Source: Mesostigma viride (lineage: Eukaryota; Streptophyta; Mesostigmatophyceae; Mesostigmatales; Mesostigmataceae). Taken from it: a DNA stretch of 64,000 bases. Below, piece after piece: positions 1-64,000 of this stretch; position 1 is the first letter of the stretch; each line of letters begins with the position of its first letter. Made by a program: the position numbers and the translations under genes. The notes beneath the pieces were generated by a model, which did no database searches, was not told where the DNA came from, and worked only from the letters and a program-made list of their open reading frames with translations. Location: positions 3,390,251-3,454,250 of the forward strand of contig RPFO01000080.1 in the NCBI GenBank assembly GCA_009746045.1, in the 5' to 3' direction.

Positions 1-60
1 CCTTAATTGTTTATCCTCACATTCAACATGGATCCAGTGGGTGGAGAGATGTCACCTATA

Positions 61-140
61 CCTACCACTAATTATACTAATAATACTAATAATACTAATA
101 ATTCTAATAATACTAATAATAATAACAACAATACTAGTGG
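61..140 (+). repeat. AAT/ACT trinucleotide microsatellite
   Basis: An imperfect run of (ACT/AAT AAT) triplets. In the frame beginning with the ATG at 28 it would encode an Asn/Thr-rich tract. It sits at the presumed 5' part of the gypsy gag region. Whether it was ever translated is unknown, because that frame stops soon afterwards. Confidence 0.8.
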
Positions 141-1044
141 CAATAGACGGGACTCCTTGGAAACGGTACACCACCTCACTCCTCAAGGTATCCTACGTGT
201 ACCTCACCTCCTTCCCCTATACGACCACTAGTGGTATACCACCAGTGGTCGTCGTCGTTCCTCTGTTACCCCTAAAAACCTTTGAACAAAGTATGCGTGT
301 TGACCAGATTTTGTGAATTAAGACCCTTCTTTTACCTTGAACCAGGCCCCTGCCCCTCCTGCAAGTTGCAACCTTGGCTCAACCCTCCACTAGGTCCTCA
401 CTTCCTGAGAATGCTTCTACTATAGGCCTCAATCTCATCCTGGTCCTTCCATCACTGCTTATCACATGGGTCGCAACCCTGCCCCTGTAGGCCCTTCTGG
501 TCGCCCTAGTGCAGTTCCCTTTCATCCTCCTGCTTCTTTGTCCTACCCTGACACGGACTACGAGGCTGCCCAGGTTCCTTCCCGTGTAGCAGAGCTAGAA
601 GTTAACAGTGATTTTAGCACCGCATGGGCCCTGGATGACAGAAATTATGATCATTTTGCCTATTCCTCCCTTCGTGAACCCTACGGTCCCCTTCTCCTAT
701 GGGCACCAGCCTGAAACGGTGGCCCCGTCTAGCTAGACCTTTATCCAAAACCTATCCTCTCCCTTCCTTCTATCCCTCGTATGCCGGTAGCAGTGGAAGA
801 CAGTGGCCCGATTGGTAGATCTGATCCTTCCCATCCTCCTAAGCCCCCTGCTCTTCCCCTCTTTGCTAACCTTCCTAAACAGTAAACTAGATGTCAAATC
901 AGTACCCCTCAACAGTTTTTCACCTTTATTATGCTGCTGACTCAAAACACAGAGTCGTGGCAAAATCATAATAGATGGCGTCTCCCTGATGCAGTGTTGG
1001 TCCCTCATTATCTTACCACCTGCATTACCTCTGAGCTTGCATGC

Positions 1045-1708
1045 AACCCTCATTCAGTGGGAATCCTTGGCCTCCCATGCATATCCTCACTCTGTATAGC
1101 AGAATTGTTTAAGAGATTAGAGAGCCATCTTGTTCCTCCTGATGCAGATTGGCAGGATAGATTAGCCTTTGGCACTAGCTGCACAACAGGGTATTAAGTC
1201 CTTTAGGGAATACATGAAGGAATTTGATGCCCAGATGATGCGCATCAGGGATCTGTCGGGCGCAGAAGTACGTGCTCGCTTCCTGCATTGAAGGCCTCAG
1301 TAGACCTCTGTTACGTGAAGTGAAACGCCGGTTCTCCGCCTACCGCTTTACTCATGACTTACCCCTCAAGCATGTGCGACAGCATTTATTACGTGTAGCA
1401 GATTTCTTCACCACTCCTCTTCCTACCCGTTCCCGTATTAATAATATTAGCCTTACACTACCCCTGAGGAAGAAAACTCCTATGTAGAAGAGTTAGATAT
1501 TTGCGTGACCGACCTCATCTCTGCTCTTGATGTGTCTCATATAATTACATGCTATCATTGTAAGGAAGTAGGTCATCTTAAACATGAGTGCCCCAAGTTC
1601 CTTTCTGGTGCTCCCCCTCATCCCGATGCTCGCCCTCCTCGTACCCCTCAGCAGTCAGCGTGCTCCTATTCGCCCCTCTTCAGGACGAATCCCCTCAGCT
1701 ACCCCTAG
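1045..1708 (+). pseudogene. gag: Ty3/gypsy gag (capsid and nucleocapsid), broken
   Basis: Fragments in three frames resemble a retrotransposon capsid: around 1200-1420 a segment matches the typical Gag pattern of a Phe-rich helix, 'RARF', a Gly-Leu turn and a 'LPLKHVRQHLLR' helix. A CCHC zinc knuckle follows at 1550-1591 (C-x2-C-x4-H-x4-C, reading CYHCKEVGHLKHEC), the RNA-binding motif of nucleocapsid. Downstream is Pro/Ser-rich. Stops near 1195, 1487 and 1706 and frame changes show decay. Sequence from about 320 to 1045 is probably also Gag-related, but I cannot show a domain there. Confidence 0.75.
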
Positions 1709-1996
1709 TAGGCTGAATGCTGTGCAGACAGGACCCTCAGGGTTCGCCTATGATAATCAGGCTCCTGCACCCTCTTCGCTCCCTCGTGACCCTCCAGCAG
1801 TGGCTTTTTCGCCAGGGTCTTCTCCGGGGTTAGTCCCAGTGGATTTGGGTGGGGAGGGGGAACAGTAGGCCTGTCAGCCGGGGGTAACCTGGACAGGTCC
1901 TTAGATCTATAGGCCCCAGATAATAGTTTTTGCCTGCCTGTCTTCATAAACTCCGTAGGAGCTGAATCACCCTTACCCTAAAGTGTTCGTCCTCTT

Positions 1997-2340
1997 ATGT
2001 TTTTAAATGGCGGTTTAACCGTCCCTCACACTGTTGTAGACCCTTTCTTGCATGCTGATGAACTCTTGAATGTCTCCTTGTTAGTGGATAGCGGTGCGGC
2101 TAGCTCCTTTGTGAGCGAAGCCCTAGTTAGGCGTTTAGGATTAGTCCCTATCCCTCACACCAAACCTGTCACTGTTCATTATATGCTGATGGTCCCACAA
2201 GTCATTCCCCTGGTACGGTATCCCTACCCCTGGATATACAAGGACGTACTGTCAACCTTACGGCCACTATAGGTCCTATCACTACCGCTGATGTATTATT
2301 AGGATTAGATTGGCACCAAGATAATAAGATTATCCTATGA
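1997..2340 (+). pseudogene. Ty3/gypsy aspartic protease, broken
   Basis: An open stretch of about 91 codons carries the retropepsin active-site signature LLVDSGAASSFVS (catalytic Asp codon at 2087), followed by a variable hydrophobic segment. The expected downstream flap and 'VLLGLDW' motif appear in another frame at about 2293-2320, so a frameshift or stop near 2270 splits the domain. In life the enzyme would cut Gag-Pol. Its canonical D-S-G-A contrasts with the altered motif in the copia-like elements further along. Confidence 0.8.
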
Positions 2341-2406
2341 TACTATGGTGATCTGGTTCCCTGATAGTTCTTACCGGAACGTCATTACAGAGTAGAAAAT
2401 TTATCA

Positions 2407-3640
2407 TTGGTAGACATTACTCCTCCTACACCTGTGGATCCTCCTATAAGACCCATACCGGAAGTATTAATGTCTAATGATGAGTTGCAATCTGAACTAA
2501 AAGAATATGGATACTTACTATGTATGTTCCTTCAGCTAGAAGTACAGGAAATGCCTGTCCCTAATAATAGTGTGAATATAGATGTAAACACAGTAGATAC
2601 CATAGGAGTGGGATTTACTGAAAACGAACTAGTTAGATACATGGCGGTAATAGACTCCAAGGTTTTTGAAGAAAAGACCCCTTCTTACCGTCCTCCTCGT
2701 TCTGTTTTACACCGTGTAGTTATAAAAGATGGTGCTGTTCCTACGCATTCTTCGATGTATCGAATGGGCCCTACCGAGTTATAAAGGAATTAAAACAGAT
2801 TTTAGTATCACTATTAGAAGCAGGATTAATAGAGCCTAGTAACTCCCCCTACTCTGAGCTGGTGTTCTCTTAGTGCCTAAGCCAAATGGCAAGTTTCGTT
2901 TATAGTGACTGATTATAGGAACTTAAATGATATCACCGTGAAGTCTAAATATCCTCTGCCTCGTATTGATGATATATTTAATAAGGTTAAGGGTTGTACG
3001 TGTTTCACCGTGTTAGATTGTGCAGATGGCTTTTGGCAGTTGCGAATAGCGCCTGAAGATTATCATAAAACTGCTTTTGCTACCCCCGCTTTTTGGCCAT
3101 TACCAGTTTAGAGTAGCTGCTATGGGACTATGTAATTCCCCTGCTTCCTTTCAGATGCTACTAATGAATGATGAAGTTCTTAGGCCTGTTATGGGCAATT
3201 CTCACCTTCCCCAGGTGTCCTCTGATTTTAAAGATCCTTCCTTCTCCTCTGTTTCTTTGGCTGAGCACTATCGTTCCTGTGCCCAGGCTTATTTAGATGA
3301 TATTCTTATTTATTCTCCAGATTTTGAAACACACCTCCGTGATTTAAAGAAGGTTTTAGAGATAATAATGGCTGAAAATTCTTTGTGGGCTCGCCGTGCT
3401 AAAGTGCGCTCGGGTAGGAGTGTACCCTTTTTAGGCCATGTGTTATCAGATGCCGGTGTTGCTACTGACCCGGATAAAACCAAGTCTATTCAGGACTAGC
3501 CTACCCCTACTGATGTTAAGAGTGTACGTAGTTTCCTAGGTATTGCCTCATATTATAGGCGTTTTATTCCTCGTTTCGCCACCATAGCGGCGTCCATTAA
3601 TCACCTATTAAAGAAAAATATTCCCTTCCTTTGGAGTGAT
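2407..3640 (+). pseudogene. Ty3/gypsy reverse transcriptase, broken into frames
   Basis: The N-terminal RT linker (pattern F-x-E-K-T-P-S-Y-R-P-P-R-S-V) lies at about 2660-2784. Fingers and palm follow at 2905-3111 (DYRNLNDITVKSKYPLPRID, then VLDCADGFWQLRI, which contains the first catalytic Asp). At 3077-3499 come FRVAAMGLCNSPASFQ and the catalytic box YLDDILIYS. The connection segment (SFLGIASYYRRFIPRF) is at about 3520-3570. Frameshifts near 2782, 2880 and 3100 and a stop near 3499 break the domain. Motif quality is high, so decay is not ancient. Confidence 0.92.
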
Positions 3641-4316
3641 GAGTGTCAGTCGGCCTTTGTTTGTTTAAAATCCCTCCTCCTCACTCCTCCTGTTCTCATT
3701 CTTCCAGATACTACCACTAAACCGTTCGTGGTATAGCCACAGATGCTAACTAGTAAAGTAGCTATAGGTGTTGTTCTTCTTCAGGATCAGGGTCGGGGTT
3801 TGCAACCAATAGAGTACATTTCTAGGACTATGCTCCCTGCGGAGCGCAATTACCCTGTCCACCAGCAAGAATTGTTGGCTGTGGTCTATTGTTGTCACGC
3901 ATGGCAGCATTTCCTTAAGGGTGCTCAGTTTGATGTCTGCCTTAACGAGCCTTGTGAGTTAGATCCCTATAGGTTAGTTATACAGACGGACCACCGTCCC
4001 CTCACCCACCTCCTTTCCCAACCTAACCTTACCCCTCATCAAGCGCGCTGGATGGAGTTCTTAGCACAATTTTCCCCTTTTAAACTTCAGTATGTTAAAG
4101 GTGTAGATAATATTGTGCCTGATGCCCTCTTCCGCCGTGCGGATTACTCCTTTTTCGAGGATTTCGATGTTCTCAACACCACCATGGTGCCTACCCCTCT
4201 TGGTGTCTCTCCCTATGGTGATTGGCCTGATGATGAACATTACACCTACCTCTTTCATACTGCTGTCCGTATGCCTGACCTCCTTTCTCACGTAGGACTC
4301 TTGTCTCAGTGTCCAG
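3640..4316 (+). pseudogene. Ty3/gypsy RNase H domain, truncated by element C1
   Basis: From about 3743 an open segment shows the gypsy-type RNase H pattern: IGVVLLQDQG, PIEYISRTM, NYPVHQQELLAVV, then QTDHRPLTHLL and a tail with KGVDNIVPDAL, the usual end of this domain. A stop at about 3735 separates it from the preceding TTKPFVV segment. About 60 codons past the domain the sequence runs into the inverted-repeat end of element C1 at 4317, so no integrase is seen. Confidence 0.88.
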
Positions 4317-5660
4317 AGGCCTCAATTGAGGCCTTTTGGCTCAATTGAGGCCTTTTTTTCCAAGATCTCACAAAGTACGGTATTTTGGCGGGAAGGACCG
4401 GTCCTATGGGTCGTCCGGCCCCAGTGGCGCGAATCTGGTACATGTGCTGAGCGTCCTGTCCCGTTGGGGTCGACAGGGGTCGACGGTTACTGAAAAACAC
4501 GTGAGGTGGAAAAGTACCTATTTTGGCCACTTTCGTGCAACGGGACGAGGAATTTTCACGAATGCACGACCATGGCAGCCTCGAGTAAAATGGACCGTAT
4601 GGCCACGTTCGTGCATCATTTCGAGCAGTATGGAGCGCGTTGGGCAGATAAATTATCCTTGAAGCTAGCCCGACCGCTAAATGTGTCAAAAGTCGATTTA
4701 TAAATTCGTGGGGTCGTTATTTGTGTGCTGAATGCCAGGTTAGTGCATGAAGTTCAGATGGGGCGTAGATGGCGTTGATAGTGCGCCTGCCAGCAGGACG
4801 ATGCTTCGATATGTTGGGAAGGAGACTAGCGGAACGGCGGGGGGGGGTGTTGGGGCAGCCGTGACTATAAAGGGGCGCTGGTTATATTCGAGCCTTTTGT
4901 CGTGAATCCATAGGTAGAGGAAGGGGTGTTTTTAGCTAGGAAAAACTGGGTTGCGGACAATAAACGCGCGCGCGCCCCCAGATATGGGAGCGCAGTTATG
5001 CGAACAGCGCTGGTGAGGCCGCTGCAGCCGCTTTCATACGTCAATGGACGACGCATGGAGCGTCTGTCCGGCCAGATTAGCGGGCTGCATCGCTTCCGGA
5101 CAACTTGAAAACGCCCAGCTTGAACAGCTTTTCTGATGCAGCCACATTCAGCGCCAACGCATATGCGTGCTTAGTGATCCCGGGTGTGAGGGGTGTGAAA
5201 GGTAAGTGCGTCCTGGTGGTAGAAAGAGAATGGCATCGATTTGCTTGTGATATCGCCAGTTTTTAGCTGCCTATCGGCGCCTAGTGCCGAGGTAACGTAA
5301 GGCAGGCTATATTACTTCGTCGGCAGTGCTCTGCGGCTGGCCCCCACCGTGTAGACGTGTTTACTTTCCATAAGAAGCATGGCAGTTCCTGCCATGCTGG
5401 CCATGTCTCAGGCAAACCTTGCAAAGCTAGAGGTCTAGAAGACAGTGCAAATGGTGTCCAGTTATGCTTGTATATCTTGCCATGTGCTGTTCATCTGCTG
5501 CCGCGGCAGCAAACCCCTGTCAGAATATACCGTAACAACGTAGATATTGGGGCTATGTGAGTGAAGCTAAGCGCTTGGAAGGTCACACCTATCATTATAA
5601 TGCATGATCCTTGTGCGTGTTTGTAATAGAGGCTTTGGATTCCTCATGGTTACGTGCAAT
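4317..5660 (+). mobile_element. TIR DNA element family C, copy 1 (3' part missing)
   Basis: Starts with AGGCCTCAATTGAGGCCTTT, whose first 18 bases are a perfect palindrome, followed by a second partial copy of the motif at about 4340-4352. The body matches, in reverse complement, the complete copy at 39555-41310 up to 5660, where the match stops abruptly and a hAT-like terminus begins. No coding potential beyond short chance frames is evident, so this is a non-autonomous element. It lies in the gypsy copy just after RNase H. Superfamily is unassigned. Confidence 0.85.
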
Positions 5661-5745
5661 CAGTGTAAAATCATACGCCGTATTATACGGTATAATACGG
5701 CATAATACGTTATGCGCTGGTTTTTAGCGTATAATTTAGTTAGCA
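5661..5745 (+). mobile_element. hAT-like family terminus (85-bp fragment)
   Basis: Begins CAGTGTAAAATCATACGCCG and continues with TACGGTATAATACGG-type subterminal repeats. It aligns with the right-hand end (reverse complement) of the complete element at 45362-47110, whose terminus reads CAGAGTGAGATCATACGCCG. Only the terminal 85 bases are present before copia-like A1 begins. Left junction: the match of element C1 to its sister copy ends exactly here. Confidence 0.8.
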
Positions 5746-6419
5746 TTTTGGGCAACCAATATGCTAAGTGGATGCAGTTTGGAAAGACCTTTCCAACGCC
5801 GTGCTGACCGCCTGAAACAGACAAGGGACGAGAAAGATATGAGGTCCCGAAGTCCTAGCCGTCCGTGGCCGACTAGGGTACAGTCCTCTGGTATAGTGGA
5901 CAGGACACGTGGCAGGCCGTGCCTGCACAGGCTTAGCCTGACTATCACGTGACTGTGGTCCACGTAGGCCAGAGGAGCAGCAGCCTGTGACTGGTGGTCT
6001 ACAGGAACTGGCACAGGTCTGCAAGGAATACTAGTAGGCCTTGCAGGCTTGTGACAGGTCCTGTACTTTCTAGGTTGCAGAGTCTAGGCAAATCCAGTTC
6101 GTCCTGGCTCTACACTGATGCCAGTGGACGTTGAGGATTTGCTTGCCTGCCTGCACGTGCCTCGTCACGCCGATGGGAACGAGGAACAACGCAAAGGATA
6201 TAGCTTGGTCATGGGGGATGACCAGCTATCTTGGCAAGCACGAACCGAGGCTCCCACATTGAACGTGGAACCGCTCACCGTGGTCGTGGCTTGGTGCACG
6301 GGTTAAAAGGTTGCTGCCTTGCAACTTTGGCTCATCCCGTTGTGTGCGTGAGAGACCAGGAACTCACAGTTCTGGCTGCTCGCTAACTCGTACTATTGCA
6401 TTTCTGTTTGCAAGGTTTC

Positions 6420-7570
6420 ATGTCGGCCGAGGCTCGGGTTGAGACACCTGAGTCATCTCCCAGGCGCGAAGCAGCTCCAGAGTTGCCGGCGCGCGAAAAC
6501 GCATTCTACCCCTATACTCACCAATCCAACGCTTCTACATTTGTGCAAGCGGCCTACGTTGCGAGGGGCCTTGCGGAAGGCGGTTGGGTCGCTGTGTTCG
6601 GTAACGCAGCAGGGCCGTCGGCGAACGACCCTGTGGTGATGAGGATCCGGGCGACGACGTCGCCAGGGGAAACAGAGCGGGTCTGCACGGAGCGCCTCGT
6701 CGCCATACGCGACGAAATTGCTTCGTTGATCTACAGTTTAGAAGTTGCGTACCAGGGCGGGCACGTAACCATCCAGGCGCTTGACTTAGCGCGTGAGACG
6801 CTGGGCCAACTGGTGGCCATCTGTTTAGGTGGAACCAGATTGTATAATCACTGGGTGGCGACAAGCTCGCTGGGGGAGGGGACCGACGCGTCACACATCA
6901 TACGGGACGCGCAGACGCGCGAGGCCGATAGCCCATGGGATTCGGCCGAGGTGGTGGCTCAAACGTGTGAGCACCTGGTCAACATTCTGATCCAAGAGGC
7001 GCGTGGTCACGCCGATCACTGGGTGATCACTACGCGTCCACCGGGCATTTGGTCGACCTTGGACACTCCGAGGTTGCAGAGCAGGCCAGGGGCGACTGGG
7101 CCGACGGTGACAGTCATCACCGGTCGGGACGTCTCCGACGAGGAGTTCCACGATCAGTTCGTGGACCGACCAACGGGCATCATAGTAGCCCGGTCGTCAC
7201 AACAGATTGACGAGGGTGACGGCACAAACGAGGGATACTCGGCTCGGCGTAGAGCAGAGTTAAACATACCATTTGAGCCGGAACACGATTTTGGTGAGAT
7301 TGGTCGGGGGTCGCGGAACGACCGACGAGGTGGTGGTAGCCGGTGGGTCAGAAATCTTCAGTGGTATCGCCGTGGCAGTGCGGCCAGACTGTCGGTAGAG
7401 CAGACAGCAGCTGGGAGGCCAGGGGAAGCCTGGCAAGGGTGGGGCTGGGTCTGGGAAGAAGGGTGGAGCATGCTTTGTGTGTGGCAAGGAAGGTCACTGG
7501 CGTCGTGAGTGTCCTGACAGGAAGGCCAAGCCTGCTGGGGCGGGAGGCCAGTCTGGGCAGCAGTGACTAG
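6420..7570 (+). pseudogene. gag: Family A gag, copy A1
   Basis: ATG at 6420 opens a frame of about 363 codons to 7508, beginning MSAEARVETPESS. It is a Gag-like protein with helical capsid-like sequence and an Arg/Gly-rich tail. A frameshift near 7390-7405, where A1 and A2 differ by a short indel, moves the end into another frame. There a CCHC zinc knuckle (CFVCGKEGHWRREC; C-x2-C-x4-H-x4-C) is encoded at about 7472-7513, stopping near 7563. In A2 the knuckle is in frame with Gag. Role: virus-like particle and RNA packaging in the cytoplasm. Confidence 0.8.
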
Positions 7571-7603
7571 CTACATCATCCCCTGTAAATAGTCAATCAC
7601 CCC

Positions 7604-8889
7604 TTGGGGAAGGTGTGTTGGATGTACATAAGGATGGGGGTGTGCCCCTTGTGCAGCACCAAGGGTGTAAAGATGTTGTTCTTCCACTGGATTGCAATAA
7701 CAATGCTGCAGCTGAATTCCCTATGCCTCATGCAGGTGCATGGTGGGTCTCCAGCAGGTGCTGGCCTGGAGGGCCAAGGGACCTTGCTGGAAGGGCCTGG
7801 AGCGGTCCAGGGTGCAGGGCCTGGCATGGGGCGTCAGGATGGCCTGCAGGGAAGCCCTGGAACCTCAGGAGTGGATCATGTGTCCCCACACACGGTTCAG
7901 ACGTCTCGCCAGGTCAGTACTGACAGAGTGCTGAGCTATGCTGAGGCTGGCCATAGATTGCATCATATGTTTGGGCATTCTGGGCAGGCAGCAATGTTCG
8001 CTTGGAAGCTAGGTAGGGAGCCTTTGTGGGAGGCATGCCAGGCTGCTGCTGAGAACTGTGGTTGCCAGGAGAATGCTGTTCACCCACCTCAGTCCCATGC
8101 TAGGGAGCCTGCTAGGGAGCGTGGCGACATCCAGATGGATATCCAGCATATCAGGGGCTTGTATATATTGGTGGGGGTGGACAGGTTCAGCAGATACAGG
8201 CTGATAGACGTTCTGCCTGGTATGCAGGAGCACCACTTGTTGTTGGGTATGAAGGCCCTGATCCCAGGCTTTGGGGTGTGCAAGAGTGTGCAGGCAGACA
8301 TGCAGTTTGACTGTTTGCTCAAGCATCAGGACCAGCTGCCTTGTAAGCTGGTAGTAGTCCCCAGGGAGAGTCATGGGCAGCAAGGGGCTGTAGAGAGATC
8401 CATACGTGAAGTGAAGACAGTGGTGCTAGCAGCAGAGTCAGTGCCACTTGTGGCATCTGCCTTAGAGAGGGCAGCCTGGTGTAAGGGGGTAGAAGAGCAG
8501 CTGAACCACAGGGTTAACTATTATACTTTGATGGTGTGGCTGTCTCTCCCCTGGCCCTGCAGTATAGCTTATTGCCTGAAAACGTGGTGCAGGCCAGTCT
8601 TAGGAAGGCAGATAGGCTATTTGCCCAGCTGAGACGTAAGGACAAGAACTGGAATGTGCTGAGGCCTCAGGTGGGGCTGAAGGTCAGGATGTGGAAGGAA
8701 CCATCTATTCCAGGCAAGCGGGGGAAGTGGCAGGATGGGGTTGTCACTCGTGTGGAAGAAGCTAACAGATCTTGCCTGGTGGCTTTGGAAAAGGATCCAA
8801 GGCACGTGTACAGGTTGTCCTGGGCTCATGTCAAGGAAAGAAGGCCACATGCAATCTGGCCTGCAGACGGGCCAGGCCCTCCCAGCTAG
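7604..8889 (+). pseudogene. Family A integrase, copy A1
   Basis: A frame from 7604 to 8632 includes a histidine-rich N-terminal zinc-binding segment (LHHMFGHSGQ followed by a Cys cluster CQAAAENCGC). The catalytic core has a first acidic residue in MDIQHIRGLY, a second near SVQADMQFD and a Glu in HGQQGAVERSIREVK, matching the D,D35E arrangement of copia integrase. The C-terminal domain (QVGLKVRMWKEPSIPGKRGKWQDG) lies in another frame at 8536-8889, because A1 has 2 extra bases near 8523. No protease precedes it. Confidence 0.8.
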
Positions 8890-9105
8890 CTGGGTTGAGG
8901 AGCCAGGCCAGAGCCAGGCAGCAGCAGCTAACAATCCTCTGGTGGTGGATGATGGTCTGTCCCTGCTGGAAGATGACGAGCAGGAGGAGGCTGCTGAAGC
9001 AACTGTCACAAGGCCAGAGGGGACGGGGCAGCCACCTAAGGCCCGGGGGCCTCTCATGGCGGACGTCATCCGAGCACTCATGCGCAGCAAACATGATCCC
9101 AAGGT

Positions 9106-9480
9106 ATCCAAGCTCACGGGGTGGGGGTCGTGCTGGGCATGCAGCTACAATGGAGGTAGATACCAACTCACAGGTGTCTGTCATCAGGGAAGAGGATGCT
9201 GTAGGCTTACAGATGTCCCATCCCAGTTGCCTTGCTGTGTCTGATTTCTCAGGAAAGGTGTCCATGAAGATCCTTGGGGAAGTGAGTGTGCCTATCTTAG
9301 GCCAGGGTGCCCACCACGTTCTGTGTGGTAGAGGGCTATAAGGGGCCTGCCATTCTGGGACAGAACTTCTTGTGCATGCCAGGGGTTACTTTGACCTCTG
9401 ATGAGTTGGCACTAGAAGGCAGGGGCAGCCTCCCCCTTGAAAGATATCACTATTCCCAGGGTCTTGCAGTGGCGGTGAAG
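9106..9480 (+). pseudogene. Family A retropepsin-like protease, copy A1, located after integrase
   Basis: A segment starting at ATG 9150 reads MEVDTNSQVSVI, then DFSGK, an LGxVxxPILG motif and, after a frame change near 9305, VVEGYKGPAILGQNF and PGVTLTSDEL. This is the retropepsin pattern of active site, flap region and hydrophobic-Leu-Gly box, but the active-site triad is D-T-N rather than D-[ST]-G. Its neighbour upstream is integrase and downstream is RT, unlike copia (protease before integrase) or gypsy (integrase last). Identity as a protease is by pattern, not search. Confidence 0.65.
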
Positions 9481-9539
9481 GCTGTTAGGAGTCAGCCAGC
9501 TGAGGGTCCTCAAGGTCAGGAGCCCATAGCTGAGGACCT

Positions 9540-10183
9540 GTTGATAATCCCAACCACCTTTGATCCAAGGCAGTTAGGGGTAAACAGGTACCAGATAGCT
9601 GCTCACAGTCCTATTCCCTGGCGCCAGCTAGTCGAGATGATGCAAAGCCCCAAGATGGCTAAGGCATGGACTCTTGGCTTTGTTGCTTCTGGGCATGAGT
9701 GGATAGTTTCCAACTGTGCAGAACCTGTGGATGAGCTGCCAGAAGTTCACCAGCTGCTCAGATTGATGTTTGTCCTCAAGCTCAAGGAGGTAGATGGTGT
9801 CCAGGTGCCACATGCATCAGACCAGTTGTAACCGAGTATCATGGCACTGGCCAGTTGTTAGATGAGGAGCTCTATACTCCAGGGATGCTGCATGACACGT
9901 GGAGGATTCTGCTGTGTATATTTCTGTCTTTTCTGGTCAAGGGTGTGCCCTATAGCTCTGTGCTGATTGATTTCAAGAGGGCTTTTCTCAAGGGTGACCA
10001 AGATCATGCAGCCTAGGCAGACTTGGAGAGATATCCCTCCTTTCTTTGTGACTGTACCTGCTGTATGGAGAGCAGAGATAAAGGCCAGGTACCTGAGAAT
10101 TCTGAAAGGGTTGGAAGGTCTCAGGTCCAGTCCCATAATCTGGAGAAAGAGCCTAGAGAAATTCTTGAAGAATACTTGTGGGT
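9540..10183 (+). pseudogene. Family A reverse transcriptase N-terminal half, copy A1
   Basis: Copia-like RT features are visible: LRLMFVLKLKEVDG (fingers), a Pro-Val-Val-Thr segment, ELYTPGMLHDTWRILL, then LIDFKRAFLKGD, equivalent to the copia 'DVKTAFLNG' motif with the first catalytic Asp. Next comes LRILKGLEGLRSSPIIWRKSLEKFLK, equivalent to 'YGLKQAPRAWY'. Small indels near 9815 and a stop near 10015 break the frame. The domain ends at 10183, where the 5' end of A2 begins, so the catalytic DD box and RNase H are absent from this copy. Confidence 0.82.
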
Positions 10184-11196
10184 TTTGGGCAACCAATATG
10201 CTAAGTGGATGCAGTTTGGAAAGACCTTTCCAACGCCGTGCTGACCGCCTGAAACAGACAAGGGACGAGAAAGATATGAGGTCCCGAAGTCCTAGCCGTC
10301 CGTGGCCGACTAGGGTACAGTCCTCTGGTATATAGTGGACAGGACACGTGGCAGGCCGTGCCTGCACAGGCTTAGCCTGACTATCACGTGACTGTGGTCC
10401 ACGTAGGCCAGAGGAGCAGCAGCCTGTGACTGGTGGTCTACAGCCGAACTGGCACAGGTCTGCAAGGATACTAGGCCTTGCAGGCTTGTGACAGGTCCTG
10501 TACTTCCTAGGTTGCAGAGTCTAGGCAAATCCAGTTCGTCCTGGCTCTACACTGATGCCAGTGGACGTTGAGGATTTGCTTGCCTGCCTGCACGTGCCTC
10601 GTCACGCCGATGGGAACGAGGAACAACGCAAAGGATATAGCTTGGTCATGGGGGATGACCAGCTATCTTGGCAAGCACGAACAGAGGCTCCCACATTGGA
10701 CGTGGAACCGCTCACCGTGGTCGTGGCTTGGTGCACGGGTTAAAAGGTTGCTGCCTTGCAACTTTGGCTCATCCCGTTGTGTGCGTGAGAGACCAGGAAC
10801 TCACAGTTCTGGCTGCTCGCTAACTCGTACTATTGCATTTCTGTTTGCAAGGTTTCATGTCGGCCGAGGCTCGGGTTGAGACACCTGAGTCATCTCCCAG
10901 GCGCGAAGCAGCTCCAGAGTTGCCGGCGCGCGAAAACGCATTCTACCCCTATACTCACCAATCCAACGCTTCTACATTTGTGCAAGCGACCTACGTTGCG
11001 AGGGGCCTTGCGGAAGGCGGTTGGGTCGCTGTGTTCGGTAACGCAGCAGGGCCGTCGGCGAACGACCCTGTGGTGATGAGGATTCGGGCGACGACGTCGC
11101 CAGGGGAAACAGAGCGGGTCTGCACGGAGCGCCTCGTCGCCATACGCGACGAAATTGCTTCGTTGATCTACAGTTTAGAAGTTGCGTACCAGGGCG
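10184..11196 (+). mobile_element. Copia-like family A, copy A2, segment 1 (5' LTR/leader and start of gag)
   Basis: Starts with the same bases as A1 (TTTTGGGCAACC) directly after A1's RT, which indicates that A2 inserted into A1. Differences from A1 are few substitutions plus several 2-4 bp indels. The segment ends at 11196, where the inverted repeat of element D begins. A2 resumes at 22680 and again at 37473. Confidence 0.87.
10857..11196 (+). pseudogene. gag: Family A gag, copy A2, N-terminal part
   Basis: ATG at 10857 opens the same Gag as A1 (MSAEARVETPESS) and runs about 113 codons before element D interrupts it after '...LEVAYQGG'. The remainder continues at 22684-23498 after D. The interruption leaves a 4-bp GGCG duplication, and A1 serves as the empty-site reference. 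Confidence 0.85.
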
Positions 11197-11260
11197 GGGT
11201 GGTCCCACGCGGAATGGGGTAGATTTTTGCAAGAAAAAAACGCTAGTTTCAATCGTCCGA
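11197..11260 (+). repeat. Element D left terminal inverted repeat
   Basis: Begins GGGTGGTCCCACGCGGAATG and ends around TTTCAATCGTCCGA. It matches the reverse complement of 22607-22679 except for about nine bases missing after GGGGT. Confidence 0.9.
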
Positions 11261-11769
11261 AAACCGGACATTGCGCCGAAATTCTTGCCGAATTTTTTGT
11301 AGCCGAGCGAATTTTCCGCCGGCCGGACTTTGCGCCAGTTTTATTTAACTTGACCTTTTCCTGCTGTCGCGTGCACTTTGTCCCATGCCTCAGGGACTGA
11401 AATTTTTGTAGCGGAAACGTTTTGGCCGTCACTTCCTTTTGCGCCAAGTGTTGGACTAGAAAATTCGTAACAGAAACTTTTTGGCAATTGGCGTCACTTC
11501 CTTTCGTTCGACTGAAAATTCTCTGAAATTCGCTGAATTCGTACCGTAGCCTAATTTTTAATACCTCGAAGTGACGGGGCACTTAAAAATTTGCCCACAA
11601 GTACACTTGGCAGCGCGCTCACTGGGAAAAATTGTACAGCCGCTCGGCGGGCCACTTCGAAATTCGTGCGTGGCCTGCACTAATACAATTCGTCTCCATG
11701 GCCTGCTAGCAGCTTTTTACTATCAATTCAGGGAATCAACAAACTCTAAAAAAAGTTTGATGGAATCGT
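11261..11769. other. Element D left interior, no gene seen
   Basis: AT/GC-mixed sequence with recurrent short motifs of the type GAAATTTTTGTAGCGGAAACGT and GCGTCACTTCCTTT. Similar motif style occurs at about 41640-41720. No open frame of convincing length or composition. Confidence 0.4.
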
Positions 11770-12950
11770 ATATATATTTGCAGCCCTTTGCCCTTCGTCA
11801 CCGCCATCCAGGAGGCCTATGCTGAGATCCAGCAGGCCTGTTCTCCCGTCCGTGCCGCTCAGGCGGTACAGCGCCACCTCCCTCGCGGCACTCCCTCGGT
11901 CGCCTCCGTTCAATCTCCCGCCGCATTCCCTGCTCGCGTCATCGATAAACACCAGAAAACCTACGCGGGTATTCTGCACACGGCTGATTGGATTGCTCTT
12001 TTCGCGGACCTCAACGCCCAGGGACGTGCGTGACTGTTCTCGCTTTCCTTGCGGAGTGTGGGCTCGGCGTACCTTCGTGCTCTTCCCATGGCCCCCCCAT
12101 TCGCCTTGGCTCCCAGCCACTACTCGGTGGCGCTCCGGCACCAGCTATTTGCCCCGCAGCCTCTTGTTCCGGCCGGGCGGCCTTGTGGTAGCTGTGGGCA
12201 GCCGCTGGATCCCACGGGGACTCACTACCTTGCCTGCATGGGGGGCCAACAGAATCAGAATTGGTATTTGTATTTGCACACTGTCCTCCTGACGGTGGTG
12301 CTCGCCATGATTCGGTCGGTTTTCCCCCACGCGAACATCCGGTCCGAGGATGCGGATGGCGCTGCCTTCTATTCCCCCAACCACCGGCCTGACATCGTGG
12401 TGCTGGACTTTGAGGGGGGTGGCCGGCATCTGCTTATTGACGTTTCGGTGGCGCGGCCCTTGGCTCTTAGCCACGTGGCTGGGGCCTCCCTCACGGCAGG
12501 TTACACGGCGGACCGGGCGGAGCGGGCCAAGCTCCTGGCCTACGGCGACGTCGGGCACCATCGTGTGGTGCCCTTTGTCCTGGAGGAGTTTGGGGCCATG
12601 GGGCCCCTGACCTCCGCCTTCTTCAAGGAGTGTTGCCGGCTCCGGGAGGACCGGCTGGACCTGGAGGGCCAGCGGGCCCCATGGTCGGCGCGGACCTGGA
12701 CGTCATATTGGCGTCAGCGCTTGTCGGTGGCGCTGACTCGGGCCATGGCGGACATCATGCTCCGCCGTACGCGGGCTGATTTTGCGGTGCAGCAGGGCTA
12801 TTAGGTTCCTCCCGTTAGGCGTTTCCATTGGTCTTATCGTAGTATAGAGCTTTGACATGGCTCTGTATATAGGTTTATAGCTGGGCGTTTGCTTTGGTTT
12901 GAGTGATTTCACTCTGCTGTAAGTAATTATATTTTTAATATATATTTGCA
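11770..12950 (+). mobile_element. LINE family L, 5'-truncated copy with 13-bp TSD
   Basis: The inserted LINE sequence is 11783-12937, flanked by perfect direct repeats ATATATATTTGCA at 11770-11782 and 12938-12950. It matches the 3' end of the large minus-strand LINE (49691-62900), keeps the same 3' terminus (CTGCTGTAAGTAATTATAT then a short AT tail, no poly(A)) and is truncated 5' inside the region after RT. These are standard marks of target-primed reverse transcription. It lies within element D. Confidence 0.95.
11783..12804 (+). pseudogene. LINE C-terminal region: post-RT, CCHC finger and restriction-like endonuclease
   Basis: The coding part begins PFVTAIQEAYAEIQQA and reaches a stop at 12032, where the intact copy has Trp. 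The frame then continues 12049-12804. It contains a CCHC finger (CGSCGQPLDPTGTHYLAC) and the endonuclease signature RPDIVVLDF followed by LLIDVSVARPLALSH, resembling the RPD...D-x-S/T arrangement of R2/CRE-type restriction-like endonucleases. The protein ends ...RTRADFAVQQGY. It is a dead-on-arrival copy because of 5' truncation and the stop. Confidence 0.85.
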
Positions 12951-14334
12951 TGTACTAATTGACAAGGCAATGTGCCTACAAAAAGGTGCGGGGACAACCT
13001 GATGACGGAAATTGTCGAAGTCTTTCAGACTACTACCGTTCCTGCTATCGCGTGCACTTCAGTTCGTCCGTTGCCTATATCATTTACATAACTTAAATAA
13101 TAAAATCAAGGTCGCGCTGCAAAAAGAGGCTTCACAACAACCATCACCAAAAAATACTAGGATCAGAATACTAGGAAGAAACCTGATGGCTCTATCTTGA
13201 CCGCATAGAATAGTAATTCCCTCAATTCAACAAAAAACGACTCACCTTTACTCACCCTCGTTCCGGGCCACCTCTTGCTCCTTCATCTCGTGCGTGAACC
13301 ATGCACCGCAAACATTGACTAGGTGTGCTTTGAAAGAAACCGAGCATACATGTCAAAGTGTAGAAAATACATGTCAAAGTGCGCCCCTTCGAACAACAGC
13401 AGCAAAATAATAACCCCTGTTGCCGCGGCCCATCCCGTCACATGTGACTTCAAGACGTCCCTCATTTGCGACGAGTATTGCAAAGTAGTGTCGTAATCCA
13501 TCGATGTGTCTGTAATCTGGGGGCCAATTGTTCGCAAGGATAGGTGGCAATTAGTAATGAAGGAGACCACCCCCAAGCCAGTGGGGGCTCCGCGTGTGAC
13601 ACCCCCAAGCCGGTGGGAGGCATTCACAGTACCCCAGATTCGGGCCGTGGTGCCCACATACCCCTGTCACTAGGACTTCGATAATAAGCGCCATCCATCC
13701 CATCACACTCGACTGTACTGAGTCGGCTTATCAAGGAGACAACCAGCGCAGGTATATATTTCCGAATTCAACTCCAATTGGAATACTTGCACAAAGCGAA
13801 ACGAAAATAATTGCAATTGAGGACTCTCTGCAGCTAGACCCTCGCCCACTTGCTCAACATCGATTCTACCATATGGTGTGTGCAACTTCACACTTAACCT
13901 CCCCGTTCTCAACATGCGTGCCTCAACTCCCCCTTCCGTTGGGTTATACCAAACAAACAAAGAATTATTAAGTTGCGCAGCAAGTTCAAGAGTTGTTCGT
14001 TAACAAAAAAAACAAGCTACTAATTATTTATTTGCACGGGCACAGTAGCACTTGCAGCTAATAAAACGCTATCGTCTAATTCCGAAGGGCCTTTCGGCTA
14101 AATCAAAATTAACGATGCGGGCAGTGTGGCCGGAGCTGGAGACCTAACGGACATGACAGACCCCTAATGCGTCTGAGGGGACGCACGAGGAGGCAAGGCT
14201 GGAACGTCCTCTGGAACCTTCCCCACCTAATCCGGAGATCCCGGGGGGCTCACTGTTTGCGGTGAAACATTGGTGGCCTTGGCCTTTGAATAATAGGACG
14301 CATCGTTCCAAGACATCTGCAGCAAATGATACAA
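12951..14334. other. Element D interior, no gene seen
   Basis: About 1.4 kb with only short frames, none with recognisable domains. A TATCAAGGAGACAACCAGC stretch at about 13723 recurs at about 21116 in the same orientation, suggesting a duplicated segment flanking the palindrome. Confidence 0.4.
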
Positions 14335-14401
14335 AGCCATGGAGCAATTTCGAAAGTATCCGTAAGAATCATGTAGACCTGAGAAACAATTTTTTCGCAA
14401 C

Positions 14402-15055
14402 CTCCAAGTTGGGAGGGGTCTCGCTGCAGCTAGACCCTTCCGTGAACGCAAAAAATAAACATCGAATAACTGGGAGGTCTTCCTGCAGCTAGACCCCTCA
14501 AATCATACAAAGATGAAACATTGAAGTTGGGAGGGGTCTAGCTGCAGCTAGACCCTTACAGGAATGCGAAAAAACAACCAATAATTGGGAGGGTCTACCT
14601 GCAGCTATACCCTTACATGCAATCAAAAAGGATGAAACCTTGGAAGTTGGGAGGGGTCTAGCTGCAGCTAGACCCTTACAGGAATGCGAAAAAACAACCA
14701 ATAATTGGGAGGGTCTACCTGCAGCTAGACCCTTACATGCAATCAAAAAGGATGAAACCTTGGAAGTTGGGAGGGGTCTAGCTGCAGCTAGACCCTTACA
14801 GGAATGCGAAAAAACAACCAATAATTGGGAGGGTCTACCTGCAGCTAGACCCTTACATGCAATCAAAAAGGATGAAACCTTGGAAGTTGGGTGGGGTCTA
14901 GCTGCAGCTAGACCCTTACAGGAATGCGAAAAAACAACCAATAATTGGGAGGGTCTACCTGCAGCTAGACCCTTACAAGCAATCAAAAAGGATGAAACCT
15001 TGGAAGTTGGGAGGGGTCTCTCTGCAGGTAGACCCTTCAACGAAGGCAAGAATTC
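14402..15055 (+). repeat. 60/120-bp palindromic satellite, left arm
   Basis: About eleven 60-bp units alternate between two types, giving a 120-bp higher-order period. Each unit holds a palindromic core, in the commonest form GGTCTAGCTGCAGCTAGACC. Spacers alternate between an AATGCGAAAAAACAACC type and an AATCAAAAAGGATGAAACC type. Open frames through it are a consequence of the 60-bp period. Confidence 0.93.
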
Positions 15056-15104
15056 TATCACAAATTCATGGGAGCAGATCTGAAGAGAGACCTAATCCAA
15101 TCAT

Positions 15105-16235
15105 GTGAGGACTGGCATGGGTGTGTCGCATGCGTGCGTGGGTGTGGTGGATGCGTGCGTGTGGTGGGTGGCTGCCATGGCGTGCGTGGGTGTGGTGGAT
15201 GCGTGGCATGCGTGCGTGGGTGCGGTGGAAGGCTGGCATGCGTGCGCGGGTGGGCTAGCATGCGTGCGTGAGTGTGGTGGTGGGCTGGCATGCGTGCGTG
15301 GATGTGGTGGGTGCCTGGCATGTGTGCGTGGGTGTGGTGGGTGCCTGGCATGCGTGCCTGGTTGTGGTGGGTGGCTGGCATGCGTGCGTGAATGTGGTGG
15401 TGGGCTAGCATGCGTGCGTGGGTGTGGTGGTGGGCTGGCATGCGTGCGTGGGTGTGGTGGATGGCTGGCATGCGTGCGTGGGTGTGGTGGATGCGTGGCA
15501 TGCGTGCATGGGTGCGGTGGATGGCTGGCATGCGTGCGCGGGTGGGCTAGCATGCGTGCGTGAGTGTGGTGGTGGGCTGGCATGCGTGAGTGGATGTGTT
15601 GGGTGCCTGGCATGTGTGCGTGGGTGTGTTGGGTGCCTGGCATGCGTGCCTGGTTGTGGTGGGTGGCTGGGATGCGTGCGTGAATGTGGTGGTGGGCTAG
15701 CATGCGTGCGTGGGTGTGGTGGTGGGCTGGCATGCGTGCGTGGGTGTGGTGGATGGCTGGCATGCGTGCGTGGGTGTGGTGGATGGGTGGCATGCGTGCA
15801 TGGGTGTGGTGGGTGGCTGGCATGCGTGCGTGGGTGGCTGGCATGCATGCGTGGATGTGGTGTTGGGCTGGCATGCGTGCGTGGGTGTGGTGGTGGGCTG
15901 GCATGCGCGCGTGGGTGTGTTGGATGGCTGGCATGCGTGCATGGGTGTAATGGATGGCTGGCATGCGTGTGTGGGTGTGGTGGTGGGCTGGCATGCGTGC
16001 GTGGGTGTGGTGGGTGGCTGGCATGCGTGCGTGGGTGTGGTGGGTGGCTGGCATGCGTGCGTGGGTGTGGTGGGTGGCTGGCATGCGTGCGTGGGGGTGG
16101 TGGGTGGCTGGCATGCGTGCGTGGGTGTGGTGGGTGGCTGGCATGCGTGTGTGGGTGTGGTGGGTGGCTGGCATGCGTGCGTGGGTGTGTTGGATGGGTG
16201 GCATGCGTGCCTGGGTGTGTTGGGGGGGCTGGCGT
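15105..16235 (+). repeat. 30-bp minisatellite, left arm
   Basis: About 37 units of 30 bp with the core GGCATGCGTGCGTGGGTGTG followed by a GTGG-rich part, with variants. Because 30 is divisible by three, all frames read as 10-residue repeats and long spurious open frames appear on both strands. Strongly purine/pyrimidine-skewed: G/T-rich on the plus strand. Confidence 0.93.
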
Positions 16236-17340
16236 TTATATACTGAGAATAATATAGTTTTAAAAAGGACATATAGTTACCAAACATAATATATAATAGC
16301 TATTAATCGTTGCCTATCCAAAGTTGCATGCAGTAAGTGCAACAGCCAAAATATGCCAACAAATCAGTTGATGGGAATTTCATAAAACTTACAATCGAAA
16401 TACAACAGACCCCAGTTAGAAGAACGAAGGAATATCTGCGTGACAGGGAATAACGCACCAGAGATGCTCGGTAAGCGTTGCTGACCGAAACACAACGGAA
16501 AAACACTGCCCGGTTGCTGGTAAGAGAATAAAAAGGCGTTGTCCATAATCGAAATACATAAACAAAGAGCGGGAGTCATACCTGCCTTGCGGGAAGTGAC
16601 GCAACGAATGTTATGGCCGAGCAAACTGGGCCTCCTTTCCCGTTGCTGACGGAAACACACCTCAAACAGACGGCCTCGAAGCATGGTAATGCATGCAACG
16701 ACGTTCAAAAGCGTCCCAAATCGAAATAAAACGAAACCGAGCGCAAAATACAGTGGAATATATGCATATCGGAATATATGCATGGCGGGGCATGATGTAT
16801 TGGAAAAGCCTGGTTGCCTTCGTATCCGCTCCTGACGTGAACAAATGGAAAGAGACCGCCTGGAAGCCAACATATGCAGGCGACACCGTTCCAAAGCCCA
16901 GAAAACAAAAATGCAGCTTACCCAGGCGTCATTCCGGGTGCCACCGTCTTACCCTGACAGTCGTCATCCCAGCAACCTCTCCAAGAGCTTACGGCCCCCA
17001 CAGTCCAGGAGCTTGCATGACCCATCATTACGTACCTAAGCATCGGTGATTTTAAAACCGCGCTCCTAAGCGCACAAAAAGAGAGCTAGCTTTCCCAACG
17101 GCATGACGAACTGAACACTTTCCTATCGACAGCCATACCGTAATCCCGTGGCCATTTGCAGCGTGATGCAATTAGGGTTGGGTAGGTAATAGGTAGGCTG
17201 CTGGTTTTTGTTAGAATTGTGATGTGCATCATTTTGTTGGGCCCGTGGGCCACAATCATCGCCGTCAACGGCTCAACGCTGCGCTTTGAGTTTTTACGTG
17301 TGAACCGTCAGCCCTCGAGTGTCGTCCAATCTTCTTGCTC

Positions 17341-17505
17341 GGTTACTAATAATGTCGTATTCCAAAGGAACACTAGTAATGAAAACGGTCGCAAAGCGTA
17401 CGGCTGTAAAAGGGTAGAAAACGGTAACGTGGCATCCTCGCAGTCGCCGGAAAGTGGAAGCGCGGCGCCGATGGCAATCGTCTCGACCAAATTTTTCGAA
17501 ACCGA
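17341..17505. other. Spacer of the foldback palindrome
   Basis: Unique sequence between the inner ends of the two arms, which meet near GTCGTCCAATCT on the left and AGATTGGACGAC on the right. No gene seen. Confidence 0.6.
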
Positions 17506-18189
17506 GAAAGCAGATTGGACGACACTTGAAGGCTGACGTCCACACGTGAAGACCCACCAGAGCGCAGCGTTGAGCCGTTGACGGCGATGTGGCCCACGGG
17601 CCCAGCAAAATAATGCACATCAATTGCATCGCGTCGCAAATGGCCGCTGGACAAATGGTATGGCTGTCGACAGCGACGTGCTCAGTTGGTCATGTTTGTT
17701 ACAGGAAAGCTAGTGGTATTCTTGTACGCTTAGAAGCGTGGTTTTAAAGTCACCGATGCTGAGGTACGTTATGATGGGTCATGGAAACTCCTGGACTGTG
17801 GGGGCCGTAAGCTCTGCTAGAGGTTGCTAGGATGACGACTGTCAGGGTAAGATGGTGGCACCCGGAATGACGCCTGGGTAAGCTCTGTTCGTGTTTGCTG
17901 GGCTTCGGAACAGTGGCGCATGCATATGTTGGCTTCCAGGCGGTCTCTTTCCATTTGTTCACGTCAGGAGCGGATACGGAGGCAACCAGGCTTTTCCAAT
18001 ACATCATGTCCCGCCATGCATGTATTCTACCGGCTTTAGCGCTCGGTTTCTTTTCATGTCGATCTGGGACGCTTTTGAACGTCGTTGCATTCATTACTAT
18101 GCTTTGAGGCCGTCTGTTTGAATTGTATTTCCGTCAGCCACGGGCAAGGAGGCCCAGTTTGCTCGGCCATAACATTCGTTGCGTCACTT

Positions 18190-19372
18190 CCCGCATGCCA
18201 CGCATCCACCACCACACCCACGCACACATGCCACCCATCCGACACACCCACGCACGCATGCCACCCATCCAACACACCCACGCACGCATGCCACCCATCC
18301 AACACACCCACGCACGCATGCCAGCCACCCACCACACCCACGCACGCATGCCAGCCACCCACCACACCCATGCACGCATGCCAGCCACCCACCACACCCA
18401 CGCACGTATGCCAGCCACCCACCACACCCACGCACACATCCACCACACCCACGCACGCAAGCCAGCCATCCACCACACCCACGCACGCAGGCCAGCCACC
18501 CACCACACCCACGCACGCATGCTACCCATCCAACACACCCACGCACGCATGCCAGCCCACCACCACACCCACGCACGCATGCCAGCCATCCACCACACCC
18601 ACGCACGCATGCCATGCATCCACCACCACACCCACGCACACAGGCCTGCCAGCCACCACACACACCCCACGCATGCATGCCAGCCCACCACCACACGCAC
18701 GCATGCCAGCCCACCACCACACCCACACAGGCATGCCACGCATCCACCACACCCACGCACGCATGCCAGCCACCCACCACACCCATGCACGCATCCACCA
18801 CACCCACGCACGCATGGCAGCCATCCACCACACCCACGCACGCAAGCATGCCACCCACCACACCCATGCACGCATGCCAGCCACCCGCGACACCCACGCA
18901 CGTATGCTAGCCCACCACCACACCCACACATGCATGCCAGCCATTCACCACACCCACGCACGCATGCCAGCCATCCACCACACCCACGCACGCATGCTAG
19001 CCCACCACCACATTCACGCACGCATGCCAGCCACCCACCACACCCACGCACGCATGCCAGCCACCCCAGACACCCACGCACGCAGGCCAGCCCACCACCA
19101 CATCCACGCGCGCATGCTAGCCCACCACCACATTCACGCACGCATGCCAGCCACCCACCACACCCACGCACGCAGGCCAGCCACCCATCACACCCATGCA
19201 CGCATGCCAGGCACCCACCACACCCACGCACGCATGCCACCCACCCACCACACCCACGCACGCATGCCAGCCACCCACCACACCCACGCACACATGCTAG
19301 CCCACCACCACACCCACGCACACATGCCCACCACACCCACGCATCCCACCCAGCACACCCACGCCAGTCCTT
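18190..19372 (-). repeat. 30-bp minisatellite, right arm
   Basis: Reverse-complement counterpart of the array at 15105-16235, with C/A-rich units (CACACCCACGCACGCATGCC core). Unit variants differ in order from the left array, so the arms have diverged by unit turnover rather than being a fresh duplication. Confidence 0.93.
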
Positions 19373-19439
19373 GCATGTTTGGCAAGGGTCTCTTTGCAGA
19401 GAGACGATGTTACTCATTTGTGATAAAGTTCTCGAATTC

Positions 19440-19945
19440 CTGTAAGGGTCTAGCTGCAGCTAGACCCCTCCCAACTTCCCAGGTTTCATCCTTTTTGATT
19501 GCATGTAAGGGTCTAGCTGCAGGTAGACCCTCCCAATTATTGGTTGTTTTTTCGCATTCTTGTAAGGGTCTAGCTGCAGCTAGACCCCTCCCAACTTCCC
19601 TGGTTTCATCCTTTTTGATTGCATGTAAGGGTCTAGCTGCAGGTAGACCCTCCCAATTATTGGTTGTTTTTTCGCATTCCTGTAAGGGTCTAGCTGCAGC
19701 TAGACCCCACCCAACTTCCAAGGTTTCATCCTTTTTGATTGCATGTAAGGGTCTAGCTGCAGGTAGACCCTCCCAATTATTGGTTGTTTTTTCGCATTCC
19801 TGTAAGGGTCTAGCTGCAGCTAGACCCCTCCCAACTTCAATGTTTCATCTTTGTATGATTTGAGGGGTCTAGTTGCAGGAAGACCTCCCACTTATTCGAT
19901 GTTTATTTTTTGCGTTCACGGAAGGGTCTAGCTGCAGCGAGACCC
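19440..19945 (-). repeat. 60/120-bp palindromic satellite, right arm
   Basis: Reverse-complement counterpart of 14402-15055, about 8 units, each with the GGTCTAGCTGCAG palindromic core. It ends with the same two variant units seen at the outer edge of the left array, showing that arm order is preserved. Confidence 0.92.
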
Positions 19946-20025
19946 CTCCCCAATTCGAGGTTGTGAAACATGCTTTTGTGCGGGGGTACTTGATTCGTCG
20001 AATACTTTCGAAATGCCTCCGTTGC

Positions 20026-20685
20026 TTTGCATCATTTTTTGTAAATGTTTTCGAGCGACGCGTCGTAGACTACAGGTGCTTGACGACGGTATGCGTGACT
20101 GTGTTTTTGTTGTGTTATGTGCAGCCCGAGACATTGACGGTAATGAAACTTTTGAAGGGTGAGGCGGGCTATTAAGTGGATAAGGCCATAATCCGCTTGC
20201 CATACTAAGTGCTTGCTATGTGTTGAGATGGCGGGTGCGGGTGCCGTCGGCGCGCAAATTAAGTTGTGCGAGAGTGTAGCTTACACAGATAACTGGCTGG
20301 ACCACATTGCGATGTTGGAAGCCATAGCGTGATCCCTAATCGGGAACAGTGTCAAGGAGGACTACATTTTTCATGTTTTGAAGATTGCCGAATCGTGCAT
20401 TTTACAGTTGAAGTCGGATGTTGGGAGTGTCATACCTTGTCGTGCTTTTTTATGGGCGACGCTCGTTGATTGATTTGGCGAGTCCAGAAGTACAAGTTTG
20501 AGGGTTGTGATGAACGGGAAAGGATGTATACTAATTAATTAATTAGACTTGTGCTCCCGTTGGGGAGTCACGGAGCATTAACCCCGATGGATCGATGGAT
20601 GGATGGAAACGGTGTATATGGAAAACCGTGATACTTGCTGCCATGTGGTTGTCTCCTTAATGTTTCAAATATATAAGACAGCCGG
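20026..20685. other. Element D interior with a weak relic frame
   Basis: A stretch at about 20225-20530 translates with few stops as AQIKLCESVAYTDNWLDHI and later EDYIFHVLKIAESC, which looks like decayed coding sequence, but I cannot name it. At 20531-20575 a TTAATTAATTA run is followed by GTGCTCCCGTTGGGGAGTCA, a motif repeated near 45915. Confidence 0.35.
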
Positions 20686-21018
20686 CACTTGCTCATTGAC
20701 GTTTCTGTGGCTCGCCCCTTGGCTCTTAGCCATGTGCGCATGGTTCAGTTGGTGCATCCCAGGCGGCGGCCGGGCTACCCGGCGGATCGGGTTGAGCGGG
20801 CCAAGCCCACGGCCTAAGGCGATGTCGGGCACCACCGTGTGGTGCCCTTCGTCTTGGAGTTCGGGGCCTTGGGGACCCTTACCGCCGGCTTCTTTAAGGA
20901 GTAAGTAAGTACCTGCGGAAGTTCTTTTAAGGAGTGTTGCCCGCGGCTCCGGGAGGACTGCGTGGACCTGGAGGGCTAGCGGGCCCCTGGGTCGGCGCGG
21001 ACCTGGACGCCGTACTGT
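20686..21018 (+). pseudogene. LINE family L relic (endonuclease region), old copy
   Basis: Sequence encoding LLIDVSVARPLALSHV at 20690-20740 and later matches to the ERAKLLAYGDVGHHRVVPFV and FFKECC segments of the LINE C-terminus, with many substitutions, stops and indels. Both ends are blurred and no TSD is visible, so this insertion is clearly older than the other copies. Confidence 0.8.
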
Positions 21019-22606
21019 TTAGGCTTGTTGTTGTTGTTGTTGTGTCTCACGCCGCACATGGGCAGCAGAGAATCTGTAGTGGCCGAGGGCCGGATATATT
21101 TAGTATCGGTGGTACTATCAAGGAGACAACCAGCAGTACTATGTTTAGGCTTAGGCCCAGTCTAGTACACGGAAAGTTGGGAAGCCGATAACCCAAAGAA
21201 TAAAGCTTGGTCAACGCGAGTCAGCGCATGGAATCCAGTAGAATCTGGCAGCGAGGAACGGATAACGCTCGGATTGTCTTTTTCATTTGTCTCGATAAAA
21301 CTCTCAAAAAAAAAAAATGCCTGATCAAGCAGTAATTCTGGGTTGCTGCCCAGGCATTTGACACCGATTTTCGTGAGTTTTCGTGTAGTTGGCTAGTTGC
21401 CCCCGTGTCCAGGATTTCAGAAATCGGACGTATCCAACGCAGGTCAACCTTCCTTTACGGGTTTGGTGTGCGTCGAAAAGACGATTCCAGGTATTAAGAA
21501 TCTCTGCTTACCGTATTTGACGGACGACTTCCCGATTCCTCCGCCGACCCTTGAATCTTCATGTCGGCTCTCAGGAACTTTCACTTTTGCCCCCCCCAAC
21601 TTTCCGTGCCTTGAGTACGTAGTAAGATTATGCCAGCCCGGGTCTATCTGCGAGGAGAGGTTGAAGGACGAACCGCACCATGTGCAAAGACAACAAGGGT
21701 AAATTATAAGAAGGGTAATCTAAAATTTCTGCGAGTGGATTGTGTCCTCACTTGATATCCAAACTTTGGCAATCCCTCTTCTTCTAATAACTCGATTTTA
21801 GTCACTCGTTGATGGGTTGATCGGTATGCGCGCAGGTAAGGAGGATGTGGAGCGGATCCTACACTTGGCAAATGTGGCGGTGGACTTCGGACCAGCGGCT
21901 CAACATGCTGACACTTCCGGAGGGAAGGCTAAGGGGGCGGAAGAGAGGCTAAGGGGGCGGGCAATGAGGGTGATGAGAAGCCCACGTTGGAAATGAGACT
22001 TATTAAGTGAGACAACTATGGACGGGGAAAAAGACTTTGGAGCACGAGAGGCCTTTTGGTCTGATGGGTGGACTTCTGCCGTTATGAAGGCAGGGAACAA
22101 GGATCCGGAGAATCCAATGTATGCAAAGTTAGAAGACGTGATGCTTTATGGGCAGATGTCTGGATACGACACCAATAGGAGGGTCGTCAGTCGCACTTAA
22201 TTTTTTGAGGGCCTTATCCGTAATTTCGCTTCCGCAATCTGCTCTTGCGTTTTCGACTTCCTCCTCTTGCTGTCCGTCAGCTCTGCCACCTTTATCACGT
22301 AGTCTAGCGGCATCCAGTACAACTGCCTCTTCAACTTCCCTCCGTCCTCCCCCACAGGAAAAAAGTTGAGGGGAAATGATGAGCGCTCCATGTGGTTGGC
22401 AGTGCTCGTCCTATTGTTTTAGATTCGAAGTTTAGGTTGTTGTCGAGTCTCTCCATGTGAAATATACCCTTAGATTGACATGTTTTACTAAATTTCAAGC
22501 CTCTCGATGTGGAATGTACGCTCAAATTGACATGAATTAAGCATTATGACACCAAATTAGCTCGAAAATACGCGATCGGACGCCAAATTCGCGCGAAAAA
22601 ACGCGA
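21019..22606. other. Element D right interior, no recognised gene
   Basis: Contains a short (TTG)n run at about 21027-21042 and an A-tract at 21308-21317. Frames at 21397-21702 and 22018-22200 show no domain I can recognise. The long host element would be expected to carry its transposase here or left of the palindrome, so decayed transposase cannot be excluded. Confidence 0.35.
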
Positions 22607-22679
22607 TCGGACGATTGAAACTAGCGTTTTTTTCTTGCAAAATGCGCAAAAAATGACCCCATTCCGCGTGGGACCACCC
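22607..22679 (-). repeat. Element D right terminal inverted repeat
   Basis: Reverse complement begins GGGTGGTCCCACGCGGAATG. Followed directly by GGCG, the duplicated target, and resumption of A2 gag. Confidence 0.9.
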
Positions 22680-22683
22680 GGCG

Positions 22684-23498
22684 GGCACGTAACCATCCAG
22701 GCGCTTGACTTAGCGCGCGCGTGAGACGCTGGGCCAACTGGTGGCCATCTGTTTAGGTGGAACCAGATTGTATAATCACTGGGTGGCGACAAGCTCGCTG
22801 GGGGAGGGGACCGACGCGTCACACATCATACGGGACGCGCAGACGCGCGAGGCCGATAGCCCATGGGATTCGGCCGAGGTGGTGGCTCAAACGTGTGAGC
22901 ACCTGGTCAACATTCTGATCCAAGAGGCGCGTGGTCACGCCGATCACTGGGTGATCACTACGCGTCCATGCCGGGCATTTGGTCGACCTTGGACACTCCG
23001 AGGTTGCAGAGCAGGCCAGGGGCGACTGGGCCGACGGTGACAGTCATCACCGGTCGGGACGTCTCCGACGAGGAGTTCCACGATCAGTTCGTGGACCGAC
23101 CAACGGGCATCATAGCCCGGTCGTCACAACAGATTGACGAGGGTGACGGCACAAACGAGGGATACTCGGCTCGGCGTAGAGCAGAGTTATTAAACATACC
23201 ATTTGAGCCGGAACACGATTTTGGTGAGATTGGTCGGGGGTCGCGGAACGACCGACGAGGTGGTGGTAGCCGGTGGGTCAGAAATCTTCAGTGGTATCGC
23301 CGTGGCAGTGCGGCCAGACTGCCGGTCAGCAGCAGACAGCAGCTGGGAGGCCAGGGGAAGCCTGGCAAGGGTGGGGCTGGGTCTGGGAAGAAGGGTGGAG
23401 CATGCTTTGTGTGTGGCAAGGAAGGTCACTGGCGTCGTGAGTGTCCTGACAGGAAGGCCAAGCCTGCTGGGGCGGGAGGCCAGTCTGGGCAGCAGTGA
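22684..23498 (+). pseudogene. gag: Family A gag, copy A2, C-terminal part with zinc knuckle
   Basis: Continues Gag after element D. Four extra bases at about 22708 (CGCG run) and two near 22968 shift the frame relative to A1. From 22968 the frame is open to a stop at 23496 and includes the CCHC knuckle CFVCGKEGHWRREC at about 23402-23443 and a tail GGQSGQQ. Here the knuckle is in frame with the Gly/Arg-rich segment, which fixes the true Gag C-terminus. Confidence 0.82.
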
Positions 23499-23528
23499 CT
23501 AGCTACATCATCCCCTGTAAATAGTCAA

Positions 23529-24840
23529 TCACCCCTTGGGGAAGGTGTGTTGGATGTACATAAGGATGGGGGTGTGCCCCTTGTGCAGCACCAAGGGTGT
23601 AAAGATGTTGTTCTTCCACTGGATTGCAATAACAATGCTGCAGCTGAATTCCCTATGCCTCATGCAGGTGCATGGTGGGTCTCCATGCAGCAGGTGCTGG
23701 CCTGGAGGGCCAAGGGACCTTGCTGGAAGGGCCTGGAGCGGTCCAGGGTGCAGGGCCTGGAATGGGGCGTCAGGATGGCCTGCAGGGAAGCCCTGGAACC
23801 TCAGGAGTGGATCATGTGTCCCCACACACGGTTCAGACGTCTCGCCAGGTCAGTACTGACAGAGTGCTGAGCTATGCTGAGGCTGGCCATAGATTGCATC
23901 ATATGTTTGGGCATTCTGGGCAGGCAGCAATGTTCGCTTGGAAGCTAGGTAGGGAGCCTTTGTGGGAGGCATGCCAGGCTGCTGCTGAGAACTGTGGTTG
24001 CAAGGAGAATGCTGTTCACCCACCTCAGTCCCATGCTAGGGAGCCTGCTAGGGAGCGTGGCGACATCCAGATGGATATCCAGCATATCAGGGGCTTGTAT
24101 ATATTGGTGGGGGTGGACAGGTTCAGCAGATACAGGCTGATAGACGTTCTGCCTGACCTATGCAGGAGCACCACTTGTTGTTGGGTATGAAGGCCCTGAT
24201 CCCAGGCTTTGGGGTGTGCAAGAGTGTGCATGGGCAGACATGCAGTTTGACTGTTTGCTCAAGCATCAGGACCAGCTGCCTTGTAAGCTGGTAGTAGTCC
24301 CCAGGGAGAGTCATGGGCAGCAAGGGGCTGTAGAGAGATCCATACGTGAAGTGAAGACAGTGGTGCTAGCAGCAGAGTCAGTGCCACTTGTGGCATCTGC
24401 CTTAGAGAGGGCAGCCTGGTGTATAAGGGGGTCAGAAGAGCAGCTGAACCACAGGGTTAACTATTACTTTGATGGTGTGGCTGTCTCTCCCCTGGCCCTG
24501 CAGTATAGCTTATTGCCTGAAAACGTGGTGCAGGCCAGTCTTAATTAGGAAGGCAGATAGGCTATTTGCCCACCAGCTGAGACGTAAGGACAAGAACTGG
24601 AATGTGCTGAGGCCTCAGGTGGGGCTGAAGGTCAGGATGTGGAAGGAACCATCTATTCCAGGCAAGCGGGGGAAGTGGCAGGATGGGGTTGTCACTCGTG
24701 TGGAAGAAGCTAACAGATCTTGCCTGGTGGCTTTGGAAAAGGATCCAAGGCACGTGTACAGGTTGTCCTGGGCTCATGTCAAGGAAAGAAGGCCACATGC
24801 AATCTGGCCTGCAGACGTCGGGCCAGGCCCTCCCAGCTAG
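23529..24840 (+). pseudogene. Family A integrase, copy A2
   Basis: Same architecture as in A1: a His/Cys N-terminal segment (HHMFGHSGQ ... CQAAAENCGC), the core starting MDIQHIRGLY, the HGQQGAVERSIREVK motif with the catalytic Glu, and the C-terminal RMWKEPSIPGKRGKWQDG segment ending near 24840. Frames change near 23870, 24155, 24230 and 24545, at positions where A2 has short filler-like indels relative to A1. No protease lies between Gag and integrase. Confidence 0.8.
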
Positions 24841-25075
24841 CTGGGTTGAGGAGCCAGGCCAGAGCCAGGCAGCAGCAGCTAACAATCCTCTGGTGGTGGA
24901 TGATGGTCTGTCCCTGCTGGAAGATGACAAGCAGGAGGAGGCTGCTGAAGCAACTGTCACAAGGCCAGAGGGGACGGGGCAGCCACCTAAGGCCCGGGGG
25001 CCTCTCATGGCGGACGTCATCCGAGCACTCATGCGCAGCAAACATGATCCCAAGGTATCCAAGCTCACGGGGTGG

Positions 25076-25518
25076 AGTTAGCCTCTAGTCGTGGACATAG
25101 GCTAAGTACCAGATAGCAATGTGCTATCTGGGGTTTCGCACGTGTAGGCTCGGTCAGAAGTCCCGGCTATATGTGATTCGGCAGGCTAGACTATTTGATA
25201 GCCGAGTCCTGGTGACGGACGCCAGTACCCAAGTAGGATTGGCGGTACGGCGTCGCCAGTACCCACTCGGGACTGACATTGAGGTGTCGGACGTTGGACT
25301 AAGGTCCTGAGAGTCTAGCAGTGGCGTCGCGCCACTCAGGCTGCACCACAGAGCCCAACGGCCACTGTCGGCTGCTCCAGACGTGGCGGCCAGGCAGAGC
25401 GTTGCTTGTCGACAATGCTAAATGCCCTTGTGCACGTTGGGTGCGGGGCTTGTGATTTATTGTAATAAACACATGCGTTAGGCCATTGAGCATTGAGAGG
25501 TCCACTCGTTTATTAACT
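25076..25518 (+). repeat. Element B 5' LTR
   Basis: 443 bp. Starts AGTTAGCCTCTAG and ends TTTATTAACT, so the terminal inverted repeat is AGTTA/TAACT rather than the usual TG/CA. An AATAAA polyadenylation-type hexamer is at 25464-25469. It differs from the 3' LTR by one indel (a T-run at about 25460) and one substitution (GCTTGTCG versus GCTGGTCG). Confidence 0.93.
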
Positions 25519-25549
25519 TGAATTAAAGTCGTTTACCATAGACAAAATC

Positions 25550-28500
25550 ATGGGAGATCCTATTATGCCAGGCCTGAAATTCAAAAAGAAGCGGATAGAT
25601 GATGCTGGCTGGCAGACGGTGCCAACAGTAGAGGAGAAGGCTGCGGCCAAGAAAATTAAAAAAGCAAGAAGGGCGCAGGCGGAGCAGGAACAGCTAGTGG
25701 CTAGGCAGCTAGCGACAGCGATGGCTCAGCAAAGCGTCAAGGCAGCCGCCCAAGAGCGGCAGCTGGCAGCCCTGCAAAAACAGGTAACCTCCTTGGCCGA
25801 ACAGGCCGAAAAATCTGTTTTTTCTAGCCCAGCTAGCTCGCAAAAATCCGTAAGCAGTATGCGGTCCCCCAGCCCTCAGGCAAGCCCCGCTGACCTCCCC
25901 GCTAAGGCACCGTCCCAACCTCCTCAGGAGGAGGGCGGAATAGCCAAAAGCGGTGGAGAACAAGCGGGGGTGCCGATCGTCCCCTCATCCGCTCAGAAAG
26001 CGGGGGGGTACGAGAGGAAGCTGAAGAGGGACGCATACATGTTCAAAATGCGGACCAAGAAGGTCCCAGGACCCGTCATCGGCAGCATTCAGCTGTCTGA
26101 TGACGAGGTCACCCTCTCCCCAGGGGTTTCTGATGGGGAGATTGAGATGAATCCACTCAATCAGGCGGTCGAACAGGCCGCCGCCCAGTTTGTAGAGGCA
26201 CGCCGTCTTGCACAGCAAGAGCGGGACCGCAAAAAGACAGCGGCCCGCAACATGACTGCTGAAAAGCAGCTGGCTGCCATGCAAGCTGGAGAGGTGCTCC
26301 ATGAGCGCCTCTTCAATGAGCTGGTTGTTGCACAGGGGGACGAGGGGGTCACGCTAACAGCGGACCAACTCAATTCCCTCCTGTTGCAGCTGACCAAGCT
26401 GCAGGAGAAGATGCAGGCAACAGAAACGCCTGCACTCCCTGCACATACCCTCCCCACCCCTGGCACTGATTTGAGCCAAAGGGTGGTTGGAGGGGCCGTG
26501 TCACCAAGGGTGCTGCAGGGCAAGAGCCAGGGCACTGTCCCCAGCTCCCCCAGCAAACCCCCAAGTGACCCGGATGCCCAGGAGCTCCACCGCCGCAAGG
26601 TGGTGGAGAATAAACTCCTAGAGGCCATGATAGCCCGTGAGGGCGGCCTGGCAGCCCAAGCAGCAGCGCTGCAGCAGCTTGGCCAGGCCAAGGGTTTTCC
26701 TACCAGCAGTGGAGTAAGGCAAGGGGAACAAGACCCTGCGCCTGCAGCTGGAACACCACCAGCCACTGCACTAGCACAGCAAGCTGGAACACAACCACCT
26801 TCTGCGGAGGCCCAGCAGACTGCACCCACACCAGGGCAGTCAGATAAGAGCAAGGCGGTGGCAAAAGGGACCCCAGTGGACCCAACCCCACCCACCCTTA
26901 AGGGGGACGTCCAAGAGCTGCTTGCCATACTCACGGCACAGCTCAAGACCATGGCCACCAACCCCATGGACGACCTGTCGCGCACCCAGCTGGATGGCCT
27001 CCTGGCCAGTATCTCCCAGCTGGAAAGGGGCAGGGCGAACATGGAGGAGGCTGATCTTCAACAAGCAGTCAAGACTTTCTTGGCTGAAAAGAAGGACCCG
27101 GTCAAAGGTACGTTTAACCCAAAACAAAAAGAATCTAAAATAGAAATCCCTGGCTTACCTGAGGGTTACACCCAGGAACAGGCCAAGGAATTTTTGTTTA
27201 GCCTGAACTACTGTTTTGAGTCTCTGAATGTCCAGAACTGGTTCAGTGCCTTGCGTGCATCCACCACCATCCATAGGTCAGCCCCAGCCATTAAAACCTT
27301 GGTCCAGATTTACCAAGAAAAGGCTGGGACACCTAACCTAGCAATTGCATTGTGGCCAGCCTTCATGGATGAGCTTAAGCACTTGCTGGTGGATAGGACA
27401 CAGTTTGAATCCATCCGTGGTTTCAACTGGCTTAATGCTTACCAGGTCAACAAGCAAGACTATGCCACTGATTGCAAGAATTATAGGTTGGCTGTAGAAA
27501 AGGACCCTGATCTCAGGGGTCTGCCTGCTAGCTACCTGCTGTATTCATGGTTGTCAAATGCTAACCTGGACAAAGCTGTGTACGCCACTGTGGTTGCAGG
27601 TCTCAAACCTCTGTGGAACGATTTCCGGGCGGGGATGAACCATATCCAAGACTGCCTGACTCCCCTGGCTATAGGTGCTCCGTCTGCAACCCCAACCCCC
27701 AAGGTCCAACAGACCCAAGGGAAGGGGCAAGGAAAAAAGCGCCAGCTAGGGGGGCAGCAGGGCGGCCAGTCCAAGAAGGCCAAGGGCAACCAGCCCCAAG
27801 GCCAGCCGGGACAGCCTGCTCAGCTCAAGCCAAACCAGTGGAGGCGGCCCACCCCCCCCACACCTGCCCCACCCACCCCTGCACCCACTGCTCAGCCCCC
27901 CCATGCAGGTCCCAAGAACAAGTGCACCCGGTGTGGCACCAAGGGACACCAGCGGGCGGACTGCAAGTGGAACCCCGCAGTAGGCGACGTGGACCTCTGC
28001 TTCGGTTGCAAGCACCCCCGCCATCTGCCCCCCGGCACGTGGTGCGACCGGCAGGACAAGGCTCCAAAAGGATGTACGTCCTCACAGCACGCCTATGTGG
28101 ATTTATATGATCTCATTATCATTGGGGATAAAGACAAGGGACTGCTAGATTTTGAGGCAGCTCAGAAAATCTCCTCCACGTATAATGTGATACTGCCCTA
28201 CCTCAAAGCTCTTACCCCAGCTGCTGTTGACACAGTAGACTTAAGGGAACTAGCAACCCAGCTCCACATAGCCATGGGTCATGAGGTGGTGGCAGAAAAG
28301 ATTGCCAGAAGAGCAGGAGGTTCACGACTCAGGAATGCTGTCAGGTTGGCTAGAAAACACTGCCAGCAATGTCAGTTCCATGGCCCAAAACCTCCCAAAT
28401 GGCATGTCGCAACACCACCCACCCAAAGGGGAATAATTGTGGGTGATGTCGTGCATATCGATGGTGAACAATATCTGATCCTAAAAGACACATGGTCCAG

Positions 28501-28621
28501 ATTCACTGTCATGGAACCCCTACCTGGAATGGCTAAAGAGCAACTGCGTGCAGCACTTGTGATAGCATTGCCCAGATTCTACCCAGTTGACACTATACTG
28601 CTTGATCAACAGTTTAGCTGA
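25550..28621 (+). CDS. gag-int: Element B Gag-integrase polyprotein (1,023 aa)
   Basis: ATG at 25550 is 32 bp after the 5' LTR. Residues about 25-90 are Lys/Ala/Gln-rich and probably coiled coil. Residues about 200-550 are helical and Gln/Pro-rich, then a capsid-like segment follows. A CCHC zinc knuckle starts at C792 (CTRCGTKGHQRADC), with a second Cys/His cluster at about 820-840. An HHCC integrase finger follows (H906, H911, C938, C941) and a core with Asp near 971 (VVHIDGEQY) and D1019 (LLDQQF). Translation stops at 28619; the catalytic Glu is in the next frame. There is no stop and no protease between Gag and integrase. Confidence 0.88.
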   Translation: MGDPIMPGLKFKKKRIDDAGWQTVPTVEEKAAAKKIKKARRAQAEQEQLVARQLATAMAQQSVKAAAQERQLAALQKQVTSLAEQAEKSVFSSPASSQKSVSSMRSPSPQASPADLPAKAPSQPPQEEGGIAKSGGEQAGVPIVPSSAQKAGGYERKLKRDAYMFKMRTKKVPGPVIGSIQLSDDEVTLSPGVSDGEIEMNPLNQAVEQAAAQFVEARRLAQQERDRKKTAARNMTAEKQLAAMQAGEVLHERLFNELVVAQGDEGVTLTADQLNSLLLQLTKLQEKMQATETPALPAHTLPTPGTDLSQRVVGGAVSPRVLQGKSQGTVPSSPSKPPSDPDAQELHRRKVVENKLLEAMIAREGGLAAQAAALQQLGQAKGFPTSSGVRQGEQDPAPAAGTPPATALAQQAGTQPPSAEAQQTAPTPGQSDKSKAVAKGTPVDPTPPTLKGDVQELLAILTAQLKTMATNPMDDLSRTQLDGLLASISQLERGRANMEEADLQQAVKTFLAEKKDPVKGTFNPKQKESKIEIPGLPEGYTQEQAKEFLFSLNYCFESLNVQNWFSALRASTTIHRSAPAIKTLVQIYQEKAGTPNLAIALWPAFMDELKHLLVDRTQFESIRGFNWLNAYQVNKQDYATDCKNYRLAVEKDPDLRGLPASYLLYSWLSNANLDKAVYATVVAGLKPLWNDFRAGMNHIQDCLTPLAIGAPSATPTPKVQQTQGKGQGKKRQLGGQQGGQSKKAKGNQPQGQPGQPAQLKPNQWRRPTPPTPAPPTPAPTAQPPHAGPKNKCTRCGTKGHQRADCKWNPAVGDVDLCFGCKHPRHLPPGTWCDRQDKAPKGCTSSQHAYVDLYDLIIIGDKDKGLLDFEAAQKISSTYNVILPYLKALTPAAVDTVDLRELATQLHIAMGHEVVAEKIARRAGGSRLRNAVRLARKHCQQCQFHGPKPPKWHVATPPTQRGIIVGDVVHIDGEQYLILKDTWSRFTVMEPLPGMAKEQLRAALVIALPRFYPVDTILLDQQFS

Positions 28622-30469
28622 GTGTGAAGGATGGGATGCTAATATTGAGATTGCTGGATTGCAAGATCATGAAGGGCAGGGTGTCATTGAAAGAACCATC
28701 AGGTCAGTCAAAACTTTAGTGGCGAAATCCACTGACCTGAAAGCCACATCTGGAAGCTATGCTGACAGAGCACTGTGGTGCAGTGAAATCTGTGCTACAC
28801 TTAACCTTAGACCTGTGTTGCATGCACCATGGGGGGAAATCCTTCCCATTGGCTTACAGGCAGGTGTGTACCCTCCAGAGGTATTAGCTCTGTATAACAC
28901 AGTAAGGGCTAAAGTGGCTGATAAGCTAGCTGAAAAGGACATAACACACCCCAGAACAGTATTCCAACTGGGTGAACAAGTCCTATATTTCAAAGAAACC
29001 AAACATGGCAAGACAGGCATGTGGTATGGTCCGTGCACTGTTCTAAGAATGACCAAAAAAGGAAAAAATATGGATATTCGAAGTTTGGAAACAGGGAGAA
29101 AACACAGGGTGAGCAGTCATAGAGTTAAGAAGTATTTCCCTCCTTTGGCAGACGTGCCAGGGGAAGAGTCCTTGAACATGGATTCCCTCCTTAACTCTGG
29201 TGAGCAAGCAGAACCACCCAGCATTCCAACACCAGGAGCTGATGATGGCACTACCACACCCTCTGTCATTCCTCCACCCCTCAGTGAGGTACGTGTCACC
29301 CCACAACCTGGTGTAAGTCCCTCTGGGCAGAGTTCAACCAGGCATGAGGTACCAGAGCAAAACAAAGGCAATCCAGCTGAGTTCAAATCCAAGCTAGAAA
29401 AAGCCCTGGCAGCTCTGCATAAGGCTCACAAGAGCAAGGCTAAACAAGCCTCAGGTTTGGCCAAGGTCTCTGCTGTGTGCTCCGATTATAGCCAGGAATC
29501 CTGCATCCTAGCTGTGGACACTCAGGCACAGGTCAGTGTGATCAGTGCACAAGCCATTCCTGGTCTGCAACTTGCACCCTCACCATGGACACAGGTGCAA
29601 GATTTTTCAGGCAAAACAACCTTAGATGTGTTGGGTCAAGTAATGATCCCCATACTTGGCATCCAGACACCTTTCCAGGTAGTGGAAGGGTACATGGGCA
29701 ATGCTTTGTTGGGAGAACCCTTTATCTCTTACCCAGGTGTCACCATCACTGCTAGCCAGCTGCGTGTGACTGGGGTAGGAGCCATTCCCTTGGATCACTA
29801 CAAGATTCCATTGTCCCAACTGGTTCATGGATTAGATGCCTATATCAAGGCCATTAACATCAAATATGGGCCAGGTGAAATCCCTGACCTAGAGAAAAAG
29901 GTGCACAATCAAAGGCCACACCCGCAGTCCTTTGGGGTTGGAAAGTGGGACTTAGCCATGCACTCTCCTCACAACTATGATGCTCTAATCCAACAATGCA
30001 AAACACAAAAAGGGTTTCAAAAATGGATCCAAGCCATTAGGCACCAAGCCCGCGAAGAGTGGGTGCTGCCAAACCCTAAGCATCCTGACTATAAGCCACC
30101 TGTCACTCCTGTCTGGGAAATTCCAGAAGGTGCCAAAAAGTTGAGACTCAAGTTTGTGCTAAAACACAAGGCACAGCCAGTAGGCTCACCTATATATCAT
30201 GCTAGGCCATGTGTGACAGAATTAAAAGGCATGTCAAAACTGTCCAAGGGTGAACTCTACACTCCTGGGCTGCAGCAAACATCCCTCAGGATACTGCTCT
30301 CTGTCTTCCTCCACCATCTCAATGCTGGCCAAGATTATGCCTGCAAAGCTACTGATATCAAAAGGGCTTTCCTTAGAGGGGACCCTGATAAAGCGCAAGA
30401 TGTGTGGAAGGGTCAGGTCTATGTGGTTCCCACCCCTGCTGCATGGGCACATGATATTGATGAGCCATA
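28622..30469 (+). CDS. pol: Element B second ORF, part 1: integrase end, protease, RT start
   Basis: A +1 frame relative to the first ORF. It begins inside integrase with HEGQGVIERTIRSVK (catalytic Glu), then the integrase C-terminal domain (GEQVLYFKETKHGKTGMWYG) to about 29160 and a Ser/Pro-rich linker. A retropepsin-like domain lies at about 29500-29810 (AVDTQAQVSVIS, DFSGK, IPILG, VVEGYMGNALLGEPF). RT fingers start at about 30130 (LRLKFVLKHK), with ATDIKRAFLRGD as motif A. The CACTA element interrupts it after Pro codon 30465-30467. Translation probably needs frameshifting, or the frame change is a mutation. Confidence 0.88.
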
Positions 30470-30484
30470 CACTAGGAAGTCGGA

Positions 30485-30875
30485 AAAAATTCGTCCTGAG
30501 ATCTCTTGAGATTCTCCTGAGTTTTTTTTTGACAAATCTTGAGAAATCCTGAGAAATCCTGAGATGTCCTGAGAATATCTTGAGATTGTCCTGAGATTAA
30601 TCCTGAGTTTTCCTGAGATTGTCCTGAGATAATCCTGATATTTCGTCTTCACAAAATCTGGTAAGTGCACACCTCGGGTCCTGAGATTCTGGTGAAAAAC
30701 TCAGGTCTTGAGATTTTGACTTTGTAGTGAAAATCTCAGGACAAAATCTCAGGACAATCTCAGGACAAAATCTCAGGACAATCTCAGGACAAAAAAAACG
30801 AGTAGAATCTCAAGAAAATCTCAGGACAAAAAAACGAGTAGAATCTCAAGAAAATCAAGAACATGCACAGGCGAA
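30485..30875. repeat. CACTA-2 left subterminal repeats
   Basis: Many short copies of TCCTGAGA in both orientations (for example TCTCAGGACAAAATCTCAGG), spaced 10-20 bp. A similar block at 35255-35535 lies inside the other end. They are probably transposase-binding sites by analogy with En/Spm subterminal repeats. Confidence 0.88.
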
Positions 30876-31435
30876 TTCTCCAGCCATTCTGGGACAAAAA
30901 AATGGTGTTATCAGGGACCGTCAGAAATACGACAATACAAGATGATTACAACAGGGGCATGACTCACAATCAGTGCATTTATTACATTGATAAATATTAT
31001 TTAAAAAATCTTTTATTCATAGGCAAAAAATAAATCACAACAAAAAGAGGATTGTTTCTTCATCGTTTGGCAGATCTTGTAGATCATTTGGTTCTTCATA
31101 TACTCTGCCAAACTGTGCTTCGTTGCACATTTACCTGCACGCATAAACCAGGAAGGGGGAAAAAAGGCATTAAACAGGACCATGATTAGAAACGCTGGGC
31201 TGCAGCATGTGCACATGTACACCTAACCAGACCAAAGGCATAGCAAACAACATCATGCTCGGCATAAAAAAAGATACTTCTGACTGGTACAAAACATTGA
31301 AAGGGTGACCCAAGTGAAAGCCTAGCACCGCCATTATTGAGATGTGCAAGACCAAGAAACCACGACATTGCATATGACCGATGCATTGAAAAAGGGAAAA
31401 CACGTTTATTAACTGTGAAGCTCCAGGGTAACTAG
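30876..31435. other. CACTA-2 interior, no gene seen
   Basis: AT-rich sequence without an open frame I can interpret. Begins where the subterminal repeats end and runs to the AAGGAAGCAAGGG minisatellite. Confidence 0.4.
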
Positions 31436-32045
31436 ACTAAATTTCTTCAGGGCAAGGGACTAATTGAATTCAGCAAGCAAGCGTACATGCGCGCAAGGAC
31501 GAGAGTGGCTAAATAAGGAAGCAAGGGCCTAACAAAGGAAGCAAGGGACTGATTAGATTCAGCAAGCAAGCAATTGCAAGCATGCAAGGAAGAGGGGCTA
31601 ACAAAGGAAGCAAGGGCCTAACAAAGGAATCAGGGGACTGATTCCATTCAGCAAGTGGTCAAGCATGCAGGGAAGGAACGGCCTAACCAAGTAGGCAAGG
31701 TCATATCAAAGGAAGCAAGGCATTAATTAAATTCAGCAAGCATGCGAGGAAGAGTGGCTTACAAAGGAAGCATGGGACTAAGAAAGGAAGCAAGGGACTA
31801 ATTACATTCAGGAAGCACGCATGCAAGGAAGCAAGGGAATAAAGCAAGGAACTAATCAAATTCAGCAAGCGGCTAAACAACCAAGCAAGGGCCTAATCAA
31901 GGAAGAAAGCAACCACGCAAAGAAGCAAGCAAGCACGCAAAGACGGAAACAAGCATGCAAGGAAGCAAGGGGTTTATCGAACTCAGCAAGCAAGCATGCA
32001 AGGAAGCAAGGAGCAAGTGAGGGACCAAGGGACTAATCAACTTTA
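31436..32045 (+). repeat. Degenerate AAGGAAGCAAGG minisatellite in CACTA-2
   Basis: Irregular units built from AAGGAAGCAAGGGACTAAT, ATTCAGCAAGCAAGC and CATGCAAGGAAG blocks, with no fixed period. Purine-rich on the plus strand. Confidence 0.8.
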
Positions 32046-33907
32046 TGACACTTACCACGCAGAAGGGACAACCTCATGACCGCGGAGAAGATAACATTCC
32101 GTCCCTCCTGTTGCGATTGCAAAGGGGAGAAAGAATAGTAGTGATGTAAGGAATGAATTCCAGTGCAAAATTAGGAAAATACCTTCAATAACAAAGCTAG
32201 TAAGTAGGCAAGGTAATTAAAAAGTAGGTAGCAAACTGATGACAACATGCACATACTCACGCATGGACCAACCAAGTTAGTATCTAATCTACTATGTGGC
32301 TTATGAGGAAGCACCATGAAACATTTGACCTTACTGGCTTCATCAGAACATGTCTAGATGCTTTTCCTTTGCAAAGATAGTCGCAATTGACGCTTGGGGC
32401 TTGCATGGGATTCAGGTCTGCATGGACGTGCTTTGACAACAAACGGGCATGTACGCACAAAAATGCCCAAGGACGGTACTTCATGATGGTCATCTTCATG
32501 AACTTGACCACGCATGTAAGAGGACAAGAAATCAAGTATTCAGAGTTCATGCTATACTAAGAAACCAGCTTTTGCTCAGAATGCCGCTTTTGCGGTCTAT
32601 GGGCCTTCCAATGCAACCTGCCAAGCAATTCTCATAAGTATCCTTGCTCAGCTACGCAGTTGCTCATTTTCCCGGCTCCATTCCTCTTCGATCACAGCCT
32701 GTCCATGACGGCCTTGTAGGTTTTGGATAGCTCCAGAATCTCGCTCTGTTTATTCTCCGTTACTTATGTCACTCACATGTCGTCGCTACTAGAACCGCTT
32801 CTAGTGCGGTTCTCGCTGCCACCCCTGCTGCCACACCTACAGCGCTTGTTATTCGGTGGTTGCATTCATTGGTTACGTATGGAAATCGGTTGCCCCATCG
32901 CTCGAGCTAGCGTGTATGTGCCCTCACTGCCCGCTAGCCCCAGCACTGACTTGACTGCGAACAACGGCTAGGGCTACGTCAGACGCGTTTTTTTGAATTT
33001 GCGCAAAAAAAAAGATTGCGACTAGGTCACATCCGTAGCCAGCGGCAGGCGGAATGTCTCGAGTGATTCCAGCCAAGCGATCTTCCGTATTGTCATGACA
33101 TCTTACCTTTCCACTGGTTACTACTTGTCTCAAAGCCTTTTAGAACGGTCGGAGCCGCAAACTGCCGATAAATTTACAGGTACAGTAACTAGTATTCACC
33201 AATGAAAGCCACAGGCATTTAAAAAACCGCCGTCCTGCCAGACCCTAGAAAACGCTTGGTCCTGCCTTTGCCGGACAACCATTGGAGCAGGTTATGAAGT
33301 GCGACAACGATTTCTGATTGTTGGCTGACAGACTGACAGCCGACAATTATTAACGCAAAGTCACTAAAGCAATTAGGCAGTGAGAACATTCTACAAAAGA
33401 GCTCTTAGTTCGGGCTTTATATAAGTAGTACCTGCCTGTTAAAAATTGGAACAAGGATACGGTTCCGGCATCCGTTTATTCCGAAGCCGGTACGGGCAAG
33501 GCTAGGGAACCGGCGTGGGAATAAACTGAACTGAACATAACTGAAATAAAGGCCGTTATGGTGCCGTGAAATAGCCGCATGACGACAGTGCCGTTCCAAA
33601 CTTTCAACTTCGCGCCCTACCTCTCTTAACCGTTACCTGGTAGACCGTTGGTCCAACGAGCGAAAAATTTAGAAAGGTTGCGATTAGGCAACGCGACCTT
33701 GCACCTAGCCGCACCCATGAACGCCTTCAGCAGCCATGTTAGGCAACACAACCCTGCACCTAGCCGCACCATTCCATAAACGCCTTCATCAGCCATGTTA
33801 GGCCGGAATAGACACGGCATTTCCACTTTGGGTCTCGCACTAGTCAAGTCACTTGCTCAGATAGAAAGCAATGGATCACGCAAAACCAGGAGCCACGCCT
33901 CCCCACG
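32046..33907. other. CACTA-2 interior, no recognised gene
   Basis: Short frames only, none with a recognisable domain. At about 33650-33800 a partial direct repeat (TTAGGCAACRCRACCYTGCACC with CCGCACC) occurs twice. The transposase catalytic part expected here is not visible, so it was deleted or is too decayed to see. Confidence 0.35.
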
Positions 33908-34966
33908 ATGATTACGGCGGCGGTGTGTGGCATGGAGCCTGCTTGTGACGAGCATGACTCAATCCACATCAATGGCAGCAATTACCGAACTGCAGTCGCC
34001 GACCTTCGACAAACTGTTCGCCATCGCAACTCAGGAGTAATGGTTTATGGTAAAGAGGGGGTTAGGTACGGCCGCATCACACACATTCTGCATAGTTTCC
34101 TCCGTGCCCCGACGGAAGGATGGAGTAGGCAAGTTCTTTTAAAGGTCGCTCTGTTTGATGCCGGTTCTGTGAAAGAGCTCCCTTTAGAGGGATTGACGCT
34201 TATACCTTTAGGGGAGCGAGCGCCCAAGCAGGATGCTTTAGTCCTTCCCGGGAGTGTATGTTCAGTTGGTTTTGTAGTTGATCCAGAGTATGCACCTGAG
34301 ATAGCCATCGTGCACTGTAAATTGCCGTGGCAAATGGTAAAGGAAACGTGTAGTGCAGCCCAGCATGTATTATCCCGTGCTGCAGGTGCTCAGCTGAGAA
34401 CCACAGACGTGTATGCTGATATGAACCTGCAGCGCAAGGTGACACTGTGTGTTAAGCGAAGAGACATGACAACACGAGGTCGTTCACAAGGTAATCGCAC
34501 TGCACCCATAGATCCACAAGCAACCACTGCACGCATGGCTGCGGAGCCACAAGCAACCACTGCACCTAATCGCTCACGTGGCAAGCGCACTGTTGGCACA
34601 TTGGTAGAGCCACAAGCAACCACTGCACCAAGTCGCTCACGTGGCAAGCGCACTGTTGGCACATTGGTAGAGCCACAAGCAACCACTGCACCAAGCCGCT
34701 CGCGTGGCAAGCGCACTGCGGACACATTGGTAGAAACACACTCAGCCGCTGCACCAAACCGCTCGCGTGGCAAGAGCATTGCTGACAAGTCCATGGCAGC
34801 GGCTAGTGGCAGCGCATCAAGCCCTGATGACATTGCTAGTGATTTGTCGCTGAGCAGCGACGGTGAGGCATGCATTCCCACACAAAGGAGAAGTGAGAGG
34901 CAACGTGTGGTAGTAAATTATGCGGACTCTGACAGTGCTGCATACACTGATGAGGAGTGGGATTGA
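33908..34966 (+). CDS. CACTA-2 ORF, resembles C-terminal domain of CACTA transposase
   Basis: 352 codons from ATG 33908 to a TGA. Residues about 20-155 (HINGSNYRTAV, VRYGRITHILHSF, VLLKVALFDAGSV, PGSVCSVGFVVDP) recall the DUF4216-like C-terminal domain of plant TNP2-type transposases, which has a similar run of strands and a final 'QVFYVxDP'. Then come a Thr/Arg-rich region with about four imperfect 20-residue repeats (EPQATTAPSRSRGKR, about 34540-34790), a Ser-rich acidic stretch and an acidic C-terminus (TDEEWD). The DDE catalytic part is absent. The family match is by eye and tentative; it could be a separate accessory protein. Confidence 0.6.
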   Translation: MITAAVCGMEPACDEHDSIHINGSNYRTAVADLRQTVRHRNSGVMVYGKEGVRYGRITHILHSFLRAPTEGWSRQVLLKVALFDAGSVKELPLEGLTLIPLGERAPKQDALVLPGSVCSVGFVVDPEYAPEIAIVHCKLPWQMVKETCSAAQHVLSRAAGAQLRTTDVYADMNLQRKVTLCVKRRDMTTRGRSQGNRTAPIDPQATTARMAAEPQATTAPNRSRGKRTVGTLVEPQATTAPSRSRGKRTVGTLVEPQATTAPSRSRGKRTADTLVETHSAAAPNRSRGKSIADKSMAAASGSASSPDDIASDLSLSSDGEACIPTQRRSERQRVVVNYADSDSAAYTDEEWD

Positions 34967-35114
34967 TTATATTCCTAATATAATGTAATGATGGATTGAT
35001 GTAACTTTTTGTGTGCTTGTCACACTTATATTTATTTATTTCCAATGAACATGTGTGTCAACTGCATCATTTCTGCATCCACATATAATGCATAAGTGTC
35101 CTGTCTTCATGCAC

Positions 35115-35245
35115 TTGAGAGTTCTCAAGTGTCATGCTCAGTGTCCTGATTTTCCTGATTTTTTGTGCCATGTAAGTGTCCTGATTTTCCTGATTTTTTG
35201 TGCCATGCTAAGTGTCCTGATTTTCCTGATTTTTTTCTGATTCAG
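35115..35245 (+). repeat. Three tandem copies of a GTGTCCTGATTTTCCTGA unit
   Basis: Three near-identical copies, each GTGTCCTGATTTTCCTGATT followed by a T-run and GTGCCATG-type spacer. They lie just inside the right subterminal repeat block and share the CCTGA core with it, so they may be expanded subterminal repeats. Confidence 0.75.
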
Positions 35246-35546
35246 CGGGAAAATCTCAAGATCTTGAGATTTTTTGTGTTGTTTCGACATTTTTCTCAGG
35301 ATCTCAGGATTTTCTCAGGATTCTCAGTGTTTCTCAGTGTTTCGCGAGACGCATCTCAGGCACTTCTCAGGATTCTCAGGAGGAAGTCCTGATATAATAT
35401 CAGGATTCCTGAGAAAATCTCAGTTTTTCTCAGGATTTCTCAGGACATCTTGAGAAAAAAATCAGGATATCTCAGGAAATCCTGAGTTCATCTCAGGAAA
35501 TCTCAGGATTCCTGAGAAAAATCTCAGAACCCGACTTCCTAGTGTA

Positions 35547-36642
35547 TCTACTCCTAAATCTAGGGGTGGAAGGTTTGCAAAGTGCTCCCACTATCTTCAG
35601 AAAATCAGCAGAAGAGGTGTTCAAGAAACTTAATGCCACTTATGATGATCTGGACCCTTGTCTCTTTGCTGTGCCCACACCCTCTGGCTTGCTCCTGTTT
35701 GTGTGGCATGGTGATGACCAACTGATTTGTGGACCAAGAGCTGAAGTTGACAAGTTCATTCAGCAGGTTCAGCAGTCATATGAGATTGGAAAGCAGACAG
35801 AGCTGGGGCCAGAACCCCTACAGTTCTGTGGCATAATGCTAGCACTGGAAGAGCAACAGGAACAGTGGGTGTGTACTCTATCCCCGCCTGCCCAGTACTT
35901 AGAAGAATGCCTAGAGCTGCTTGATATTCCGTGCATTCCTGCTCACATGTGTGCTACTGTCAAAGGAAAATTAGGGTGGCTGAGTGCTATCTGTGCACCT
36001 CATCTGGCAGTGGTCAGCAGGATTGATGACACAGTATTACAAACCATGAAACCTAAGGATCTCCAGAAGCTACTACAGGCTGGACCTTCCCTTGTCATTC
36101 ATCCACTCAACCTCATGGAAGATATTCACATTAACTGTCTGATGGACAGCTCCATGGAGAGTAGGGTAATAACAAAAATGGATGCCAGGGAGGCTGGGGT
36201 GTTCTTCCTTACCAACAAGGGAGACTATATGTCCATGGTGTCGTGGTACAGCAGATTGCATCGCAGAAAAGCTGTTGGCAGTAACTCTGCTGAGTGCCGT
36301 GCTGTGGTGTCTGCTGTGCAGCATGCTCGATCCCTTCAGCACATACTAACCTGGTTGCAAACTCAGGCTGGCAGCAAGGCTGCTGTGCATGCTCACTTAC
36401 ACACTGACAGTCAGTCAGTCATTAGTTTCCTTAACAAGAAATCTGTGACTGCTGCTGTGCATACTGATCTGGACTGGGTGATTTTGAAACAGGAAACAAG
36501 CTATTTTTCCAGCTGGCAGCATCTGCCAGACGAGGAGAACCTGGCTGACGCATTGACCAAGATTCCGTCATTAGCAGCAACCCAGTACCAGCTTCTGTGT
36601 GATGCAATGAATCCCTATCTGTCTAGTCAGACAAATGGATGA
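35547..36642 (+). CDS. pol: Element B second ORF, part 2: RT catalytic half and RNase H
   Basis: Continues in frame from 30469 once CACTA-2 is removed. It begins LLLNLGVEGLQSAPTIFRK, equivalent to the copia 'YGLKQAPRAWY' motif, then the RT active site as FVWHGDDQLICGP, a G-D-D box where copia normally has Y-V-D-D. RNase H follows, with CLMDSSMESR, SNSAECRAVVSAVQHA, HTDSQSVISFL and LPDEENLADALTK, the typical copia-type end. Stop TGA at 36640. The reading is intact, consistent with recent activity. Confidence 0.9.
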
Positions 36643-36970
36643 TGAAATAGGGCACTCCAGACTAATGGTGCAGACTATGGTCTTTCCCAGCTGGTGGCAA
36701 CTTGGCAACAAACATAATAATTTCTTGATGTGCCCCCTGGTTTTTCCATAGCCACTCATCACTCCACTGACTTGTACAAACAGGGGATCCTAGGTCCAGA
36801 AACCTCAAAGACACTGTCAGATTTAAAGGCAATGGGGTCTGTGGGCGCTTTAATTCACAACTTCCCTTGTGGTCTGATATGAGTTTTCCTGTACCAATGT
36901 CTTATTCATGATATTGCCAAGTAACCTGAAAAAAAAAAAAGGAATAAAAACTGGAGGTGCAGCACTGATG

Positions 36971-37012
<42 letters not shown>

Positions 37013-37028
37013 AAAAGAATAAAACTGG
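36643..37028 (+). other. Element B 3' untranslated region with poly(A) tract
   Basis: A non-coding stretch between the pol stop and the 3' LTR. A 38-base A run (36974-37011) is followed by CAAAAGAATAAAACTGG, the presumed polypurine tract next to the LTR. A near-duplicate GGAATAAAAACTGGAG occurs at about 36941-36956 after another A-run. Confidence 0.75.
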
Positions 37029-37472
37029 AGTTAGCCTCTAGTCGTGGACATAGGCTAAGTACCAGATAGCAATGTGCTATCTGGGGTTTCGCACGTGTAG
37101 GCTCGGTCAGAAGTCCCGGCTATATGTGATTCGGCAGGCTAGACTATTTGATAGCCGAGTCCTGGTGACGGACGCCAGTACCCAAGTAGGATTGGCGGTA
37201 CGGCGTCGCCAGTACCCACTCGGGACTGACATTGAGGTGTCGGACGTTGGACTAAGGTCCTGAGAGTCTAGCAGTGGCGTCGCGCCACTCAGGCTGCACC
37301 ACAGAGCCCAACGGCCACTGTCGGCTGCTCCAGACGTGGCGGCCAGGCAGAGCGTTGCTGGTCGACAATGCTAAATGCCCTTGTGCACGTTGGGTGCGGG
37401 GCTTGTGATTTATTTGTAATAAACACATGCGTTAGGCCATTGAGCATTGAGAGGTCCACTCGTTTATTAACT
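37029..37472 (+). repeat. Element B 3' LTR
   Basis: 444 bp, AGTTAGCC...TTTATTAACT, with AATAAA at 37418-37423. Followed immediately by the duplicated target GGTGG and the A2 protease region. Confidence 0.93.
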
Positions 37473-38183
37473 GGTGGGGGTCGTGCTGGGCAGCTACAAT
37501 GGAGGTAGATACCAACTCACAGGTGTCTGTCATCAGGGAAGAGGATGCTGTAGGCTTACAGATGTCCCATCCCAGTTGCCTTGCTGTGTCTGATTTCTCA
37601 GGAAAGGTGTCCATGAAGATACTTGGGGAAGTGAGTGTGCCTATCTTAGGCCGGGGTGCCCACCACGTTCTGTGTGGTAGAGGGCTATAAGGGGCCTGCC
37701 ATTCTGGGACAGAACTTCTTGTGCATGCCAGGGGTTACTTTGACCTCTGATGAGTTGGCACTAGAAGGCAGGGGCAGCCTCCCCCTTGAAAGATATCACT
37801 ATTCCCAGGGTCTTGCAGTGGCGGTGAAGGCTGTTAGGAGTCAGCCAGCTGAGGGTCCTCAAGGTCAGGAGCCCATAGCTGAGGACCTGTTGATAATCCC
37901 AACCACCTTTGATCCAAGGCAGTTAGGGGTAAACAGGTACCAGATAGCTGCTCACAGTCCTATTCCCTGGCGCCAGCTAGTCGAGATGATGCAAAGCCCC
38001 AAGATGGCTAAGGCATGGACTCTTGGCTTTGTTGCTTCTGGGCATGAGTGGATAGTTTCCAACTGTGCAGAACCTGTGGATGAGCTGCCAGAAGTTCACC
38101 AGCTGCTCAGATTGATGTTTGTCCTCAAGCTCAAGGAGGTAGATGGTGTCCAGGTGCCACATGTCAGACCAGTTGTAACCTAA
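37473..38183 (+). mobile_element. Copia-like family A, copy A2, segment 3 (protease and RT start)
   Basis: Resumes A2 after element B. It matches A1 9115-9830 with a handful of differences, then stops at about 38183 (after CCAGTTGTAACC), where A1 continues CGAGTATCATGG. The rest of A2 and its 3' LTR are not found in the window, so the junction is either a deletion or the edge of another insertion. Confidence 0.88.
37499..38183 (+). pseudogene. Family A protease and RT N-terminus, copy A2
   Basis: ATG at 37499 starts MEVDTNSQVSVIREED, the same altered retropepsin motif as A1, then DFSGK and VPILGRG. A frame change near 37656 leads into VVEGYKGPAILGQNF, PGVTLTSDEL and the RT linker down to LRLMFVLKLKEVDGVQV. 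Truncated before the RT catalytic motifs. The segment follows A2 integrase once element B is removed, confirming integrase-protease-RT order in family A. Confidence 0.75.
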
Positions 38184-39554
38184 TGGATCAATAGATCAAT
38201 AGATCGCTTGCTAATGGATTTATTATGATAGCCGTGTCGATTGAGTTTGCAATAGATTCCGTAACTGTGCGCTGTGTATCCCAAACGAAATAGACTGAGA
38301 TGATCTCTTGTGGGTCATGCTCGTCATGCTGATTGTCGGAATGCAGTTTTCTTGGGTCGTTACTTGCTGCATGCAGTATGCTAGCTATTTCTCTGCGTCA
38401 ACTGGGCACTATTGTCTTGTCTCGAGACGTTGTGGTTGCCTACGGGCAAGTCTTTGTGCAGGAAACGTAGGCTCTGTGTGTGTTACAAAAGTCTGTTATT
38501 TGACGTTATCTGCGCTTCTTCTGCGCCGAAATTGCTAGTTCTCCGGAGCAAGTCCATGACGACTTGCAATGTATAATTTGTTCTTTTGATTCGGCTGGTG
38601 GCTTCCTTCTCAGCCTGGGTGCTAAGCGTACTCAAATAAAGTTTATGCATGTGATGAAAGTTGCATGTACCGAGAAGAGGCTTGCTTCATCTTGTTCCTT
38701 GTTCGCAGCACCATGAGCTATGTGCTACCGGCTTTGGGACGCTTGCGCCAACTGAGGGCCACTGAGTGTGCCTGCTCTTAGTGTTCTTTTCTCCATTTCA
38801 GCCATGTCAAGAACAGTGTACTGGCTGCGCTGTTCAGCGTTCTCCCAGGTAACGGTTGCATTTTATACCACATGCGCATGCGCAGTGTTGGGCTGTGCCC
38901 TGCTGGGACAGAGAGTTGGGATACCAGTGGTGATGATGATTGTGAGAGGCACTGGCATTAACTCGTGCGTGACTGGGTATGGTGGTCTGGCTGAACCAGC
39001 CGTGGTGCATCCTGCCCATTGGGGCAATATTGGTGCAGTGGAATCTGAGAACGAAACTGTATCACTGAGTCGAGTGAGCCTTGTATTATCGGGGAGTATG
39101 TGTGACACTCTACTTGAACATTCCATGTGATGATTATTTGGAATTTGTTAATGAATGAGTGGCTGTCACACTTGTCGCTTGGCGTTCGTTGGATGATGCG
39201 TGGTGCCTCGGTGTGGCATGCTAATGTTTGTGGCTGCCGGTTATGGTTGGGCAGCTGGGATGAAGGCAGTTGTTTATGAGCGGACAGTGATGAGATGTCC
39301 CACGCTGTTTTTCTATGTGTCAATGACTGGAGACTTACTTGGACTAAGTGTCTTTGTCTTTTATAAACCTGGGAAGGGGGCGTGTTTTCTCTAAAGACTT
39401 CCTCCGATGGGTTCTCTCTGTTTTTTCATCTGTGGTTTTTCATCTGTTTTTTGTGGCTAGGGTTGCTCCGTGCTGTCTATGAGTTGATGATAGAGTTTGC
39501 CTCTACATCTGACGAAGTTGCAAGGCGGTGTCTAATGTCTATCTACCTGGAAAA
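38184..39554. other. Unassigned sequence, no recognised gene
   Basis: Starts TAATGGATCAATAGATCAATAG. Contains a 120-codon frame (38768-39130) with no domain I recognise and a G/T-skewed plus strand. Could be host intergenic sequence or part of an unrecognised insertion into A2. Confidence 0.35.
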
Positions 39555-41310
39555 AGGCCTCAATTGAGGCCTTTTCATAAATTGGGTGTTGCATGTAATT
39601 ACAATGAGCCAACAAACTTTATTCCAAATATGAGTGAAGGCCATGCATTATTATGCTTGTTTCGGGGTTCCCAGCACTTAACATCAGTCATATAGCCCTA
39701 ATACATATTTAATTATGATTTAATAAAACAGGTTGTCGCTGCGACGGCACCATCAACACAACATGACCATAGATACAAGCGACCAAAAGGCGTCAGTACT
39801 CAGTTCCATCTGCATGTAACGTGTCTTTTGGACCTTACGAGGTTCCCCCACGACATGGTAAGCATGGCATGACATGGCATGCTCCCCAAGGGACCCCTCA
39901 CACACACTTGCACGGCCGGGGCTGTCGCGCAGCACTGCAGGCAGCAATAGCCTGCCATGGGTATTGCACGTAACCATGAGGAATCCAAAGCCTCTATTAC
40001 AAACACGCGCAAGGATCATGCATTATAATGATAGGTGTGACCTTCCAAGCGCGTAGCTTCACTCACATAGCCCCAATATCTAGGTTGTTACGGTATATTA
40101 TGACAGGGGTTTGCTGCCGCGGCAGCAGATGAACAGCACATGGCAAGATATACAAGCATAACTGGACAACATTTGCACAGCCTACTAGACCTCTTAGCTT
40201 GATTTCGGGCTTTGCAAGGGTTGCCTGAGACATGGCCAGCATGGCAGGAACTGCCATGCTTCTTATGGAAAGCAAACACGTCTATGAGGCGGGGGCCAGC
40301 CGCAGAGCACTGCACGAAGTACTGTAACCTGCCTTACGTCACATCGGCACTAGGCGCCGATAGGCAGCTAAAAACTGACGATATCACAAGCAAATCGATG
40401 CCATTACCTTACTACCACCAGGACGCACTTACCTTTCACACCCCTCACACCCGGGATCACTAGGCACGCATATGCGCTGGCGCTGAACGTGGCTGCATTA
40501 GAAAAGCTGTTCAAGCTCGGCGTTTTCAAGTTGTCCGGAAGCGATGCAGCCCGCAAATCTGGCCGGACAGACGCTCCATGCGTCGTCCATTGACATATGA
40601 AAGCGGCTGCAGCGGCCTCACCAGCGCTGTTCGCATAATGGCGCTCCCATAGCTGGGGGCGCGCGCGCGTTTATTGTCCGCATCCCAGTTTTTCCTAGCT
40701 AAAAACACCCCTTCCTCTACCTACGGATCCACGCCAAAAGGCTCGAAAATAGCCAGTGCCCCTTTAGTCACGGCTGCCCCAACATCCCCCCCCGCCGTTC
40801 CGCTAGTCTCTTCCCAGCATATCGAAGCACCGGCCTGCTGGCAGGCGCACTATCAACGCCAATTACGCCCCAGCTGAATTTCACTAACCTGGCATTCAGC
40901 ACACAAATAACGACCCCACGAATTTAGAAATTGACTTTAAACCCATTTAGCGATCGGGCTAGCTTCACGGATAAATTATCTACCCAACGAGCTCCTTACT
41001 GGTCGAAATGATGCACGAACGTGGCCATACGGTCTATTTTACTCGAGGCCGCCATGGTCGTGCATTCGTGAAAATTCGTCGTCCGGTTGCACGAAAGTGG
41101 CCAAAATAGGTACTTTTCCACCTCACATATCTTTCAGTAACCGTCGACCCCTGTCGACCCCAACGGGTCAGGACGCTCAGCACATATACCAGATTCGCGC
41201 CACTGGGGCCGGACGACCCATAGGACCGGTCCTTCCCGCCAAAATTACCGTCCCCATGTGACCTTGGTGAAAAAGGCCTCAATTGAGCCAAAAGGCCTCA
41301 ATTGAGGCCT
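39555..41310 (-). mobile_element. TIR DNA element family C, copy 2 (complete, 1,756 bp)
   Basis: Both ends carry AGGCCTCAATTGAGGCCTTT (39555-39575 and inverted at 41290-41310); one end has an extra partial copy at about 41276-41289. In reverse complement the body matches C1 (4317-5660) at high identity. No coding region is evident. Flanks (CCTGGAAAA left, CTGGGTAAA right) are similar but not an exact duplication, so TSD length is unresolved. Confidence 0.88.
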
Positions 41311-41987
41311 CTGGGTAAATGGACACTAAGCTGAGATTGCACATTTGAATGGGTTGTGGGATGGTGACCCGCTAAGCAAGGTTGCAGTGGCGTGTGACTT
41401 GTGTATGGCACTACAATACGGTTCGTAGGAGACGCGAAATGAGTGAGAATGTTACCCGAGCGGTAACGAGGATTCGCACCGTTGATTTTAACATATGTTT
41501 CTTTTTTTGCGCCATTTGGCGAGCATCGACTGGAGCCTGAACCTAGCGGGGGGAATCGTGCGGGGGAATCTTGCGGGGGAATCTTGCGGTGAAAAATTCC
41601 GAACGTGAATTTAGCGAAGTCCTACTACATTTTGCTTGGTACACGGTACTACAGTTTCGTCACTGAAAATTTTCTGTAGTTGCGTTGGTGTTTCGTACGT
41701 TCCGCTGAAATTTTCGTGTTCAGTGCCCAGATCACAATTTGATCCGGGCGCAAAATGATTGGCTGTACGGTACGAACCAAAAACGAATTTTTAGTATCTA
41801 AGTTCCGCAGCGCTTGCTGAATTTGCCCCGGAAGCCCGGGGGCACTTTCCCCGCTGAAAAAGGTGTCCGCGGAAGCGTATTGTAGTGGGCGTTTCTTTCA
41901 GGCAGTGCGTATCATGTGGAGGTTCCATTTAAGGCTTGATGTGGACAGGATGTGCGTTGTTCATTCATGTGATAGCTTACAGGCCTG
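41311..41987. other. Unassigned sequence
   Basis: No gene. Three tandem CGGGGGAATCTTG-type units at about 41548-41592. Motifs such as CGCTGAAATTTTCG resemble those in the left interior of element D. Confidence 0.35.
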
Positions 41988-43694
41988 TTAACCCCTAAAT
42001 GGGCAGAAATACTGCCGATGCATCGGCTGTAACTTCACAATTTTGCAAACCAGATGCCATCCAACCCACCCATATCCAATGGCTGTCCTTGGGGGCCAAG
42101 CATGTCCATGAGTTGCCCTTCGGGTTGGTATATCACAACCTTACATATATGCAGGGTAGGCCATGTATAACTGCCGTCAAAGTCAGGGGGGTCAAGACGA
42201 GCGTTTTCATTTTTGGTAGAATGTGCATTTTGAATTATGTTGTAAGAGCTAGGCACCTACCACTTCAGGGATGATAAACAATTAGTTGCTGAACAGTTTG
42301 AGCCATTGGGGTCATCATTTGGGTGGGTATACCAGCAGTTACACCCAGTACAGCCCATAGGGGTACCGTTGGTAAAAAGCAACCAAGGGGGTAGGAGTGG
42401 GCATACTACCTACTAATACCTACTAATATGGCCCCCAACCATGCCGCACAATACATTTCCCTTCCACAATGATGGGGAAACATAACTGCATCATCACACT
42501 GCCCTTACATGGCACCTATGTGCAGGTGCCACCTTGTCCATGCATGTAGGTAACGTGGTACGGATACCCTACGCAAGGCATGCATTCTAGGAGGCAGCCA
42601 CCAACAAACTAGTGATTTTAAGCCTATTTCAGCTTGCCCTAGTAAGGATAAACTAGGCCTAAGCTGCTATAGCTTGCCAGGTGATGGCCAGCACACCTGG
42701 TGGCACATGCTGACAATGGGAAGCTTCTACTCACCGGTTACATGCTTGATGATGCCACAGAGACCAGCCAACTGCCTCACACTCATGCAATATGTGTGTG
42801 GGAAATGTATAACAAACATATATGGAGGTATTCAAACCCATACAGCCTCTAAAACTTATCACCATCACCCTGTGGCAGGTCAACTGACTGAGGGAAGCAT
42901 CTAAGAAGGGTGTTTTAGAAAGGGGCCAGGCCAGGGTCAAGAAAGAGCATGAATAATGCAAAAAGAATGTGCTACACAAGCTAGAACGTATATATAAACG
43001 TCAAACATCGATAGGAAAACGATGATTAAGCTTTACCAGGCATGGATGGCGTTACCTTGGCCCAGGCGGTGGCCGCAAAATGGCGCATTTCGGAACACCA
43101 AAGTTGTGCAGCATGGTCGCTGGATTCGGCGATTTCTGGCCACCCTTGCACGTTTACGACTACCATGTATCATAAAAAGTACAAAGAAACCAATATATCC
43201 TTTAAAATACGCCGGAAAGGTATTGCTGTCAACGTTTCTATCGTCCGGCCTGATCGCAGTTTTTTCCAGCAAGAACGCTGCCGACACCTATCAAATGGCA
43301 TTCCCGCGAACCAAAAATTGGCCTGTATCATCTTTAGGACGTATAAAATCAAATTCCTGAGTTTGGTCAGAAAATTCGAACGAAAACGTAAATGCCATGC
43401 GTGGGCGCAAGCCGCCATGGCCAGGTCGTCGTTTTCCGGAATGCACGTTTTACGTGAAAAAGTACCCTGACCCCTTGTACTTTGACCGGCCAGAACACCT
43501 CTATAACTTTGTCAGAAGTATGCAAACCCTAGTACCATGCTGTGAGGAAAATTATAAACTTTCGATCTTCTCAGCTAAACGTTTCCTAATTCTCAATAGT
43601 TTTCGCGGCATTTGGTCCCCCGAGAAGGGGCCGACGTGTCGGCTGTAACTCAGTTTTAGGCGGAAAATCGGCAGCCAGACCATTTAGGGGTTAA
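41988..43694. mobile_element. piggyBac-like (TTAA) non-autonomous element
   Basis: Element 41992-43690 (1,699 bp) begins CCCCTAAATGG and ends with its inverse, flanked by TTAA at 41988-41991 and 43691-43694. TTAA duplication with CCC-starting termini is characteristic of piggyBac; Kolobok elements also use TTAA. A CTGCCGAT motif occurs just inside both ends. Frames inside (for example 43042-43470) show no transposase motif. Confidence 0.82.
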
Positions 43695-45353
43695 GATGTG
43701 CCTGACAGGGGCTGGCAGAGGGATTGCTGGCCTGACAGTGGCATTATCCCGTGTCCTCTTGCTTTGAGCTCTGTCCATGCACCGACTACTTCTATAGATG
43801 TGGGAGGAGGCAACAGTAGCAGACTAACAGCCCATTTGTGCATAGTCTGGGTCAGGTTGCCTCTACTGGGATTGGAGCGGGAATAGCCTAAAATGCCTTG
43901 ATTGTAATTTGTGTGTCGGAGCTTAATTCCATGGAGTTGAATTCTGATGTGAATGGCCTGTGCTGTTTCATGATGTTGAGTCATTGGCGGCACCTTTTGA
44001 TTGTGCCAGCGCAGACCTCCATAAGGGCACTTGGTGAGTGTGCTCTGGATATGTTTGGGGTTTAAGGTCAGATGGTTGGGAGGTCAAGGTGCGTGCCGGT
44101 TGATGGCGTTCACTGCGGACTTGCATGCTCATGTTGAAGGGGGCATGTTAGGTCTGACCCACCGAGACTTAGTCCCTTCTCGGTTGCCCAGGCAGCAGCT
44201 CGGTCCATGCATGGGTGATCGCTCGCGGGTGTGCACAGAAAGGGGGGCATCCCGCTGGAGCTTGCATGTAGGAGGGTCCCGCCTGGGGCAAAGGGAGCTG
44301 TGAGCGGGGGAAGCTACCCTTGGGAACGAGGAAGAAATGGGAGCTTGGAATTGAGTACACTAACTAAAAGGGGGCCCACCACAGACAAAGTTGTCCCACT
44401 TAGTATCCGGACGCTTGGTGGGGCATGGGTGGCAGATTGAGATCGGTGTCTGATTCATCACACAGTACCTCTCTGGGCGTGCAGCTAATCTCTGTGGTAT
44501 TGTTCCCTAAGGTGCCGGTGCTGTGAGTGACAACGTTTTGGGTACCAGCGATCAGGTGGGGTTACTAGTGCAGGTACTGATTTGGCGGTGGTAACTGCAG
44601 TGAGGTGTTGCTTGTGTGAGCTTGCTGTGTCTGCTCTCCGCCAACGACCTTTTCTTCTAAACCAACCCATCGTGGTGCGTTATCTCCGTGGCGTGTCACT
44701 TCACGCGTCCTTATGCTCGTGTTGGTCGGTCAAACGCACATTCTACTCCTTAATAAAAGGAAAGCATTGGGAATTGTACTGTTTTGTGGGCGTAGAAGTA
44801 CCTCATGCGCGTTTGGTAACAACTCGGGTTTTGCGCAGTTGGTATTGTTCTGGAACGGTGGCTGTGACCATGACACTGGTTTGGGTTGTTCAGAGATGGG
44901 AGCTAGCAGACAGATACTTGGTCTGGTGATGAACGGATCTGCACCCGTGGTGTACATGCCCCGATATATTTATGTTGCCAAGCAGTGGGTCTGTGGTGCG
45001 GGACCAATGGGGAGCATGAGCGGAGTCATGCGCGCGCCCTGGTCGTTGTGTTCAGGCTCAATAATGCTTGACAACAGCAGAGCTGAACGTGTGTGCCTAG
45101 CCTGGGAAGTTCAGCTCCAGCAGCACCATGGGGAGACGGTGGCCCTGACACACTCCACCCGCGACAGATGGTGAACAGGACATAGGCTGATGCCTGATGT
45201 TGAGGAGGGGGAAACCCTGCTTGGAAGCTGACTTGGGTGGTGAGAGTAGGACTAGCTACCCTACTTGCCACTTCTGCTGGATGAGGGGTTGCCCAAATCC
45301 GGGGGCAGTACGGCTAGAGTACCTAGGCATTTCGGGGGTTGCCCCACTTGCTG
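43695..45353. other. Unassigned G/T-rich sequence
   Basis: No recognisable gene. The longest frame (44713-45174) shows no domain. G+T exceeds A+C on the plus strand through much of the stretch, a feature shared with 38184-39554 and 47119-49676. Confidence 0.3.
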
Positions 45354-45661
45354 ATGGTAATCAGAGTGAGATCGTACGTTATACGCGTTATACGGTCACG
45401 GTGGAGTATAATGTATAATACGGTATAATGCGGTATAATACGGTATTATACGTTTTCGTACGGACACACTCAGAATACTCTGATTTTACACATTTTAAGA
45501 CACCCACCATCAATCCACATGTTTTTAACACTGTTTTGGACATAATCCAAGGTTGCCCTACCCTCGGCTATACTCTATACGGTGGATATTGTGGACACGA
45601 TCGATGTATTGCATGTAATACTGAGAATGTAAACGTGCGCATGCATAATTGTGTGTATGTG

Positions 45662-45749
45662 TATATATGTGGCTTTATATTGGTTATGTTTACTTGGGTG
45701 CCTTCACTTTGATGCAAGTAATTATATATTTTAATATATATATGTGGCT
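45662..45749 (+). mobile_element. LINE family L stub, 62 bp, with 13-bp TSD
   Basis: Only the last 62 bp of the LINE remain (45675-45736), ending CAAGTAATTATATATTTTAATA, flanked by perfect repeats TATATATGTGGCT (45662-45674 and 45737-45749). It is an extreme 5' truncation within the hAT-like element. Confidence 0.82.
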
Positions 45750-45870
45750 GTGCATGCACGCAAATACTACAGTAGTATACAATTAATGCATGTAGTATGT
45801 TTGCATGGTGCGATGCTATGTGAATATACTGAGCTGCATGTGACTACAGGTGTGTGACTCGTGGTGTGCA

Positions 45871-45950
45871 TTAATTAATTAATTAACTGAATTAATTAAT
45901 TAATATTAATTAATCTCGTGTCCCCGTTGGGGAACCACGGAGGCTAAACA
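45871..45950. repeat. TTAA microsatellite followed by conserved CCCCGTTGGGGA motif
   Basis: A (TTAA)n run at 45871-45915, then GTGTCCCCGTTGGGGAACCA and CGGAGG. The same combination occurs at 20531-20575, suggesting a shared element edge or conserved structure. Confidence 0.6.
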
Positions 45951-47118
45951 GGTGGGGATGTGATAAGTAACTCACATATTCTCACCTTCCATACAACAAC
46001 CTTGTTTTCCAGCAGGCTGAAGAGCATGACAGGCGTCTATGAGCTCGCCAGCTCCTTGCAACGGTGATGCCGCTCCCAGGCAGCTAGGGTCCTTGACTAC
46101 GCAATATAGAATGTCTACCGTGTGAAAACCTCCATACAGGAAGCGTAGCAAAGCCAGATAACTGCCCGATCAATTCTGGGTAGCTTTAGGAAGCATGGCA
46201 TACGCAGCGTAAGGAAAACCATTGAAAGCTGCGGAAAATCTGATAGCACAACTGCAACAAGTGGAGAACAAAATAGCAAGAAAAACCCAGAAACGGCGCA
46301 AAAAGTTTCATGCCAGGTTCATTAAGAGCGCAAACAGACTGGGCGGTGACATGCGGCAAATCAACGTACCACGGCCGGCATTATTTCCTACCCAGGCGCG
46401 CAAGAAAAGCCAGCCAGCCATGGATGGATTAACCGCGGATCGCGCAGGCCTGAACGAAATCATTTTAGAAATGACAGGAAATGGCCGCAGATCGAAGATG
46501 CTTAGGTTATTTTCATGGTGTCCGTTACTAAACGGCTCTTGCTGCATCAAAATAACCCACGAATGTCGAGTTCTACCGTCGCAGGCACACATGCTAGATT
46601 ATTCATCGCGGCCAAATTGACGTTGGATGAGACCCCCGTGCAAATCTGTACCAACAAAGGCAGCGAATTTGCAAATAGTGCAGATCTTGCTATGAAACAT
46701 CATAATAGAACATCACTTTTAACCATCGGCTTAATTTTTTCGCCTGTCGCCCGCCGGATTAGCCATATTTTATCGGAACGCACGTCGCCATGGCCACCTC
46801 CGCACGGTGCGCGCACTGTGCACCACAATGTCAAAATAAGATCGCGTCGAATTGTGAAAGTTCAGACGGGTCAGTACTTATAGTAGAGATACGAAATCTG
46901 TGGCTTCAAATCGTTGCCCTGTCGTTCTGGCATCCTAGCCGCGCAAAACGTAAAAAAAACGCGGAAAACACGGCATCATACGGTATAATACGGTATTATA
47001 CGTCATTATACGCTAAAACGTATTATAACGTATGAATCATACGCTCAAAGCCAGCGTATTACGTATTATACCGTATTATACCGTATTATACGGCGTATGA
47101 TCTCACTCTGATGGTAAT

Positions 47119-49676
47119 GCGAGCAGTCTGCGAGGCTCATACTTGCCCGGTATGAAGCGACTGCTGGGGTCTTGCGGACCAGAGGTGCTGTGACACCTAC
47201 TGAAGGCAAGGGAGCGCGGGGTCCGGTAGTGCTCGGGCACTAGCCGATGGCGCTCAATCCGCGGGCTGGTGGTGCAAGGTGCATCAACCACAGGCGGGAA
47301 TACACGCTTTGGAGAGACGTGTTGATGATGAGGCGGAAGGAGATGACGCCTGGGATTTTACACCGCGGGCCGGCAGTGCGTGGTGCATGCCGCAGGCGGG
47401 GTATGCTTGTTGTGGGCACTGGAGGTGCTTAGATGCACGGGAATGTAGATGTGTCGAGGGTTGTCCGCAGTATGATGGGTTTTGAGTGAAGCACCTTGTG
47501 AGGATGGGTATGTGGGCATAGGATAAGTGTTGCATGATGCATGTGAATTATGAACACAGTTTTGAGTTGTCTCATTCAGTGATTGTCCTTGCTGCATATG
47601 ATGTGGTGCTGTGAGCTGTGAGATGATCGTAAATAGTTTTGACATAGGCATCCAAACGTGCAAACGAGTGAATTGGCTGAAATCACCCAATTGATATGCA
47701 TCAATATGTGACATTTCCTATAAGAGTGAGGCTATGTGAGCAGGTCTGAGTTTAACGGGAATATGGTGGGCAGTTTGCCCTAAACTTTTGTGGCCTGAGT
47801 AGATGGTGTGGTGTATATTTGGGGGCCGCGATGAATGTTATGTGGACAAAGCATGGATGCTGGTGAGAGCATGTCATTGGAGTTGGATGTCCTTGTGAGT
47901 GGTGTCTACTTTATGGGAGTGAAGGAATGTCTTCTGTGACCGTATGGCTTGTTGATAGTCAGTGTGAACGACTTGCAGTGTATGCCTTGGCGTTGGGGAG
48001 GCCGGAGGCAAGGGTATGGGCCAGGAAGGCCTTGGGCGTGTGTGCCGGTAATATCAAGCCTACTGGATCGATTAATGTGGCACTGCAAATCTGATTGCTG
48101 AACAGGTCTGAGTACCTGAGTTCTTGATTCATTTCTTGCTTCTCTCTTGATGGTCAGTGTGGTATTGACCCAACAACGGGTCCGTGTCAGCTCATGTTCG
48201 TTTTATTCGGGTACGTGGGAAGTCGGGTACTTTGGTCCAGGAAGGATCATCTGGTGGGCAGTGGGCAAATGACTCACCTGGTTGACCTGGCAAAGCCGCA
48301 AAGGTGGCGGTGTGATTCCTAGTGCCTGGCGTAAAGTGATTGAGTGTTGATGAGGTCAGTGGCACAGATGGTCTTGGTGGACCAGTCTTGTATTCTCGCT
48401 TGCTTACAAGACTTTCTAGCACATGCTGGTAATATGAGCAGGGCATCAATGGGCGCCTGATAACGGCCGGTTGGCACTCCCCTAGTACATAATGTTCTGG
48501 CTCGTATTATTTTGTGTGGTGTGTGCAGATGACCTGTGCAATGTTGAAGCTGAGTATGCTGATGTGTGGTGGTGGCAGATCCATGTTGGATAATTGTTAA
48601 TGCGTATGCATATCTGATTTCTGGCCTGCGCTGGTTGTCTCCTTGATACGTTTAGTGATGCGTAGTTGACAAGTGATACCGTTATAGCCAAGTGATGTTG
48701 ATTTTGGTTATCTTGGTTGTCTCATTGATTCTGGCTTATTATCTTTGTTTGGTATGCATGGTTGTGACCAACAGTGTTTATTTGTGGGTCTTGGTTTTAC
48801 AGTAGAAGTTAATGGTGTGTCATGTGACAGTTACATAATGTTATGTGTGAGGGGTGATGACGAGTAGTTGTTGTGAAATGGGATCAGCTGTGGGTGCGGA
48901 CAGGCTAAGTGTGGTTCTGATTGAAAATCACATGGGGATGTGACTGCTCGGGAAAAATGGGCTGGTGTTGTCTTTTTATGGCTCGCAGTCACATTGGTGG
49001 GTAACCTATAACAACCTGTGTTGATTGGTGCATTAACCAACTGGTGGTAATTCATACAAGTTTGTGTTCACCCATCTTGTCTGTGTTGATTGGTGTTGGT
49101 ATTTGATGAGCTGATGTGGGCTATGTGTTGATATGGTATTGTGACTAATCGAGTGGGCGGAAGTCTGTCAGTAATCGGAAGTTGAGTACTTTCGGCTGTG
49201 GCCGATGTGTGTGGCGCCGCGCCGGTACTTGTGCAGTTTTACTACTTGCGGTGGTATCGCTCTATTTCTGGGTACTTTGTGGCGTCGCGTTGTTGATAGC
49301 TTCAGTTCGCGGTATGTGTGTCTTGTGGTTGAGCTGATGCGTTGCGGTGATGATCCACAAAGGCAGCCGTCATTTCATTTTGGGGCGCAATCACCATGTG
49401 AGCGCGCGCACCTACGGGCCTAAGGGCTGCGGGCTATGGATCTGAGCACAATACCCACTACCATCATCTTCGAGGATCTTCGCCAACTCCTTAAGCTTGT
49501 AATTGATGCTTTATTTAACAAGCGGCGCGAATTTTTTGGCGCCAAAAAATTCCGATATGTCCCGTCCCCTTAAACCGTGTCCAACTGCCCTCTATAAATA
49601 GCGGGCAGTTGGCACTTTCCATGATAATGTCCACAAACCAACCTTATAATTATTTATTGCCCATACTAGGACCAAA
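47119..49676. other. Unassigned G/T-rich sequence before the LINE
   Basis: About 2.5 kb without a recognisable gene. Only short frames, many TGTG/GTGG motifs on the plus strand. An inverted repeat CCAACTGCCC/GGGCAGTTGG (49581-49590 and 49603-49612) encloses TCTATAAATAGC near the right end. Confidence 0.35.
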
Positions 49677-49828
49677 GCACACACATATGTATTAATAATA
49701 TAATTACTTACAGCAGAGTGAAATCACTCAAACCAAAGCAAACGCCCAGCTATAAACCTAGTCTATACAGAGCCATGTCAAATCTCTATACTACGATAAG
49801 ACCAATGGAAACTCCTAACGGTAGGAAC

Positions 49829-50665
49829 CTAATAGCCCTGCTGCACCGCAAAATCAGCCCGCGTACGGCGGAGCATGATGTCAGCCATGGCCCGAGTCAG
49901 CGCCACCGACAAGCGCTGACGCCAATATGACGTCCAGGTCCGCGCCGACCATGGGGCCCGCTGGCCCTCCAGGTCCAGCCGGTCCTCCCGGAGCCGGCAA
50001 CACTCCTTGAAGAAGGCGGAGGTCAGGGGCCCCATGGCCCCAAACTCCTCCAGGACAAAGGGCACCACACGATGGTGCCCGACGTCGCCGTAGGCCAGGA
50101 GCTTGGCCCGCTCCGCCCGGTCCGCCGTGTAACCTGCCGTGAGGGAGGCCCCAGCCACGTGGCTAAGAGCCAAGGGCCGCGCCACCGAAACGTCGATAAG
50201 CAGATGCCGGCCACCCCCCTCAAAGTCCAGCACCACGATGTCAGGCCGGTGGTTGGGGGAATAGAAGGCAGCGCCATCCGCATCCTCGGACCGGATGTTC
50301 GCGTGGGGGAAAACCGACCGAATCATGGCGAGCACCACCGTCAGGAGGACAGTGTGCAAATACAAATACCAATTCTGATTCTGTTGGCCCCCCATGCAGG
50401 CAAGGTAGTGAGTCCCCGTGGGATCCAGCGGCTGCCCACAGCTACCACAAGGCCGCCCGGCCGGAACAAGAGGCTGCGGGGCAAATAGCTGGTGCCGGAG
50501 CGCCACCGAGTAGTGGCTGGGAGCCAAGGCGAATGGGGGGGCCATGGGAAGAGCACGAAGGTACGCCGAGCCCACACTCCGCAAGGAAAGCGAGAACAGC
50601 CACGCACGTCCCTGGGCGTTGAGGTCCGCGAAAAGAGCAATCCAATCAGCCGTGTGCAGAATACC
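49829..50665 (-). pseudogene. LINE C-terminal CCHC finger and restriction-like endonuclease
   Basis: About 279 codons read without a stop from the CACTA insertion point to the terminal ...RADFAVQQGY. A CCHC finger, CGSCGQPLDPTGTHYLAC, precedes HRPDIVVLDF and LLIDVSVARP, the PD-D core of R2-type endonucleases that nick the target for target-primed reverse transcription. It continues the frame upstream of the CACTA element. The 5'-truncated copy at 11783-12804 is nearly identical. Confidence 0.88.
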
Positions 50666-51090
50666 CACTATACTATAAATTTACGGGCCGTACACGTATA
50701 CGGAAATTTTTACGGGCCGTAAATTTTGCGTTCGTACGCATATACTTACCACTCGTATACTGGCCGTAAAATTTACTACCGTATACTTTTTCTCGTATAC
50801 GGCAGTAAAGTTTACGGTAGTAAATTTTACGGAATTTACTACCGTATACTTTTTCTCGTATACGGCAGTAAAGTTTACGGTAGTAAATTTTACGGCCAGT
50901 ATACGAGAAAAAATTTACGGTAGTAAATTTTACGGCCAGTATACGAGAAAAAATTTACGGTAGTAAAATTTACGGCCAGTATACTAGAAAAAGTATACGG
51001 TAGTAAATTTTACGGCCAGTATACTAGAAAAAGTATACGGTAGTAAATTTTACGGCCAGTATACTGGACAAGTATACGGGCCGTAACCTT
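50666..51090. repeat. CACTA-1 left subterminal repeats
   Basis: About 420 bp made almost entirely of TTTACGGCCAGTATAC, CGGTAGTAAATTTTACGG and CTCGTATACGGC variants in both orientations. Inverse counterpart of the block at 56070-56473. Confidence 0.92.
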
Positions 51091-51670
51091 GTGATTTGTC
51101 CAACCTAGTGTATTGTGATTTGCGTTGTCATTTGACTTCATGGAAACATCATGTGGCAATAATTCAAATTAATTAATCAATTATCAATCATTCAAATTTT
51201 AATGAAGAAACACATTATACTACTAAGAAACACACTAGTTGAATTAACCCTTATCAATCATTCAAATTTCCCAGAGCATCAGCTCAACGACGTACGCGAA
51301 AATATGCCGAGCTATGGCTGCCGAGAATGCTCATAACTTTCGATTCAGGCCATGAAATTTAGTCGGGTTTGTTGCATTCGACTCGTCTTCTGATGACAAA
51401 CACGCTGGTATAATTTCCGGCAGCTATCGTCCCCGATTTCGTACGTTCTCGACCTCGGCCTGCCCAGCAGATATCGCTATTTTCGACTCGATATGGCGGC
51501 ATTCCCTTCGTGAATAGCACGCCTGCGCCCCCCGCCCCAGCATTCGACATCTTCCCCGTAGCTATGGAGGCCCCAACAACACCTGCCGCCCCAGAAACCC
51601 GGTCGCTGGACGACGTTCTTGCCGCAGCCAGCCCTTTCGTCGGCATCGCTCCCGCCGCTCCCAAGTAGCT
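51091..51670. other. CACTA-1 interior, no gene seen
   Basis: Unique sequence with a partial direct repeat (TTATCAATCATTCAAATTT at about 51178 and 51251). No convincing coding region. Confidence 0.4.
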
Positions 51671-52995
51671 AAAGGAACTTAGGTAATGCAACGAGGGAGG
51701 GACGCTAAGCAAGGGAGGGGAGGAAAGCTACAAAGGGAGAGGGAGGAAAGGGAAGGGCATTAAGCTATGGGATATGGGAGGGGAGGGGAAGGAAGCTAAA
51801 GGAACTTAGGTAATGCAAGGAAGGAGGGAAGCTAAGAAAGTGAGGGGAGGAAAGCTACTAAGGGAGAGGGAGGAAAGGGAAGGGCATTAAGCTATGGGAT
51901 ATGGGAGGGGAGGGGAAGGAAGCTAAAGGAACTTAGGTAATGCAAGGAAGGAGGGAAGCTAAGAAAGGGAAGGGGAGGAAAGTTACTAAGGGAGAGGGAG
52001 GAAAGGGGAGGGAAGCTAAGATGGGAGGGGAGGGGAAGGAAGCTAAAGGAACTTCGGTAATGCAAGGAAGCCCCCAAGCTAAGAAAGGGAAGGGGAGGAA
52101 AGCTACTTAGAAGGGAGAGGGAGGAAAGGGGAGGGAAGCTAAGGGATGGGAGGGGAGAGGAATGAAGCTAAAGGAACTTGGGTAATGCAAGGAAGGAGGG
52201 AAACTAAGAAAGGGAAGGGGAGGAAAGCTACTAAGGGAGAGGGACGAAAGGGGAGGGAAGCTCAGGGATGGGAGGGGAGGGGAGGGGAAGGAAGCTAAAG
52301 GAACTTCGGTAATGCAAGGAAGCCCCCAAGCTAAGAAAGGGAAGGGGAGGAAAGCTACTTAGAAGGGAGAGGGAGGAAAGGGGAGGGAAGCTCAGGGATG
52401 GGAGGGGAGAGGAAGGAAGCTAAAGGAACTTAGGTAATGCAAGGAAGGAGGGAAGCTAAGAAAGGGAAGGGGAGGAAAGCTACTAAGGGAGAGGGACGAA
52501 AGGGGAGGGCATTAAGCTATGGGACATGGGAGGGGAGGGGAAGGAAGCTAAAGGAGCTTAGGTAATGCAAGGAAGGAGGTAAGCTAACAAAGGGAAGGGG
52601 AGGAAAGCTACTTAGAAGGGAGAGGGACGAAAGGGGAGGGAAGCTCAGGGATGGGAGGGGAGAGGAAGGAAGCTAAAGGAACTTAGGTAATGCAACGAGG
52701 GAGGGAAGCTAAGCAAGGGAGGGGAGGAAAGCTACTAAGGGAGAGGGAGGAAAGGGAAGGGCATTAAGCTATGGGATATGGGAGGGGAGGGGAAGGAAGC
52801 TAAAGGAACTTAGGTAATGCAAGGAAGGAGGGAAGCTAAGAAAGGGAGGGGAGGAAAGCTACAAAGGGAGAGGGAGGAAAGGGAAGGGCATTAAGCTATG
52901 GGATATGGGAGGGGAGGGGAAGGAAGCTATAGGAACTTAAGTAATGCAAGGAAGGAGGGAAGCTAAGAAGGGAGGGGAGGGGAGGGAAGCTAGCG
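51671..52995 (+). repeat. Polypurine tandem repeat, about 125-bp unit, 11 copies
   Basis: Units begin GCTAAAGGAACTTAGGTAAT and recur at roughly 51671, 51796, 51923, 52043, 52168, 52294, 52419, 52547, 52673, 52800 and 52927. They are mostly A and G on the plus strand (GGGAGGGGAGGAAAG), so could adopt triplex or quadruplex forms. Confidence 0.9.
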
Positions 52996-54735
52996 GCCCA
53001 CATGCACCTCTCCCTCGACAAGGAACAAGCGCATGCACCCACCCACCCCACATGCACCCCTCCCTTTACAAGAAACAAGCATGTGGGCCCACCTACTGCA
53101 ATGCATCCCTCCCTTGACAAAGAACACACACATGCACCCACCCACCGCGCATGCATCCCTCCCTTGACAAGGAAGAAGCATGTGCACCCACCCACCCCAC
53201 CTGCGTCCCTCCCTTGACAAGGAACAATTTCATGCACCCACCCACCCACATGCATCTCTACCTTGACAAGGAACAAGAGCATGCACCTACCCACCGCGCA
53301 TGCATCCCTCCCTTGACAAGGAACAAGCATGTGTACCCACCCACCCCACATGCATCCCTCCCTTTACAAGAAACAAGCACGTGAACCCACCTAATCTACA
53401 AGCATCCCTCCCTTGATAAGGAACAAGCACGTGCACCCACCCACCCCACATGCACCCCTCCCTTTACAAGAAACAAGCATGTGGGCCCACCTACTGCAAT
53501 GCATCCCTCCCTTGATAAAGAACACACACATGCACCCACCCACCGCGCATGCATCCCTCCCTTGACAAGGAAGAAGCATGTGCACCCACCCACCCCACCT
53601 GCGTTCCTCCCTTGACAAGGAACAATTTCATGCACCCACCCACCCACATGCATCTCTACCTTGACAAGGAACAAGAGCATGCACCTACCCACCGCGCATG
53701 CATCCCTCCCTTGACAAGGAACAAGCATGTGTACCCACCCACCCCACATGCATCCCTCCCTTTACAAGAAACAAGCACGTGAACCCACCTAATGCACAAG
53801 CATCCCTCCCTTGATAAGGAACAAGCACGTGCACCCACCCACCCCACATGCACCCCTCCCTTTACAAGAAACAAGCATGTGCGCCCACCTACTGCAATGC
53901 ATCCCTCCCTTGACAAAGAACACACACATGCACCCACCCACCGCGCATGCATCCCTCCCTTGACAAGGAAGAAGCATGTGCACCCACCCACCCCACCTGC
54001 GTCCCTCCCTTGACAAGGAACAATTTCATGCACCCACCCACCCACATGCATCTCTACCTTGACAAGGAACAAGAGCATGCACCTACCCACCGCGCATGCA
54101 TCCCTCCCTTGACAAGGAACAAGAATGTGTACCCACCCACCCACATGCATCCCTCCCTTTACAAGAAACAAGCACGTGAACCCACCTAATGCACAAGCAT
54201 CCCTCCCTTGATAAGGAACAAGCACGTGCACCCACCCACCCCACATGCATCCCTCCCTCGACAAGGAACAAGCGCATGCACCCACCCACCCCACATGCAT
54301 CCCTCCCTTGACAAGGAACAAGCGCATGCAGCCACACACCCCACATGCAGTCCTCCCTTTACAAGAAACAAGCACGTGCACCCACCTACTGCACATGCAC
54401 CCCTCCCTTGACAAGGAACAAGCGCGTGCACCCACCCACCCCACATGCATCCCTCGACAAGGAACAAGCGCGTGCACTCACCCAACCCACATGCATCCCT
54501 CCTTTGACAAGGAAAAAGCACGTGCAACCACCCACCCCACGTGCATCCCTCCCTTGACAAGGAACAAGCACGTGCACTCACCCACCCCACATGCATCCCT
54601 CCTTTGACAGGAAAAAGCACTTGCACTCACCCACCCCACATGCATCCCTCCCTTGACAGGGAAAAAGTGCGTTCACCCACCCACCCACACGCATTCCTCT
54701 CTTGACAACGAACAAGCACGTGAACCTACCTACCC
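52996..54735 (+). repeat. Minisatellite of about 48 bp with 398-bp higher-order period
   Basis: Units combine GCACCCACCCACCCCACATG with CCCTCCCTTGACAAGGAACA. Between 53000 and 54190 a block of several variant units repeats at 398-bp spacing about three times; the last 500 bp contain simple monomers. Open frames through it are by-products of the repeat. Confidence 0.9.
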
Positions 54736-56069
54736 ACTAGCATGGCACGAAGGCATACCATACAATAGCATGGCGTTGCCAAAGCGAAAAAAGAGATCTC
54801 GGTGGGGAGAAATTGCCCAGCAAAACTGACAACCATGCAAGGCAAAAAACTTGAATAACTTACGGTGGACATCGGCACATAATGAGTAGCCCAGATGTGC
54901 CGGGTGTAGAGTAAACGAGGCCGAAAATTTCGCGTAACTCAAAGGCATCTTTAGTAGCCTGTCAAGCGACGGGAACGAGTGGAAACCTGAAGAATGGCAA
55001 AAGACATTAAGTCGACTGCCATACATAAAAGATAGAGAATCAGTAGTACACAGCTCCCCTCATGGAGCAGTAAGCAAATGAGCGATGATTAACAAAGTGT
55101 GAGACAGATAGTCTATGCGACTCCTTGCGACTAAACGTGGCATGCATATGCGGGCGCTGATTAGGAACATTGGCTTACTTTATTTAGCGTAATGCGATTG
55201 CAGTAGCTTCGTGAAATGCCGCATGCGCACGATGTCACGAAATTTAAATTTCCTTTAGGAACAAAGACGAACAAATTGATGTAGCTGGCTAAGGACTACG
55301 CCATGGTAGGCTAGCTGTATCGGAGAGAGCGCTGTAGATGGCTGGAAAAATGATAACTCAATCATGCTAAACTGCGGCTCCAAAGGCTTGTTCTAGTGCG
55401 CCTTTGGCTTTCTTCTTCTTCAGGAGCAATAAGCCCGCGATTCTTTTTTAGTCCAAATATTCTTTCACCACTACTGACCGGCTGGCGACTGCAAATCGGC
55501 ATGGCCGGCTAATTATGAGGCAAGCGTCAACGTTGCAAGGGCAGACGCTTGTGATCGTTGATAAATTCGAAAAATCGTTCTCGCCCGGCGCGGCGGTTCA
55601 CAACTCCCACCTGCAAACTCGACTAGCACAGGTACGGGGGCGTTCCTGAAACCAGTCCCGTACACGCAACCGTTCTATCCGGCCCTCGGCAAATATAGAA
55701 TCTCTGCTGCACTTCCGCGGCGTGGGACACAACAACAACAACAACAACTTCCGCGGCGTGGGATTCAACTAACTAACTAACTAACTTCCGCGGCGTGGGA
55801 ACCAAGAACAAGAACAAGAACAAGAAAAACACGCAACCGCTCTGTGCCGTACCTAGAACGGGACAAGTACAAGACCGTATCGGCGAGTATAGATTCTCTG
55901 CTGCCCATGTGCGGCGTGGGACACAACAACAACAACAACAACAACAAGACCGTAACCGGGGTCCGTTTCGGTTACGGCGCCGTACTAGGCTCGGTTCGGT
56001 GTACGCGGCGTGTACGTAGCGTGACATTAATTCTAGTGGACGCCAAGTGGACGTAAAAAATGGCCTGTA
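54736..56069. other. CACTA-1 interior, microsatellites but no gene seen
   Basis: Unique sequence with (ACA)n at 55727-55747 and 55921-55949, (AAGAAC)n at 55803-55828 and three copies of CTTCCGCGGCGTGGGA between 55710 and 55800. No recognisable protein. Confidence 0.4.
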
Positions 56070-56473
56070 AGGCATACGACACAAAGTATACTTGCCGTAA
56101 ACTTTACGGCCCGTATACTTTGTGTCGTTTACGGTAGTAAATTTACTGCAGCATACGACACAAAGTATACGGGCCGTAAAGTTTACGGCCCGTATACTTT
56201 TTGTCGTATACTTTAGTAAATTTTACTTTAGTATACGACAAAAAGTATACGGTAGTAAGTTTTACGGCCCGTATACTTTTTTTCGTATACTAAAGTAAAA
56301 TTTACTTAAGTAAACGACAAAAAGTATACGGGCCGTAAAGTTTACGGCCCGTATACTTTTTGTCGTATATTGAAGTAAAGTTTACGTACCGTATACGGAG
56401 CCCGTATACGTTTAAGTACGGGCCGTATACGGGGCCCGTATACGTGTACGGGCCGTAAGTTTATAGTATAGTG
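56070..56473. repeat. CACTA-1 right subterminal repeats
   Basis: Dense TTTACGGCCCGTATAC palindromic-type units and TTTGTCGTATACTTTAGT variants, ending with the inverted CACTA terminus. Confidence 0.92.
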
Positions 56474-58680
56474 CCCGCGTAGGTTTTCTGGTGTTTATCG
56501 ATGACGCGAGCAGGGAATGCGGCGGGAGATTGAACGGAGGCGACCGAGGCCGGGAGTGCCGCGAGGGAGGTGGCGCTGTACCGCCTGAGCGGCACGGACG
56601 GGAGAACAGGCCTGCTGGATCTCAGCATAGGCCTCCTGGATGGCGGTGACGAAGGGCAAAGGGCTGCTGGGGTCCAGGAGGTCAGGCGCTGCCGTTGCCA
56701 AAAGGGGCAGGAGCCGGCAGCTTTCCGCCCACGACTGAGCGACGGAGCCCAAAAATGCTGCTGGGGCCAGCCGGGCGGCACGAGTCAGACCACAGCCACC
56801 CATCCGTGCAGGCAGGGAGGCAATGCGAATAGCATGTGGCGGGAGGTCGGGGCCCGGGACCAGCTGCGCCAAGGCCGACTGGATGCGTTCGTCGTGGCCC
56901 TCGGCGGCCAGCCGGACCTGAGCCGGAAGAGCGCCCGGAGCCAGTGAACGACGCGAGGGTGAGCGCAAAACCACAGAAGCAGACCCTTGGTCTGCGAATC
57001 ATGAAGGCGCGCAATCAAGGGCAGTACCTCAGTGCGTGCCTCGAGGGCGGCCCGCAGAGCATCGATGACAAACGCGGGGTCGCCAACCGGAACGCCGAGG
57101 ACATCCAACCCATGGAGGCGCTCGTCCCGGCCCAAGAGCTGGGGCGGGAAGCCGGAGCAATCACCTTGGGGCGAGTACACCGCGCACTTGGCCAGGGTCA
57201 ACTGGAGGTTGATGTCGGCCACCGCGGTCTGCAGTGCCAGCAGAGCCGCGGTGGTGTCCGGCACAGGGCCCAGAAGGTAGATATCATCCAAGTAGGCCTG
57301 AATAGCGACCGCCGGGTGGGCAGCATGGACCGCTTGGAGGCAACCCTGGAGGGGGGCGGCAAAGTACAGGGGTCCCAGGGGGTCCCCTTGCTGGGTGCCT
57401 GACCGCGACAGCAGGCCGCCGCGAGTGCCGTCCTCCATGATGTGAACCAGTTGGCCGGGCTGGCCGTAGCACACGGCTGTCCAAGCGTACAAGTCCTCGA
57501 AGGACTCCATGACGGCCGCAAACATGCTGGCGCGGGACAGACTGTTGAACGCGTTGTGGCAGTCGACCTTGACGACAACGTGGGTGGGGTGGGCCTCGAG
57601 GTAGGCCTGCACCGAATGGATGAGGATATCCGCCCCGCCTGGAGTCGTCACCCCCAGCTGGGCCGCCACCGAGCTAGGTCTCACCCGCTGCGAGGGGCGG
57701 GCAGAAAAAGGCACGGAGCTCGGGCGCCTTTTGGCGGCAGATCACTTTGCCCACGAGCTTGCGGAGCACCTCACCGCAGGCGATCGGGCGCACCTTGCCC
57801 TCGGGGGGGGCAAGACACCCTTGAGCAGAGCGAGGAGGCGAGCGCCCGCTAACCACTCGCGCGCAGCGGGAGGAACGCGACCAGCCGCCAGGTCAATGAG
57901 GGTGTCAAAGAGAATGTCCTCGCCCCCGGTAGAGGAAGCCCGCGGGACCGCACGCATCACCTCCAGGAAGCAGTCGCGGTCCAGCCGGAGGGGGGCCGGC
58001 AGGGGGTCCGGCACGGGCAGCTGGAAGCCGGGCTCCGCAGGGTGAAGAGCCTCCAAGGCCGCCAGGGTAGCCGCATTGGCGGGGGCCAGCTTGGCCATTT
58101 CCAAGCGGGTCATGGCCCGGCTGAGCTGCCCCTCGCGGACGAGGCGGATGACGTCGGCGGCCACCCGCTCGAAGTTGACCTCCCCCGACAGCCGGGCCGT
58201 GCGCGGGGGCGGCACGCCAAACAGCCCCTCCCAGTCCCCCTGCAGAAAGCGTCGGCAACGGGCAATAACCGCACCCTGGAGGCCGCGCACACCACGCCCG
58301 AGAGGGGTGAGGAGCAGGCGGGGGGTCACCATGTGCAGTTTAAAGCCCAGCGGGTCGTCCGGAGCGGCGTGCATGCGCCGGAGAGAAACGATTGCACATT
58401 GCGCGAAAAGGCTACGCGCGCGGTGGGGGAGGTCGGTCAGGGTAGACGTCGGGTTGATGGCGCATGCATCCCAGGGAACCGTGTCAAGCCAACGCCAACT
58501 GGCCGAGTAGTCGGGCGGCAGGGGCTGGGAGCCGGTGGGAGCCGAGGCGGGAGGGGGGGAGGGGGCCGGGACTGCTGGCCGGTTGAGGGGCCGTTGAGCA
58601 ACACAGGCGCGCGCGTGCTGAGCGCGCCCGTGAATGGAGTACACCCGCTGGCAGTGAGCTTCCGGGCACCGGTAACAGCT
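56474..58680 (-). pseudogene. LINE reverse transcriptase region
   Basis: Upstream (58680 to about 57860) is a helical region (PWDACAINPTSTLTDLPHRA ...). A frameshift near 57750-57860 precedes KVRPIACGEVLRKLVGKV, the conserved entry to RT. A stop near 57674 and another shift are followed by VVVKVDCHNAFNSLSRA (motif A with catalytic Asp), SRSGTQQGDPLGPLYFA (motif B) and QAYLDDIYLLG (motif C with D-D). Thumb and linker sequence continues to PFVTAIQEAYAEIQQA, where the CACTA element cuts in. Motifs are R2/CRE-like. Confidence 0.9.
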
Positions 58681-59390
58681 CATGGCCTGCAGATCCGCCG
58701 CGCCGAGATCGGGGTGCACAGCGCGAAGGTGCTGGCAGAGGAGGTTACGGTTGTGGAACACACCAGCACACGGGGACCCCGTGGGAAGCAGCACGGCACA
58801 CCGGTGAAGGCCGTCGGCGGGCGCTGAGTGGCGGGGAGCGGCGCCAGCAAAGGCAGGACGTGGGGCCTGCGGCGTCTCCCCAGCCGGGCCGGCAGGCGCG
58901 CGCACCACGACCCGACCAGCGCCCGGCCTGCCCGCCGGGGCCACGGAGGAGGCAGTGCCCACCGGGGAGACCCCCAGCGGAGGGGGATCGAGAACGCCGG
59001 CGCCCCTCCCGGGGGACTCGCCAGCGCGCCCGCGACCACCCCAGGCCCCGGCAACGAGGCCGGGGGCGGCGGCCGAGGGGTCGGGGAGGCAGCTGGCCCC
59101 GGGGCCCGGTGGGGACCCGGCAGGGGACCCAGCGAGACCGGGGGCGGGCCGAGAGGAAGCGCAGTCCCAGGGGGCGGCACAACAGCCCGGCACAACGGGC
59201 AGCGCGGCGCGGAGTGGAGCAAGCTGCGCGCGATGCACGCTTGATGGAATGTGTGGCCGCACGCGGGCAGGCGACACAAGCCATCCCCCGGCCGGAAGGG
59301 CTCAAGGCAGATGGCACAGGAGCCCGACTCGGGGTCGTCCCCCTCCAGAAGGGACCGGACATGAGGGGGGGCGGGTCCCAGCCGGCCTCC
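58681..59390 (-). pseudogene. LINE RING-H2 finger and C2H2 fingers
   Basis: One frame (59390 to about 59100) encodes a RING-H2 domain, CAICLEPF ... PACGHTFHQAC ... CPLC, the C3H2C3 arrangement normally found in E3 ubiquitin ligases, then a Pro/Gly-rich linker. In a neighbouring frame (about 58840-58680) are two C2H2-like fingers: C-AGVFHNRNLLCQHLRAVH and CPEAHCQRVYSIHGRAQH. C2H2 fingers at the N-terminus are usual in R2-like LINEs for DNA recognition; RING is not. Two frameshifts separate these parts from the PHD frame. Confidence 0.8.
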
Positions 59391-60751
59391 CAGCAACCCG
59401 GGAGAGCAGCAATCTGGGCGCGCGAGAGGATGCCGACCGGTTGGTCAGCCGCGGGGTGCCATTCGTGCGGGATGCCTGCCAACTCCAGGATGTCGTGGAG
59501 GAAGGCAGAAACAGGCGTCCCCGCGGTTAGGGGCTGGGCGCGCCCGGCCGAGTCCACCAAGATGGCCTGGCCGCCCTGAACCGCGATGGGGGCCCCGAAC
59601 TCCACACGCAGCATGGCGGCCTGCGCCAGGCTGAGGGAGGTGATGAGAAAGCCCCCACTGGCAACCGGGCCGGGAGGCGGGGCCTGGGCGTCCAAGAAGA
59701 GGCGAAGCTGCCGCGGGGACATGAGGCCCAGGTCGGCGCCGCCCGCGAGGTAGGCCGCCCGCACCGAGACCTGTGCGTCTCGAGCCACCGCCGTGACGAA
59801 CTCGACCACCTCCTGACCCACCCGCTCGTCCAGGGAAAGCAGCTCTTCCTGCCGGGCGGCCGGGAGATGCCACGGCAGCCGGCAGCCGGCGTGATATCCT
59901 TCCAAGACATACCCCCAAAGAGTCGAGGCCGTCACCGGGGGGCGGCGGAAAGAAATGTCGCCCGCACCGCGCACTAGGGCCAGGAAGGCCGGGGGCCTAG
60001 GGAGCGGGGAAGGCGGCCTGCAACCCGACCGCGTCCAGCAACAAAGGGCAGTACGCCCAAGAAAAGGTGGCGCGGCCCACCACGCCGACAATGTGCGAGG
60101 GCGGCCACGAGGTGAACGCGTGGGCCCGGGGGCCGCCGTCCCACGCGGCAAGGACGGGGGTGGCGGCTGGGTGGCCAACCGCGGCCGGGGAAGGGAGGCC
60201 AGAGCGTCGGGGAGCGAGGGGCCGGGGGCGGGGCCGGGGTCGCCAGGCCCGCCGGGGGTCGGCCGGGCCCAGCCCAGGCGACAGCGCCGCGCCCCCGTCG
60301 GCGGGGCCAGGCGACGGGTGGGGCCCCGGGGCCGAGGGCGCCAGGGCCCGAGCAACGGCGGCCCCATCGGGCAGGCCACGGCCCGCCCCGAGGGCCTCGG
60401 CAGGGGGGCACACGGGGCAGGGGGCCGGAGCACCCAGCGGGGAGGGCAGCCCGGGGGCCCGCGGGGGGGACAGCGCGGGCACGTCCAGGAGCCCGGCGGG
60501 ACCCGGTAGAGCCGGGGAGTAAGACACTGCAAGTGCCACCCGGAATTGCAAGCATCACAAACTAACATGTGGTGCCCGCGGTGCCCGCTCCGGCAGACCT
60601 CGCAGACCAAGGAGGGGGAGACCGGGGCGCCCGAGCCCCCCGCAGCCGGGTCGCCCACCTCCGCAAGAAGGGCCGCAAGCCGAGAGGACCGCCGAGGCGC
60701 CAACCGGGGAGCGGGGGAGCCGTTGGGCGAAGGGGGTCGTGGGTCGTCCAT
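59391..60751 (-). pseudogene. LINE ORF N-terminus with PHD finger
   Basis: First ATG at 60751 (MDDPRPPSPNGSP). Residues 50-94 form a canonical PHD finger: C50, C53, C65, C68, H73, C76, C91, C94 (C4HC3; VCDACNSGWHLQC core). A long Pro/Arg/Gly-rich linker follows, then from about residue 290 a folded-looking segment (GYVLEGYHAGCRLPWHLPA ... RVEFGAPIAVQGGQAILVD ... GIPHEWHPA) that could be an OTU-like protease domain, though I cannot confirm this. PHD fingers read histone tails and could steer integration; PHD domains are known in CR1-type ORF1 but unusual in R2-type ORFs. Confidence 0.82.
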
Positions 60752-60860
60752 GAACAATCAGGGCAGGCGTGGCAGCCACCGAGGGGGGGGGCGGGGGGTG
60801 TGGGGGGCGGAGCCCCCCACGCGGGGGGTTTGGGGGGCGGCAGCCCCCAACGCGCGCTGC
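60752..60860 (-). other. LINE leader between monomers and ATG
   Basis: About 110 bp, extremely G/C-rich on both strands with long G-runs (GGGGGGGGCGGGGGGTGT on the plus strand), so able to form quadruplexes near the start codon. Confidence 0.6.
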
Positions 60861-62900
60861 CGCCTGCCGTCCGGCACTTTGAAGCCCGCCGGTGCTATAA
60901 TTCCTATCGTCCACGCATGTTTTCCCCTGCCTCAAACCGCACGTTGCATTTAAATCTGGAGCCCAAAATTCACTGAAAACGTGTGCCAGCCGGTAGCAAA
61001 CTGGGCCAAGCTGCCACGGAATGGTGGTACCGCCTGCCGTCCGGCACTTTGAAGCCCGCCGGTGCTATAATTCCTATCGTCCACGCATGTTTTCCCCTGC
61101 CTCAAACCGCACGTTGCATTTAAATCTGGAGCCCAAAATTCACTGAAAACGTGTGCCAGCCGGTAGCAAACTGGGCCAAGCTGCCACGGAATGGTGGTAC
61201 CGCCTGCCGTCCGGCACTTTGAAGCCCGCCGGTGCTATAATTCCTATCGTCCACGCATGTTTTCCCCTGCCTCAAACCGCACGTTGCATTTAAATCTGGA
61301 GCCCAAAATTCACTGAAAACGTGTGCCAGCCGGTAGCAAACTGGGCCAAGCTGCCACGGAATGGTGGTACCGCCTGCCGTCCGGCACTTTGAAGCCCGCC
61401 GGTGCTATAATTCCTATCGTCCACGCATGTTTTCCCCTGCCTCAAACCGCACGTTGCATTTAAATCTGGAGCCCAAAATTCACTGAAAACGTGTGCCAGC
61501 CGGTAGCAAACTGGGCCAAGCTGCCACGGAATGGTGGTACCGCCTGCCGTCCGGCACTTTGAAGCCCGCCGGTGCTATAATTCCTATCGTCCACGCATGT
61601 TTTCCCCTGCCTCAAACCGCACGTTGCATTTAAATCTGGAGCCCAAAATTCACTGAAAACGTGTGCCAGCCGGTAGCAAACTGGGCCAAGCTGCCACGGA
61701 ATGGTGGTACCGCCTGCCGTCCGGCACTTTGAAGCCCGCCGGTGCTATAATTCCTATCGTCCACGCATGTTTTCCCCTGCCTCAAACCGCACGTTGCATT
61801 TAAATCTGGAGCCCAAAATTCACTGAAAACGTGTGCCAGCCGGTAGCAAACTGGGCCAAGCTGCCACGGAATGGTGGTACCGCCTGCCGTCCGGCACTTT
61901 GAAGCCCGCCGGTGCTATAATTCCTATCGTCCACGCATGTTTTCCCCTGCCTCAAACCGCACGTTGCATTTAAATCTGGAGCCCAAAATTCACTGAAAAC
62001 GTGTGCCAGCCGGTAGCAAACTGGGCCAAGCTGCCACGGAATGGTGGTACCGCCTGCCGTCCGGCACTTTGAAGCCCGCCGGTGCTATAATTCCTATCGT
62101 CCACGCATGTTTTCCCCTGCCTCAAACCGCACGTTGCATTTAAATCTGGAGCCCAAAATTCACTGAAAACGTGTGCCAGCCGGTAGCAAACTGGGCCAAG
62201 CTGCCACGGAATGGTGGTACCGCCTGCCGTCCGGCACTTTGAAGCCCGCCGGTGCTATAATTCCTATCGTCCACGCATGTTTTCCCCTGCCTCAAACCGC
62301 ACGTTGCATTTAAATCTGGAGCCCAAAATTCACTGAAAACGTGTGCCAGCCGGTAGCAAACTGGGCCAAGCTGCCACGGAATGGTGGTACCGCCTGCCGT
62401 CCGGCACTTTGAAGCCCGCCGGTGCTATAATTCCTATCGTCCACGCATGTTTTCCCCTGCCTCAAACCGCACGTTGCATTTAAATCTGGAGCCCAAAATT
62501 CACTGAAAACGTGTGCCAGCCGGTAGCAAACTGGGCCAAGCTGCCACGGAATGGTGGTACCGCCTGCCGTCCGGCACTTTGAAGCCCGCCGGTGCTATAA
62601 TTCCTATCGTCCACGCATGTTTTCCCCTGCCTCAAACCGCACGTTGCATTTAAATCTGGAGCCCAAAATTCACTGAAAACGTGTGCCAGCCGGTAGCAAA
62701 CTGGGCCAAGCTGCCACGGAATGGTGGTACCGCCTGCCGTCCGGCACTTTGAAGCCCGCCGGTGCTATAATTCCTATCGTCCACGCATGTTTTCCCCTGC
62801 CTCAAACCGCACGTTGCATTTAAATCTGGAGCCCAAAATTCACTGAAAACGTGTGCCAGCCGGTAGCAAACTGGGCAAGCTGCCACGGAATGGTGGGACC
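60861..62900 (-). repeat. Twelve tandem 170-bp monomers at the LINE 5' end
   Basis: Units start CGCCTGCCGTCCGGCACTTT at 60861, 61031 and every 170 bp to 62731. Copies are essentially identical, except the last, which lacks one C and ends GGTGGGACC. The array ends exactly at 62900, next to the LINE's 14-bp TSD, so it belongs to the LINE. In LINE sense each unit contains AT-rich motifs (AGGAATTATAGC, GATTTAAATG) that could act as core promoters. Mouse L1 has analogous promoter monomers. Confidence 0.95.
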
Positions 62901-62914
62901 GCACACACATATGT

Positions 62915-64000
62915 GGACCTCCTTGGGGTCATGTCATTGGTCATATTGCAATGTCCTATGGGTGCTAAATATAGCACCCCCTGGCAGGGGGTGCGCAGGG
63001 TGCGAGACAAGAGACACATATAATGCGATATTGGATGTCAAATCTTATTTGTTGGTCCTGGATTGAACAAGGCAGTGAGAAAGGAAGCTAGAAAGGGCTC
63101 CTGAACACTGACATCATGGGGTGGAGCAGGGACCCAGCTGCAAGCTCTAAAAATAAATGCCCGCTACAAATAGCGGACAGTTTGGTTGGTGACGCCTGCT
63201 AGCATTACAAAGCTAAATTCTCATCCCGTAGCAACAAAAAACATCATGGATGATCAAACATGCTAATTACATCCTGTCCAGGCTGCAGAACATCCATCAT
63301 AGCATATAAAGATAGGTAACCACGCCTATGCACAGTCACATTTGTACGTATCATAGCATGGTAAGGGCACACCCTTGAAACCACACAAGCCAAACACGAT
63401 GCTCACTTTTTTCTTGTGCTGATGCTGTAATAAACAAGTGCAAGTAGGCCTAGCTCAACGACAGTGCTAGCTAGTGCTCCCTGTATGCTGGGCTTTATTA
63501 TAGTAGCTGCTAACTGGCTATGGGGTGTCCTCTACTAACAAAACCAAAAAGCTAACCAAAACCTGGCCAAGATACCATCTTTCCAAAGAATGTAGGCAAG
63601 AAAACCCATCACAATACCATGCACAACATATCTAATCATTACATCGATCGTTACTCTAGTATATAGGATGAAGACGCAGCTAACCATGAACAAAACGGAT
63701 GATAAACTGGGCGAAATGGTTGTACGCAGCCACCAAGACAAACCATTACATAAAAGTAGTAAGGGGGAACTTTAACACCACGAAACCTTAATAATAAGTC
63801 CGGGATTACTTACCAAGCGATAAAACCACTTTACCTCCTTCACGGCAGCGGCAGGGACTGCAAACTGCGCCAGGTCCAACTACAGCAAAAAAGGCTGGCT
63901 GACAGGTAGCAAGCTCATGACAGAAACGATGCCCCGAGGCTATTCTGGCCCACAGCGCTGATGAACTACTATGCGATATACATCATAAGAAAGTTAATCG
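62915..64000. other. Unassigned sequence at the right edge
   Basis: No recognised gene. A perfect hairpin GCACCCCC-TGGCA-GGGGGTGC lies at 62974-62994. CCGCTACAAATAGCGGACAG near 63162 resembles TCTATAAATAGCGGGCAGTT near 49591, on the other side of the LINE. A 68-codon hydrophobic frame (63741-63535, minus) has no domain I can name. Confidence 0.4.

Follow-up and report, generated by a model that had tools for sequence, protein, structure and literature searches.

Four LTR retrotransposon families of Mesostigma viride, probably copia-type, with a protease-like domain between integrase and reverse transcriptase

The window (the whole stretch of 64,000 nucleotides of Mesostigma viride DNA that was analysed) contains an LTR retrotransposon in which a protease-like domain follows the integrase and precedes the reverse transcriptase (RT), so that pol reads integrase-protease-RT-RNase H. 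Ty1/copia elements have the order gag-protease-integrase-RT-RNase H, and Ty3/gypsy elements gag-protease-RT-RNase H-integrase. The element carries LTRs and a target-site duplication and is nested in a related element; its domain order recurs in four families of the genome, among which the protease-like domain is conserved, and the permuted pol proposed in a preliminary description is thereby borne out. The element is probably a divergent copia-type LTR retrotransposon, the protease of which is predicted to be a dimeric DTQ/DTN aspartic protease cutting Gag-Pol, and which is likely confined to, or centred on, M. viride.

With its LTRs the element extends well beyond the span of 25550..36642 first assigned to it, which corresponds to the coding part (table 1). 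The LTRs are near-identical, as had been noticed (445 of 447 aligned columns, 3 of these being shared flanking bases); all 8 LTRs fetched from other copies start at the same base, and in 7 of the 8 the match extends to the 3′ end. A short target-site duplication, as in Ty1/copia, is seen in the window copy as GGTGG on both sides together with an unoccupied site elsewhere in the window, in a second copy of the host element C. Among four other copies of the focal family examined for such a duplication, one has matching 5-bp flanks (CTCTC); in the remaining three, one each, the flanks differ, a second internal region follows, or the 3′ flank lies beyond the LTR match. Of 68 scored genome places 49, the window itself counted, belong to the same family at 93-100% identity, which, with the near-identical LTRs, agrees with the recent insertion proposed earlier. 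The 5′ part of the interrupted host element matches Pfam zf-CCHC at 28.7 bits and rve at 15 bits, the latter below the cut-off.

Table 1. Features of the nested element and of its host element in the window (positions in the window).
Feature	Position	Strand	Basis
Focal LTR retrotransposon (family A copy), LTRs included	25076-37472		
Left target-site duplication GGTGG, 5 bp	25071..25075	.	Empty site ~9122-9126 in other host-element copy
Right target-site duplication GGTGG	37473..37477	.	Comparison with empty site
5′ LTR, 443 bp, ends AGTTA...TAACT	25076..25518	+	LTR pair alignment
3′ LTR, 444 bp	37029..37472	+	LTR pair alignment
Gag region, ATG at 25550	25550..27922	+	ORF list
CCHC zinc knuckle CTRCGTKGHQRADC	27923..27964	+	Pfam zf-CCHC 12.5-15.7 bits, cut-off 20.8
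Integrase HHCC zinc finger	28265..28372	+	Motif; two H and two C invariant across four families
Integrase DDE core: D in GDVVHI, D in LLDQQF, E in VIERTI	28445..28715	+	Motifs; frame broken near 28.6 kb
Integrase C-terminal SH3/GPF-like region	28959..29141	+	By eye, sequence reading only
Retropepsin-like domain, active-site string VDTQAQVSVI, second motif LLGEPF	29490..29792	+	Pfam gag-asp_proteas; conservation in A, B, C, M
RT, first part (DIKRAFL)	30129..30469	+	Pfam RVT_2 14.1 bits
Insert splitting RT, 5,075 bp, CACTA-type inverted ends, TA both sides	30470..35544	.	Inverted ends; site uninterrupted in two other copies
RT, second part (FVWHGDD)	35545..35841	+	RVT_2 11.7-11.8 bits
RNase H, C-terminal end ADALTK, presumably copia-type	36118..36561	+	Alignment; no Pfam RNase H match
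Host element C copy 2, 5′ part (Gag knuckle, integrase, linker)	22680..25075	+	98.3% to 6756-9124
Host element C copy 2, 3′ part (protease-like MEVDTNSQVSVI, RT start)	37473..38180	+	98.9% to 9120-9833
Element C copy 1, empty site without focal insertion	6756..9833	+	Comparison with copy 2

Gag and its zinc knuckle are followed directly by an HHCC/DDE integrase, as first described (CCHC at 27923, HHCC at 28265, then the D, D and E motifs). The GPC in the C-terminal part of the integrase is presumably the motif of an SH3/GPF-like region, for which no Pfam match was obtained; Pfam integrase models match none of the integrases of families A, B and M, and that of family C is matched by rve only, at 14-15 bits (cut-off 32.6). 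The window copy itself is damaged. Its integrase is split between two ORFs (25517-28621 and 28566-30509), the core being in a single frame in other family A copies, and its RT is divided by the CACTA-ended insert, with 14-bp inverted ends (CACTAGGAAGTCGG/CCGACTTCCTAGTG), at a site which is uninterrupted in the two copies inspected elsewhere (L008, L019). The description of the element as complete, with intact RT and RNase H, is therefore wrong except for the RNase H, which is open, and the window copy is no longer able to carry out by itself the cycle proposed below.

A nested and broken copy might invite explanation as an assembly artefact or as chance recombination between two elements. For the domain order this is already refuted, and its probability is negligible: the same order is found in four families, at many places each (the full order being read in one or a few copies of each), and the protease is joined to RT in a protein from an independent database. 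The families are A (focal), B (68%), C (the host of the nest) and M, with at least 49, 19, 150 and 70 scored genome places, respectively. The full order stands in a single natural frame, with no letter changed, in copies of A (L002, 1486 aa, Gag to RNase H), B (L047 6811-9999, 1063 aa) and C (L053, 1190 aa); a single open frame of 2018 aa is listed at 7 of the 49 family A places. The order in M is consistent, with integrase and protease in L048 and RT-RNase H in P0001 (EukProt Mesvir1, M. viride), the independent protein just mentioned, which is 100% identical at 70/70 scored places in the genome; the open frame is listed as 1224 aa at the single place of L048, and at 65 of the 70 places as only 797 aa, starting in the linker. 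A truncated integrase fragment at L043 4191-4514, from a further relative, was left out of the domain comparison. Protein searches found no match for the 647-aa window ORF at E up to 0.001 among 7997 scored candidates, P0001 as the one match for the protease-RT-RNase H part of B among 7989, and again P0001 only for profile A5 among 7995; as each search scored only about 8000 candidates, confinement to Mesostigma is a weak claim.

The same genome also contains canonical copia elements, and in the three that were read (R1-R3) the protease precedes the integrase, between Gag and integrase as is usual in Ty1/copia; the two of these proteases that were scanned match Pol_BBD at 43.2 and 62.3 bits. 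No such protease was found in the permuted families A, B and C. In the window copy neither the Gag/integrase ORF nor the pol ORF (28566-30506) contains D[ST]G, and no retropepsin-like stretch occurs besides the middle domain; in family B, D[ST]G is absent from every frame upstream of the integrase, three family A loci contain a single, off-frame DSG, and the family C stretch upstream of the integrase has no Pfam match. The distance from knuckle to HHCC finger is only about 100 aa in A versus roughly 260 aa in R3. A canonical protease that has diverged past recognition ahead of the integrase, the middle domain then being an extra one, is very unlikely on these grounds, although family M has a string, LDTGAVGPM, upstream of the integrase and in the same frame. 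This stretch matches no protease model, and its next hydrophobic-Gly motifs lie 24 and 35 residues past the Asp versus 65 in the middle domain. The earlier statement that no retropepsin precedes the integrase thus holds for A, B and C, with the M string as a qualification.

The middle domain lies between integrase and RT, close to where it had first been placed (29500-29810), and has the Asp-Thr pair and a second hydrophobic-hydrophobic-Gly motif (LLG or ILG), the Gly standing 65 columns after the Asp, gap-free, in the four families; an Asp-to-Gly spacing of 65 residues suits a retropepsin. The best or sole Pfam match of this piece in all four families is gag-asp_proteas, always below the cut-off of 28.2 bits (A 17.6, E 0.0058; C 15.1; B 12.9; M 12.7) and spanning profile positions 9-13 to 89-90 of 92; shuffles of the A piece gave no match to this model (0/10). 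A composite retropepsin signature, composed after the sequence had been seen, has a single occurrence in pol and is absent from all 20,000 shuffles of pol; a looser one also has a single occurrence and is present in 23 of the 20,000 shuffles. The alignment of the four families has 27 invariant columns, including the D, T, V, S and I of the active site and the L and G of the second motif. The clan AA template, in the part of the source available, is DTG/ILG (PMC2642776); none of the four families keeps the glycine of DTG/DSG, the triplet being DTQ in A, B and M and DTN in C. Searches of solved structures with the window domain and with profiles A3, A6 and A9 returned chance matches only, and the AlphaFold models had a useless confidence (pLDDT 37.4 with 5 rows and 37.7 with 6 rows), so that fold and activity are predictions. 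Given the replaced glycine, the Pfam scores below cut-off, the lack of a match among solved retropepsins and the failed structure prediction, the identification as a retropepsin is supported in part.

The missing glycine in four families could mean a dead protease. A retropepsin fold without catalysis might serve RT as a dimerisation domain or as a spacer, processing being left to a host protease or scarcely occurring, and both the replacement in 4/4 families and the failure to find an upstream protease in A, B or C would fit. However, the Asp-Thr pair is invariant, and the domain is conserved about as well as the integrase core: between A and B amino acid identity is 77% in the protease-like piece (dN/dS 0.11), 80% in the integrase core (0.15), 81% in RT (0.08) and 57% in the linker (0.16), where dN/dS discriminates little, because dS has reached or nearly reached saturation (1.2 in the protease) and even the 57%-identical linker has 0.16. 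Moreover, the glycine is also absent (DSA) in two of the three canonical copia elements read in this genome, although places with equal RVT_2 scores are many. Loss of catalysis is accordingly held to be unlikely.

The divergence of the RT is considerable. RVT_2 is the only RT model matched, at 22.7-26.5 bits in open frames of B and 23.8 in C (cut-off 31.6), and for P0001, the RT of family M, a Pfam scan up to E 10 gave no match; family A has HGDD for HVDD and GVEGLQSAP for SLYGIKQAP of R2. Pfam analysis of the ORFs, as had been suggested, thus yields gag-asp_proteas and RVT_2, both under their cut-offs, and no integrase model in A. NCBIfam beta-lactamase models on the RNase H ORF reached 22 bits at best against cut-offs of 100-525, which is noise, and a PHROGs search matched nothing. 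A, B and C each encode, within a single open frame, an integrase upstream of RT and an RNase H at the C-terminus. In an RT tree of 8 rows with long branches (C 1.09, gypsy 2.33), one gypsy row and a midpoint root, a branch supported at 100/99 sets the four permuted RTs apart from the other rows, canonical copia included, in line with the distinct lineage first surmised.

A Ty3/gypsy-type element that kept its protease-RT-RNase H block and had its integrase moved to the front, as a relative of Gmr1, would also place the protease next to RT, and the domain indeed matches gag-asp_proteas and not the copia protease model; Gmr1, as the accessible part of PMC2774666 has it, is a lineage of gypsy elements whose integrase is displaced and whose pol order is copia-like. 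This origin is nonetheless highly improbable, since RVT_2 and no gypsy RT model is matched, the C-terminal RNase H has the copia-like end ADALTK, and the gypsy RT sits on a long branch of its own, a separation that is weak with one gypsy row and a midpoint root. With hhalign, the permuted proteases (4 sequences) show no likeness to the canonical copia ones (3 sequences), which on these 4 + 3 sequences argues against plain relocation of the copia protease; the match to a gypsy protease scrap is in register and insignificant.

For the preferred reading, a copia-type element with a displaced protease, the cycle would begin with transcription from LTR to LTR and the assembly of particles from Gag-Pol; dimers of the middle protease would then free integrase upstream and RT-RNase H downstream, the RNA would be copied by RT, and the DNA would be inserted by the DDE integrase with a 5-bp duplication. 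As to origin, the copia protease ahead of the integrase may have been lost, and a gag-asp_proteas-like domain may have come into the linker between integrase and RT, in a common ancestor of the four families. The broader proposal of a fourth pol order, in which a lineage with copia RT in a basal streptophyte alga lost its own protease, acquired a foreign retropepsin with a glycine-free DTQ/DTN site in that linker and has been amplifying to hundreds of copies beside canonical copia, is advanced tentatively, with slightly less than even confidence.

Pol order is a main character in the classification of LTR retroelements, and a lineage of four families with the order integrase-protease-RT-RNase H would demonstrate that the protease can move independently of the other domains. 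The retention of DTQ/DTN across deep divergence makes the rule of glycine as the third residue of aspartic proteases directly testable, and annotation that expects the protease first, or DTG, may overlook or misfile such elements.

These elements share with Ty1/copia (Pseudoviridae) the LTRs, a Gag with CCHC knuckle, an HHCC/DDE integrase that precedes RT, a C-terminal RNase H and a 5-bp target-site duplication, and probably the RVT_2 type of RT (with scores under cut-off); they differ from it in the protease-like domain after the integrase, which is gag-asp_proteas-like rather than Pol_BBD, in DTQ/DTN and in the very divergent RT. Among the titles and beginnings of abstracts covered in the open literature, none names a copia element with a protease between integrase and RT. 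The foamy virus protease is canonical. A mature protein that keeps the protease fused to RT, as in foamy viruses, offers a mechanistic model (PMC8402755, in the part available), the order there being retroviral and a relation by descent not implied. In diatom CoDi-A copia elements the integrase carries an additional domain at its C-terminal end, in the same position of pol, which the accessible part of the source describes as a putative chromodomain, with no mention of a moved protease (PMC2774666). Gmr1, as far as the same part goes, shares with the present elements the permutation of pol domains within an LTR family, but is gypsy-type with a moved integrase, whereas here a probably copia-type RT is combined with a displaced protease-like domain (PMC2774666).

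The element in the window, the focal member of family A, is organized in the order Gag, integrase, retropepsin-like domain (PR), reverse transcriptase (RT) and RNase H, as proposed in the preliminary description. This order can be read in the window and also in one genomic copy (L002), where the end of Gag, integrase, PR, RT and RNase H lie within a single 1486-aa frame. As for a retropepsin placed ahead of the integrase, no D[ST]G motif was found in the Gag/integrase ORF of the window copy, nor in its pol ORF (28566-30506). From the zinc knuckle to the HHCC motif there are about 100 residues, a second CxxC...H included; the corresponding span of R3, a canonical copia element of the same genome, covers about 260 residues, with the protease within it. 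A run of C lies directly before the knuckle (window 27896-27902), being C7 in 18, C6 in nine and unmatched in three of 30 family A loci. The 1486-aa frame occurs within the locus in none of the nine C6 cases (1335 aa in eight, 1116 aa in one), but a 1335-aa frame is also present in four C7 loci, which must therefore differ in frame at a further site; the variation in the run may come from slippage, from decay or from sequencing error.

The window copy had been described as complete and intact in its RT, and it is neither, because the Gag-integrase frame is interrupted near 28.6 kb and the RT is split by an insert (see table), whose site is uninterrupted in both copies examined (L008 and L019). 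The insert is DNA-transposon-like, with 14-bp CACTA ends and numerous short CTCAGGA-type repeats close to them, and encodes one 384-aa ORF (33812-34966) with 63-bp internal repeats, for which no match was found in NCBIfam. The LTRs were rightly called near-identical (445 of 447 aligned columns), and the element, bounded by a GGTGG target-site duplication, is nested in a copy of a related element, C, which shares 98.3 and 98.9% identity, in its two parts, with the uninterrupted copy. Family A LTRs end in AGTTA...TAACT. In four other copies of the family, the LTR 5' end falls at the identical base in eight of eight LTRs and the match extends to the 3' end in seven; the 5-bp flanks agree (CTCTC) in one copy, while the other three show, one each, unequal flanks, entry into a second internal region and a 3' flank beyond the match. 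The termini (window 25076 and 25518) are AG...CT; those of LTRs are usually TG...CA.

Coordinates of the features described (window positions unless a locus is named)
Feature	Position	Length	Remarks
Family A 5' LTR	25076-25518	443 bp	pairwise LTR alignment
Gag start	25550		
CCHC knuckle	27923		
Integrase HHCC, then D, D, E motifs	from 28265		
Retropepsin-like stretch, then RT, then RNase H	29490-29792 (retropepsin-like)		
Insert splitting RT of window copy	30470-35544	5,075 bp	ends CACTAGGAAGTCGG/CCGACTTCCTAGTG, TA each side
Family A 3' LTR	37029-37472	444 bp	pairwise LTR alignment
Element C, interrupted copy holding family A	22680-25075 + 37473-38180		comparison with sister copy
Element C, uninterrupted sister copy (empty target)	6756-9833		same window
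Element C stop, Gag/pol boundary	7351-7600, 23400-23520; L053 158		
Canonical copia proteases reading VLDSAASSHM	L050, L052		

Other repeats are also found in the window. A decayed gypsy element (2078-4345) carries the protease string LLVDSGAASSFV at about 2078 and an RNase H-like ORF (3737-4345). Non-LTR retrotransposon-like ORFs on the minus strand (56788-60757) include, by eye, an RT (AYLDD), zinc-finger motifs and, in CEVCRSGHRGHHMLVCDACNSGWHLQC, a likeness to a PHD finger. Two near-identical ORFs on opposite strands (12034-12801 and 49832-50680), with an endonuclease-like RPDIVVLDFEGG..., are perhaps the tail of a LINE. Finally, long coding-like minisatellites of THACQPPTTP and VGRGLAAARPL units occupy 14500-19860, with several frames open on both strands.

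The permuted order is shared by further families of the genome (440 Mb, 2243 contigs; all counts being lower bounds). With the 647-aa window ORF as the query, at least 68 places were scored among 7620 candidates, at least 49 of them belonging to family A (93-100% identity, window counted) and at least 19 to family B (68% identity). A single 2018-aa open frame is listed at seven of the 49 family A places; DTQAQVSVI is present in all 30 fetched loci of this family, and an identical 122-aa PR protein in 27. A PR-RT scrap of element C matched at least 150 places (99-100% identity) among 5028 candidates. In family B, integrase core, PR, RT and RNase H share one 1063-aa frame (L047), and in family C the permuted order lies within one of 1190 aa (L053). 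In element C, a single in-frame stop lies between the frame of the Gag zinc knuckle and the start of this pol frame, an arrangement that would be as in stop-codon readthrough; in one family B copy (L031, the first 1,500 bases on the reverse strand) the zinc-knuckle and pol frames differ and, therefore, a frameshift would be required there to make both Gag and Pol.

A fourth family, M, came from a protein search with a family B part, in which P0001 (EukProt Mesvir1) was the single match among 7989 scored candidates (E 2.6e-128, 39% identity). The label Mesvir1 probably stands for Mesostigma viride. P0001, which matched no Pfam family, starts within the C-terminal half of PR and continues through RT and RNase H, and was located with 100% identity at all 70 scored places of the window's genome (a lower bound; 8090 candidates). 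A 797-aa frame starting in the linker is listed at 65 of them; upstream at one place (L048) the DNA encodes integrase and then PR with VDTQASVSII, the open frame listed at this place being 1224 aa long. Ahead of this integrase, in the same frame, stands LDTGAVGPM, whose Asp is preceded by a stop codon and 17 residues. We take it as a chance occurrence, because no protease model matched the stretch and the next hydrophobic-Gly motifs follow 24 and 35 residues on, as against 65 in the middle domain; among the families, M is nevertheless the one in which an upstream protease relic would be least unlikely. The family M integrase (L048 820-846) reads MIDRT, in contrast to the E-containing VIERT/AVERS of the other three families; either D may substitute for the last catalytic Glu or the integrase may be dead.

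Aligning PR from the four families leaves 27 invariant columns, including D, T, V, S and I in the active-site strand, DF.G in the presumed flap strand, LG in an inner strand and LG in the second motif. Set against the DTG/ILG template, as defined in PMC2642776, the triplet ends in Q in families A, B and M and in N in C, and in none of them in G. Two of the three canonical elements read carry DSA in place of DSG and, therefore, the copia proteases of this genome also vary at the position of the glycine. The proposed retropepsin identity is borne out by Pfam in part: gag-asp_proteas is the best or sole match of PR in all four families (family M having an additional, weaker SPT16 match), but the scores (17.6, 15.1, 12.9 and 12.7 bits) all lie below the cut-off of 28.2. 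This model matched none of ten shuffled versions of the family A piece, and no Pfam match was obtained with the separate C halves of window copies, which have a frame break inside. Pol_BBD, matched by the canonical proteases of R2 and R3, the two scanned (62.3 and 43.2 bits), gave no match to the permuted domains at E up to 10 (A, B, M) or 1 (C). Solved-structure searches with PR matched no retropepsin, hhalign found no likeness between permuted and canonical proteases, and two AlphaFold predictions gave no confident model. Between A and B, amino acid identity is 77% in PR (dN/dS 0.11), 80% in the integrase core (0.15), 81% in RT (0.08) and 57% in the linker (0.16), identity being more telling than dN/dS because dS is near saturation.

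A distinct lineage, as had been suggested, is favoured by an RT tree of eight rows from this genome (A, B, C, M, R1-R3 and one gypsy RT; midpoint root, with long branches for C and gypsy), in which a branch supported at 100/99 parts the four permuted RTs from the other rows, the canonical rows having 93/93. RVT_2 is the sole RT model matched by the permuted elements, at 22.7-26.5 bits versus up to 177.9 in canonical ones; because of this difference the lineage is, on the profile scores, deeply diverged, and we therefore call it copia-type rather than a canonical member of Ty1/copia. No Pfam integrase model recognized the domain in A, B or M.

No integrase-PR-RT order is described in the available parts of PMC12477816 and PMC12440569, or was found among titles and abstract openings of the open literature on domain order. 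Rearrangements of other kinds appear in PMC2774666, namely Gmr1, a gypsy lineage with a copia-like integrase order, and CoDi-A, a copia lineage with a putative chromodomain after the integrase. The permuted elements would follow standard LTR retrotransposition, for which we infer all processing steps; because the protease is placed between integrase and RT, it would be produced only along with Pol and may remain joined to RT, in likeness to foamy virus, whose PR-RT stays joined according to PMC8402755.
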